This document shows, piece after piece, positions 1 through 64,000 of a stretch of 64,000 nucleotides of DNA (its first letter is position 1; every line of letters starts with the position of its first letter). The notes beneath the pieces were generated by a model, which did no database searches, had not been told where the DNA came from, and saw only the letters and a list, made by a program, of their open reading frames with translations. The stretch lies in assembly GCA_009760855.2 (NCBI GenBank), contig WPIO01000005.1, forward strand, positions 8,966,501 to 9,030,500. The letters are read 5' to 3'. This stretch comes from Cristatella mucedo. Its lineage: Eukaryota; Bryozoa; Phylactolaemata; Cristatellidae. A program made the position numbers and the translations under genes.

Positions 1-1640
1 GACTCTGAGCCACCTAGGCTGGTCCAGCGGTCGGGGCTCGGCCCTAGAAATTGTGGCAACACACCGTTATGCAGATAACAAGACGGGAGGTCCGTCCATT
101 ACTAAGCGTTTCCCAAGATTGAACAGGCAAAATGTGTTGACGGTATGTGCACGAATAGTCTTTTAATGAGGTGTGCTGCAATACGAAAGACAAAGTGGAG
201 CTTCTCCCAGCAACTGTTAGTCTATTTGTAATGGATCTTTATTGATTTGCGTACTTTCCTGCCCTATCGCCGTCTATTGAAATTGCACAAGGGGTGAAAA
301 CTATTCGCGAGTACAGAGAGACGTTACGTGAAAAGCGAGCTACAGTTTCGCTCGGCCAATATTGTCAGTTTTCTACGGAATGCGGTATGGGCCCCGACCA
401 TCGCTGCGATTGCTGTGCATTGCAGGCAGTTAACGAGCAAAGCAGCTTGAAATGCCACGGTTTCACTTTGGACGCAGTGAAATTGTATATGTATTGACAG
501 TTAAAGCTTCGCTTTGCCAATTTGTCGTCGACTGGCCGCCGGTTTGGGTATTGGCCGGGGCCATGGCTGTCGATTACCACTCATTGCTCGCAATTATACC
601 TGTGCGATTAGTTGAAACGATGGTGTGATTGCACTTTAAACGCAGCGTGCTGTGACAAGCAAGAAAAGCTTAACCTTGGCTCAGTCACTTTACGGGGATT
701 TGCAATGGATCATAATAGAATGCCGTATTTATTTGGGCCATTGCCATCGATTGCTATGCATCGCCTAAGAATGAGCTCACAGAGTGGTTTGAAATTATGT
801 GCGAACAGTGCAGTGAGATGTTACGTGGAATAATAATAGTTATGGTAATATTAATAATACACTTGGTAAACCGCCCTCAGAGAACTATATATCTTTCTAG
901 GCACTTTATATTCGCTGCAAGGGAAGCACGATAAAATGGTTAATGGTAGAATGCTCAATGACAACAAGCATAGCATGGTTAGCGGTGACATACACAGGAA
1001 TAAGAACTGGAGCTTGGTGAAGCCGATTTCTCAATGATTTGCCGTGGGATTTTGGTATTGGCCCTTCCTTTGCTGTTGATCGCCGTGCATTGTTCACAGT
1101 TAACGGGCGAAATAGCTTGAAAACTGTATGGTTTAACTTTAAAAACAATGAACGGTTACAAGCAATGACAATGGAAGTTTGGCGAAGTCTATTGGTGGTT
1201 TGTTTGCAGCGGATTGTAGTTCATTTCTGCTTCAAACCGAGCCATTGTCGTAGACTGCTGTGCACTGACTGCCCTCGTTTGTTCGAACGCAATTGGTCAA
1301 ATCTGATTGCAACTTAACAGATTCCTGTGTAATATGCATTCAAAATTTGAGCATTAAGCCACCGACTGTGGGACATGTTGTAGAGAAAAGCAGTGAACTT
1401 CGTTATTGGTACGGACTGTTGCTGTCGATTGCTGTGCCTTCATGGCAGCTAACAAGCAAAGCGGCTTGAAAATACTACAGTTTTACATTGAACTCAGAAA
1501 ACTGTTTTATGTAGTGAGCTTCGCACTGCCAATTTATGATCGGTTAGCGGCGAGTTGGATGTTGGCCCGGGCCATAGCTGACGATTGCAGTGCATTGCTG
1601 CTGAATGGTCTAGGCAATTTTAGTGTAGTTGTGCCAAGAG
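1..1640. repeat. Degenerate satellite with units of about 130-190 bp, copy 1
   Basis: A decayed motif of the form GGTATTGG-CCGGGCCATTGCTG, then CGATTGCTGTGCATTGCTGGC, AGTTAACAAGCAAAG and GCTTGAAAAT recurs near 383, 553, 738, 1049, 1242, 1409 and 1569. Spacing is 160-193 bp except 311 bp across a LINE tail inserted at about 831-1003. ORFs here are by-products of the repeat. Confidence 0.75.
831..1003 (-). mobile_element. L2-like LINE (family A) 3' end fragment inside the satellite
   Basis: Read on the minus strand it ends with the family A tail: GCCTAGAAAGA, then GTTCTCTGAGGGCG, then an ATT-rich end. It is severely 5'-truncated, as is usual for LINEs. The same insertion sits at 43237-43405, so it predates the duplication. 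Confidence 0.75.
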
Positions 1641-2238
1641 AGCACGTGCGCTCTCTTCTGCTTCGACCGTTGCCTAACCGACCGGCATTCGGAGTGGGTG
1701 AGCGCAGCGACCTGACTGGCTGGATGAGGCATCGAAGGAAAGAGCAAATATTGCCTCAAGCGTTAACCACCACAGCTACCTGGTTATTGTTGAATGCCGC
1801 CAACAGCAGACAAAGCCTGCACAGGCTATCGGTGAGCTGATGACCTAGATCGGCTCGAAGCGGAAGGAAAGACAGGAGCATCCACGTCAGCTGAACCCGA
1901 AAGGACTGGCGCTGACCTTCTCCACTGTCCTTTAGCTTGTCCGACAAAGTCACCCTCTTTATGTCTCTCCCTCTCCTCTCTGGTCTCCGCCATTGTGAGA
2001 GCCACCATTCAGCCGGCAACAACCGCGGACATTTCCTCGAGCTGCTTGACTTCAAACTCAATGACGACCGGGAGCGAAAGAGTCTCTGCAGACTGAGAAG
2101 CAAATCTTCTGCATCATCGCTGGCCAGGTTCGGGCGGTTATACTTTACGAGTTCAATGATGACGACCCGTCACGTTGCTGTGCGATTTGAGCCGATGAAT
2201 CAACCAACCCAGCTAGGTAAGAGCAGCCGAGTCTCTAG
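1641..2238. other. Highly conserved duplicated block, no gene recognised (copy 1)
   Basis: Almost identical to 45441-46038 (about 1% different). A 115-codon minus-strand frame is open in both copies, but conservation is equal at all codon positions, so it is not evidence of coding. Confidence 0.6.
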
Positions 2239-2442
2239 GTATGCTTTGTGAACGAAACCGGAGACGTCGAGCGATCTCTCGCTGGCCCCCTCGTAGAAAT
2301 GTCATCGACAAGGGCAGCAGGTTTTCTCAAGTCGATGCGCGAGGTCTCGGCGGCCGGCAGCCTGCATCCCAGTCAAATCGTCGTTCAGTGTCACGATAGC
2401 ACGTCCAACGTGTCCAGCGAATTCAACGCATGCAGGAACTAA
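2239..2442 (+). pseudogene. Broken copy of a candidate terminal exon (unknown gene)
   Basis: Homolog of the open frame at 46039-46338. A one-base deletion near 2430 (AACGCATGC here, AACGGCCTGC in the other copy) shifts the frame into a stop. The shared part includes IVVQCHDS, weakly like the phosphatase loop of a tyrosine-phosphatase D2 domain. That family call is tentative. A minus-strand frame also crosses the region. Confidence 0.3.
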
Positions 2443-3740
2443 TTCTTTGCCTAGGATCACCGAACGCCATTTACGGCCGCTGCAACCGACATCGCCCGAA
2501 CTTGGCGATTGTCAGAAAAGCCAAGTTCATCCAATAGGTGAATGCTTTTTCGCCAAATTTTGATACGTGTCCATGCTTATTGGTGCATCGGTCAAGCTCT
2601 AGCATATCTTCGCTGCTTAAAAGGAACAGCTCGATGAGATTTCGGGCGAGTTGAGCGACGACGAAGCCAAAAATGAACCCTTTGATCACGACGCGACGGT
2701 CGAGGTCTGAATTTTTATTGTTTAACTCATGGAATAAAGCAGCGGCTCAAGCAGTTGCTCTATATTGAAGAAAATTGATTTGTTCTGCCCATGCGTACAC
2801 TGGAGGAAATGGCTTCCGGCGGGAGGGCCTAGGTTGATTTGGATAGCTGGCTACGTGCCTGGTTAGGTTTTACATTTTATTGGTTTCAGTTTGTGGGTTT
2901 AGTGTTTAGTGCTTAGGCTTCAGAGAAAAATTACTTATGTAAGTCATATCTCAGACTTTATTATTAAACTAAATATAAACAGACGCTGGAGGTCTTGTCG
3001 AGTGGTCTGCTAATGGCACTAGGCCCGTAGCAGGAGCTGACCTGTCGTTATACATGCAGGGTGCCACATTTGACAATCGGCATGTATACTCGCAGTCAAG
3101 AGCTTCCTCGCACTTCAGCCTCGCACTTCCCCACCACTCCTCTAGCCCACTTTTGCACTCGAACTTCAGTGCATAGCGTCAGTGCTTCGCACTGACCACC
3201 GGCTTCAGGTGGTTGCTTCCGGTGCTGAGATAGGCCCTCGAGCTCCCTACTAACGGCGCCAACCCGGCAGCCGCTGACGTCTACCCAACACGGCACGCAA
3301 TCGGTGAGTCCCCCCCCCCCCCCCCGGCGGAGCACCGCTCTTGTCTGGCTCCTCCTACCCCCCAGAGCGAGCGGCCAGCTCATGACGCTCACTGGCTCAT
3401 TCTCGCTCTGACTCGCTTCGCATAGATATCGGTCTCACGTAAATCAAGCAGGAAGTGAGTGCGCCCTTCTTTTGCGAGCGAGTGCATCTCTGTCGCTCGC
3501 TCGGAGGTGCAGCATCCCCATCGAGCGTGCTCTGATTTGACGACTGCTTCCGGCTTCTCGATACAGCCGCCAAAGAATGCCGCCCGTTTTCGCGAGAGCT
3601 TTAGCTTCAAGTCAAGCAGCAGGCTCAGGCTGAGTGCCAGAGCCAATACTTTTGTAGACGCTCTGCTCACAACACCCAGCATGCGACGCTCAACCGATGG
3701 CTGTGCCAGGCTCAGCAATGGCGTCTGATCGTGCACTTTC
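2443..3740. other. No gene recognised; includes a 16-bp poly-C run
   Basis: Duplicated at 46339-47540. An AATAAA lies near 2733. A run of 16 C at 3310-3325 (12 C at 47112-47123 in the other copy) is the only low-complexity feature. Copies differ by about 6% at 2.44-2.72 kb, more than in the block to the left. Confidence 0.55.
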
Positions 3741-3950
3741 ATCTTTCTCTCTGTTTTTCTCTATTCTTTATTTTTAATTTGCTCCCTCTCTTTAGCAAGG
3801 TTTCTCGCTAACAGTTTCTCTTTTGTTCCTCTCTTTCTTCTCTTCCCTCTTTCTCCCCTTCTCTTTTTTCATTTCTCTCTCTCCCCTCTCACACTAGCTC
3901 TCTCTCTCTCGCTCTCTCTTTTTATTTCTCTCTCTCTCTCCCCTCTCTCA

Positions 3951-3982
<32 letters not shown>

Positions 3983-4372
3983 CTGTCTCGTTCTCTCTCT
4001 CTCTTTTTATTTCTCTCTCTCTCGCTATCTCTCCCGTCTCTCTCTATATATATGTATATATCTCTCTATCTTTCTCTCTCTCTCGCTATCTCTCCCCATC
4101 TCTCTCCCTATCTCTTTATCTTTCCCTCTCTCTCACTCTGTCTCTCTCTCGCTCAACCTCGTTCCCACTCTGTCGCTTTAACAGCTATTTGCTCTCGCTC
4201 CGCATACAAGCATGCGAACGTACCCACCCACACAGTTACCCAGCACAAACACCCCGCACTTTCATCATACTCTCTCTTTTTCTCTATTCTTTATCTCTCT
4301 CTCCCCTCTCACACTCTCTCTCTCTCTCGTTCTCTCTTTTTATTTCTCTCTCACTCGCTATCTCTCCCCTCT

Positions 4373-4410
<38 letters not shown>

Positions 4411-4430
4411 TCTCTCTTTTTCTCTGTCTC

Positions 4431-4480
<50 letters not shown>

Positions 4481-4545
4481 ATATTTCCCTCTCTCTCTCT
4501 CTCTCTCTCTCGCTCTCTCTCACTCAACCTTGTTCTCACTCTCTC
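3741..4545 (+). repeat. Polypyrimidine (TC)n microsatellite, about 800 bp, copy 1
   Basis: Almost pure TC on the plus strand with short TTTTTA and TATATA interruptions. Large Ser/Leu-rich or Arg/Glu-rich frames here are translation artefacts. Confidence 0.95.
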
Positions 4546-4630
4546 GCTTTAACAGCTATTCACTCTCGCTCCTCATACATGTGGGCAAACCTGCGCACCC
4601 ACACATTTATCCTGCCCAAACATCCCGCCA

Positions 4631-4722
4631 CACACACCCAGCAAGCATGCACACACACACACACACACAGACACGCACACACACACACACACACACGCAC
4701 ACACACACACACACACACACGC
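4631..4722 (+). repeat. (CA)n microsatellite, copy 1
   Basis: CA repeats with occasional CG steps directly after the TC tract. Confidence 0.95.
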
Positions 4723-5491
4723 AACCTTTTCGACAGAAATAGAGACCTATACAAATCATGTACGGTAGACCACACACGATTTTTGCTCCACGTCGCAGCT
4801 GCCTATGGGATTTCGATCGCTGTTTCTGATTGTAGGCTGCATGCAACTTTATATGAGGCGAACGACATGACGGAGGTGATCCTGCAAAAATTTAAAGTAA
4901 TGCGTTCACCGTTAGGCAGAAGCTTGTGAGCTGGACTTTTCAGTTGCGAAAGTTTCGGCCAAAGACTAAAATCCGTATTTATAGGTCACGCACTAGCAAC
5001 GCCAACCAATTGCTGCCCGAAATCCTTCCACTGAGCCCGGCTTAGGGCGCCGGTGGGCTAGATGCATTGCAATGCCTTCAGGCAATCGCGCCAGGTCGAA
5101 AGCCGACTGGCTACCCGAGTTCAATCTGTGCTATAACGCGAACTGCGCGTCGCTCGCCGGGGCCAATTCCATAGCACCCTTGACAATATCGAGTCATTAA
5201 CTCTTTCGTACGCAGCCAGCTGCTCACTAGGTAGCTTTCTGAGCTAGCTGCACGCAAATGCAGAGAGCTACTGCCTGCGGAAGATGATGCCGTGGTCGAG
5301 CGCCCCCTTGCTTCCTGCCTCGTCGCCCGGCGTAGCGGGTGCGCCCTCGACTTGAGTCGACTCGCTCGTTCTCACTGGTCGTGCTTCGAAGGCCGCCCCG
5401 AACGGACCGACGCTGAGCTACATTGTACGGCGAGGCGCTGGCGCGAAAGCAACCGAACAAAATGCGCACTGGCTGCGGAGCTGCAAACAAA

Positions 5492-5523
5492 CACGACGCG
5501 GCGAGTGCACTCGCCGCATCGTG
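5492..5523. repeat. 32-bp palindrome, one mismatch (copy 1)
   Basis: Arms CACGACGCGGCGAGTG and its complement meet without a loop. One CpG has become CA (at 5518), breaking one pair. Confidence 0.85.
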
Positions 5524-5721
5524 CGGCTGCTCGCAGCGATGGTCAGCGCCGTCCAGCGGACGCGATTTCGAGCGGCGGCGGCGGAGTTCACACTTCCTCG
5601 CCCGGCGGGTCTCGACCTCCCGCCTTCAGCCGTGCCGCCAATTAATTAACAGTCGAACTTCTCGGCGCAGAGCTGCAACCCGACTTCGTTCTCTTTCCGC
5701 CTCTCTCGACTAGCGAACCAA

Positions 5722-5762
5722 ACGCCAGGCAGATCACAAAGGGTTCATTAGCTGCCTGGCGT
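5722..5762. repeat. Hairpin with 11-bp perfect arms (copy 1)
   Basis: ACGCCAGGCAG pairs with CTGCCTGGCGT across a 19-base loop. Confidence 0.8.
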
Positions 5763-7442
5763 AAGGGCGCCGAGGCGTTAGGTCGGTGACCGACGGCTTA
5801 TAGAACGCGCCGAGGGCGAGGTCATTTTTAATTTTAATGCGTCGCGGTCCAAACATGCGCCGCCATGCGAAGCCGCTGGCTTAACCGCAGTAATAGTGGC
5901 GGGAAAACCCGAGGACACCTCAGATTTCGCCAAGCAGCTTAAGCTCGGCTTTGATAAGCACTTGTAGCTGCCGCTGCGTTTACGAAGGAGAATGATTACG
6001 GTTGTTTAAAATACAGTGATAAGGTATTCTAGGAAACTTCGAGAGAGTGACTGATAGCACGGGGTTTTCTTCAAGAGAGTTGCTGATAGTACGGTTTTTT
6101 TTATTAGTTCCGTTGGACTTTAAATCTCGTCAGATCCCGGCGGAGTATTAAGTTCGCAGGAGTGCCGCTCGGCGTCGAGCTCAGACGCACCTGACATACT
6201 GGCACGTCACTGTCGACGCGGCGGCACCGGTGCTCCGGGAAAAAAAAAAAAGCCGAAAGGGCCAGCTGCAGCGTAGCTAGCCGTGCGGCGCAACTCTGTC
6301 CTACAATTTACTGCCAGATTTGCAAGCTCAAAGAGTTCGAGGCCTCGATGCAGGTGCGCGCGCTCTCCCAGCCGCTTTGCCCTGGGCTCTATTCGGTGAT
6401 GGGGGGACAGCGTGCGCACGTAGTTCCGGATAGGCTCGCAGAGCGAGGCTTGGGCGAGCGCGACTGACTGCGGCGGCGGCGCTCGCTCCTTGGCCGCTCC
6501 GAGCGCCGCCGCCGCTTTCAGCCGAGCTCGGCTCCTCCGCTCGCTGTCTTGTGATGCGCGCCACCTGCTGGCGTCGAAATCTCTCATTCTGTCGCATGCG
6601 CCGCGCGACTTTCCAGCAGCGCTGTACGGCACGCAGCGCTCTCGCTTACTCGGCACGCTCGACGCTGGCGCCAAGTTCGAATTGAGTCGGTCGCTCGTCG
6701 GGAGCGCGTCGGCGTGGCGCGCCAGCGATCCGCGCCGTTCAGCGGGCCAGCCGGCTCCCGGCGGGAGTGGTGGCGGCGACAATGAACGCGCTAGCATTCC
6801 GAGACCGCCGCGCACACGCGGTCTTTACCGAAACGATGCGACCGCAGTTTGCCGAGCGAGTGTCTGGCGGCTTAAAAAATCTTAGCGCGGAACCGACCCC
6901 TCGCCGCACTCACCTCTCTGCACCCATGCTGACGTCGTTGTAGCCGCCGCTGCCGCCAGCACTCGGACAAAGCTGAGCAGAGCTCAGCGATTCGGAGACG
7001 CGCTTCACATGCTCGACGAAGGGAGCGACAGAGCGAGGCGCTGCCGCTGCCGCGCAGCGTCGGTCTTCCGGCGCCATTCGGTGCCGCGCGCGAGTCGCGC
7101 TGCCCCGGCGCCTGTCCTCCAACCCCCGACCACCCGACCTACGACCCGTGCATGCAAATGCCGCATTAGTCGCGGCGGCTCGCCCGGTGCGAGGCCGTTC
7201 TGAGCGCATCGTCGGGGCGCGCGCGTTGCCGTCCAGTGCCGCTAGCAGTGCGGCGCTGCTCCGCGAACTGGCAGAGTGCAGGCTTGGGTGCGACGCAGCA
7301 CGACCGCTCCGGGTGAGCGGTGGACTGTCGGAAGAGTTCCTTTTCTCAGTTCCTGCGCTGCCCATCAGCGGGAGAGTTTAATGAAGCCGCATTTTTAGGG
7401 ACAACAATAATCGAGAAAAAAAGATATTAACTTGTATGAGCG

Positions 7443-7511
7443 CAATATATTCATTATATATATATGTGTGTGTGTGCGTGTGCGTGTGCGTATCTATCTA
7501 TCTCTCTCTCT

Positions 7512-7560
<49 letters not shown>
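7443..7560. repeat. (TA)n/(TG)n microsatellite, copy 1
   Basis: TATATG, then TGTGTGCG, then an almost pure TA run at 7514-7558. Confidence 0.95.
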
Positions 7561-7562
<2 letters not shown>

Positions 7563-7799
7563 CACGTCTCTGCCCGTGTCGGCGAGTGAGAATACGCTTT
7601 CCTAAGCACTCTTAGTTTGCTGTCGAGTCCGGAGCTCTGTACAGCCTCCATACCGACAGCACTTTCTGGAAGCGCGTGGCACGGGTGCACCGCAGCCGTA
7701 ATAAATTTATTAATTTATTATCGCTTTTTTGCCACCATTTTTAATTATTAATGCCTCGTCTTATCAGAAGGCACCCATATATATGTCGACGCCCTACGG

Positions 7800-7984
7800 C
7801 AGTGGTTCTCAACATTCCTAATGCCGCGACCCTTGAGTACAGTTTCTCATGTTGTGGCGACCCCAACCATAAAATTAACCCGGCCAGTGAACGTAACTCG
7901 GCTAATAATACGGTCTTGGGTGACCCTTGTGGAAGGGTTATTCGACTACCAAAGGGGTCGCGACCGACAGGTTGAGAACCGCTG
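7800..7984. mobile_element. SPIN-like hAT miniature transposon (185 bp), copy 1
   Basis: Begins CAGTGGTTCTCAAC and ends GTTGAGAACCGCTG, inverted ends with one mismatch. Just inside are AATGCCGCGACCC, CATGTTGTGGCGACCCC and, near the other end, AAAGGGGTCGCGACC. These agree closely, from memory, with the SPIN (Space Invaders) hAT family described in tetrapods. There is no coding capacity. An 8-bp target duplication is plausible: CCCTACGG on the left here and CCCTGCGA on the right in the other copy, with the central TA typical of the Buster branch of hAT. Confidence 0.85.
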
Positions 7985-9530
7985 CCCAGCAAAGTCGCTA
8001 CGCCACGCCATAGGCGTCGAAGCGGGGAGATTCTTCGCCGTCCCGCCCGCCTCGCCGCTACGCGCTTCTGAGCTGCGCTCCGCCACCGCCGTTGGTGCAT
8101 CGTCGCCGGTGTGCAGCTGGGGGGCTGGGTTTGGGGACTATGAGAAAGCTACACACGTCTCTCTCTCTCTTGCTAGGAGACGGTCGCCGTGCTGGCTGCA
8201 CGCGCTGCGTCGCCGCACTGGCACGTGAGAATCGGACGCAGCAGAAGCCCCGGCATAGGGATTCGTGCGCGCGGCTGCGGAGCGGCGAATAACGAAGAAC
8301 AGTTAATGGCGATGCCCCACAAACGCGCTGGCGTAATGGTGACCGCTGTATTTATACGCTGGTGAAGCAGATGACACAACGAGAGTACGTTCTAGTGGTC
8401 GAACCCATCGGGAGTGTTGTTTTAGAGCACGCGACACGAAGAGAAAGAGAAAATTAAGTGTATAGCATTCTCCCTGGCCGACGCACTAGCAATAAGTGAA
8501 AATGCAAGGCCAGGATAGGTCACGTGCTTGCCGGCTGGGCCGCGGAAAGCTCATTGGGGGCGAAACCACGCTCTAGCGATGACGCGTGCACGCCGCGCAC
8601 CGCTGCAGCCTCTGCCTCCGTCGAGCGGTCGGCGACGGTTGTGCGAACCACACTTCCACCCCTCAGGCCCACCAACGTCGGGCTCTACGGCTCCGGGTGA
8701 GTCACCGCCCCCACCAACCGGGCAGCAGCGCCGTCGGTGGCGGTCGATGCTCCGCGTCGGCCGCTATCTGCATCTCGCAGCCCCTCTCGCACGTCGGGAT
8801 ACGCCGCTCGCAGCGGCGGCATGTCAGAGCTCTGGCGGCGCCAAGCAGGCGCCCGCTTCTAGTGCGGGGATCTGGCGTGCGTGGCCGATTAAGCTACACG
8901 TCTGGCGACGCACGTTTCATTCCGCCCGTCCGCTATATCACTGCCAGCTTCGTCTGATGGTATCCAACGTCTGCACACTTCTCGCCCCTACTTTTCTGCG
9001 CGAGAAATTCAAGACATAAAACCAACCGAAAGCCATCCGCTGCGGTACTAAGCTCCGAAAAAGAGTTTCCCGCAAGAGGGAAACGATCCAGCATCCTTCG
9101 CACGAACGGTCCAGCACTCTACCGAATGACCTTGCGAGACTAATCGTGAATAGGCGCTAAATTGCGACCTTTAAATACTAGCCTTAAAATTTCCGCACAC
9201 GCGCTCGAGCCGAATGTCGTTGTCCTGCGGGAGTTAAAGCGTACGCTTACAATTTCCCGTTGGGCTTCGAGCTGCAGCCATTATGCTTGCTTCGGTCGGC
9301 GACCAGAGGGAGCATTCACTGAGTGACTTCCGCCGCGGGTCCGGGCAAGAAGGCCACGCACACGCGCTTGCGCTCCAGGGAAAAGCGGCACATGGCTGAA
9401 CGTACTATAGCAGCGGATGCAAGTAACGCTGCAGTTTCAAAGCGCAGCGAGACCGAACGCCTTCTGCCGCGAGACTGAGCTCCGAAAAAAAAAGAGTTTC
9501 CCCTCCAGCGTCATAATGATCTAGAAGTCT
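7985..9530. other. Second GC-rich duplicated block, no gene recognised (copy 1)
   Basis: CpG-rich to about 9.5 kb. Overlapping frames on both strands carry non-triplet differences between copies, so none is supported as coding. Confidence 0.5.
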
Positions 9531-9690
9531 GATGTCTGCTGGCTACCGAATGCGTACCGTAAGCCGCTTGTTGTCATTGAGCATGCTACTAATAGTCATT
9601 AGATGATGCTTTTTTGCAACTAATGTAAAGTCAGTTCCCTGAGAGCGCTACAAAAAGGTAATATTATTATTTCTATTGTTAAGATTATTA
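9531..9690 (+). mobile_element. Fused LINE remnants across a deletion scar (copy 1)
   Basis: A family B tail (GCTACCGAATGCGTACCG) jumps at CGCTT (9565-9569) into a family A 3' end (TTGTTGTCATTGAGC to CCCTGAGAGCGCTACAAAAAGG). Copy 2 keeps the 1366 bp in between. Confidence 0.75.
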
Positions 9691-10207
9691 CAACCTTGGA
9701 GCCTATAGTCCGGTCTTTGGGAGGCCAGTGCATGGCGGGGACAATATGTGAAATAGGGCAATTTGCACTTTCGCAGCAGACAAGGCTAGCTGTAGAGTTT
9801 GGCGCCCGTGACTTGGAGACAAGCCGGTATTGTTCCTCAGATAACCCGCCGGCGAAAAGCTTTTGGACGTACCTCAGGGACGGGCTGTTAGCTGCAGTTC
9901 AGCAGCCTGCCATAAATAAGCCACGGTTTCACCAATCCTTGCACTAAACTTAAATATTTTCCGATCTAGCCTTCGTTTCGTATGCATCATTTGCTTGAAC
10001 TTTATCTTCAGCTTGAGTAAATATCACTACAGAATTTGCTTCATTTCATTCACAAATAATAACAAATGTGTTGGACTCGGCAATGCCTACGCCCCTGTGA
10101 AATTTCCCTTTTTTCGTGCATGCTTTGCGCGCATACCTTCATCGGCTGAAGTATTTTATGGCTCACTGAAAGTGTGTAACATGCGCAGGAAATGAAAGCC
10201 AAGTCTT
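9691..10207. other. Duplicated block with no recognised gene (copy 1)
   Basis: Matches 55291-55847 at about 96%. An 83-codon frame from 9696 is open in both copies but resembles nothing known to me, and its differences are mostly amino-acid changing. Confidence 0.5.
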
Positions 10208-11400
10208 AAAAGTAATTTAATGTAATGTTTCTCCGTCAGTAATTCCACAAAGCCATACAAGCTATTTAGGTGTTACGCAGGAGAGTTGTGTATAGCGTGC
10301 TCACAGCCTAAGCGGCTTTCGGTACGCATTCGGTTGAAAACAGACATCATCTCACGCAAAAAAGAGAAGGTGGGAAGCATTGCAGAGTCAAGAGAGTAGT
10401 TGATGTAAGTGGCATGGAATTAGCAGCTCAGGACCGCTGGAAAAGATGTCTAAAAGAAGTCTAGGACCTGCAGAGTTAAAGCTTCTTTCGCCAACGGTCT
10501 TTAATGGAAGGAATGTAACTGCTAATTTATTGTCCATAAAGGACCTGAGGGCACGCGGAGGCTGGAACTAGTTCAGCAGTTCAGCTAGGTATGAAGGAGC
10601 TAATCCGTGGCGGGCCATGTAGGTCATCGTAAGAACATTGCTCTGTATCCTTAATCAACCGGCAGCCATCCTAGCTCTTTTAGCAAAAGAGACACGTGAT
10701 CAAACCTTTGGGACTCGAAAGCTAGCCTTGCAGCCATACTCATAGCCAGCTGCAGTGGCCTAGTTGCTTTCTTTAGCAGCCCAGCCAAAAGTGAATTACA
10801 ATAATCAAGCCGAGACAGAACTACGATGCTCGCTAAATCGTTTGCAAATCCCCGTGGAAGACAGCTCCTAATCTTAGATGGGGATCAGACGTGATGGCTA
10901 GCTGTTGAAGCAGTCTTCGGAATGTAGCCTTTAAAATAATTTAGTCAGCCGTCGAAAACGACACCTAAATTTCGAAGCATTTGGTTGTGGTCGCACAACA
11001 ACATGAAACATAAGAAGAGCAAAGCATTTTAATTTAGCTAAAGGCTTAGGGTGTCCTATGAGCAGCAGTTTGGTTTTATCGTCATTTAGTTTAGGTCAAG
11101 AAGTTTTCTGATATCCGAAATTGAATATCAACAAGGCGAGCATTCAGTTTATCAGTTACTGCAGCAAATTTCGACTGTTTGAGTGAAAAATGCAGCTGAG
11201 TATCGTCAATATAAAAGTGATATCCTACTCCATGGGTCTTCTTCACTTTTCCCAGATGTTGAGTATAAATGAAGAACAGCAAGGGACCGAGGACGGATCC
11301 TTGAGGGACTCCACAGGCGACCCGTCTCGTATGTGAGACCTAACCCCCACACGTTAATTTTGTGTGCCGGCGTCTCATTCCCTAGCAAAACCTCCTCTCG
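10208..11400 (-). mobile_element. LINE family B, 5'-truncated, decayed (copy 1)
   Basis: Minus strand: VPQGS-like region, then YIDDTQLHFSLKQSK (the YADD box variant), FL-LNDDKT, then LLKKATRLLQLA and GWLPVDYRI of the reverse-transcriptase C-terminal part. It ends with the family B tail at about 10.21-10.34 kb. Stops and frameshifts show it is inactive. Confidence 0.85.
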
Positions 11401-12095
11401 TACTTTCTATAAATGTACGAGGGTGTTCACATCAGAGTACCCAGATGATCAGAGGCTCTTTCATGCCGTCAAACGCAGCGTTGGCTGCTGAAGCGGTTTG
11501 TATTTTGGCTATTCTTCTTTGATCACCCCTATTTGAAGGACGATTCTGAACCTTTTCCATCTCGATTTAATTTATTAGCAGAACCACAATGAGCGTGGTA
11601 GATGCTTGAGTCAGCCACGAAGCTGTCTGGATTTTCCAACCATTCAAACTAGCTTACAGACTCTGCCCAAACTGATAGGAGTCGACCGAACGTCGTTCTT
11701 GTATTACGGTGCGTAAAGACTCCTAATGTTGCAGCGAGAAGGATGTCAATGCACGCAATTGAAAGCTGTACTTTAGGGACGTGAAAGACAAGGTTCAGAG
11801 GGCAAGCACTCATATAAAAACCTGCAGCAGCTGCCAGCTTCAGCTGAGTGGCTGAGTGCCAGCTGAGTCCACCGATCCGCCAGCCGGCGAGAATCTCCTG
11901 CTAAGAACACCTGTGGTGGCTCATTACATAAATCCATCGCCGAAATTAAAGCGCTCATAACGGTGACAGTCCTTGCAGATTCTCAACAGATACTTGCGAA
12001 TCTAGTGCACCGAATAAGCCTATGAGGGCTACTCGTGCACAACTCGGAAAATTACGCAACGCAAAATTCCCAAGCAAGCAGTTGCACTGTCGTAG
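11401..12095. other. No feature recognised (copy 1)
   Basis: Duplicated at 57106-57440, except that about 11745-12108 is missing from copy 2. Confidence 0.5.
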
Positions 12096-12770
12096 AATAC
12101 TGTTTATACCATAGGTCGCGGCTTGCCCGGTTTATGATGATTACCTAACCATAGAATCATTACTAAGAAGTGGTAAAATCAGAAAGAGACCAGTAATACA
12201 AAAAGTTCGTAGCCCGATACCAAAATTCTTCTTAATAATTTTCAAGCAAGCATACTTGCCAGTGATCCTAATGGTGACTTAGAAAATAATGTCTCCAAGT
12301 TCTTCGTAGGTGAGACGGAACAGATTACGGACTCCATCACCCCACTCCATCATAACACCCCCGGAAGCACTGCAGCCCCTCATCTCACTGCTCATTTCTC
12401 CTTTTCTCTTACATCTGTCTTTGCTGAACTCATCACTAAGCTTCTGTAGCCGGGTAATGAGACTGCAAGTCTGTATATGCCTGCCTAAAAAGTTCTCCTT
12501 ACGAACTGTGTGTACCGGTTACTGCTCACAACAACCGTTATTGTAAATATGGCCCTGGTCGCCAGTTAGGTACCTTCCCCTCTGGAGAATGGCTACTGTT
12601 AGGCCATTCCTTAGAAAACCTTGCAGTTTACGACAGGTTACCAATGACCATTCTCGCCTCCTGACATAGCCCGCTCTCACGTGCGTTCGTGTTCGTTGCA
12701 GAATTCTTCCGAAAACCGAAGTTCTTGCGAACATGGCATGCGGAAACGATACAGCTAAGACCTTTTTAAA
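12096..12770 (+). mobile_element. LINE family A fragment (reverse-transcriptase N-terminal region, copy 1)
   Basis: The frame DPNGDLENNVSKFFVGETEQ and PGNETAS matches the linker between endonuclease and reverse transcriptase seen in the intact-looking copy at 39.3-39.7 kb (minus strand). Interrupted by stops. Confidence 0.6.
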
Positions 12771-12840
12771 GTTATTCTGATTGTTGTCTGACGGTAGCGC
12801 GTAAGAAATTACGTGCCTATGGGTATCTAAACGTTTGGTG

Positions 12841-13012
12841 AGTCATAATGGCTTACTAGGTAAAGCGGTTGCTTTTCACGACATCGGCCCGAGGTCGTGG
12901 GTTTGAATCGTGTGGTGGGCGATCCTTTCGCCACTGCAAGCGGCGGTGATAGCCGTAAAGGCTCTTCTGTCGCTATACAAAAAGAGGCTGTTAAAGAGTA
13001 CTTCCAATAGTA
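12841..13012 (+). mobile_element. tRNA-derived SINE (type 1), copy 1 only
   Basis: TGGCTTACTAGGTAAAGCGG resembles a tRNA A box and GGGTTTGAATC a B box. A tRNA-unrelated body follows, with GTGATAGCCGTAAAGGCTC and a GCTATACAAA-like end. A second copy lies at 19520-19690. The region is deleted from copy 2. Confidence 0.7.
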
Positions 13013-13049
13013 TTTCAGTTAGTTTTTCTTTATTTATCGGCAACCCCGG

Positions 13050-14893
13050 CTGCAGGGTCTCCAATGCCGGCGGCTGCCTTAGCTACGCCGGCAGATAGTA
13101 ACCTCCATGTTAGCTATGATTGTCAGCAGCTGTTATCCCTCCAAAATCGTAGATCAAATCCATTCCTAGATATTAATGCTGTTGCTAAGATTCGTGAACT
13201 ATGCATTAACAAAAGAAAAGCACCCCGGAGCCGCCGCGGTGGCCGGAACCACCAGCTTAGACGCCGCTCGTTGGGCGGGAACTGTGAGCTGTGTACCGGC
13301 TCTTTTGGTATTCCTAGCATTGTCTCGAACCGCTCAGTACGCCCCCACATGCGTCACTGTGAATCTCCAGAGCATAGTGGTCATCACGCCTGTTATAATT
13401 CCATCGGCCAGACTTAATGCTGCCTTTGAAATCCTCGCTCAATGTGCAATAAACCTCTGGTAATAAGCGACCTTATTTCTGAAAATGGTATCGACCTGCT
13501 CGCCCTAACTGAAATCGATAAACTATCCGATAATTAAAGACGCACCACCAACTGGTTTCTCATTCTTTCACACCTATAGATCAATCAAAACTAGAGGTGG
13601 AGTTGCTGCTATCGTGTGCTCGAAATTCGACCTCAAGCCATTTGCAGTACCCTCGAAGCAGTCTTTTGAACCAATTGTCTCGGTCTCACCCGAACACAAG
13701 TTACCGATAGTGGCAGTAGTCTATCAACCACCAGGTATCAAATCCTCCTTTATCTCAGATTTTTCCGACCTTCTTTCGATTCTGGGTGCAAGAAATCGAT
13801 CATTCCTCGTTAAGGGTGATTTCATCGTTCACTTTAATAACTTATCTGACGCCTTCAGCCCTGAATTTCGTTCATCGACTGACTCATTATCTCTTGTGGG
13901 TCATTTGCATGGCCCTACTGACATCAAGGGTTACGCCCTCGACCAAATTTTCTCATACAACTGCACGTTGTCATCACCAATTATGACCAAATCCTGCTTA
14001 TCTGACCACATGCAGATCTCAATGATCTACAGTGTGTGACCACCTCCTCCTCTAAAATAACCTGTGAATCGCAAAACCTCAAGACCCTTGACATCGATGC
14101 TGTCCGGGCGAGAACATCTGCCTCTCCTCTGCTGCTCAGTCCTCCTTCCGATCTGTCATTGGTAGATAGCTACAACACGACACTAGCTGACACGCTCGAC
14201 AAGTTAACACCTCTGACAAAGCCCACTGCCTACAGGCACGTGCGACCAGGCGATTGCAGCTGGTGCAATGCAGCTAGGCTCGACTGTCGTGAGCCTCGCA
14301 GTTGCCACATCACACCACTTCTCGTCGACCTGCACTGGCTAACAGTCAAGCGACGCATCGACTGCAAGGTTTTTGTCGCTCACTTTTAGGTCACTTCATT
14401 CTTTGGCTCCAGCCTATCTTTCAGATCTACTCCCCCACCAGGCCAAGCATCGTACCACCCGCCTTTCGGAATCCAACAGTTTACCACTACCTCGTACAAA
14501 CCTCAAATCCTTTGGAGACTGTGCATTTAGTTCATATGCTCCCAAAGCCCTGAACTCATTGCCGACTTGCATCAGAGCAGCCCCTGACTTGACCACGTTC
14601 AAAAAGAACTTAAAAAACACACCTATTTAGGACAGCATTTAGTGGGTCCCTGTGATTCATCCTTCATGTGCTTATGCGTGCTGACACTGTGAATGCTGCC
14701 ACTAACCACATTTGCATGCTGACCCTGTTCATGTCACCCCTAACCTGTAATGTTATTCGTGTTGTTTACCAAACACGGTATTACTCACCATTCCATCGCG
14801 TTTCCTTTCGCAGTAAATGTAAAGCGCCAAGAAAGAGATTAAGTTCTCTTTGGGGATTTATCAAGTCCATTATTATTTATTATTATTATTACC
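13050..14893 (+). mobile_element. LINE family A with the reverse-transcriptase core deleted (copy 1)
   Basis: Begins with the 5' segment seen also at 40.6-40.8 kb (RELCINKRKA), then the APE endonuclease region (LISENGIDLLALTE, VAVVYQPPG, GDFIVHF). It then jumps near 14230 straight to the C-terminal part (HITPLLVDLHWL, SFGDCAFSSYAPKAL) and the 3' tail. Copy 2 has the same internal gap, so the deletion is older than the duplication. Confidence 0.85.
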
Positions 14894-15350
14894 GTCTAAA
14901 CAATGCTGATCAAGGTAGGGCCTTATTCAGCTACTCTCTGATCAATCTGCAGCTTTCAACACTATTGGTGATAAGACACCTGTGGATACACCTTCACATG
15001 CTTACGTACCACGAGCACAGTTCTAAACTGGGTTAGGCTATATCTCAGCAAGAGATGGTGTGTACATACATACGGCTGATGGTCACCTTGAAAAACCTTG
15101 AAGCATGTAGTAACCAGGTTTACGTCGTAGGCTGCCTTTCCCCCTATATACTCTCCAATTAGGTCCAGTTCATCGCTATGCACAATCTTGGCTTTCATTA
15201 TTACGCCAGCGACAGCTAGTTTTAGTATCATTGGACTCTTATGAGCCTTACCCGTTAGCTGACTCAATTATCTGCCTGCCTGCATTGAAGATATTCACGT
15301 TTTAATGGCCACCAACTTCCTGAAGTTTAACGACGATAGGATCAATTCAC
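14894..15350 (+). mobile_element. Strongly decayed LINE family A reverse-transcriptase fragment (copy 1)
   Basis: NADQGRALFSYSLINLQLS resembles NADMGRVSLLVLLDLSAAF after frameshifts, and ATNFLKFNDDRI resembles the later FLKLNDDK motif. Confidence 0.5.
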
Positions 15351-15469
15351 CTACAAATCAGTAGAAGACCTTGACCTCAAGATTGCAATGGCTACCATCC
15401 TTATGGTGCTGTCTGCCCTCTATCTAACTTTAACTGCCATTAGTGATAACTAATCTCCTGTTGCTAACT

Positions 15470-15716
15470 ATTGCACATTCTTTTCAGCAGTTCTGAAGTG
15501 CCACTTCCATGCTACTCACTGCCTCATGTGCACTCCTGACTCTGCCGTGCTTCCCACTTTCACTTAGTTGCGTGAGATGGAATCCGTTGGCTACCGAATG
15601 CGTACTGAAATCCGCATAGGCTGTGAGTGCGCTATACAAAACACTCCTGCGTAACACCCACATAGTCTTTTTGGATTTGTGGACTACAGATAGAGATACA
15701 TTACATTACATTACAT
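15470..15716 (+). mobile_element. LINE family B 3' tail (copy 1)
   Basis: Contains GTGCCACTTCCATGCTACTC, then GTTGGCTACCGAATGCGTAC and the end TACATTACATTACATTACAT. Confidence 0.75.
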
Positions 15717-17300
15717 AATCTAGGTGTAGCAATTCAAATGATTTGTCATTAGATGAGCACACGTTGTCCACTATCAAATCGGTTTTCTTAGAGCTAATGG
15801 CCATCGCCAAAATCCGAGCCTGCATTGTAAGACTACGGGAGCCGAACTAGTTCCCTCGTTTTTAAGCATCGCATTTAGATTAACTCATTTCCTTTTACTC
15901 CAGGTGAGGTGACCTAAATCGGTGGCAGCTGGTGTAAAGCTCGGAAGCTCACATAGTCTGTCTTCAAAGACGTAGCTTTCATATGACACCGCTTCTATCT
16001 AAGCTTCTTTCACTCCCTTTAAAACATAGCATTTACCTCTAGATACTCTTTCCAGCTGACAGGTCACTTCACTTGCTTTAAACAGCCATCCTATTCAACC
16101 TCTGTACTCCTCCAGTTTTCTCGCGTACGACCACTCATCCGAATACAATCATCATGCCGTCTCTCACACGAAGTTAAAATCTGTTGGCGATTGAGTCTGC
16201 AGCTTTTACTCACCGAAAGTCTAGAGCTCGCTTCCGGATAAGGTCGCTAGCTGTAATGACCAAGGAATTTTTAAGTCTGATCCAAAACAAAGATCCATCT
16301 GTCCCGGTCAGCACCTCCTTCTCCCCTGTGATTGTGTTCTTTTTTGGTTCTGCTATGCGTAGGCACCTGTGAATTCTTCAGTGCAAGTTACTACTAGAAG
16401 TCTTATTAATAGATGGCAACGAGTGCGTTTACGCTGCTTTACCATGCTGGCCCTAACCATGTTACTTGTTTGCTTTTTCTCTGCCAGTGCCGTGCATGTC
16501 ACTGACCATTCCCTCCCAATACCGTGCATGTCCCTGATTGTTAGGTATTAGGTTCTCCAGCAGTGACTTTTAAAGCACTGTGATATAGATTTATTTCTCT
16601 AAAAGCGCCGCAAAAATACTTGTTATTTTTACTCAAAGCATATTCGCAATTTAAGTGATTTAGCATATTCAAGTTTCACTTCCACGCGTATGTGATATGC
16701 TACCTGATGTGCACCTGAACACCAGTGATGTGCCTCTCAGCATATCAAATCTCAGGAGCTATAATTCAACACAACGGCTCACGGCGATCGACCTAAGTGG
16801 TTAACTGGTTACTGGTAGCACTCACCACTTATTATATACTCGTTTTGACTTGTGGCGACTCAGCCCTTTTCAAGAAGCCCATACCTAGAATACGCAGTGA
16901 ATACAGAGGATTCTGGCCGTAAATAGGCTTATAATATATGGGCCGTTCTCTAATTGCATTCATAATGCAAGGCAATTCCCTGCATTATGAATGCAGGAGG
17001 TATTACGAAAACATGCATATGTACGTAAATACATAAAAATTATTCCGTACCTAGCAAGTAGTAGCTTGATTTTAGTTGTTGCTAAGGCTGCCAGGCCATT
17101 ATGGTCGAGTTGCATGAGTGTGACCGATCTCTACAGTATGGTCTGACTACTTTCAGTAGTGTAAAATTGCAAAAGGTTGAGCTTGCTTATATATTTATAC
17201 CACAGCCAAAAGGTCCTTACATTTCTGGCATGCCGCCTAAGCTTCTACAACTCACGAACTTATATCACGCCATTTGCTTGGGCAATGAGATGCATAGGTA
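15717..17300. other. No gene recognised; holds a 15-bp inverted repeat
   Basis: Duplicated at 60257-62100 with divergence rising from about 8% to about 20% along its length. ORFs are short and not shared in frame. Confidence 0.5.
16955..16995. repeat. Hairpin with perfect 15-bp arms
   Basis: TGCATTCATAATGCA (16955-16969) and TGCATTATGAATGCA (16981-16995) around an 11-base loop. Not present in copy 2. Confidence 0.8.
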
Positions 17301-17660
17301 GACGCAGTTGATGCAAGACTCTGAGGCTAAACTTGCCTTTCGTTAACGTCTCAACTGCCACATTGTACAACGTGTTGCAGGCCTATACTGCATTCCGATC
17401 AAGCAGCACATCGACTTCAAGATTTTGATGCTGACGAGTTCTGAGTTCACTCATCCTCTCGCTCCTGCCTCCTGCCTGTCTGACACAGTTACGTCTCTCA
17501 GGCGTCGCCTCGCCTCAGCCAAACATCCCACTCCGGTCTTGTAGCTCCGCCTTTAATCAATCTATAAAAACATGCACCACTGAGCATGCCTTCTTTTCCT
17601 ACGCTTCCAGAGTTGGTAAGTCCCAATGTCGGCTAAGTTTAGGACCAGACAGCATGACAA
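17301..17660 (+). mobile_element. Very old LINE reverse-transcriptase C-terminal fragment (copy 1)
   Basis: IPIKQHIDFKIL followed by HPLAPAS and SLRRR resembles the LHWLPVKQRIDFKVL and LAPAYLSDLL part of family A. Heavily decayed. Confidence 0.45.
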
Positions 17661-17679
17661 TTTACCAAGGAGAGACAAA

Positions 17680-17722
17680 TTTATTTTAGACAAATTTACC
17701 AAGACAATTTACCAATTTTATT
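17680..17722 (-). promoter_or_regulatory. Possible innexin polyadenylation signals
   Basis: AATAAA occurs twice on the minus strand (17685-17680 and 17722-17717), about 310-350 bp past the innexin stop codon, in a stretch with short repeats of ACAATTTACCAA. The position suits a 3' end but the hexamer is common in AT-rich DNA. Confidence 0.3.
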
Positions 17723-18028
17723 TTCCCAAGGAGCCTGACAATTTACCTATTGCTTGAAGCATTTTCTTCATCCAAATGTACTATTCGTCCTATACTCGAG
17801 CCTGATGCAATTGAGTGGACTGTTTTTGGTAACTGATCGCAAGGCTTCCTTTTCGCAAACTTAAAATTGTTCTAGAATTTTATGATTAGGGTCATCGCAA
17901 TTGCTGCTATCATCAGTGCTAGCATTCTCTAGCTAACAGTGTTGCGACTGCTGACGACGGCTGCTGCTGTCAGTGCTGCTGGAGCAGCGTAGCTGCCAGG
18001 CTTTGAAGCGGAGGGAGGCGACTCAGTA

Positions 18029-18303
18029 CTACACATCGGCCGCCTTCAGGTTACTCTCGTTCTCCTGGCGCTTATTCCACTTTTCCCACACCCCTGCTAC
18101 CACCTGAGCCGTCGTCAGGTCATTGCTGTTCTTTAGAATGAGGCTTAGACAGAAGATGCCGTCGCTGCAGAGTCCGCCTTCGGCGAATGTCTGGACTGCT
18201 GTCCTGTCTGCTTCACTCACGTGGGGTAGAGACCTTAAATACTTCCAAACGAACCGTTGCCTTGAGCCCGGCATGGCGTTCTTCCTCAACCACCGCAGCA
18301 GCC
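18029..18303 (-). CDS. Innexin exon 7 (C-terminal cytoplasmic tail, stop)
   Basis: 275 nt coding residues 312-402 and a TAG stop. The acceptor is CTTGCTCCGTTCAG. The start LLRWL continues span 4. RQRFVWKYLRSL, then a DG-IF segment and NDLTTAQVVAGVWEKW follow, which match the conserved tail of many lophotrochozoan innexins. It ends NLKAADV. A diverged copy of the same exon lies at 63276-63017. Confidence 0.93.
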
Positions 18304-21300
18304 CTGAACGGAGCAAGACAGAAGTGACGTCTCAGAAGAATCTGACTGATTTAGAAAGCAGAAGAAGCTTCGCAACGGCCACTCGCGCTGATCGTGAATA
18401 TTCTACTCCAATCCCGTATGCTCTGACAGTATATCACGCCACGTTTTGATAGGCAAGTTTCTTGGTAGGAGCACGGCCGAGCGTCGTCTAAACAAGTGGA
18501 CGAGGGCTAGCGGTGTCGCCTGCAGCCTTAACTCTCGGATCCGCATTCAGAAAGCGGACCGCATTGGCGAATACGCTCCGCTCTCCAATGCGTACGTACA
18601 GCTGCAGGTCGCCTGGGGCCGCCAGCTGGGTGGGTTTGAGGGTATCGAACCTTTTGTACGATCAGCTTTGCACTGTCATTCCCCGGCTTATTGACTGCTA
18701 TTTCCTGTTCGTGCAGTATCACGGATTCAATTACTGTAACGTCGGCTCGCTTAAAATGCTACTGGTCACTAATTTTTTCCACGATTCTTATAAATCGCTC
18801 AATTAACTCGCATCTGCACGAACAAGCGATATTAATCAGAAACTAACATCTACAGTAACTAGAATTTATCATTTACAGTAACTAGCATCTGATTCTCGCC
18901 TCAGTTATTTTACAAAGATAGTCTACTCCGATAGATGCCTTGCCCGCTCGGCCGTGACTGCCGCGAGAAAACGTCTTTGTGGCGTTGCTATTACTAGAGC
19001 ACAGTGGGTTATAGGTCAAAGTAAAAACTACCGGGCCTTGTCTTTTTTCTTGTCTAGCAATCTCATATCTTACGATGCTCTGGTAGTGTCTTACGGTCTC
19101 CTGGCGTCCGAGCGGACTACATTCGACAGGCTTTGTTCGTCAGTATGTCTACCACTACATTCCACACCATATGTAGGCTCAGTGCTTAGCTCTAAACTAC
19201 TTTCCGGCATCCTCTGCTGAACACTGTCTCTTTAAATAAAATTCAGCTGTTTCCTGTTTTTTCTCGCCGCCTCCGTTACGACCGCACATTAGCCTGACGA
19301 CTCCATAGGCAACCGCCAGAACAACAGCTGAATTGACGTAGCCAGAAAATCTCGATAGGCCATAAACCCTATTTAGTTCCAATAGGTTTAGTTCACCCAT
19401 GACCTTGACTGAACAGGACTATGCAAGGTGAGGAAGTAAACGCGATGCCAGCAGGTTGAGAGCATCTCCTAGCTCGGGAAGCTATCCGCGAGAGCAGCTT
19501 AACTTAGCAAAAACTATTTAATTGGTGAGCCGGGATGGCAAACTAGTCAAGGCGGTTTCTTTTCACGAATTCGGCTGCAATGTCGTGGGTTCGAATCCTA
19601 CGGTGACAGATCCTTTATTGCCGCTGCAAGTGGTTGTGATAGCCGTAAATGCTCTTCTGTTGCTAAACAAAGAGGCTGTTAAATCAGCTAGATTTCATTT
19701 TACAGGATTTCGTTGTGCAGACCTTTTGGTCTCGCCGTTGCTGGCGCACCAAAAGCTGGCGAAAGGCTTCGATGGAGCCAGGAGCGATCTTAGATCACAG
19801 AAACGATCTCCAACTTAACACCACTCATCGCTTTTATCAACTGGAGATGCGGTCGTTTCTTTTTTGATCCATAATGTCGCCTCCTTGCTGAATTTATCTT
19901 TTTGGGCTCGTGTCTAGTGACATTGTACTTTTTATAACTTGTCGATTACTAGTATTCCTGTCCAGCGGATATTACGTTTCTAGAAATGGATTTAATTTTC
20001 TTGCGGTGCTACATAAACATCGTATTATTGTTGTTTTTACGGCGCATGGTTGCACGCACCAACAGACGATACTAATGCGATATATAGTCCTAAGCCGCAC
20101 CACTTAAGACTCTTGATTCATCAGCTTGCTTGTCTGCCATTTATGGAGCTGCTTCTTAATGGGCTAGCAAAACTGGCTTCACCGCCAGCCTCACATCAAC
20201 CGCTCGGTCGTTGATATAATCACCCCTCAGAAACCTTTGTTAGCCAAACGCAGGTCAACCGAGAACAACCGGTTTAGAAAGCTTGAAGCTCTGCTAGCAC
20301 GACAAAGTTCTGGCACCTCAAGCTCACCTATGATAGTGATGGTGGCGACAAATGCAAGCCACCACCAGATGAAAATAAAGGCTTTTTCATGGAACAGATT
20401 TTGAGGAAGGACACACTCCACATCCATTTTCTGAATGCTGCCGCTTACAGGTCCTCGAACCTCAAACTGGCACCTGGTCCTTTTTGGAAACAGTGCTTCC
20501 CCTATGCCATCCGATGATCCATTAAGCCAGTCTCCTATCGCTTGATAGCCGTACAAAGCGAATTTGTCTCCTGAAACATGGCGACAGAGTAAGTGGCCAA
20601 ATTTCTTTCAATTTGCTGCCATAGACTAGTAAGCTGCGATGCCTGCAGAGGACATTACCAAGGAGTACTTTCAAAAAGCTGAATTGTAAAATCGCATTCA
20701 CGGCGTACAGCGACTTCGTGAAAATGTAAGCAATCGTCAGGAAGCAGCCGAAGTGAAGATCCTTGGATAGTGCCCCTTTGCCGTACTGTTGCTGTTTCTA
20801 TAAAGACCGAGCGTCTGCTCAGCTGCTTGCTGCGTGCTACTCAGCTGGAGAAATAAGGCAGTTCTACTGATTATGGTTGCCAAAAGATGGAATCCAAATT
20901 AGACTCCCAAAACTCGGCTTTAAGAAACGAGTACACTTGGCTTCACTGTGAAATGTAATTTACTTGGATACGTGACCTAATCGATTGAATCTCTGTCCAG
21001 GCACTACACAAATGCCTCCGAACTCATGCCGCGACCTCGGCTGGCAAAGGCAGACACCTAGACCTTGGTCATCAAAGGCGAGCACCTTAACCCCTGGGCC
21101 AAACCAGAGCTGTTAAGAAATATTACGAAATTGCACGGTCAAGAGCGAGATAGAGTTACCGGGACGCTACAGAATTGCTGCATTCATAGATAAGAGCTTG
21201 CAACTGAGTAAAAATTTGTCTTTAAATCTTTTTCACGTTGAAAATCGGGTTAAAGCTATGGACCTCCGTTGAGAAAAATGGACACGAGCACTTGCAGGCA

Positions 21301-24300
21301 ATCAATAGGCTTATTTATTGATAACTGATTGCCTAATCTTGTTAAATGTCTTAAACTTACAGTTTTGAACTCCTAAAACTGATAATAATTTTCTGGCTAG
21401 GCTTTTGGGTAATGAGTTGTACGGTTATGCCAATACGTGCTTCACCTGTTTAGAAAATTTGATATTGATGTGCAAAACCTTAAGAAAGAGTAAATAATCT
21501 TGATCTATCACTCTTTTAAAAATAATAATGGTAAAAATAATGCACTTGATAAAGCACCCTCAGAGAACTTAATCTCTTTCTAGGCGCTTTACATTTGCTG
21601 CAAAGGGAATTTCACTTGCAAAACTATTGGTCAATCCATGCAAGAAGAACTTAAATTATCACTTAAAAATAAAAAAAGCATTATTTGGCTCAAAATTTTA
21701 TTACAATGTGAATGTAGTTTTTATTTTGATTAAATATCAGCGCCCAACTATGAAGATATTTGAAAAGGTAATATGCATGTTGAATTTGATATCAAATCAA
21801 TTTCAATTATTATCTTTTATAGAAACAAGTTAAGTAAGCATTCAATAGAAAAAACCTGAAGTATCAATTGAAATAAGATACCCAGATTTAATACAATATT
21901 AATAACGTAGTTGTTGACCACGCTCAGAGAACTTAATCTCACTTGGCACTTTATATGTGTTGTAAAGAAAGCATTTTCTAATGGTTAGTGTTAACATGCA
22001 CAATGTCAACGAGCTTAACGTGGTTAAAGGTGACATACGCAGAATCATGTGTAAATATGGTTAGTTGCAGCATGCTCAGCACGCTTAAGCACACAAAGGA
22101 GAATCACGGATAACCAATAACTTTTGTGATACATAGATTCGTTTAAATCGTCTGTTTAAATATTCTCCAGTCAGGTAATATCATGACGTCAGTCAGTTAT
22201 GAGTTCCAGGCTTTAGGAGAGTGCTAACTAAAAGCATGGTCTCCAATTGATTTGAGGTTTGGACGAGGTCTAGCTTAACAATTTGAATCAGAACAGTGTG
22301 AGGTTTGATGCCTACCCTGATGGAAGAGTAGTTCCTATAGGTCGGCTGGAGCTAGACAATAAAGAGACCTATAGGGGAGTGATAGAAGAGTTCACTTGAC
22401 CAGTTTGTTTTAATGCCTAAAAGAATTCTCTGTAGCTCCTATAGTTAGTTACTTACTTAAAAGTTTGCATTTCTCTCACATCGATCTTTATTAAGGTGCG
22501 CATCCCAAACGCAGATTCTATGTTGGCGATAAAAGGATTACTAATTCCAGTTTTAGTTTTGTTGGATCACTTGAGTAAAAGTAGAATTTTGAAGAATTCT
22601 TCTAAGTGCATATTTATGACCGTATTTTTATCTCCTAAATGTTAACATTTTCCATGAGATTTAGTAAAAAAAAACTTCAAGAATTTCCTCTCAAAAGCCA
22701 ATGAATGGCTACGTTGTAGAGATGGACTTAATACTCTGGTCCCAATTTTTTGAGAAATTTCTCAAAATGTGATGGTCCACACTCCGCCCCATCATGAAGC
22801 TGACGAATTTAACGCCAGTAGCTACGAGTCGCGGCTGACAGTGCATGCCTACGTGGGAAATAATGGGTCAGGGTGACCAAGTGATTCTTTATCCGAAAAG
22901 TTAAACTGTGTGCCTCCAAGATTATTGGGAGCTCCGATTATGAAAGCAGCAAACAAGTTTTTTGAGTAAGCAGTTAGCTTAGCAAAGAAATTATTCACCC
23001 ATATCAATAGCGTTTATATCCGTAAAGTTTTGAAAAGGGGCTCACAAATTAATTTTTTGATTGCATCAGCATGCATGTAATGGGAAAAATTCAGTAATAC
23101 TAAGAGACAACAGTTCTTTAATCCAGTTTAATGTCAAAAGAATATGGCGAAATTGCAAATTCCTCAATTGATTGTGTCAGAAATTGGAATACATATAACT
23201 AAATACTGTAGTGGTTGAGCCACTGCTTTAATTTCTCCCCCTGCTCTAAGCAACACACCAGGTCCGCCATTTCCATGTCACAACAAATTATAAGTACTTG
23301 TAACATCTTATGTAGTTTCTACTGCAAGGCAAGGTGTACCAGCAGCTATGTAGGCGGTCTAAAGACGAACCGTTCCAGCTCTCTCAAAGTAGGATTCCAG
23401 ATCTTTTAAATGAGTCTTTTTTGTATTAAATACATTAAGACACACCGATGCACTTTCGTAATGGGAAGCCGTGATCTCCTCCTTCAGCTTTTTTTTGCTG
23501 CATGCTTCCAGTGGATATGAGACATTATTTTATATACTGTTATAGCTTAGCAGTTAGTATTTCCCAAACAAACACGGTAGAGAAGCACTTCGAGGCAAGA
23601 AATCGGCCCGTATATCACGTTATCGAAGCTCGAACAAATGCCACTTCTGAAGTAGGCATTCTGTCAACACATGAATTCGATCAACTTACTATGGTGATGC
23701 ATCGCGTATCAAAACTAGAGATTAAATGTTTTCGATGCCTATCCGTTGAAAGCAGCAAAAGTGTTCGGCACTTATAGTGCTCTTGGATACTTTTCCATAA
23801 GTCAAAACCGGACGATGATGACGACTGTATCTGATGGTGGAAATTAGCATCCTGTGCAAACCCTATATATTTACTGGCTTTCTTCAGTGACCAAAATAGA
23901 TAACTTATATGAAGTCAGTTATGCATTGACGAAATAAATTGCTGTAATAATATTATGAAGCATAAGTTTTAAATTTGTATTTAACTTGTATGGACCCACT
24001 GGCGCTCACCCAAGGTCTCCACGGTGGTATGTCGGCGCTAGGTTAAGAAACCCTCACATATATAAGGCTGCCTAGCACATGCTAATAACAATAAGAATAA
24101 TAATAAGACATTCATATAGCACCTTACTAGAACTGAGCGCCCAGAGACATTTTGAGTTCTCTGAGGGCGCTTTCTCAAGTGCATTATTATTATTATTATT
24201 ATAATTCTCTCTCTCTGGGTACTTTACGCATACTGGAAATAAAGCATGTAAAAATTGTTAGTAAATTCTTACCAAAAAATCAGTGTTTGCATCATGCACA

Positions 24301-27300
24301 ACCTCATGTAGCTTCAAATTTGTCAAAACGCGAAATAGAGCCATAGTCATTCGATCGAGTGGAAATCAGATACCGTTTAACTGCTGGGAAGAAAATATTG
24401 GGGTAAAGTTGTTCAATGCAAAGAGGGCCTCAACTCGTTTCAAATTTATGTGAGCGAGAATTTTTTTCACGTATTCTCTTAGTAATACTAGAGAACAAGT
24501 TTAAGCAGTGCGTTATGTGTTCGTACAGGCATGCACGCACGAACGCTCGCTACAGAAACGTTCCCTAGACGGCAATGGCCAAGCTAAGAAGAGGTTGTAG
24601 TATCCCATTCATCTTGCTGTTCACCAGCTCTACTAACTCGTACTAACTCACTCGCTCCTTCGCTCATTCCTTAATTCTCTATCGCTCTGTTTTGCTCTCC
24701 TTCTCTCTTTGCTCTCACTCTCTCGAGGTCTCTCTAGTTTTATCACTGGAATCTTCTATATGTATATGTATATAAATATATTTATTTATTTTTATTTATA
24801 TACGTATAGGTGTATATATCGTGACTTTTCTCCTATGGTTTTCGCCCTTGTTGCTCTTTTTGATTTGCGTCCTTAACTAACTGCTGGAATTTGTAGTATG
24901 CGACCAAAGTTCACAGTAACCTGTAACCTGTAACCGAAGTAACCTGCTGTCGATTGGCTGATGTGACAAGTGCTCGATTACTTTTGATGTTCCCGGGTTT
25001 TTCTAAAAGACTGTGAGACGGCATGGACAGTGACAATCAGGCAAGCGATCACATCGGGGACCTGGACCTGCTGACTATAAGCTCACTCTGTGGTAGCAGA
25101 GTTAACTTCGAGTCTTAAAAAAACCACAGTGGTCTTCTTGCTCTTGGATGTGACAATGCCATCACATTGTCAGAGAGCTGCTGTGAATCAGCGTGTTGAG
25201 TAGTCTGTACCCAACCAAAAACCGCCACGAGCGGCTGAGGTCAGACGGCGTAGCTGCAATTCCACTAGACAGCCCCCGCTTGCCGGCGAATATTGTAAAG
25301 TGAATGGTTTTGAAAGCTCTTGATGCGAACTCTTGAGTGTAATGCCAGCGAACATGGTAATAGTTTATCAACACTTGCAACTTCATAAAAACACAAAAGT
25401 AAGTGAGTGTTACCATGGAGAGTTGGCTATGGCACTCCGACGTCCTAAGAGACTTTTGGTTTGCATTCTACAGTCAACAGCCTCCTCGAGCGCCAATGAA
25501 AAGACTCACAGCCGTTCACGAGGAGAACGGGCATGGTAAGCAGTGTAAAAGTAGCAGCGTAGGACTGCTGAATGGAGTTTGCCACAGTCGGCTCCATGAG
25601 CTAGATCTATTCGCACACTATCATGGCAGGGTAGCACAGCAGAATAGGCTGATGCAGTTAAATTCGCAAGCACCTTAGCCAGGAAGGCGTGGTATGAAGA
25701 TTGTTTGAAAATTCCAGACCAGGCACATCGCAAACATGTTCCAACACGGCAAAGCAGGGCTTCTTCGTGGGTTGGCATGAGTGATTTTAAGAGAGCGGCA
25801 TTAAACGACACGCTGCAACTTCTTCGTCCGCCTGCATGCTGCATGCAGCAATCATACCACTGCCAATTTCGGAGCCGTGCTCGCCAGTATGCGATCTACG
25901 ATGAAGCTCATCTCGTCCTCTGGCGTCTCCAGACCTTCTTCATCTCTGTACTTTTTCGAATACAGCTGCAGATCGTAGCCGCTGGACTCCGCCGCCCACG
26001 CCCAGAACATACCTAAAGAGAAGCAGCGAAGGCGAAAGGTTAGCCGGCCCCCGGAGTGGCCTCCCTTGAAGGATAGATCAGAGGTCAGCGTCCTAGGCTT
26101 TTCTGAGAAAACAGCTCACAAAACTCGACTGCTAGCTGCTGGTCGAAACGTGCGCCGAACACCTAACATATTGCTTCGGTCAATCAACGTGATGGTCGGA
26201 CGATTTCGAAAGCCGGAGTTCCAGTCGGTCCCGAGCCCAGCTAGAGCTTCTTCCCCACTGCTCGTCATTGCTCTGCTCTCCTAGCTCCAAAGGTGTTCAA
26301 GCCAAGCTCAGCGATGCTGATCTAAGCGGTCCATTGATGCTCTGATCACGGACGTGCTCTGAGCCTCCATGCATAGGCTATTCGGTGACCGCACGCCGTC
26401 GGGTATTCTCGGCAATATAAGTGAGCATTAGCATTAACCTTCACGCATGCCGTCCGTCGTACACGGACAGCAGAGCTCGTACGGCACGAATGCGTGCGTG
26501 TCTGTGTGTGTGTGTGTTCGCGTGCGTGTGCGTGTGCTCGCGTGAGTATCATCCGTCTGTAACTTCTCAACACCACAAAGGACTAAGCAGGACAACTGAA
26601 AGCCTAAGCGACATTCGGTACACCTTTGGTAGCCTACAGACTTCATCTCAAGCAACCACGAGAGGATCAGAAGCATAGCAGAGTCAGCGGGTCAGTCGAG
26701 GATGTGATTAGCACGGAAGTAGCTCTTCAGGATGGCTCGAAAGGATCTACCACTCAATGTCAGCGGCAGAAGAATATATGTCGCTGGACGAGAGATCAGT
26801 AGCATAAATGCTACGGACCTGCTCTCTTCCTTATACCTCGTAATGGAATGTTTATTAATTGCTAATCGATGATGAAATCGAGCTTCCAGGAGGTACCGTT
26901 ATAGCAGTCTAATCTGCTCAAATAGTTTCCTGCATTCCATGGACCAGAGTGCACCTGGGGAGGGTGAACGAGAGCTCACTCATCATAGTCTCTGCAAGTG
27001 CTCGCTCCACCTCCGCACAGTCATTTTAGATTGGCTGCCACAGCTTGTGCCTTTAGTCTCAGCTCTGAATTCAGCTGAACTTCCTTCCCGCGTGCACACT
27101 TAAGAATTCGGTAGCACCACGTTCCATTCAACATCCACCGGTAAATAGCTGTTCTGGGGAATCTGAATGTTAGCGGCAGCCGCAGGCAGTCTACATGTCT
27201 CCATGTTCTATCAGTCATTGTTCCACCATTTATGAGAGGATGTACCTCTGCCGACAGTGACGTGACGAGAGCTGGCAGTCGGATGTAATCAAGACAAGAA

Positions 27301-30300
27301 AAGGACAGCCAGTAGTGCATAGGAAGAGTCTGAATAATGCGATCGAGACAAGTGCAGACGTAAAGACGACAAAGCGACGAGGCACAAGCTCGGTGCTTTG
27401 CAAACGCTCGATATAGAATGAGCAGAGTCCGGAAAATAACTTCTCAGCTAAATCTGTCTGCGAACATCAGGGTGCCGGTTGAAACTATGAATCTCTAGCA
27501 TATTTTTACACGCATATTCCTGTATTTGCTAATGTGTAGGTAGACACAGATGAACAGTAGCCATCGATGGGAAAGCCTGCTGATTGCCTTCTGTATCGTT
27601 TATATATCGACAAAATTCTTGTGTCAAAAATGGAAGAGAAGAACAGATTTACCTCTGAGACATGTTATTGTTTGTATGTTAAAAACAGCAATGTATTCCA
27701 TTGATGTTGCCATAAAGAGCCAGCTAAATTGCTTAGCTTTTTTAGATAAACATTTCTAGTCGTTAAAGGTTTTTCCGGGTTTACATGTTTTGTTTGGCTC
27801 CTGGAGAGGCCACCACGAGAAATATTCTTCTTGCCGATGTGTATGCCGAGTACAATCTAGGCTTTCATTTCTATTCGGATGACACTCAGTCATGCCTTTG
27901 CTTGATGCTTTCCAGGCCTTCAGCATGTCAAACTCTCAACTTCCTTGGTACACGTATTGATGACATCCGCACGTGAATGGCCGCAACTTTTCTTAAATGG
28001 ACTGATGGTTAAACACACTTTGTAGTTATGGGCCAACAAAGTGTGACTTAGAAATTGGAAAGGCTAAAGCTCAAACCTGGATCTACTAGCATACCTCCTG
28101 TTGAATCTTCACGAAATCTAAGTGTCGTGTTCCAAAGTGACCTTTCGTGAGAAAGACCACATCAGCTCCGCAGTTAAATGTACCTACTTTCAGCTGCTTA
28201 AGATTGCTAAAATTCAAGCTGGTTTAGACAGAGATATCACGTCTAACTTGGTCGTGCATTTGTGATATCCAGTCTGGACTTGTGTAACTCACTGCTTGCT
28301 ATTCCACCGGCCTGTGCAATCAGACGCTGGCAGCTGGTGCGAAAGTCTGCAGCTAGGCTCGTCTGTCGTGAGCCTCGCAGTTTCCACATCACACCACGTC
28401 TCACCGACCTGCACTGGCTCCCAGTCAAGCAACGCATTCACTTCAAGGTTGTTAAAAATCTTTTAGATTGCTTTATTCTTTGGCTTCCGCTTACCTATCA
28501 GATCCATTACCCCACCAGAATAAGTATCGCACCATCCGCTTTTCGGAATCTAAATGTTTACCTATACATCGTACAATCCTCAAATCATCTGGCTACCGTG
28601 CTTTTAGTTCATATGTTCCCAGTGCGTGGAACTCACTTTGACTTTCGTCACATGTCCTGGCTCGACTGCATTTAAAAAGAAACCACAAACGCGTTTCTTC
28701 ATCATGGCATTTAGTGATCCCTGTGATTCGTCCTGTATACGCTCATGAGTGCTGACACTGTCCGTGCTGCCACTAACCATACTTGCATGCTGACTTTGTA
28801 CATGTCCCCTAACTATGTTATTCTTGTTGTTTATTAAGCATGCTACAGCTAACAGTTCGATAGAGCTTCCTTTGCAGAAAATGTAAAGCGCCTAGAAAGA
28901 GATAAGGTTCTCCTGGGCGCTTTATCGAATGTACTATTATTGATTTTTTCATTATCACGCCATGGGATAAGCTCTGATGGCAGCTATCATTTCAGCATTT
29001 CGCAAAATGTTCGCTTACTCTGCTAGGCTGTGGCCTTTTAAAGCTAAGAAATTAACAAAGTAGCCGCTGTTGCAATCAATGTCTCTAGTGCACGTTTTTA
29101 ATTAAAATCTCTTCAATACGTAACTGTAGAAGGAAGTGATAAGCGAGCAGGTCCACGGCTTAATAGTGTAGTCGCTCTAAGTCGTTTCCCGCAGTAAATT
29201 CGGAACCAAAAGTGCAATTATAATGCCAAGACGCAAAAGATTTGTGACTTGTGATGCAATGGAGATGCCGAATTCTATCTAGGATAAACATTCTTCCCTA
29301 GATAATAAGCCACGGTGTGATGGTTTCGATAAGACTTGTAGAAGAGATCAGATTAGGCACTCTCAGTACCCGGGAGGTCATTGGGAACGTTGTTCTAACG
29401 AAAGAAACTACTAACATACCATAATCTCCTGCAGCACGAACATATAGTCTTAATTCTGCAATTTTTTCCAGTATTATTATTGTTTATTGAGCATGCCACA
29501 CTAATTATTCGATCGTGCTCCCTTTACAACAAATTTAACGTGTCAAGAAAAAGGTTGAGTCTTTGAGAGCGCTATATCAAATTATTATTATTATCATTAT
29601 TATTAATAAACAGTTTCGAAAAAATAAGAGATCAGAAGTGGGTAATACAAGGGGGAAGATTTAGTACAAGAAAATGCACGATGTGTCACGATGGGAGTAA
29701 TAATCTTATTGCTCATTCAGCCGCGATCTCCAGATGGTCATGTGGGGGCAGAGAAATTGTGACGTTTTCTACGTTTGTTGATTGCAACCCTGGCATGCTA
29801 TTATTCGAATTTTAAATCAGAAGACTGCATATTACAGCCATCCGCATTAGGTCTTGAGCTGCTACAATATAGTGGTATTGAACTTCACAGAAGTTGCTCT
29901 AGTCAATGCTTTTACTTTCTACTTACTGTGGCTCTAAATATAGCAGTCCTTGGTCAGATTTACAAAGCATGTAATCGAAGTTCTGGTCCATCGCAGAATT
30001 AGAGTTGGAGGAACATTTACTGATCTCAAAACGGCATCAGCACGTATCAGACACTGCTAGTGGTAAAATTTCTCAGGTGTTATTCATTGTACTTCAAAGA
30101 AACTTATTCGAAAAATCTTGTAGTAGAAGTCAGCATAATGAGATTATGTACGAACTCAGACGAGCCCCGTTCAAGCCAATTCTGTATACTATCCCCTGCT
30201 TTTTGCTGTTAAATGAAGCTCTTTATGCGTTTCTTAGACTAATCTTTACTAAGATTTAGCTCATCAGGCTTACAGTGTGAACTATCTCAGCAACCGCCGG

Positions 30301-33300
30301 CATTTTTTGCTATTAAGTACTACACGACCATAAACACGGCATCCGTACAAAGTACAGTAAGAAGTCTATTCAGTGCCAGTATTTACAAGCAGAAATCCGT
30401 TCTATAAGCTAGGCGGAAGCAGGGGGTCCCAAAGTTACTTCGACATTGCGCCATGGCTTCAGCAGTCTGTTTATTTCAGTGAATAAAGCCAAACTTGTGT
30501 CTCACTTTCCAACACCAAGCACTGCTATTGTTACTTATCCGTTGCAGAGTTTTCTTCAAATATTTTTATTTCTTACGAGCATCGTATGCGGAAACCAATA
30601 CATGTAAAACATGTTTAAAGTTTATCTGGCTGCTTTTGACTTGGTTGCTTCAGCAGTGAATTTCATGCACTGACTGACTCATTGTCTCTTGTGGCTCATG
30701 TTCTAGGCCCCATCACTAGTCACATCACGGGCAAACACTCGACCAAGTCTTCTCGTACAGCTGCACATTGTCATCACCAATTACTACCAAATTCTGCTTA
30801 TCCGACCCCATGCGGATCACATTCAGTCTAAAATGTGTGCTCTCATCTTCTTCATCATCTAAAATCACTTTAGAGTCGCGAAACCTCAAGACCCTTGAGA
30901 TCAATGCTGTCCTTGCAAAGATATCTGCCTCGCCTCTTCTGCTCAATCTCTCTTACGACCTGTCATCATTGCTAGATTGCTACATTACAGCACTAGCTGA
31001 CTTGCTCATGAGCTTGCTCCTCTGACTTGGAGCACTGTGGGCCCTCGTTCAGACGGCCTACGGTTTACCACAGGCATTAAAATAACTAGATCTACTAAGC
31101 GCAGGCTTGAAACAGCATACAAAAGATCAGGACTGACTTTAGATAGAATGTCCGTCTACAGGCATACGAGGACAAATTTAGATCGTACCAATCAATCCTA
31201 GACAAGGTCAAGTCAAGCTTTCATAAAAAACTTTGTAGAATCACAGATACACAATCCGAAAATGCTAGCATCTACAATCAACGATCTCCTTAACCGCTCC
31301 CAGGTTAGCTTCTTACCTAGTGATTCTCGAGGTGATCTAGCCGATCGCGTTCTAGCTTATTTTGCAACAAGATTAACATGATCAGAGAGTCCGTCTCTAG
31401 GGTGATAAAATTCTGCCAGGAGTCTTGTCCCACAATTCCATGCACCACTTTATTGTCCACATTCAATGAGGCCTCTAGTGACTTCTTTCTGAAGTGTATA
31501 TACCTAGAAAGAGATTGAGTTCTCAGAGGGCGTTATATGAAATGCATTATTATTAATGATTATATAATTATGACATCAAAACTAAATAAGACAATTAGTC
31601 CTCTGTACCATATTCTCTCTGCCTTGCCTCTAGGATCCATAAATCTGCTGCTGTCGCCATGCCTATCTAAAATCACAAATATATCATTAGCCTGAGGTCA
31701 TATCCCAAAACTTTGTGTCAAAAAGGCTATATTCAGGCCACTACTCTAGAAAGAACAACTAGACCAAGAGAACTTGAACAACTTCCACCTAGTTTCTCTT
31801 CTAACTGTTTTATCTGAGACAAGGGAACGAGTAGTAGGAGACCAGTCGAACTAAGAGATCTAAAATTCAAATCTGGATAGTAAGCTCCAGTCTAGATTTA
31901 GAGCTAGTCACTCAACAGCATCCGCCTAGCTTCCGGTGTACAACAGCTTCCTACTTAGGAATGCAGACTTAGGTAGAGTATATCCACTTGTTTTGCTCAA
32001 TCTTTCGGCAGCTTTTTATACCATCGATCACAGAGTTCCTCCTCGAATGCCACGCATCTCGCATGGGCAGCACTGGTACTGCAACACTGTGGTTTTAAGT
32101 CCAATGCCGGTGGGGGACTCGAGAGTGTTCATCTGAATGCACAAAGATCATCGGAGGAACGTCTGAAATATGTGGTTCCTCAGGACTGATTGGTCTGGGT
32201 CTTTTCACGGTTGCTACTCTCCCTCTTGCCAATGTGATTGCCAGGCACGATCAAGGCTTTCGCTTCAAAGAACGTGAAATTCAGTTGTAAGTTTGCATTG
32301 ATTCCTACTAGGTCTCCAGCTTGTCGATATCTCTCAACCCCCTTGCTGCATATATTGATGACATCCACAAAATTAAAGGAAGCTAAATTTTTTCAATTTG
32401 AAAGATGATAAAACCAACCTACTAGTTGTAGCTAAACCAATTGTGATTCAAAGATTGGAAAAGCTAACGTTAAAAATTGGCTCTGCAAGCATCCTCTCGG
32501 TTGAATCTGCAATAATCAAGATGGTTTATTACAAAGTGACCTTTTATTAGACGTCCGCATCAGCTCCGCATTCAAGTCTGCCTACGTTAAGGTGCACAAA
32601 ATTGCTAAAATTTATCTGGGATTGTTTTGACAGGGATAACACATTAAATTACTCCACGCATTTGTGATATCCCGTTTCGGCTTCTGTAACTCATCGCTTG
32701 CTGGTCTTCCGGCCTGTGCAATCAGGCGCTAACAATGGTGCAAAACTGTGCAGCTGGGCGTGTTTTTCGCCAGTGTCGCAGTTGCCACATCAAACCGTTT
32801 CTAGCTAACCTGCACTGCCTCCCAGTGAAGTAGCACATCGACTTCTAGGTTCTGTCGTTCATTTTCAGGTCCCATCATTCTTTGGCTCCAGCCAACCAAT
32901 TGCATTTGCTGCACCACGAGGCTAAGCATCGTACCACCCACTTTTTGGAATCTAACGGTTTTTCTATACCTAATGCGAACCTCAAATCCTTTGGAGACCG
33001 CGCCTTAGTTCACGAGCTCCTAAAGCCTGAAATTCACTTCAAACTGGCGTCACGACATTACCTGAATTGAACTCATTAAAAAAAGCTAAAAATGAATATA
33101 TTTATTCTAGCATTTAGTGGGTCCTTATGACGAGTCCTTTGTGTGCTTTTGCATGTTAATACTGTGCATGCTGCCAATAACCATATTTGTGATGCTTTGG
33201 ATATTAATACTGTTAATGCCACTTCTAATAGTGTTTTTCTTGTTATCATTGAGAATGCTATCACTAACCATTTGATGATGCTTCCTTTGTAGTGAATGTA

Positions 33301-36300
33301 CAGTGCCTAAAAAAAGATTAGGTTATTTTTCGGCTTTGTAATAAATGCGTTTTTTTACTATTATTATTTTAATGAGCTCTTGGTTATCCAGGATGACTTA
33401 CTTGTAATTTAAAGTCAAAATAGCTCTTGGATTAACCATGTGTTACGTGTAAGTAGAATATAAGGGCAGAGCCCGGTTTGCTGCATACGCTGTGTTAAAA
33501 TGTTAAGCTTTTATTAAAGTATATAGAATCTCCCCCACATATTAATTGAGGCACGGAAGCTCTAAAATAATACAAGTCGTCCAACGTTTGAGTCGTATTC
33601 TCCTGCAAAAAATTCAAGCAACAACGGGTGAAGTGATTTCTGGGGTAGGTTATTTGTATGGCTCGCACTGGTACTCCCCAGGGCTATGCCCTCCGAAAAC
33701 CATTGGGAAGCAGAAAGCAGGAAACGTGAAAGATGATCAACGGCGAACCCATTTTAATTATTACATCTTTTTAATAGTGCTATTACTAACGAAGCCATTG
33801 GACATGGACTAGCTAACAGAGTTACTCGCGAAAATAGCACCGAACGCCAATGCTGCGATACAATTATTATTTTTAAGTTGACATGCGATTGCTGACGGCT
33901 GATGTAAAACATTTCGTAAAGATATAATAGCTTTCCCTCGTGCCTGATTTATTCGACGAAAGCAGAGCTATCTTATTGGTTCAGCTTATTACCATTAAGC
34001 TCTCCTTATCTACTCACCCGGCAGAGTGAATAATACTGCTTGCCCCAAGAGTATGAAGGAAACCCACTGATAATACGGAATTGTACGTGCCTCGTCGGGA
34101 ACTCCTGGTTGGTCTGCGTTGAAGAAGTCCGTATAGGTATTTTGCACCTACAATTATAGAAAATCTGCGAGCGAGAGAGTGCTAACTGCAGTAACTCGAG
34201 ACTGAGGCAAAGCGCTGCATCGAAAGATCTACCCAGCATACGCTTTCCGTGTACTCGATCCACTGGTCGGTGAACTCAGCCGGCGCATGGCAAGCGATTG
34301 GCTCCTTCGTAAGTGTGTCCAATGTGATAAAGGCAGCTATGACAACGAAAATAGCTGCAACGAGAAATGATCTAGCGGTCTTCAATGGTTAGTGCTGCAA
34401 GGCGAGCCTTTATAAACGAGCAAGCGGTCGATGCAGGCGTAGCCAGTAGACCGGCGGTCGAGCTGAATATCCTCTACCGAGGAGTGCAGTTGACCAATAA
34501 ACCCAACCTGCGGTCTTCTACTTGCAGAATTGTTAGGCTATCGATACAAGACTTCCGACGAGCCCCGATGTGCTTGGGCGAAATCGAAGTAGTGCGATTC
34601 GTCTCACGCCTTCCCGCGGTCGTCGAAGCAGCCGAGCGGTGACTCTGCTGCTCGGCTGCTGAGTGGCGTGACCAAATACACGTTCGCTAGTGGTGGCCTC
34701 TAGCTCCGCAGGGATGCGGGGGATCAACCGGTGCAGCAATTGACCCACAACAAGTACATTAAGCAGATGTATTTAAGTACAAGACTATTCGACCACAAAA
34801 GCTAGGCTTAACTGGCTGTATCACGGCAACGCAGCATTCATGTCTATCTACTTGTCAGGGGTCCAAAAGATTATACTATCCAAAAATGAGAAGGAAATTC
34901 TTTTAAGTTGTGATAACTAGAGCTTGAACCCTGGAAATTTGAGCTGCAAGCCAGGATTCCGTTGCCATTACTTTTTTCGGAACAACAAAGCACCTACTTT
35001 TTATTTTCAAGATCAACTCTGAGGTGGGAAGAACCGACGAAAGTCTTCGCGATCCCTGTCAAAAGTGACTCTGCGAGAAGGTGGACTGCAAGTGTGGAGG
35101 CTGGAAAAGCTATCAATGATGGATTAAACAGCGCTTATGTCTTTTGGAGCAACTGTCTTAAATACAAGTGGAACGCTAAAAACTGAATGCTTGCCTTGCC
35201 GACATTCAATCCTGGATGTCGAAATTCTTTTTGGAATTAAATGACGATAAAACCAAACTGCTGCTCATAGGACACCCTACGATTGTAGCCGGATTAAAAG
35301 ACTTTGCTCTTCTAATGGGTTATGCTGCTGTGTGACTACAAACATGTGCTCTAAATTTAGATATCGTTTTTGGCAGCTGCGTCAATTTTAAATGCTTCAT
35401 TCAGAAGACCGCTTCTACAGCTAGCCGTCACGCCCGATCCCTACCTAAGATAAGGAGCTGCCTTCCGCAGTGACTTGCAAAATATTTAAATAGCTCCTTA
35501 GGTCTGTATCGGCTCGACAATTGTAATTCCATTTTGGCTGGGCTACCAAAGAAAGCAACTAGGCGACTGCTGCTGACTATGAATAGGGCTGCAAGGCTAG
35601 TCTTCAAGTCCCAGAGGTTTGAGCACGTGTCTCCTTTGCTAAAAGAGCTAGGATGGATGCCGGTTGAGCAACGGATACAGAGAAAAGTTCTTAAAAAAAG
35701 TTCTTACCGACAAGGTCCGCCACGGCTTGGCTCCTTCGTACCTAACTGAACTGCTCCACCACGTTCAGCCTCTTTATAGCCTCAGCTCCTGTGTGGACAA
35801 TGAATTAGCTGTTCCATTCCTCCACATAAAGACCATTGGCGACAGAGGCTTTAACTTTGTAGGTCCTAGACTTAGGAAGTCGCTACCACAATTCTTACGC
35901 AACGGCAAATACTCTCCTGCTGCAAACTATGGCTCATCCTTTTCAGCGGTCCTGAGTTGCTACTGCCATGCTACTAACTACCACAACTGCTCTTCTGACT
36001 CTGCAATGCTTTTCACTTACTCTTTGTTGCTTGAGACGGAGTCTGTTGGCTACAGAATGTGTACCGAAAGCCTCTTAGGCTGTGAGTTCGCTTTATAAAA
36101 ATCTCCTGCGAAACACCTACATAGTCCTTATGACTTTTTGGAGTTACAGACAGAAAAACGTTGCATCACTTGTAACAAGAAGTGAAGCTGGCAGTCTCCT
36201 ACATAGTATTTGGAACTTTATCTTGTTGGCTCTATCACCACTTTGGTACAGCAGCTTAAGGAAGATTGAATGTATTAGGAAAAAATTTCAGGATCAAAAA

Positions 36301-39300
36301 GATAAACTACTAAGACGTTTCTTATGACATCCACTCTCTTGAGATTGAGTTGTCAAGACTCCGAGAAGACCTGGGCTAAGAATCCCCACTAGATGCAAAA
36401 ATGAGACGTGAATTGTGTGAAGTTGCTACTAAACAAAAAATCCTCCGAAGGACACAGATGCCTGGAGAACTCCTCGTGATGTTAGTCTCACAGCAGAGGA
36501 GGACATTTAAAAAATCATGATGGTCAGCATAGACAATCTTCAATAAGATATAAAAACTAGGTTTTCCTGACTCAAATATCTTCATGCCAAATTTGGTTTC
36601 TAGTTGGAAGGTGAGGCTTTTGAAGACACTTGACCGGAGCAAACTCCAATAGCAATGTCTAGATTTTGGAGGCTTCTATTGCTCAGAGGTTGATGGCACA
36701 GAGCTCCACAATGAAATATGTGATTGTAAAATGCTTCTGACCACGTCACGACTTGGCACTAAGGCCACCATGGGAACTCACATAGTGAGGCTTGGAGCAC
36801 ACAAACCACTGGAACTTACTGGAAAGTACTGGGACACACTTTGATAACTTATTCGACGCTTTCAGAACCGACGTTCGTGCATTGACTGACTCATCGTCTC
36901 CTGTGGCTCATGTGCACGACCCTACTCACATCAAGAGTCACACATTCGACCAGATTTTCTCATAATACTGCAATTTGTCATCACAAACTATTACCAAATC
37001 CTGCTTATCTGACCACATACAGATCTCATTCAATCTACAGTGTGTGCCCACCTCCTCCTCTACAATAAACTGTGAATCGCGAAACCTCAAGACCCTTGTC
37101 ATCGATGCTGTCCGTGCGAGAATATCTGCTTCGCCTGTGCTGCTCAGTCCTCCCTCAAATCTGTCATCATTGGTTGATAACTACAACACGACACTAGCTG
37201 ACACGCTCGACGCGTTTGCACCTTTGACTAAGTGCACGGTGCCCCCCCCCCCAGACGGCCTATGGTTTACCATAGACATTAAACTAACCAGGTCTACTAA
37301 GTACAAGCTTGAAAAAGCATACAAAAGATCAGGGCTGACTGTCCATCGACAGGCACAGGAAGAATAATGTAGGTCGTACCAATCGATCCTAGCGAAGGCC
37401 AAGTCTAGCTTCTATAGAAACATTGTTGAAGCACAGATGCACAATCCAAAAATGCTGATGTCGATGGTCAATCATCTCTTCGATTGCTCGCAGACTAGCT
37501 CCTGATGATCCTTGTGATGATCTAGCCGATCGCTTCTCTCGATTCTCTGTGCAGAAGATAGACAAGATCAGGGAATCGATCCCTGCGATGACAACATCCC
37601 CACAAGAATGCTGTTTTCCTGTTCCCGGCTGCACCTTAATTTCTAAATTTAAGCAGGTCAATAGTAATCCTGATCTTGAAGTTCGTATCCCAATCAAAGA
37701 AGACAACAAGTCCTCTGGACCCTATTCCCACTGTCCTGCTCCTACGTTGCATTGATCTGACGCTGCCATGCAAAACTAACATCATTAATATGTCATTAGC
37801 CTCAGGTCATGTCCCAGCACCTTTCAAAAAAGCCGTAGTCAGGCCACTTCTTAAGAAAGCGACACTAGACCAAGAGAACTTGAGCAACTACCGCCCAGTC
37901 TCCCTTCAATAATTCCTATCGAAGACACTGGAACGGGTCGTGGCGGACCAGCTGAACTCATATATCGAAACCTCACACCTTGCTAATAAGTTCCAGTCTG
38001 GCTTTAGAGCTAATCACTCCACAGAGTCGGCATTGCTTAGGGCATACAACGACCTACTTAAGAATGCAGACATGGGTAGAGTGTCTCTGCTTGTTTTGCT
38101 CGATCTTTCGGCAGCTTTTGATACTATCGATCACAAAGATCTTCTAGAGCGCCTCTCATCTCGTCTGGGCATCTCTGGCACTGCTCTGCAGTGTTTCAGG
38201 TCCTATCTCAGTGGCAGACTCCAGAGTATTGACGGGAATGGACATAGATCATCCGAGGTACCTCTGAAATATGGGGTACCTCAGGGCTCCGTGCTAGGTT
38301 CGAGTATTTTCACAGTTTGTACTCTCCCACTTGCTGATGTGATTGCCAAGCACAATCTAGGCTTTCACTTCTATGCGGATGACACTCAGTTGTACCTTTG
38401 CTTTGATTCCTCTCAGCTTTCGAGCACCTCAAATTCACTCAGCTCACTTGCTGCATGCATTGACGACATCCGCACACGGATGGCAGCAAATTTTCTAAAA
38501 TTAAACGATGACAAAATTAGCTTACTAATTTTGGGCAAACCCAGTGTGGTTCATAAATTGGAAAGGATGACGCTCAAAAGTGGCTGTTCCAGATTACCTT
38601 CTGTTGAATCAGCTCAAAATCTCTCATTTTATGGCTCCAGCCTATCTCTCAGATATACTATCCCATCAGGCCAAGCATCGTACCACCTGCTTTTCGGAAT
38701 CCAACAGTTTACCACTACCTCGTACAAGCCTCAAATCCTTTGGAGACCGTGCATTTAGTTCATATGCTGCCAAAGCCTGAAATTACCTCCCGACCTGCGT
38801 CAGAATATCCCCTGACCTGACCACATTTAAAAGGAACTTAAAAACACACATATTTAGGACAGCATTTAGTGGGTCCCTGAGATTCGTCCTTCGTGTGCTT
38901 ATGCGTGCTGACTCTGTGCATGCTGCCATTAACCACATTTGCATGCTGAGCCTGTGCATGTCACCCCTAAGCATATTATTCATTTTGTTTGTTTTTCAAG
39001 CATGAGTTTACTTACCATTCAATTGCATTTTCCTTTGCAGCAAATGTAAAGCGCCAAGAAAGAGATTACGTTCTCTGAGGGCGCTTTATCAAGTGCAATG
39101 TTATTATTATTCTTAATATTAACTTTATTGAAAGGTGCTGGGACATGACCTGAGGCTAATAACATAATAATGATGTTAGTTATGCAGGGCAACAGCAGAT
39201 TAACGCAAAGTATGAGCAGGACAGTGGGAATAGGGTGTAAAGAACTTGTTATCTTCTTGGATTGTGATATGAACTTTAGAACAAGATCACCATTGACCTG

Positions 39301-41220
39301 CTTGAATGCAGCCATCGAGGTGCAGTCAGGAATCGAGGGACAGCGTTCTAGGGGGGGGGGGTGCTGCCATCGTATGGATAGATTCCCTAATTTTATCTAT
39401 CTTCTGGACAAAGTATTGAGAGGAGCGATCAGTTAGATTACCTTGGGGATCACCAGGTAAGGAGCTAATCTGGGAGCGGTCGAGGAGATGGTTGATCATC
39501 GATACCAGCGTTTTTGGATTATGCATCTGTGATTCAACATTGTTTCTAGAGAAGCAAGAACTGGCCTTTGCTAGGATCGATTGATACGACCTACAATAGT
39601 CGTCGTATGGCTTTCGATAGACAGTCAGTCCTGATCTTGTGTATGCTTTTTCATGCTCGATCTTATTAGACCTGGCTAGTTTAATGTCTGTGGTAAACCA
39701 TAGACCGTCTGGGCGAGGGTGCACAGTTCTCTTAGTCAGAGGTGCAAATTCATTGAGCGTGTCAGCTACTCTCGTGTTGTAGCTATCTACCAGTGATGAC
39801 ATATCGGAGGGAGGACTGAGCAGCCGAGGCTAGGCAGATATTCTCGCACGGACAGCATCGACGTCAAAGAACTTTAGGCTTCGCCATTCACTTGTGATTT
39901 TAAATGAGGAAGAGGCGGGCACACCCTGTCGACTGGATGAGATCTACAGATGGTCAGATGAGCAAGATTTGGTAATAATTTGTGATGACAGTGCAGTTGT
40001 ATAAGAAAGTGGTTTTGAGTGTGTGACGCTCGATGTGAGTAGGGTCGTGCACATGAGCCACAAGAGACAGTGAGTCCTTCAATGAACGAAATTCAATGCT
40101 GCAGGCGTCAGATAAGTGATCAAGGTGAATTTTGAAATCCCCCATTACGAGGAAGGATCGATTTATTGCACGCAGAATCGAAATGAGATCGGAGAAATTT
40201 GAGACAAAGGAGGATTCGTTACCTGGTGGCTGATAGGCTACTGCCACCATCGGTAGCTAGTTTTCGTGTGAAACCGAGGCAATCGAATTACAGGCTGCTT
40301 CAATGGTACTGAAAATGTCTGGAAGTTTAATTTACCACGCACGAGGACAGCAACTCCACCTCCAGTTCTGATCGGTGTAGGGGCGCGCAAGAAGGAAAAA
40401 CCAATCGGGTTGCTTCTTTAATTGACAGGCAGTCAATTAAATTAATTATAATTATAATTATTATAATTATAATCATAATTAATAATTATACCGATGTTAG
40501 CCAAGTTTCAGTTAAGGCGTGCAGTTCAAGATCATTTTCAAAAATAGGGTAGCTTATTAGCAGAGTTTTATTGCACCTTGAGCGAGTATTCCAAATGCAA
40601 GCCTTATGTCGGGCTGCTGGAGTTATCGACAGAGCAGGAATCTCAAAGGAGCCAGCCTCCCCGGGCGGCTCCCTTGAGCTTTCCGCAACGCCTTTCTTCT
40701 GTTAAACCATAAATCACGGAGCTTAGGAACATCAGCGAAATCTAGGAATGCATATGAACGACTATAATGGACGATAATAGGCAGGTTACCTGCAGCTGGA
40801 GAATCTAACGCCGCCGGCGTGACAGACACTACCCAAGTAGGCAGTAAGTGTTAAAATTGCGATAGGCACATAATTTATTCTGCTGTACATCAAAAAGACA
40901 AAAAGTCAAGCTTTAAACAGGTTTGAGATGTATCTTTTTTCGCGCTTACGTTCTAGCAAAGAAGTCAGCGAGCCCTGCCCCAATTGACTGACTTCAGCGG
41001 CCTCGGGTAATGGAGGCAGCTCCCTCGGCGGCGGCGGCGGCGGCCTCGGCGGCACGGCAAAAGCGCTCGACTCACCAACGGTGATCCTGCTGCTGAGACG
41101 GTCGTAGCTGTCGTCGTCGCCTCGCTTGAAGAACTGCAGGCCTACCTTGATGATGTCGATGTAGCTCGTTGCATTCATCGGCTCTAAGTCGTCCTCATCT
41201 TCTATTCCCTCCTCTTCCAT
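18029..41220 (-). CDS. Innexin (gap-junction/hemichannel subunit), complete 7-exon gene
   Basis: Innexins form gap-junction channels and hemichannels in the plasma membrane of invertebrates. Seven exons (41220-41076, 34354-34233, 34147-34018, 26012-25858, 20797-20659, 20570-20328, 18303-18029) join at GT..AG sites with matching phases into 1209 nt, 402 residues plus stop, the usual innexin length. Visible family features: DDD at residues 35-37 ahead of span 1 (about 46-64); first loop with C70 and C88; YYQW at 114-117 opening span 2 (about 118-138); span 3 about 199-227; second loop with C264 and C283 and an NGS sequon at 247-249; span 4 about 294-314; then a cytoplasmic tail of about 88 residues. 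The family contact CW before PAEFT reads CH here. Large introns carry LINEs and a SINE. A second innexin last exon lies at 63276-63017. The family call is secure; the ortholog group cannot be named. The splice sites are inferred by eye. Confidence 0.93.
18304..20327 (-). other. Innexin intron 6 (2.0 kb)
   Basis: Bounded by GTGAGC at 20327 and the exon 7 acceptor. It holds one tRNA-derived SINE (19520-19690). The part next to exon 7 is duplicated at 63277-63700 with much higher divergence than the far 3' flank. Confidence 0.8.
19520..19690 (+). mobile_element. tRNA-derived SINE (type 1) in innexin intron 6
   Basis: Same family as 12841-13012. It has a perfect B box (GGGTTCGAATCC), then GTGATAGCCGTAAATGCTC and GCTAAACAAAGAGGCTGTT. 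Antisense to the gene. Confidence 0.75.
20328..20570 (-). CDS. Innexin exon 6 (second extracellular loop, span 4)
   Basis: 243 nt coding residues 231-311. The acceptor is CATGTTTCAG; the split codon G|GA completes the LG motif and DKFALYGYQ follows. The second loop holds C264 (in RCQFEVRG) and C283 (in VECVLPQNLFHEK), both typical of innexins, plus a possible N-glycosylation site NGS at 247-249. FIWWWLAFVATITII is span 4. The donor is ATAG|GTGAGC in phase 1. Confidence 0.94.
20659..20797 (-). CDS. Innexin exon 5 (membrane span 3)
   Basis: 139 nt coding residues 185-230, phase 0 in and phase 1 out. The acceptor is GGTCTTTATAG and the donor CTTG|GTAATG. The stretch FLTIAYIFTKSLYAVN and then LQFSFLKVLLG match the innexin pattern LYxxxKxLYxxNxxxQ and FLG of span 3. 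The intron to exon 6 is only 88 bp. Confidence 0.9.
21518..21605 (-). mobile_element. LINE family A 3' tail in intron 4
   Basis: Antisense family A end: ATAATGCACTTGATAAAGC, then CCTCAGAGAACTTAATCTC and AGGCGCTTTACATTTGCTG. Well preserved, so fairly young. Confidence 0.8.
21888..22095 (-). mobile_element. LINE family A 3' fragment in intron 4
   Basis: Antisense family A end with CTCAGAGAACTTAATCTCAC, then TTAGTGTTAACATGCACAAT; about 200 bp, more diverged than its neighbour at 21.5 kb. Confidence 0.65.
22096..24124. other. AT-rich intron sequence, nothing recognised
   Basis: Part of innexin intron 4. No coding similarity, tRNA or transposon ends were seen. Confidence 0.5.
24125..24204 (+). 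mobile_element. LINE family A 3' tail in intron 4
   Basis: GAGCGCCCAGAGACATTTTG then AGTTCTCTGAGGGCGCTTTC and an ATTATT end. Confidence 0.65.
25858..26012 (-). CDS. Innexin exon 4 (end of span 2, start of cytoplasmic loop)
   Basis: 155 nt coding residues 133-184. The acceptor is CTTCTCTTTAG and the split codon G|GT gives Gly133. The protein continues FWAWAAESSGYDL, which matches the W-rich end of span 2 and the SGxDL stretch of innexins, then a charged cytoplasmic loop. The likely donor is GCAGTG|GTATGA in phase 0, which joins in frame to exon 5. This donor is the least certain of the set. Confidence 0.85.
26489..26545 (+). repeat. GT-rich short repeat
   Basis: GCGTGCGTGTCTGTGTGTG then TTCGCGTGCGTGTGCGTGTG, in intron 3. 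Confidence 0.8.
27790..28945 (+). mobile_element. LINE family A, 3' half, decayed (intron 3)
   Basis: Starts at the NLGFHFYSDDTQS catalytic box (YADD changed to YSDD), then CRQ-type C-terminal segments (HITPRLTDLHWLPVKQRIHF) and the tail GCCTAGAAAGAGATAAGG, then GGGCGCTTTATC. Confidence 0.85.
29465..29607 (+). mobile_element. LINE family A 3' tail (intron 3)
   Basis: TTTATTGAGCATGCCACAC, then GAGTCTTTGAGAGCGCTATA and an ATTATT end. Confidence 0.7.
30650..31484 (+). mobile_element. LINE family A, endonuclease end to linker (intron 3), first part
   Basis: SLSLVAHV-type endonuclease end, then the SRNLKTLEINAV linker also seen at 37.08 kb. It appears to resume at about 31.57 kb after a nested tail. 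Confidence 0.75.
31485..31570 (+). mobile_element. Nested LINE family A 3' tail
   Basis: ACCTAGAAAGAGATTGAG then TTCTCAGAGGGCGTTATATG and ATTATT, sitting inside another family A element. Confidence 0.6.
31571..33372 (+). mobile_element. LINE family A, reverse transcriptase and 3' end (intron 3), second part
   Basis: Decayed frames follow the order of the element at 36.8-39.1 kb: LNADLGRV-like, LLNLSAAFYTIDH (catalytic aspartate replaced by N), the MPRISHG segment, C-terminal GLPACAIRR-like and the tail AGTGCCTAAAAAAAGATTAG. Confidence 0.75.
34018..34147 (-). CDS. Innexin exon 3 (YYQW motif, membrane span 2)
   Basis: 130 nt coding residues 90-132. It starts VQNTY right after the acceptor ATTGTAG, completing the family CWV-x-NTY motif. 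It carries IPYYQWVSFILL, the innexin signature at the start of span 2. The donor CCGG|GTGAGT is in phase 1. The intron to exon 2 is only 85 bp, while the next one downstream is 8 kb. Confidence 0.93.
34233..34354 (-). CDS. Innexin exon 2 (membrane span 1 and first extracellular loop)
   Basis: 122 nt coding residues 49-89. The acceptor follows TTTCTCGTTGCAG and the split codon G|CT gives Ala49. The hydrophobic run VAIFVVIAAFI is membrane span 1. It is followed by EPIACHAPAEFT and ESVCW, the innexin first loop with its two cysteines (C70, C88). The donor TGG|GTAGAT is in phase 0, so the conserved Val of the CWV motif comes from exon 3. Confidence 0.92.
35185..36165 (+). mobile_element. LINE family B, 5'-truncated (intron 1)
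   Basis: Starts at CLADIQSWMSKFFLELNDDK, continues LLLIGHP, GLPKKATRRLL, GWMPVEQRIQRKV and PRLRKSLPQ, then the family B tail GTTGGCTACAGAATGTGTAC. Several frameshifts. Confidence 0.85.
36166..36839. other. Intron sequence, nothing recognised
   Basis: Between two LINEs in intron 1; only short frames without family features. Confidence 0.5.
36840..39118 (+). mobile_element. LINE family A, best-preserved reverse transcriptase (intron 1)
   Basis: L2/CR1-type non-LTR retrotransposon, 5'-truncated within the endonuclease. A 272-codon frame (37940-38758) carries LLDLSAAFDTIDH, GVPQGSVLG and FHFYADDTQLYL, the reverse-transcriptase motifs with both catalytic aspartates. Near 38620 about 300 bp of the C-terminal region is missing, giving a frameshift into SYLSD. 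The 3' tail AAAGCGCCAAGAAAGAG, then TTCTCTGAGGGCGCTTTATC and ATTATT follows. Frameshifts upstream (a poly-C run at 37243) make it inactive. Confidence 0.92.
39120..40870 (-). mobile_element. LINE family A, 5' half only (intron 1, opposite strand)
   Basis: Read on the minus strand: a 5' segment with FADVPKLRDLWFNRRKA, endonuclease parts (VAVAYQPPG, FLVMGDFKIHLD, SLVAHVHDPTH), the linker, and the reverse transcriptase up to SGHVPAPF, where it stops. It lacks its 3' half, unusual for a LINE, and abuts the tail of the plus-strand copy. Confidence 0.88.
40440..40495. repeat. AT-rich near-palindromic tract
   Basis: Repeats of TTATAATTATAA inside the minus-strand LINE, able to fold back. Confidence 0.7.
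41076..41220 (-). CDS. Innexin exon 1 (N-terminus)
   Basis: Codes residues 1-48 plus the first base of codon 49. The ATG at 41220 is the first Met after an in-frame TAG at 41274-41272 and has a G at both -3 and +4. A second Met (residue 15) would give the N-terminal length more typical of innexins, so either could be used. The part before it is acidic (EEE..DEDD). The DDD-SYDRLSSR stretch matches the conserved innexin segment before the first membrane span. The donor is TTG|GTGAGT. Confidence 0.88.
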
Positions 41221-41340
41221 TTCGTGCTCCCTGGCAGCATAGCCGGATCTGCGGCGTGCGGAGCGGAGCGGCTAGACCGAGCGTGGAGAGGTGAGCTTCG
41301 CCGGGCACGCCTCACTCAGTAGGCCTGCTCGTCTCACTAC

Positions 41341-41497
41341 TCGTCGTTTGACCTAGTGGCTAAGGTGCTCGCCCCTGCCACCGTCTGGCCGAGGTCCTGG
41401 GCTCGAGCCCCGTGGCATTCTCGGAGCGCCTGAGTAGACGTTAATTAAGTTCTCTTAGGGCGCTATACAAAGGAATTACATTTTATATTTATACCCC
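41341..41497 (+). mobile_element. tRNA-derived SINE (type 2) with a LINE-like tail, upstream of innexin
   Basis: A box-like TAGTGGCTAAGG and B box-like GGGCTCGAGCCCC are followed by GAGCGCCTGAGTAGACGT, then GTTCTCTTAGGGCGCTATAC. The last part matches the 3' tail of LINE family A (GCGCCTAGAAAGAG, then GTTCTCTGAGGGCGCTTTAT). It lies 120 bp upstream of the innexin start codon, in opposite orientation. Confidence 0.75.
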
Positions 41498-42252
41498 ATC
41501 ACCTGGAAGACGGACGGACGGAGCGCATGATGGGCTTGTGTTCTGTTGGCCCGCCTAACTGAAGAGCGGCGCTTTGTTGTATCCGAAATCCGTCTTCTCA
41601 TATGCATTATGCTAAAACGCCCGGCGATTATTGACTATGAGCTTGACTGGTGAACCTCGGTTAAGAACTACGAGCTTCGGCACTGAATGAGAACAGAGCA
41701 GCTTAGGAAATAGTTGCAATGAGCCGAGGCCTATGAGCAGCATTATGCTTATTGTTGTACGATAGCGATTATTGCTTGACAAGACCTGGCCACTATATAT
41801 GGCACGTGCCTGACTGCAGTCGCTCTCTTGGAGCTACGGTCTGCCGGTCGGTGAGTCCTAGCACTCAGAGTGAGCCGCTGCTAGCCTGCTAGCGAGTCGG
41901 CTGGAAGTCGCCGATCGTACCGGCCGTAAAATTAAGCCACCGTTTGTGCTTATCCTACTAGGTCATTGTTGCTATCCCTGCGTGCAGAACGTCAAGCTAC
42001 TATCGTCAGCTGTTATTGCTAGCTTTAGGTCTTGGCTGCACGGGTAGCACCACTGGCCGAACTAGTGAGGACTGGCTGGCCACAACAACGCTTAGCCTCG
42101 AAATTATCTCGTACGGATGCCGCTGCAGCTGAGCCGACAAGAGATGTCTTTTCAGCTTTGGGCTTAATATCTTGGGTGTAGTGTTTAGGGTTTGCAAATG
42201 TCTAGACCCAGGGTCTGTGCCCATAGATTTGCTTGTACCACGTCGGCAGGCT
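41498..42252. other. Upstream of the innexin gene, no gene recognised
   Basis: Possible promoter region of the minus-strand innexin. TATA-like CATATATAGT occurs on the minus strand near 41.79 kb, but no start site can be placed. Confidence 0.35.
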
Positions 42253-44840
42253 TAGACTCTGAGCCACCTAGGCTGGTCCAGCGGTCGGGGCTCGGCCCTA
42301 GAAATTGTGGCAACACACCGTTATGCAGATAACAAGACGGGAGGTCCGTCCATTACTAAGCGTTTCCCAAGATTGAACAGGCAAAATGTGTTGACGGTAT
42401 GTGCACGAATAGTGAACTTTATAAGTGGCTCAAGAATTGGAGTTTCAGACAGCCAATCTCTAGCCAATTTGAACAGATTTCGATAGATGACGGGCCGTTG
42501 CAATCGATCGCCTTGCCTTGCCCTCGATTGCACGTTCGTGATTGTTTTAAAGGATGTGGCTGCACTTTTAATGAGGTGTGCTGCAATACGAAAGACAAAG
42601 TGGAGCTTCTCCCAGCAACTGTTAGTCTATTTGTAACGGATCTTTATTGATTTGCGTACTTTCCCGTGCCATTGCCGTCGATTGAAAGTGCACAAGGCGC
42701 GAAAACTATTCGCGAGTACACAGAGACGTTACGTGAAAAGCGAGCTACAGTTTCGCTCCACCATTCTTGTCGGTTTTCTATGGAATGCGGTATGGGCCCC
42801 GACCGTTGCTGCGATTGCTGTGCATTGCTGGCAGTTAACGAGCAAAGCAGCTTGAAAATGCCACGGTTTCACTTTGGACGCAGTGAAATTGTATATGTAT
42901 TGACAGTTAAAGCTTCGCTCTGCCAATTTGTTGTCGACTGGCCGCCGGTTTGAGTATTGGCCCGGGCCATGGCTGTCGATTACCATTCATTGCTCGCAAT
43001 TATACCTGTGCGATTAGTTGAAACGATGGTGTGATTGCACTTTAAACACAGCGTGCTGTGACAAGCAAGAAAAGCTTAACCTTGGCCCAGTCACTTTATG
43101 GGGATTTGCAATGGATCATAATAGAATGCCGTATTTGTCTGGGCCATTGCCCTCGATTGCTATGCATCGCCTAAGAATGAGCTCACAGAGTGGTTTGAAA
43201 TTGCGTGCGAACAGTGCAGTTTGATGTTACGTGGAATAATAGTAGTTATGGTAATAATGATAATACATTTGATAAACCGCCCTCAGAGAACTATATATCT
43301 TTCTAGGCACTTTATATTCGCTGCAAGGGAAGCACGATAAAATGGTTAATGGTAGAATGCTCAATGACAACAAGCATAGCATGATTAGCGGTGACATACA
43401 CAGGAATAAGAACTGGAGCTTGGTGAAGCCGATTTCTCAATGATTTGCCGTGGGATTTTGGTATTGGCCCTTCCTTTGCTGTTGATCGCCGTGCATTGTT
43501 CACAGTTAACGGGCGAAATAGCTTGAAAACTGTATGGTTTAACTTTAAAAACAATGAACGGTTACAAGCAATGACAATGGAAGTTTGGCGAAGTCTATTG
43601 GTGGTTTGTTTGCAGCGGATTGTAGTTTATTTCTGCTTCAAGCCGAGCCATTGTCGTAGATTGCTGTGCACTGACTGCCCTCGTTTGTTCAAACGCAATT
43701 GGTCAAATCTGATTGCAACTTAACAGATTCCTGTGTAATATGCATTCAAAATTTGAGCATTAAGCCACCGACTGCGGGACATGTTGTAGAGAAAAGCAGT
43801 GAACTTCGGTATTGGTATGGACTGTTGCTGTCGATTGCTGTGCCTTCATGGCAGCTAACAAGCAAAGCGGCTTGAAAATACTACGGTTTTACATTGAACG
43901 CAGAAAACTGTTTTATGTAGTGAGCTTCGCACTGCCAATTTATGATCGGTTAGCGGCGAGTTGGATGTTGGCCCGGGCCATAGCTGACGATTGCAGTGCA
44001 TTGCTGCTGAGTGGTCTAGGCAATTTTAGTGTAGTTGTGTGAATACGCAATTGCCAAAAAGTAGAGAAATGTGCTATCATAATTATAGTTTCTTGTGTAT
44101 GGGTTCTGGTTGCTTTGTGTTGGATTGTAGTGGATTGAGGTATCGAACCGAACCGTTGCAACTTATTGCATTGCATTGCATGACACCGTGTAAGCAAAAT
44201 ATAGTGAAATTCTGTGGGTGCCCTTTAACCCAAGTCTAGTCTTATATGCAATGTCAATTATAATTTCGCATTGGAGATTTGAGGACGATTGTCAGTGGTT
44301 TAGGGTGGATTTCGATATTTCCCCATGTCATTTCAGGCCATTGCCGAGCCTTACCAAAACTTATGGCTGCTCAAGAACGCAGTGCATTTTAATATTCAAT
44401 ACAAACTGGAGCTCGGCAAAATCTATTTCTAGTCGTTTTGTGGTTGATAAGGTGGATTGGAGTGGACTGCAGTATTGGCCGGGCTATTGCAGTGCATTAC
44501 AAAGGAACGGCTGTGAAAATGCAAGTGAAATTTTGCGAGTACAAATATTCGCAGGGTATACTGTCACATGCAATAAAAAAGAAGCTTTTCGCCCACGGTT
44601 TCTCTCGTTTCGCGATGGAATGCAGTGGATTGGGGTATTGCCGATGGCCGCTGGAAACTAATCCTGAGAACTTGGTGAGAATGTGTGGAATCGCAAGAAA
44701 CTATCGTGTGGTTACATGAATGCATGAAGCGTAGTTAGTTATTTTATACTTTTTGGAGCTTTGTGAGGCAGCTTTGTGGTGGATTTTAGGCGAACTAAAG
44801 TGGTTTGCAATCGATTGAGGTACAGGCCTCAGTCGTTGCA
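42253..44840. repeat. Degenerate satellite with units of about 130-190 bp, copy 2
   Basis: The same motif recurs near 42490, 42663, 42790, 42953, 43140, 43457, 43645, 43810, 43970, 44140, 44340, 44465, 44630 and 44820, more units than in copy 1. The array is partly deleted in copy 1. Unit-to-unit identity is low, so the array is old. Confidence 0.72.
43237..43405 (-). mobile_element. L2-like LINE (family A) 3' end fragment, duplicate
   Basis: Duplicate of the fragment at 831-1003 with the same breakpoints. Confidence 0.75.
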
Positions 44841-45440
44841 GTTCATTCGCATAATTGGGCACGTGCATAATGACCTGAAATTTGGTGGATAGCTAGCATC
44901 GGAAGTGTACTACAATATCCACCCAAATTTGAGCTCGGCATGTCCGCCGATGTCCTGCCGATTTTAGAGGGCCTACTTAGAGTAGATTGAAGTGATTCGT
45001 CGAATCCAGGTTCACCTTCGGGCATGAAGGTGGCTCTGCGTGACACACACTGCTGGCAGCGAGCAGAGTCACGACATACGGGGATAGACGGGCGTTTCTT
45101 CTTGGTTCGAGGAGGCTGCGGCACGTGACCCGCACTAGGAGAGAGAAGCGGAGTAAAGATGCGGCCAATGCTAACTTGAATATCCAATGTCTTTGAAGTC
45201 CGCGTTGCCGCCGGCCTTGCCGTCTGTCCTAGGGCCAGGCTCTGTTGCCTCGTCATTTCCAATGGATCCTGCAGTACGCCATGCCGTCAGCAATGCCGAC
45301 CGCATACCCATCTCTCGACTGTGGCGCTTTATTCCGCCGCCGTGCCAGCTTAAGTTTGCGCCTGCGGTCCATGGAAAGAAACGACGGCTCGGCCAACACG
45401 CCCACTTTCAGACGCACATAGCTGGATCGAGCGCTCGGAG
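44841..45440. other. Copy-2-only sequence, nothing recognised
   Basis: Right part of the 1.4-kb interval 44038-45440 missing from copy 1. Overlapping frames on both strands, up to 139 codons, resemble no family I know. Confidence 0.45.
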
Positions 45441-46038
45441 AGCACGGGCACTCTCTTCTGCTTCGACCGTTGCCTAACCGGCCGGCATTCGGAGTGGGTG
45501 AGCGCAGCGACCTGAGTGGCTGGATGAGGCATCGAAGGAAAGAGCAAATATTGCCTCAAGCGTTAACCACCACAGCTACCTGGTTATTGTTGAATGCCGC
45601 CAACAGCAGACAAAGCCTGCACAGGCTATCGGTGAGCTGATGACCTAGATCGGCTCGAAGCGGAAGGAAAGACAGGAGCATCCACGTCAGCTGAACCCGA
45701 AAGGACTGGCGCTGACCTTCTCCACTGTCCTTTAGCTTGTCCGACAAAGTCACCCACTTTATGTCTTTCCCTCTCCTCTCTGGTCTCCGCCATTGTGAGA
45801 GCCACCATTCAGCCGGCAACAACCGCGGACATTTCCTCGAGCTGCTTGACTTCAAACTCAATGACGACCGGGAGCGAAAGAGTCTCTGCAGACTGAGAAG
45901 CAAATCTTCTGCATCATCGCTGGCCAGGTTCGGGCGGTTATACTTTACGAGTTCAATGATGACGACCCGTCACGTTGCTGTGCGATTTGAGCCGATGAAT
46001 CAACCAACCCAGCTAGGTAAGAGCAGCCGAGTCTCTAG
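45441..46038. other. Highly conserved duplicated block, no gene recognised (copy 2)
   Basis: Counterpart of 1641-2238; nothing beyond near-identity is seen. Confidence 0.6.
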
Positions 46039-46338
46039 GTATGCTTTGTGAACGAAACCGAAGACGGCGAGCGATCTCTCACTGGCCCTCTCGTAGAAGT
46101 GTCATCGACCAAGGCAGCAGGTTTTCTCAAGTCGATGCGCGAGGCCTCGGCGGCCTGCAGCCAGCATCCCAGTCAAATCATCGTTCAGTGTCACCATAGT
46201 GTGTCCAACGTGTCCGGCGAATTCAACGGCCTGCAGGAACTAGTCCGTTGCGGAGGATCACCGAACGCCATTTATGGTCGCTGCTACCCACATGGCCCTA
46301 ACTTGGCGATTTTCGGAAAAGCCAAGTTCATCCAATAG
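46039..46338 (+). CDS. Candidate terminal exon of an unrecognised gene (possible inactive tyrosine-phosphatase-like domain)
   Basis: 99 codons open after an acceptor-like GTCTCTAG, ending in TAG, with AATAAA about 200 bp downstream near 46533. The middle reads FLKSMREA-(x)n-IIVQCHHSVSNVSG, which resembles the segment around the catalytic loop of receptor tyrosine phosphatases with Cys kept and the Arg missing, as in inactive D2 domains. No upstream phosphatase exon was found. A competing open frame lies on the minus strand (46527-46258). This could be noncoding; the family call is a guess. Confidence 0.25.
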   Translation, partial: VCFVNETEDGERSLTGPLVEVSSTKAAGFLKSMREASAACSQHPSQIIVQCHHSVSNVSGEFNGLQELVRCGGSPNAIYGRCYPHGPNLAIFGKAKFIQ

Positions 46339-47540
46339 GTGAATGTTTTCTTCGCCAAATTTTGATCCATGTCCATGCTTATTGGTGCATCGGTCAAGAG
46401 CTAGCATATCTTCGCCGCTTAAAAGGAACAGCTCGATGAGATTTCGGGCGAGTTGAGCGACCACGACGCCGAAAATGGACCCTTTGATCACGAAGCGACG
46501 GTCGAGGTCTGAATTTTTATTTGTCAACTCATGGAATAAAGCAGCGGCTCAAGCAGTTGCTCTATATTGGAGAAAATTAATTTGTTCTGCCCACGCATAC
46601 TTTGGAGGAAATGGCTTCCGGCAGGAGGGCCTAGGTTGATTTGGATAGCTGGCTGCGTGCCTGGTTAGCTTTTACATTTTATTGGTTTCAGTTTGTGGGT
46701 TTAGTGTTTAGTGCTTAGGCTTCAGAGAGAAATTACTTATGTAAATTATATCTCAGGCGTATTTATTAAACTAAATATAAACGGACGCTGGAGGTCTTGT
46801 CGAGTGGTCTGCTAATGGCACTAGGCCCGTAGCAGGAGCTGACCTGGCTCTACGCATGCAGGGCGCCACATTAGACGATCGGCCTGTATACTCGCAGTCA
46901 AGAGCTTCCTCGGACTTTGGCCTCGCACTTTCCCGCCACTCCTCTAGCCCACTTTTGCACTTGAACTTCGGTGCATAGCGTCAGTGCTTGGCACCGACCA
47001 CCTGCGTCAGGTGGTTGCTTCCGGCTCTGAGATAGGCCCTCGAGCTCCCTACTAACGGCACCAATCCGGCGGCAGCCGACGTCTACCCAAAACGGCACGC
47101 AATCGGTGAGTCCCCCCCCCCCCGGCGGAGCACCGCTCTTGTCTGGCGCCTCCTACCCCCCAGAGCGAGCGGCCAGCTCATGACGCTCACTGGCTCATTC
47201 TCGCTCTGACTCGCTTCGCATAGATATCGGTCACACGTAAATCAAGCAGGAAGGGAGTGCACCCTTCTTATGCGAGCGAGCGCATCTCTCTCGCTCGCTC
47301 GGAGGTGCAGCATCCCCATCGAGCGTGCTCTGATTTGACGACTGCCTTCGGCTTCTCAATACAGCCGCCAAAGAATGCCGCCCGTTTTCGCGAGAGCTTT
47401 AGCTTCAAGTCAAGCAGCGGGCTCAGGCTGCGTGCCAGAGCCAATACTTTTTAGACGCTCTGCTCACAACACCCAGCATGCGACGCTCAAACAATGGCTG
47501 TGCCAGGCTCAGCAATGGCGTCTGATCGTGCACTTTCATC
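46339..47540. other. No gene recognised (copy 2)
   Basis: Counterpart of 2443-3740, with AATAAA near 46533 and a 12-C run at 47112-47123. Confidence 0.5.
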
Positions 47541-47754
47541 TTTCTCTCTGTTTTTCTCTATTCTTTATTTTTAATTTGCTCCCTCTCTTTAGCAAGGTTT
47601 CTCGCTAACAGTTTCTCTTTTGTTCCTCTCTTTCTTCTCTTCCCTCTTTCTCCCCTTCTCTTTTTTCATTTCTCTCTCTCCCCTCTCACACTATCTCTCT
47701 CTCTCTCGCTCTCTCTTTTTATTTTCTCTCTCTCTCTCTCTCTCTCTCGCGCTA

Positions 47755-47801
<47 letters not shown>

Positions 47802-47928
47802 ATCTCTTTTATCTTTCCCTCTCTCTCTCTCTCGCTCTCTCTTTTTATTTCGCTCTCTCTCTCTCTCTCGCTATCTCTCCCCTCTATCACTCTCTCTCTA
47901 TATATATATATATATATTCCTCTCTGTC

Positions 47929-47965
<37 letters not shown>

Positions 47966-48004
47966 ATCTCTCCCCTCTCTCTCTATATCTATCTACAATC
48001 TATC

Positions 48005-48036
<32 letters not shown>

Positions 48037-48165
48037 TATCTCTCCCCCTCTCTCTCTCTCTCGCTCTATCTCTGTGTCTTCCTCTCTCTCTCTCTCGCTC
48101 TCTCTCGCTCTCTCTCTCTCGATCTCTCTCTCTCTCTCGCTCTCTCTCGCTCAACCTCGTTCTCA
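47541..48165 (+). repeat. Polypyrimidine (TC)n microsatellite, copy 2
   Basis: Counterpart of the tract at 3741-4545, about 180 bp shorter and with different interruptions, as expected for slippage. Confidence 0.95.
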
Positions 48166-48250
48166 CTCTCTCGCTTTAACAACTATTCACTCTCGCTCCG
48201 CATACGTTCGTGCTAACCTGCGCGCCCACACACTTACCCTGCACAAACAC

Positions 48251-48356
48251 CTGCCACACACACACAGCAAGCACGCACACACAGACGCACATAGACACAC
48301 AACATATAGACACACAAACACGCGCACACACACACACACACACATATACACAGACA

Positions 48357-48387
<31 letters not shown>

Positions 48388-48388
48388 G
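48251..48388 (+). repeat. (CA)n microsatellite, copy 2
   Basis: Counterpart of 4631-4722, longer, with GACACA and ATATA variants. Confidence 0.95.
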
Positions 48389-49153
48389 CAACCTTTTCGA
48401 CAGAAGTAGAGACCTATACAAATCATGTACGGTAGACCACACACGATTTTTGCTCCACGTCGCAGCTGCCTATGGGATTTCGATTGCTGTTTCTGATTGT
48501 AGGCTGCATGCAACTTTATATGAGGCGAACGACATGAAGGAGGTGCTCCTGCAAAAATTTACAGTAATGCGTTCACCGTTAGGCAGAAGCTTGTGAGCTG
48601 GACGTTTCAGTTGCGAAAGTTTCGGCCAATGACTAAAATCCGTATTTATAGGTCACGCACTAGCAATGCCAACCAATTTCTGCCCGAAATTCTTCCACTG
48701 AGCCCGGCTTAGGGCGCCGGTGGGCTAGATGCATTGCAATGCCTTCAGGCAATCGCGCCAGGTCGAAAGCCGACTGGCTACCCGAGTTCAATCGGTGCTA
48801 TAACGCGAACTGCGCGTCGCTCGCCGGGGCCAATTCCATAGCACCCTTGACAATATCGAGTCATTAACTCTTTCGTACGCAGCCAGCTGCTCACTAGGTA
48901 GCTTTCTGAGCTAGCTGCACGCAAATGCAGAGAGCTACTGCCTGCGGAAGATTATGCCGTGGTCGAGCGCCCCCTTGCTTCCTGCCTCGTCGCCCGGCGT
49001 AGCGGGTGTGCCCTCGACTTGAGTCGACTCGCTCGTTCTCACTGGTCGTGCTTCGAAGGCCGCCCCGAACGGACCGACGCTGCGTTACATTGTACGGCGA
49101 GGCGCTGGCGCGAAAGCAACCGAACCAAATGCGCACTGGCTGCGGAGCTGCAA

Positions 49154-49185
49154 CACGACGCGGCGAGTGCACTCGCCGCGTCGTG
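49154..49185. repeat. 32-bp perfect palindrome (copy 2)
   Basis: CACGACGCGGCGAGTG followed directly by its exact reverse complement; seven CpG steps fall within 32 bases. Confidence 0.9.
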
Positions 49186-49383
49186 CGGCTGCTCGCAGCG
49201 ATGGTCAGCGCCGTCCAGCGGACGCGATTTCGAGCGGCGGCGGCGGAGTTCACACTTCCTCGCCCGGCGGGTCTCGACCTCCCGCCTTCAGCCGGGCCGC
49301 CAATTAATTAACAGTCGAACTTCTCGGCGCAGAGCTGCAACCCGACTTCGTTCTCTTTCCGCCTCTCTCGACTAGCGAACCAA

Positions 49384-49424
49384 ACGCCAGGCAGATCACA
49401 AAGGGTTCGTTAGCTGCCTGGCGT
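49384..49424. repeat. Hairpin with 11-bp perfect arms (copy 2)
   Basis: Same arms as at 5722-5762; the only change is one loop base. Confidence 0.8.
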
Positions 49425-51174
49425 AAGGGCGCCGAGGCGTTAGGTCGGTGACCGACGGCTTATAGAACGCGCCGAGGGCGAGGTCATTTTTAATTTTAAT
49501 GCGTCGCGGTCCAAACATGCGCCGCCATGCGAAGCCGCTGGCGTAACCGCAGTAACAGCGGCGGGAAAACCCGAGGACACCTCAGATTTCGCCAAGCAGC
49601 TTAAGCTCGGCTTTGATAAGCACTTGTAGCTGCCGCTGCGTTGACGAAGGAGAATGATTACGCTTGATCAAAATACAGTGATAAGGTATTCTAGGAAACT
49701 TCGAGAGAGTGACTGATAGCACGGGGTTTTCTTCAAGAGAGTTGCTGATAGTACGGTTTTTTTTATTAGTTCCGTTGGACTTTAAATCTTGTCAGATCCC
49801 GGCAGAGTATTAAATCCGCAGGACTGCCGCTCGGCGTCGCGCTCAGACGCACCTGACATACTGGCACGTCACTGTCGACGCGGCGGCACCGGTGCTCCGG
49901 TGGAAAAAAAAGCCGAAAGGGCCAGCTGCAGCGTAGCTAGCCGTGCGGCGCAACTCTGTCCTACAATTTACTGCCAGATTTGCAAGCTCAAAGAGTTCGA
50001 GGCCTCGATGCAGGTGCGCGCGCTCTCGCAGCCACTTTGCCCTGGGCTCTATTCGGTGATGGGGGGGACAGCGTGCGCACGTAGTTCCGGATAGGCTCGC
50101 AGAGCGAGGCTTGGGCGAGCGCGACTGACTGCGGCGGCGCTCTCTCCTTGGCCGCTCCGAGCGCCGCCGCCGCTTTCAGCCGAGCTCGGCTCCTCCGCTC
50201 GCTGTCTTGTGATGCGCGCCACCTGCTGGCGTCGAAATCTCTCATTCTGTCGCATGCGCCGCGCGACTTTCCAGCAGCGCTGTACGGCACGCAGCGCTCT
50301 CGCTTACTCGGCACGCTCGACGCTGGCGCCAAGTTCAAATTGAGTCGGTCGCTCGTCGGGAGCGCGTCGGCGTGGCGCGCGCCCGCGCATGGACCGTTCA
50401 GCGGGCCCGCCGGCTCCCGGCGGGAGTGGTGGCGGCGACAATGAACGCGCGAGCATTCCAAGACCGCCGCGCACACGCGGTCTTTACCGAAACGACGCGA
50501 CCACAGTTGCCGAGCGAGTGTCAGGCGCGGCACCGATCCGTCGCTGCAACTCACCTCTTAGCACGCATGCTGACGTCGTTGTAGCCGCCGCCGCCGGCAC
50601 TCGTACAAAGCTGAGCAGAGCTCAGCGATTCGGAGACGCGCTTCACACGCTCGACGAAGGGAGCGACAGAGCGAGGCGCTGCCGCTGTCGCGCAGCGTCG
50701 GTCTCCCGGCGCCCTTCGGTGCCGCGCGAGTAGGAGGCGGCGCCGCGCGAGTCGTGCTGCCCCGGCACCGGTCCTCTAATCCCCGCCCACCCGACCTACG
50801 ACCCACGCGCGCAAATGCCGCCATTAGTCGCGGCAGCTCGCCCGGTGCGAGGCCGTTCTCAGCGCATCGTCAGGGCGCGCGCGTCACCGTCCAGTGCCGC
50901 TAGCAGTGCGGCGCTGCTCCGCGAACTGGCAGAGTGCAGGCTCGGGTGCGAGGTACGACCGCGCCGGTTGAGCAGTGGACTGTCGGAAGTGTTCCTTTTC
51001 CCAGTTCCTTCGCTGCCCATCAGCGGGAGAGTTTAATGAAGCCGCATTTTCAGGGACAACAATAGCCGAGAAAAATAGATACTAACTTGTATGACCGCAA
51101 GCAAGCCCATCTGCATATGCCCTGCCATGAATACTGTGGCACTATATTTTCGTATCATGGGTATACTCACACAT

Positions 51175-51176
<2 letters not shown>

Positions 51177-51217
<41 letters not shown>

Positions 51218-51228
51218 TGTATATCTTA

Positions 51229-51304
<76 letters not shown>
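51177..51304. repeat. (TA)n microsatellite, copy 2
   Basis: About 128 bp of TA with one TTTTTGTATATC interruption; a second short TA run lies at 51511-51528. Confidence 0.95.
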
Positions 51305-51307
<3 letters not shown>

Positions 51308-51889
51308 GAAGCTTGCCTGGCCTAACTCGGCATTGCACGCTCGGAAAGGACGGCTTTAAGGTGGCACTACGTCTCTGACGCCATTACCGGCTCGGAAGCA
51401 GTGTGGTCCCTGTTCCTGAATCGGTAGGTCCGGGTAGCACGCTCGACCCCGGCAGGACAGGGCGTCACCGGCTAATGTATATATACTAGTTAAAATTACT
51501 TTTCTCGATAAAATATATATATATATATCAGCACGTCTATGCCCATGTCGGCGAGTGAGAATACGCTTTCCTAAGCACTATTAGTTTGCCGTCGAGTCCG
51601 GAGCTCTGTATAGCCTCGATACCGACAGCACTTTCTGGAAGCGCGTGGCACGGGCGCACCGCAGCCGGAAGCTGAAGAATAGCTTTGCTGCCTGTTTCGC
51701 AACGGGCCACTCACAGCAAGTTCTCGCGATAAGGACGTGAAAGTTCTCGAGTCCACAATGAAGCCGCCGAGATGAATCCGAGATCCTCCCACTTTCGGAA
51801 ACGACCGGCCACAGTTTGACCCGCCTCCTTCTTCGATGATTCTTCGTTCCCTGGTTTTTCATCCGTCGCGCTCCCGCGACCACAAACCA

Positions 51890-51965
51890 TTTACTCGTGC
51901 TTACTCTGCAGCAAATATAAATTGCCTATAAAAATTTCTCTGAGGATGCTATATCAAATTTATTA
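51890..51965 (+). mobile_element. Short LINE family A 3' tail, copy 2 only
   Basis: AACCATTTACTCGTG, then GCAGCAAATATAAATTGCC, then TTCTCTGAGGATGC and an ATTATT end. The interval around it (51670-51955) is deleted from copy 1. Confidence 0.6.
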
Positions 51966-52050
51966 TTACTATCGCTTTTTTAGCACAATTTTTAATTCTT
52001 AGTGCCTCGTCTGATCAGAAGGCACCCGAATATATGTCGTCGCCCTATGG

Positions 52051-52234
52051 CAGTGGTTCTCAACATTCCTAATGCCGCGACCTTTAATACAGTTTCTCAT
52101 GTTGTGGCGACCCCAACCATAAAATTTACCAGGCCAGTTAACGTAACCCGGCCAATAATACGGTCTTGGGTGACCCCTGCAGAAGGGTCATTCGTCCACC
52201 AAAGGGGTCGCGACCAACAGGTTGAGAACCGCTG
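52051..52234. mobile_element. SPIN-like hAT miniature transposon (184 bp), copy 2
   Basis: Duplicate of 7800-7984 with identical terminal motifs. Flanks are CCCTATGG and CCCTGCGA. Same insertion site as copy 1, so the element was there before the duplication. Confidence 0.85.
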
Positions 52235-53760
52235 CCCTGCGAAGTCGCTACGCCGCGCCATAGGCGTCGAAGCGGGGGAGATTCTTCGCCGTTCCGCCCG
52301 CCTCGCCGCTAACCGTGTATGAGTTGCGCTCCGCCACCGCCGTTGGTGCATCGTCGCCGGTGTGCGGCTGGGGGGCTGGGTTTGGGGACTATGAGAGAGC
52401 TACACACGTCTCTCTCTCTTGCTAGGAGACAGTCGCCGTGCTGGCTTCACGCGCCGTATCGCCGCACTGGCACGTGAGAATCGGACGCAGCAGAAGCCCC
52501 GGCGTAGGGATTCGTGCGTGCGGCTGCGGAGCGGCGAATAACGAAGAACAGTTAATGGCGATGCCCCACAAACGCACTGGCGTAATGGCGACTGCTGTAT
52601 TTATACGCTGGTGAAGCAGATGACATAACGAGAGTACGTTCTAGTGGTCGAACCCATCGGGAGTGTTGTTTTAGAGCACGCGACACGAAGAGAAAGAGAA
52701 AATTAAGTGTATAGCGTTCGCACAGGCCGACGCACTAGCAATAAGTGAAAATGCAAGGCCAGGATAGGTCACGTGCTTGCCCGTTGGGCTGCGGAAAGCT
52801 CGTTGGGAGCGGTACCACGCTCTAGCGATGACGAGTGCACGCCGCGCACCGCTGCAGCCTCTGCCTCCGTCGAGCGGTCGGCGACGGTTGTGCGAACCGC
52901 ACTTCTGCCCCTCAGGCCCACCAACGTCGGGCGCTGCGGCTCCGGGTGAGTCACCGCCCCCCACCTGACCGGGCAGCAGCGCCGTCGGCGGCGGTCGATG
53001 TTCCGCGTCAGCCGCTATCTGCATCTCGCAGCCACTCTCGCACGCCGGGATACGCCGCTCACAGCGGCGGCATGTGAGAGCTGTGGCGGCGCCAAGCAGG
53101 CGCCCGCTTCTAGTGCGGGGATCTGGCGAGCGTGGCCGACTAAGCTACACGTCTGGTGACGCACATTTCATTCCGCCCGTCAGCTGTTTCGCTGCCAGCT
53201 TCGTCTGATGGTATTCAACGTCTGCTCACTTCTCGCCCCTACTTTTCTGCGCGAGAAATTCAAGACATAAAACCAACCGAAAGCCATCCGCTGCGGTACT
53301 AAGCTCTGAAAAAGAGTTTCCCGCGAGAGGGAAACGATCCAGCATCCTTCGCACGAACGGTCTAGTGCTCTACCGAATGACCTTGCGAGACTGATCGTGA
53401 ATAGGCGCTCAATTGTGACCTTTAAATACTAGCTTACAATTTCCGCACACGCGCTCGAGCCGAATCTCGTTGTCCTGCGGGAGCGAAAGCGTACGCTTAT
53501 AATTGCACGTTGGGCTCCGAGCTGCAGCCATTATGCTCGCTTCGGTCGGCGACCAGAGGGAGCATTCGCTGAGTGACTTCCGCCGTGGGTCCGGGCAAGA
53601 AGGCCACGCCCACGCGCATGGACTTTAGTGAAAAGCGGCACATGGCTGAACGTACTATAGCAGCGGATGCAAGCAACGCTGCAGTTTCAAAAGACAGAGC
53701 GACCAAACGCCTTCTGCCGCGAGACTGAGCTCCGAAAAAAAGAGTTTCTCCTCCAGCGTC
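52235..53760. other. Second GC-rich duplicated block, no gene recognised (copy 2)
   Basis: Counterpart of 7985-9530. Confidence 0.5.
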
Positions 53761-53761
53761 A

Positions 53762-53915
53762 TAATGATCTAGAAGTCTGATGTCTGCTGGCTACCGAATG
53801 TGTACCGAAAGCCGCTTAGGCTGTGAGTGCGAAATACAAAGCGCTCCTGCGTAACACCCACATAGCCTGTATCGCTTTGTGGAGTTACAGACAGAGATAC
53901 ATTAAATTATACAAG
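53762..53915 (+). mobile_element. LINE family B 3' tail (copy 2)
   Basis: Contains GGCTACCGAATGTGTACCG, then GCCGCTTAGGCTGTGAGTGCG and the end GAGATACATTAAATTA, the shared 3' end of family B. Confidence 0.75.
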
Positions 53916-54134
53916 TCACGTCGTTCAACGTCACGCCGCGTCTGTCCGCACATCCGCCTAAAGCCGCTTTTCGCCGTTGGTGTCATCTGGCGTTCTCCAG
54001 CTTCAGCTAACTCCTTGAGTACACATTTCAGTGAGATATAATTGTAATTGTTATAAAACATTGATCTTACAGGGTCGGGAGAATTGGGAGGCCTAAAAGT
54101 GAGTGGCAGATCGGCGCTGCTTCGGGTTTGCAAC

Positions 54135-55290
54135 CTACTTAGGAATGCAGACTTGGGTAGTCTCAGCTTATTTTGCTAGATCTTTTGACAGCTTTTGACA
54201 CTATCTATCACCTAGTCTTTCTTGAGCGCCTTTCATCTCGATAGGGCGTCACTGGTACTAGACTGCAATGGTTCAGGTCATATCTCAGTGGAAGACTATC
54301 GAGTACAATGATCATCCAAAGGAACCACTGAAGTATGTAGTATGTCTCCGGGCTCTGTGCTTCGGTCCCGCTATTTTCACGGTTTTACTACTTTTCCTCT
54401 CTTTCTCTCTGTCTCCCTCTCTTGCCGTTGTGATTTCCAGGCACAATTTAGGCTTTCACTTCTATATAGATGGCATTCATTTGTACCTGCTTGGATACCA
54501 CCCAGCCCCCAGAACGTTGAATTCTCTTAACTCCCTTGCTAAATATATTGATCATTTGCACATGGATGGCAGCGAATTTTCCTAAATGGAATAACGACAA
54601 AATCAACCTACTAGTTACGGGCAAATGTATTGTGATTCGGAAATAAGAAAACTAACCGCTCAACATTGGCTCTGCCAGCATATCTCCTGCTTAATCTGCA
54701 CAAAATCTAGGTGTCCTGTTCCAAAGTGACCTTTCATTAGACGATATCATCAGCTTCACACTCAAGTCTACCTAATTTCAGCTACATAACATTGCCCACA
54801 GGCTTGGTTAGTCAGGCATACTACATCTTAATTGGCTCATATATTCGTGACATCCCGTCTTGACTCCTATAACTCACTGTTTGCTGGTCTAGCGACCTCA
54901 GAAATCAGGCGCTTACAGTTGGTGAAAACCTCACATACTTTGGAGACCGTGCTTTTAGTTCGTATTCTCCGAAAGCCCGAAACTCGCTTTCGACTGCTGT
55001 CATTCAATCCCCTGACTCGACCTCATTTAAAAAGGAACTAAACACGCGTCGAATTATCACAGCATTTAGTAGGTCAGTGTGATTCATCCTCTATTTGCCA
55101 GTTCGTACTGACACTGTACATGCTGCCACTAACCATATTTGCATGCTTACCTTGTGCATGACGCCTCTAACCGTGTAACGCTTGTTGTCATTGAGCATGC
55201 TACTAATAGTCATTAGATGATGCTTCCTTTGCAGCTAATGTAAAGTCAGCTCCCTGAGAGCGCTACAAAAAGGTAATATTATTATTTCTA
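54135..55290 (+). mobile_element. LINE family A, decayed reverse transcriptase and 3' end (copy 2)
   Basis: Starts at the LLRNADLG segment and carries a decayed aspartate motif region and a YIDG version of the YADD box. Ends with CCCTGAGAGCGCTAC and ATTATT. Many stops and frameshifts. Mostly deleted from copy 1. Confidence 0.75.
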
Positions 55291-55847
55291 TTTTTAAGAT
55301 TATTACAAGCTTGGAGCCTATAGTCCGGTCGTCGGGAGGCCAGTGCAGGGCGGGGACAATATGTGAAATAGGCCAATTTGCACTTTCTCAGCAGACAAGG
55401 CTAGCTGTAGAGTTTGGCGCCCGTGACTTGGAGACAAGGTGGTATTGTTCCTCAGATAACCCGCCGGCGAATAGCTTTTGGATGTACCTCAGGGATGGGC
55501 TGTTAGCTGCAGTTCAGCAGCCTGCCGTAAATAAGCCACGGTTTCACCAATCCTTGCACTAAACTGAAATATTTCCCGATCTAGCCTTTGCTTCGTATGC
55601 ATCATTAGCTTGAATTTTACCTTCGGCTTGAGTAAATATCACTAAAGACTTTGCTTCATTTCATTCACAAATGTGTTGGACTCGGCAATAACTCGGTAAA
55701 AACAAATGTGTTGGACTCGGCAATGCCTACGCCCCTGTGAAATTTCCTTTTTTTCGTGCATGCTTGGCGCGCATACCTTCATCGGCTGAAGTATTTTATG
55801 GCTCACTCAAAGTGTGTAACATGCGCAGGAAATGAAAGCCAAGTCTT
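55291..55847. other. Duplicated block with a copy-2-specific short tandem duplication
   Basis: Counterpart of 9691-10207. AATGTGTTGGACTCGGCAAT occurs twice here (from about 55668 and 55712) but once in copy 1. Confidence 0.55.
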
Positions 55848-57105
55848 AAAAGTAATGTAATGTAACGTTTCTCCGTCAGTAATTCCACAAAGCCATACAA
55901 GCTATTTAGGTGTTACGCAGGAGAATTGTGTATAGCGTGCTCACAGCCTAAGCAGCTTTCGGTACGCATTCGGATTAAAAACAGACGTCATCCCACGCAA
56001 CAATGAGAAAGTGGGAAGCATGGCCGAGTCGAGAGAGCAGTTGATGTAGTAATTGGCATGTAATTAGCATCTCAGGACCGCTGAAAAAGATGAGCCATAG
56101 TCGGCAGCAGCAGAGTAGCTGTCGTTGCGTTAGAATTGAGGACGTGAGTTCCTAAGTCTAGGACCTGCAGAGTTAAAGCTTCTTTTGCCAACGGTCTTTA
56201 AGCGGAGGAATGTATCTGCTATTTTTTTAGTCCATAAAGGACCTGAGGGCACGCGGAGGCCGGAACTAGTTCATGAATGTTCAGCTAGGTACGGAGGAGC
56301 CAATTCGTGACGGGCCTTGTAGGTCATCGAAAGAACTTTGCTCTGTATCCGATAATCAACCGGCAGCCATCCTAGCTCGTTTAGCAAAAGAGACACGTGA
56401 TCGAACCTCTGGGACTTGAAAGCTAGCTTTGCAGCCATACTCATAGCCAGCTGCAGTAGCCTAGTTGCTTTCTTTAGCAGCCCAGCCAAAAGTGAATTAC
56501 AGTAATCAAGCCGAGACAGAACTACGATGCTCGCTAAATCGTTTGCAAATCCCCGTGGAAGACAGCTCCTAATCTTAGATGGGGATCAGACGTGATGGCT
56601 AGCTGTTGAAGCAGTCTTCGGAATGTAGCCTTTAAAATAATTTAGTCAGCCGTCGAAAACGACACCTAAATTTCGAGCACTTGGTTGTGGTTGCACGCCA
56701 GCATGAACCATTACAAGAGCAATGCCTTTTAATCCAGCTAAAGGCTTAGGGTGTCCTATGAGCAGCAGTTTGGTTTTATCGTCATTTAGTTTCAAGAAGC
56801 TTTCTGATATCCGAAATTGAATATCGGCAAGGCGAGCATTTAGTTTATCAGTTACTGCTGCAGATTTCGATTGTTTGAGTGAAAAATACAGCTGAGTATC
56901 GTCAGTAAAAAAAGGATATCTTACTCCATGGGCCTTCTTCACTTTTTCCAGAGGTTGAGTATAAATGAAGAACAGCAAGGGACCGAGGACGGATCCTTGA
57001 GGGACTCCACAGGCGACCCGTCTCGTATGTGAGACCTAACCCCCACACGTTAATTTTGTGTGCCGGTGTCTCATTCCCTAGCAAAGCCTCCTCTCGTACT
57101 TTCTA
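55848..57105 (-). mobile_element. LINE family B, 5'-truncated, decayed (copy 2)
   Basis: Counterpart of 10208-11400. The FLKLNDDKTKLLLIG segment is better kept here, with YPFFTDDTQLYFSLKQSK at the catalytic box. Confidence 0.85.
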
Positions 57106-57440
57106 TAAATGTACGAGGATGTTTACGTCAGATTACCCAGATGATCAGAGGCTCTTTCATGCCGTCAATCGCAGCGTTGACTACTAAAGCGGTTTGTATT
57201 TTGGCGGTTCTTCTTTCATCACCCCTATTTGAAGGACGATTCTGAATCTTTCCAATCTCGATTTAATTTATTAGCAGAACCACAATGTATGTGGTAGATG
57301 CTTGAGTTAGCCACGAAGATGTCTGGATTTTGCAATCATTCAAACCAGCTTACAGACTCTGCCCGAACTGATAGGAGTCGACCGAACGGAGTTCTTGTAT
57401 TACGGTGCGTAAAGACTCCTAATGTTGCAGCGAGAAGGAT

Positions 57441-57912
57441 CTCCATAGGTTGCGGCTTGTCCGGCTTATGATAATTATGTAACCATGGAAACATTACTAA
57501 GCAGTGGTAAAATCAGAAACAGACCAGTAATGCAAAAACTTCGTTGCCCGATACCGAAATTCTTCTTTATAATTTTCAAGCAAGCTTACTTGCCAGTCAT
57601 CCTAATGGTGACATAGAAGATAATATCTCCAAGTTCTTCGTAGGTGAGACGGAACAGATTACAGACTCCATCACCCCACTCCATCATTACACCCCCGGCA
57701 TCACTGCAGCCCCTCATCTCACTGCTCATTTCTCCTTTTTTCTTACATCTGTCTTTGCTGAACTCATCACTAAGCTTCTGTAGCCGGGTAATGAGACTGC
57801 GAGTCTGTATATGCCTGCCTAAAAAATTCTCCTTACGAACTGTGTGTACCGGTTACTGCTCACCACAACCGTTATTGTAAATATGGCCCTGGTCGCCAGT
57901 TAGGTACCTTCC
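57441..57912 (+). mobile_element. LINE family A fragment (reverse-transcriptase N-terminal region, copy 2)
   Basis: Counterpart of 12096-12578; ends at a scar made of three 11-bp repeats (57913-57945). Confidence 0.6.
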
Positions 57913-57945
57913 ATTATAACTTCATTATAACTTCGTTATAACTCC

Positions 57946-59440
57946 ATCGGCCAGACTTAATGCTGCCTTTGGAATTCTCGCTCAATGTGCAATAAACCTC
58001 TGGTAATAAGCGACCTTATTTCTGAAAATGGTATCGACCTGCTCGCCCTAACTGAAATCGATAAACTATCCGATAATTAAAGACGCAACACCAACTGGTT
58101 TCTCATTCTTTCACACCTATAGATCAATCAAAACTGGAGGTGAAGTTGCTTCTATCGTGTGCTCGAAATTCAACTTCAAGCCATTTTCAGAACCCTCGAA
58201 GCAGTCTTTTGAACCAATTGTCTCGGTCTCACCCGAACACAAGTTACCGATAGTGGCAGTAGTCTATCAACCACCAGTTACCAAATCCTCCTTTATCTCA
58301 GATTTTTCCGACCTTCTTTCGATTCTGGGTGCAAGAAATCGATCATTCCTCGTTATGGGTGATTTCATCGTTCACTTTTATAACTTATCTGACGCCTTCA
58401 GCCCTTAGTTTCGTTCATTGACTGACTCATAGTCTCTTGTGGGTCATGTGCATGGCCCAACTGACATCAAGGGTTACGCACTCAACCAAATTTTCTCATA
58501 TTACTGCACGTTGTCATCACCAATTACGACCAAATCCTGCTTATCTGACCACATGCAGATCTCAATGATCTACAGTGTGTGCCCACCTCCTCCTCTAAAA
58601 TAACCTGTGAATCGCAAAACCTCAAGACCCTTGACATCGATGCTGTCCGTGCGAGAATATCTGCCTCTCCTCTGTTGCTCAGTCCTCCCTCCGATCTGTC
58701 ATTATTGGTAGATAGCTACAACACGACACTAGCTGATATGCTCAACAAGTTTACACCTCTGACAAAGCCCACTGAGCCTACAGGCATGTGCGACCAGGCG
58801 ATTGCAGCTGGTGCAAAACTCCGCAGCTAGGCTCGACTGTCGTGAGCGTCACAGTTGCCACATCACACCACTTCTCGTCGACCTGCACTGGCTACCAGTC
58901 AAGCAATGCATTGACTTCAAGGTTTTGTCGCTCACGTTTAGGTCACTTCATTCTTTGGCTCCAGCCTATTTCTCAGATCTACTCCCCCACCTGGCCAAGC
59001 ATCGTACCACCTGCTTTTCGGAATCCAACAGTTTACCACTACCTCGTAAAAACCTCAAATCCTTTGGAGACCGTGCATTTAGTTCGTATGCTCCCAAAGC
59101 CTGGAACTCCCTCCCGACTTGCGTCAGAGCATCAACTGACTTCACCACATTTAAAAAGAACTTAAAAACACACCTATTTAGGACAGCATTTAGTGGGTCC
59201 CTGTGATTCATCCTTCATGTGCTTATGGGTACTGACACTGTGAATGCTGCCACTAACCACATTTGCATGCTGACCCTGTGCATGTCACCCCTAACCCCTA
59301 ATGTTATTCGTGTTGTTTATCAAACATGATATTACTCACCATTCAAACGCGTTTCCCTTCGCAGTAAATGTAAAGCGCCAAGAAAGAGATTGAGTTCTCT
59401 AAGGGGCTTTATCAAGTCCATTATTATTTATTATTATTAT
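57946..59440 (+). mobile_element. LINE family A with the reverse-transcriptase core deleted (copy 2)
   Basis: Counterpart of 13395-14893. The endonuclease motif GDFIVHF, then LHWLPVKQ and APKAWNSLPTCVR are readable. The 5' segment is missing because of the deletion at 57912. Confidence 0.85.
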
Positions 59441-59910
59441 TACCGTCTAAGCAATGCTGATCAGGGTAGGGCCTTATTCAGCTACTCTCTGATCAATCTG
59501 CAACTTTCAACACTATTGGTGATAAGACGCTTGCGGATATGCCTCCACATGCTTACGTACCACGAGCACAGTTCTAAACTGGGTTAGGCTATATCTCAGC
59601 AAGAGATGGTGTGTACATACATACGGCTGATGGTCACCTTGAAAATCTTGAAGCATGTAGTAACCAGGTTTAGGTCGTAGGCTGCCTTCCCCCCCATATA
59701 TACTCTCCAATTAGGTCCAGTTCATCGCTATGCACAATCTTGGCTTTCATTATTACGCCAGCGACAGCTAGTTTTAGTATCACTGGACTCTTATGAGCCT
59801 TACCCCTCAGCTGACTCACTCAATTCTCTGCCTGCCTGCATTGAAGAACGTTTTAGTGGCTACCAACATCCTGAAGTTTAACGACGATAGGATCAATTCA
59901 CCTACAAATT
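59441..59910 (+). mobile_element. Strongly decayed LINE family A reverse-transcriptase fragment (copy 2)
   Basis: Counterpart of 14894-15350. Confidence 0.5.
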
Positions 59911-60039
59911 AGTAGAAGACCGTGACCTCAAGATAGCAATGGCTACCATCCCTATGGTTCTGTCTGCCCTTTATCTAACTTTAACTACCGTTAGCTATAA
60001 CTAATCTCCTGTTGCTATCTAAGGCACATGCTTTCCAGC

Positions 60040-60256
60040 AGTTATCAAGTGCCACTTCCATGCTACTCACTGCCTCAACTGCACTCCTGACTCTGCCGTG
60101 CTTCCCACTTTTACTTTGTTGCGTGAGATGGAATCCGTTGGCTACCGAATGCGTACTGAAATCCGCATAGACTGTTAGTGCACCATACAAAACAATCCTG
60201 AGTAACACCCACATAGTCTTTTTGGATTTGTGGAGTTCCAGATTGAGATACATTAC
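60040..60256 (+). mobile_element. LINE family B 3' tail (copy 2)
   Basis: Counterpart of 15470-15716 with a shorter ACATTACAT end. Confidence 0.75.
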
Positions 60257-62012
60257 ATAATCTAGTTGTAGCAATTCAAATGACTTGTCATTAGATGAGC
60301 ACACGTTGTCCACTATTAAATCGGTTTTCTTAGAGCTAATGGCCATCGCCAAAATCCGAGCCTGCATTGTAAGACTACGGGAGCCGAACTAGTTCCCTCG
60401 TTTTTAAGCATCGCATTTAGATTAACTCGTTTCCTTTTACTCCAGGTGAGGTGACCTAAATCGGTAGCAGCTGGTGTAAAGCTCGGAAGCTCGCATAGTC
60501 TGTCTTCAAAGACGTAGCTTTCATATGACACCGCTTCTATCTAAGCTTCTTTTACTCCCTTTGAAGCATAGCATTTACCTCTAGATACTCTTTCCAGCTG
60601 ACAGGTCACTTCACTTGCTTTAAACAGCCATCCTACTCAACCTCTGTACTCCTCCAGTTTACGTCGCGTACGACCACTCATCCGAATACAGTCATCATGC
60701 CGTCTCTCACACTAACTTAAAATCTGTTGGCGATTGAGTCTGCAGCTTTTACCCACCGAAAGTCTAGAGCTCGCTTCCGGATAAGGTCGCTAGCTGTAAT
60801 GACCAAGGAATTTTTAAGTCTGATCCAAAACAAAGATCCATCTGTCCGGTCAGCATCTCATTCTCCCCTGTGAATGTGTTTTTTCAGTTCTGCTATGCGT
60901 GTGCACCTGCGAATTCTTCAGTGCAAGTTGGTACTAGAGGTCTTACTAATCGATGGCAATGAGTGCGTTTACGCTGCTTTCGCATGCTGGCCCTAACCAT
61001 GTTACTTGTTCGCTTTTTCCCTGCCAATGCCGTGCACGTCACTGACCATTCCCTCCAAATACCGTGCATGTCACTGATCATTAGGCATTAGGTTCTAAAG
61101 CAGTGACTTTTAAAGCACTGTGATATAGATTTATTTCTCTAAAAGCGCCGTAAAAATACTTGCAATTTTTACTCAATAGCATATTCGTAATGTAAGTAAT
61201 TTAGCATATTCAAGTTTCACTTCCAAGCGTATGTGATATGCTACCTGATGAGGACCTAAACACCAGTGATGCCCACCTGAGCATATTAAACCTCAGAAGT
61301 TACAATTCTACACAATGGCTCCCGACGATCGACCTGAGGGGTTTACTGGTCACTGGTAGCGTGCTGCACTTATTATATATTCGTTTAGGCCTATGGTAAC
61401 TCGGTCCTTTCAAAAAGTCCGTAACAGGAACATGCACAAAATACAGATAATTCTGACCCTTAAAATCGGTTTAGAATAGGCCATACTGTAAGTGCGTCCA
61501 TATCTGACGTTTTGAAAGTCGATGATCTGCTTTATGAATGCAATAAGTATTACGCAGACATAACGACCTACGAAATTATATATAAAGTACTCCAACATCC
61601 GCATCTAGTAAGATGCGTGATTTTAAGTTGTATCTAAGGCTGTCAGCAAGATATAATCGCATTGTTTGATTTTTGTAAGTACTTAGCTAGGTAATGAATG
61701 GCAAGGTTCAATTCTGACCGTAGCAAAACATTCGTGCAGTCATATCAAGCAGTCGCTTTTTGTGAGAGACCCATTTACCCAGTAACAAACGTACGTTGAA
61801 ATAAGCACTAAAAATGACTTTTCATAGTATAGAAACTCTGTGAGCACTGTTATCCAAAGACCTTTCTTTCAATTCGTGACCCGTCTCCAATGTAAGGTCT
61901 GGCCACTTTCAGCTATGCGAAATTACAAAAGACTGAGCTCGCTTATATAATTGTACCACAGCCAAGAGGTCCTTGCATTTCTGGCATGCCACCTAAGCTT
62001 CTAAAACTCTCT
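60257..62012. other. No gene recognised (copy 2)
   Basis: Counterpart of 15717-17255; alignment becomes patchy after about 61.3 kb. Confidence 0.5.
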
Positions 62013-62094
62013 AATAATAATATAACAGTAATAATAATACACCTGATAAATTGCCCTTAGAGAACTTAATCTCTTTCTAGGTGCTTTACATCAG
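62013..62094 (-). mobile_element. LINE family A 3' tail, copy 2 only
   Basis: AATAATAATACACCTGATAA, then GCCCTTAGAGAACTTAATC and TCTTTCTAGGTGCTTTACAT, the antisense family A end. Copy 1 reads straight through the site near 17255, so this insertion is younger than the duplication. Confidence 0.75.
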
Positions 62095-62119
62095 CCCATA
62101 TCCTTGGGCAATGAGATGC

Positions 62120-62480
62120 ATAGATAGACGCAGTTGATGCAAGACTCTGCAGCTAAACTTGCCTTTCGTTAACGTCTCAGCTGCCACATTGTACAATGCG
62201 TCACTGTAATGGATTCTCATCAAGCAGCAAATCGACTTCAAGTTTGTGCTACTGAGTTTCAGTTCACTCGTCCTCTCTCTTCTGCATTCACGTCTCACAC
62301 AGTTAGGTCTCTCAGGTTTCGCCTCCCATCAACCACTCATCCCACTCTGGTCTTTTAGTTGCACCTCTAATTAATATTTAAAACAATGTGGGGTCGTTCT
62401 TTCCTTCTTTTCCTAGTGCTTCAAGAGTTGGAAAATCCCAATGTTGGCTGAATTTAGAACGCTTCCAAGGAACGTGACAG
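62120..62480 (+). mobile_element. Very old LINE reverse-transcriptase C-terminal fragment (copy 2)
   Basis: Counterpart of 17301-17660, with the same decayed segments. Confidence 0.45.
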
Positions 62481-62761
62481 CTCACACGATCCGTTCAGTT
62501 TGCTCTTCGTGTAAATGAATGGTTCGTCGTATGGCTGAGCGCGCTACAATTGAGTGGACTGTTTTCAGTTACTGATTAATGCTTCTTTTCTGAAAATTTA
62601 AATTGTCTAGAAACACACATTTATTTAAAAGAGAAACTGCAAACATTTTACGATTAAGATTGTTGCTACCATCAATGCTGGGCTTATATGTCTAATCGTT
62701 ATGCACAATGATGTAATGAGCCAATCGCGTCGTGGCATATCTGGAATCGAGCTCTCCGCCT

Positions 62762-62833
62762 CTTTTACCCTCTGTCTCTCTCTCTCTCTTTTTCTCTGTC
62801 TCTCTCTGTCTCTCTTTCTCTCTGTCTCTCTGA
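62762..62833 (+). repeat. TC-rich short repeat
   Basis: TCTGTCTCTCTCTCTCTC and similar, downstream of the second innexin exon; copy 1 lacks it. Confidence 0.85.
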
Positions 62834-63016
62834 GCGGCTATGACCAAGCTGGCTAACATTTGCTAGCTGACGGTGACGCCACTGCTGACGACGTAACGAC
62901 GGCTGCTGTTGCAGTCGGTGCTGACGGAGCAGTGAGGCCGCCGGGCTGGAAAGCGGAGGGAGGCGACTCAGTACGACACATCGGCCTCTCCAAATGGCGT
63001 CGTGTTGTCTGTTGGC

Positions 63017-63276
63017 CTAGGGGTTACTCTCGCTCTCCTGGTGTTGATTCCACTTGTCCCAAACCCCGGCTACCACCTGAGCCGTCGTCAGGTCATTGCT
63101 ATTCCTTAGAATGACGCTTAGACAGAAGATGCCATCGCTGCAGAGTCCAGCATCGGCGAATGTCTGTACCGCTGACCTGTCTGCTTCGCTGACACGGTCT
63201 AGAGACCTTAAATACTTCCACACAAACCGTTGCCTTGAGCCTGGCATGGCGTTCTTCATCAACCACCGCAGCAGCC
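63017..63276 (-). CDS. Last exon of a second, tandem innexin (partial, rest beyond window)
   Basis: 260 nt, 85 codons plus TAG, preceded by a good acceptor (TTGCTCTGCTTAG) at the same place and phase as exon 7 of the first gene. By eye it differs from that exon at about 27 of 255 bases and about 12 of 85 residues, yet stays open. That fits a working paralog. The C-terminus differs: an extra stretch of about 38 bases in this copy brings in an earlier stop, giving ESNP instead of ENESNLKAADV. Exons 1-6 of this gene should lie to the right of 64000. Confidence 0.88.
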
Positions 63277-63734
63277 CTAAGCAGAGCAAGACAGAAGCGA
63301 CGTTTTCAAAGAGTCCGACTGATTTTGAAAGCAGATAAAGCTTCGCAATGGCCACTTGCACTGATCTTGAGTATGATCCTGTAAGCTGTGACAGCAAATT
63401 ACGCCGAGTTTTGATGCTCAAGACTCGCGATAGGAACACGACCGGGCGTCGTCTAAACAAGCGAACGAGGGCTAGTGGTTTCGTCTGCAGCAGTAACTCT
63501 CAGATCGGCTTTCGGAATGTGGACCGCTATTACTTCGACGACCACTTTAACGACCACAGGCCGCTTTCCGAGGCATTGTGCAGCTGCAGGTTATCTGGAA
63601 TCGCCGGCGGGGTCAATTGAAGGGTGTCGAACCCTTAGTATGACCGTTTGTTTAACCATCAGCTATTTCACCGCTTCACGGCTCCTACCGACTGCTAGGG
63701 CATGCTCTCAGCTTGTATTACTGTACTGTTTGCT

Positions 63735-64000
63735 GTTCTAATAGGTGATGCTATTGTGTGACCTTCTCCACGTGCTCGTAATTTAGGTATCGTGTTCGAC
63801 AACTGCCTCAATTTCAAAAGCTTCATTCAGAAGACTGCCTCTACAGCTAGCCATCACATCCGATCCCTATCCAAGATTAGGAGCTGTCTCACAGTGGCTT
63901 GCAAAAAAATTAACTAGCTCTTTAGTTCTGTCTCGGCTTGATTATTGTAATTCCCTTTTGGCTGGGCTGCCAAAGAAATCTATTATGCCACTACAGCGGA
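63735..64000 (+). mobile_element. LINE family B fragment, cut by window end
   Basis: Matches the element at 35.33-35.56 kb: ARNLGIVFD, NCLNFKSFIQKTAST and the SRLDYCNS-type segment. It sits in intron 6 of the second innexin and is absent from copy 1. Confidence 0.8.

Follow-up and report, generated by a model that had tools for sequence, protein, structure and literature searches.

SPIN is a standard example of DNA transposons that have passed from one phylum to another. In Rhodnius prolixus, two elements named SPIN_NA_12_RP and SPIN_NA_13_RP are reported and read as horizontal transfer (PMC11614815), and a hAT element of Biomphalaria glabrata with approximately 1,000 copies and significant identity to SPIN has been described (PMC5440852). 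SPIN in squamates is also mentioned (PMC11008031). SPIN or SPIN-like elements of invertebrates, the snail included, are already known. The view taken in the preliminary description of the present locus, that SPIN occurs in few invertebrates, needs qualifying in light of the approximately 1,000-copy SPIN-like hAT of B. glabrata (PMC5440852).

The element analysed here lies in a stretch of 64,000 nucleotides (hereafter the window). By description only, it can be likened to the SPIN elements of R. prolixus, which are also non-autonomous elements of an invertebrate, in that case a blood-feeding insect, and, again by description only, to the hAT of B. glabrata, which resides in a lophotrochozoan at a similar order of copy number. 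Direct alignment was made to a sequence that we take to be the murine rodent SPIN non-autonomous consensus, presumably of URR1 type (hereafter the presumed rodent consensus). Its ends and sub-terminal blocks are alike in the host (149 of 151 positions). The points of internal deletion are not the same: the left end is followed for approximately 78 bp in both host miniature subfamilies, in contrast to 152 bp in the presumed rodent consensus. Both end positions that differ are cases of CG in the host against TG in the rodent sequence.

The window element and its tandemly duplicated copy

The preliminary description had placed a 185-bp SPIN-like element with inverted ends and inner blocks at 7800..7984, and the coordinates, size, ends and blocks were all found in the sequence as claimed. 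From its sequence, the element is assigned to the miniature, internally deleted forms of SPIN, in the Buster/Charlie group of the hAT superfamily. This copy (copy 1, plus strand, subfamily A) is 9.7% diverged from its subfamily consensus. Its left terminal inverted repeat, CAGTGGTTCTCAAC (7800..7813, plus strand), and its right one, GTTGAGAACCGCTG (7971..7984, plus strand), are complementary at 13 of 14 positions and are thus short terminal inverted repeats beginning with CAG, as is typical of hATs; both inner blocks, AATGCCGCGACCC and AAAGGGGTCGCGACC, are present. The left target-site flank, CCCTACGG (7792..7799), has the central TA noted in the preliminary description, but the target-site duplication of this copy is not clean, since the right flank, CCCAGCAA (7985..7992), matches the left at only 4 of 8 bases and appears decayed.

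The ten-base end motif GGTTCTCAAC, allowing one mismatch, occurs five times in the window against 3.5 expected, and 28 of 100 shuffles reach five. As this is chance frequency, the case rests on the whole element. When aligned to a mouse genomic copy of SPIN (see below), copy 1 scored 67 against a maximum of 28 in 1000 dinucleotide-preserving shuffles. The single-stranded DNA of the element folds better than shuffled sequences (z −3.55), which is expected because the ends are inverted and was not used as evidence. The whole window gave no match to Rfam at gathering thresholds. Most likely, the window element has no function of its own.

The preliminary description mentioned a single copy, whereas the window holds two. 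Copy 2 (52051..52234, plus strand) is 184 bp long, 8.2% diverged from the subfamily consensus and identical to copy 1 at 170 of 185 positions (92%), and its alignment to the mouse copy scored 70 against a maximum of 31 in 1000 dinucleotide-preserving shuffles. It is flanked by CCCTATGG on the left (52043..52050) and CCCTGCGA on the right (52235..52242). The latter matches the left flank of copy 1, CCCTACGG, at 6 of 8 bases and the left flank of copy 2 itself at 5 of 8; 0.6% of local 8-mers reach six or more matches to CCCTACGG. The two copies are borne by two units of a tandem duplication, unit 1 at 160..17094 and unit 2 at 42565..61646 (both plus strand), which align in broken blocks of 88-96% identity. 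Of 184 sites, 14 distinguish copy 1 from copy 2, compared with 97 of 1580 in the adjoining flank. Given this similar divergence of the copies and the adjoining flank, together with the shared flanks, copy 2 is regarded as the same insertion as copy 1, duplicated with its locus. The tandem duplication continues at 78-79% identity to 18562 and 63527. Approximately 285 bp at 51671-51955 in unit 2 are absent from unit 1, between 7701 and 7703.

The SPIN family in the host genome

The preliminary description had suggested searching the rest of the genome, and many further copies were found there. With the window copy as query, at least 41 matches were obtained, the window copies included (best 40 of 1942 candidates scored), and the query with a family consensus was likewise evaluated on the best 40 of 2309 candidates. 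The SPIN right end, taken as the last 34 bp with up to three mismatches, occurs 953 times in the genome (479 on one strand and 474 on the other; 52 occurrences are exact), against no occurrence of the control, the same pattern read backwards.

A total of 61 copies were read, namely the two window copies and 59 others, of which 39 were chosen for their closeness to the window copy and 20, out of 28 new ones, for their closeness to a consensus of the mixed family. The miniature copies are 180-192 bp long. When a single consensus was used for the family, two subfamilies were mixed and the window copy seemed 15.7-18.9% diverged; this consensus was rejected, and the value became 9.7% after the copies were split by their middles. 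Subfamily A comprises 18 copies, both window copies included, and subfamily B comprises 42; their ends are identical and their middles differ. One copy (L041) belongs to neither, and copy 2 was left out of the subfamily A consensus. Divergence from the respective consensus is 4.3-14.5% in A and 3.2-10.9% in B, ranges that are not family averages because the copies were picked as best matches. That no copy read is closer than 3.2% to its consensus suggests, without proof, that movement of the family has ceased and that the family is extinct. The flanks match at six or more of 8 bases in 44 of the 61 copies, compared with 339 of 3660 mismatched pairs. Among the 35 copies with seven or eight matching bases, 33 have TA at the centre of the target-site duplication, a trait of Buster/Charlie hATs.

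Longer copies were located with the inner 83 bp of the presumed rodent consensus, which matched at least 40 places in the genome (best 40 of 88 candidates scored); the strongest match has 93% identity and an E value of 9.1e-24. This inner sequence is absent from both window copies, so that internal SPIN sequence was found for the family only. Eight of the inner-sequence loci were read, and six of them carry both ends and are 309-642 bp long. The other two, L134 and L139, lack both ends, seem to represent a single insertion present in duplicate, and did not enter the consensus built from the six. Twelve places besides one of the longer loci, L135, share up to approximately 250 bp of further interior. 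Taken together, the six longer copies and the 12 interior-sharing places argue that longer SPINs were once present in the host. A 19-base stretch in the middle of copy 2 is identical to part of the L135 interior (17 of 19 bases in copy 1), and from this match subfamily A probably arose by deletion from a longer copy like L135.

Agreement of the element with mammalian SPIN, which the preliminary description had proposed, was borne out against both the presumed rodent consensus and a mouse genomic copy. The window copy is identical to the presumed rodent consensus at 163 of 185 positions outside 40 gap columns. The consensuses of A and B each agree with it at 76 of 78 positions of the left end and all 73 of the right, compared with 71 of 76 and 64 of 73 for the window copies. 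The presumed rodent consensus was set down after the window copy had been seen and before any family consensus was built; as the family consensuses are closer to it than the window copies are, it had not been modelled on the window copy. Along the left 152 bp, the six-copy consensus of the longer loci shares 145 of 149 positions with the presumed rodent one, and the alignment contains a single 3-base gap. Identity to SPIN thus extends well beyond the terminal 15 bp.

A comparison independent of the presumed rodent consensus was provided by the mouse genomic copy printed in PMC8376875, which matches the six-copy consensus at 78 of 95 positions (82% over 96 bp) with a score of 100, whereas none of 1000 simple shuffles scored above 27. 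Of two mouse primers in PMC2767504, one agrees with the consensus of the mixed family in 18 of 20 bases. The other begins one base outside the element, which explains its score of 12 of 20; placed in register by eye, it matches at 18 of 19. SPIN ends and blocks were not found as exact patterns in viral contigs and prokaryote genome contigs, nor was SPIN found by blastn in plasmids and phages, and SPIN interior strings were not found in paper texts.

Full-length autonomous copies, which the preliminary description had proposed looking for, did not emerge: no SPIN transposase was found at the 30 loci examined of at least 46 that matched DUF4371 in the genome (150 of 237 candidates scored), and blastn with the SPIN ends (E up to 0.01) gave no hit in the 1500-bp flanks of these 30 loci. 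According to the tables of matches, none of the DUF4371 or hAT-dimer matches listed is closer than 80 kb to the places that share the further interior. Two other hATs of the genome were considered as the SPIN parent and rejected, as no SPIN ends were seen in the loci examined. One is an abundant hAT; the exact motif GGTTCTCAAC or its complement is absent from the 20 loci read of at least 138 PF05699 matches. The other is a Charlie-like hAT with ends CAGGGGTGTCCAAC, which belongs with SPIN to one broad transposon group and has DUF4371 and hAT-dimer matches and, by eye, TA-centred 8-bp flanks at two loci (L110 and L111); its ends differ from those of SPIN, and it is not a visible parent of the SPIN copies.

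Some features of these other elements were observed in passing. The abundant hAT (loci L054-L073) is Ac-like by eye and looks very young. Among the PF05699 matches, at least 138 in number, 55 share one score (76.8 bits) and 16 contain open frames of 635-642 codons. The Charlie-like hAT (L104 and L106-L111) is 2.7 kb long, with copies 91-97% identical to each other and partly open DUF4371 frames.

The host and the surrounding DNA

The preliminary description had taken the host to be an invertebrate from an innexin gene, and this was confirmed by an innexin exon at 20230..20607 (minus strand; PF00876, E 3.6e-23) and by mitochondrial DNA. Searched against PDB (E up to 0.1), the exon matched INX-6 of Caenorhabditis elegans and, weakly, MORN1 twice, with no pannexin among the matches. 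The genome assembly comprises 572 Mb in 688 contigs, and the window is part of a contig of 13.6 Mb.

The mitochondrial contig (C688) is 21,008 bp long. Its COX1 is a single frame of 517 codons under genetic code table 5, with the residues expected, by judgement, at AAA, ATA and AGR codons; the frame is also open under tables 9, 13 and 14, but not under table 2. Nine of ten C688 proteins matched Pfam (COX3, ATP6, COX1, ND3, ND1, cytochrome b, ND4, ND5 and an ND2-like protein), and the ND6-like frame did not. With nad6 and nad4L assigned by eye, the same-strand gene order is nad1, nad6, cob, nad4L, nad4, nad5, which we take to be the arrangement ancestral to molluscs and phoronids. We judge the host to be lophotrochozoan, probably a mollusc. 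It is taken to be an animal other than Biomphalaria, which is lower in GC and has a small mitochondrial genome of the pulmonate kind with a different gene order. C688 (L052, L053) has a GC content of 44%; its ND3 region is repeated, nad2 lies on the strand opposite to cox1, and pieces of COX1 were also seen on four other contigs (C166, C83, C549 and C299).

In the part of the tandem duplication that continues at 78-79% identity, a frame at 63020-63499 gave a weak innexin match (E 2.6e-4, short of the Pfam cut-off). Elsewhere in the window, reverse transcriptase frames (RVT_1) of the LINE type lie at 37913-38755 and 56649-57035, with related fragments at other positions, and CT-rich simple repeats with long frames that read as Leu-Ser repeats occupy 3729-4929 and 47526-48409.

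Origin and history of the element

The history that very probably accounts for these observations as a whole is that of a miniature SPIN whose family entered the host horizontally, amplified and fell silent, and whose window copy was inserted before the local duplication. SPIN would have been horizontally transferred into the host germ line in a form longer than the miniatures. The longer SPIN would then have given rise to several internal-deletion derivatives, which would have amplified to approximately 1,000 copies or more before falling silent. One of these, the window copy, would have inserted near the innexin gene before the locus was duplicated in tandem. Internally deleted hAT copies are mobile only with transposase supplied from elsewhere. 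The inverted ends and sub-terminal blocks would be putative sites for SPIN transposase provided by a longer copy, and movement would have been by cut-and-paste with an 8-bp target-site duplication of the form nnnTAnnn, as in the known family.

Arrival by transfer, as the preliminary description had proposed, was supported by the approximately 98% identity of the non-coding ends to the presumed rodent consensus. Such identity across the protostome-deuterostome split is incompatible with inheritance, and horizontal transfer between distant animals is most likely the best explanation of the sequence data. Retention of SPIN in both lineages since a bilaterian ancestor would account for SPIN or SPIN-like elements in several phyla, and this is its only support; it is scarcely credible given that the non-coding consensuses are nearly identical across a split more than 500 million years old, and given that the host copies themselves lie 3.2-14.5% from their own consensus. 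It is also very improbable that the element belongs to a different hAT family, such as another Charlie or Buster, having only short ends in common with SPIN. Ends like CAGNGGTTCTCAA are widespread among hATs, and the family with ends CAGGGGTGTCCAAC is indeed present in the same genome, but the agreement with the presumed rodent consensus covers 149 of 151 end positions in the miniature subfamilies and 145 of 149 positions along the left 152 bp of the longer copies, and the mouse copy aligns with the longer host copies over 96 columns.

Vertebrate DNA contaminating the assembly, which the preliminary description had considered as a possible source, has a negligible probability. The window itself holds the innexin exon within a contig of 13.6 Mb, and the copies are spread over many contigs of up to 24.8 Mb with target sites of their own; this multi-megabase spread and the separate target-site duplications exclude contamination. 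A transfer in which invertebrates were the donors to vertebrates, or in which a third party passed SPIN into both, instead of a transfer from a vertebrate into this host, is a real possibility, which we rate as somewhat less likely than not. It differs from the preferred reading in direction alone, and no direct evidence speaks against it; the deletion derivatives that the host has of its own are in its favour, as they indicate that the host once contained a longer SPIN.

Horizontal transfer between distant animals, the reading preferred here, leaves room for a wider suggestion, offered tentatively and with less than even confidence: a longer, transposase-bearing SPIN may have independently entered a lophotrochozoan lineage without described SPIN, produced its own miniatures there, and formed part of a possible reservoir between snails and land vertebrates. 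The carriers of SPIN can be traced better with every added invertebrate host, particularly where that host has deletion derivatives of its own, and the copies described here suggest that a longer SPIN, beyond a mere miniature, was once inside this host.
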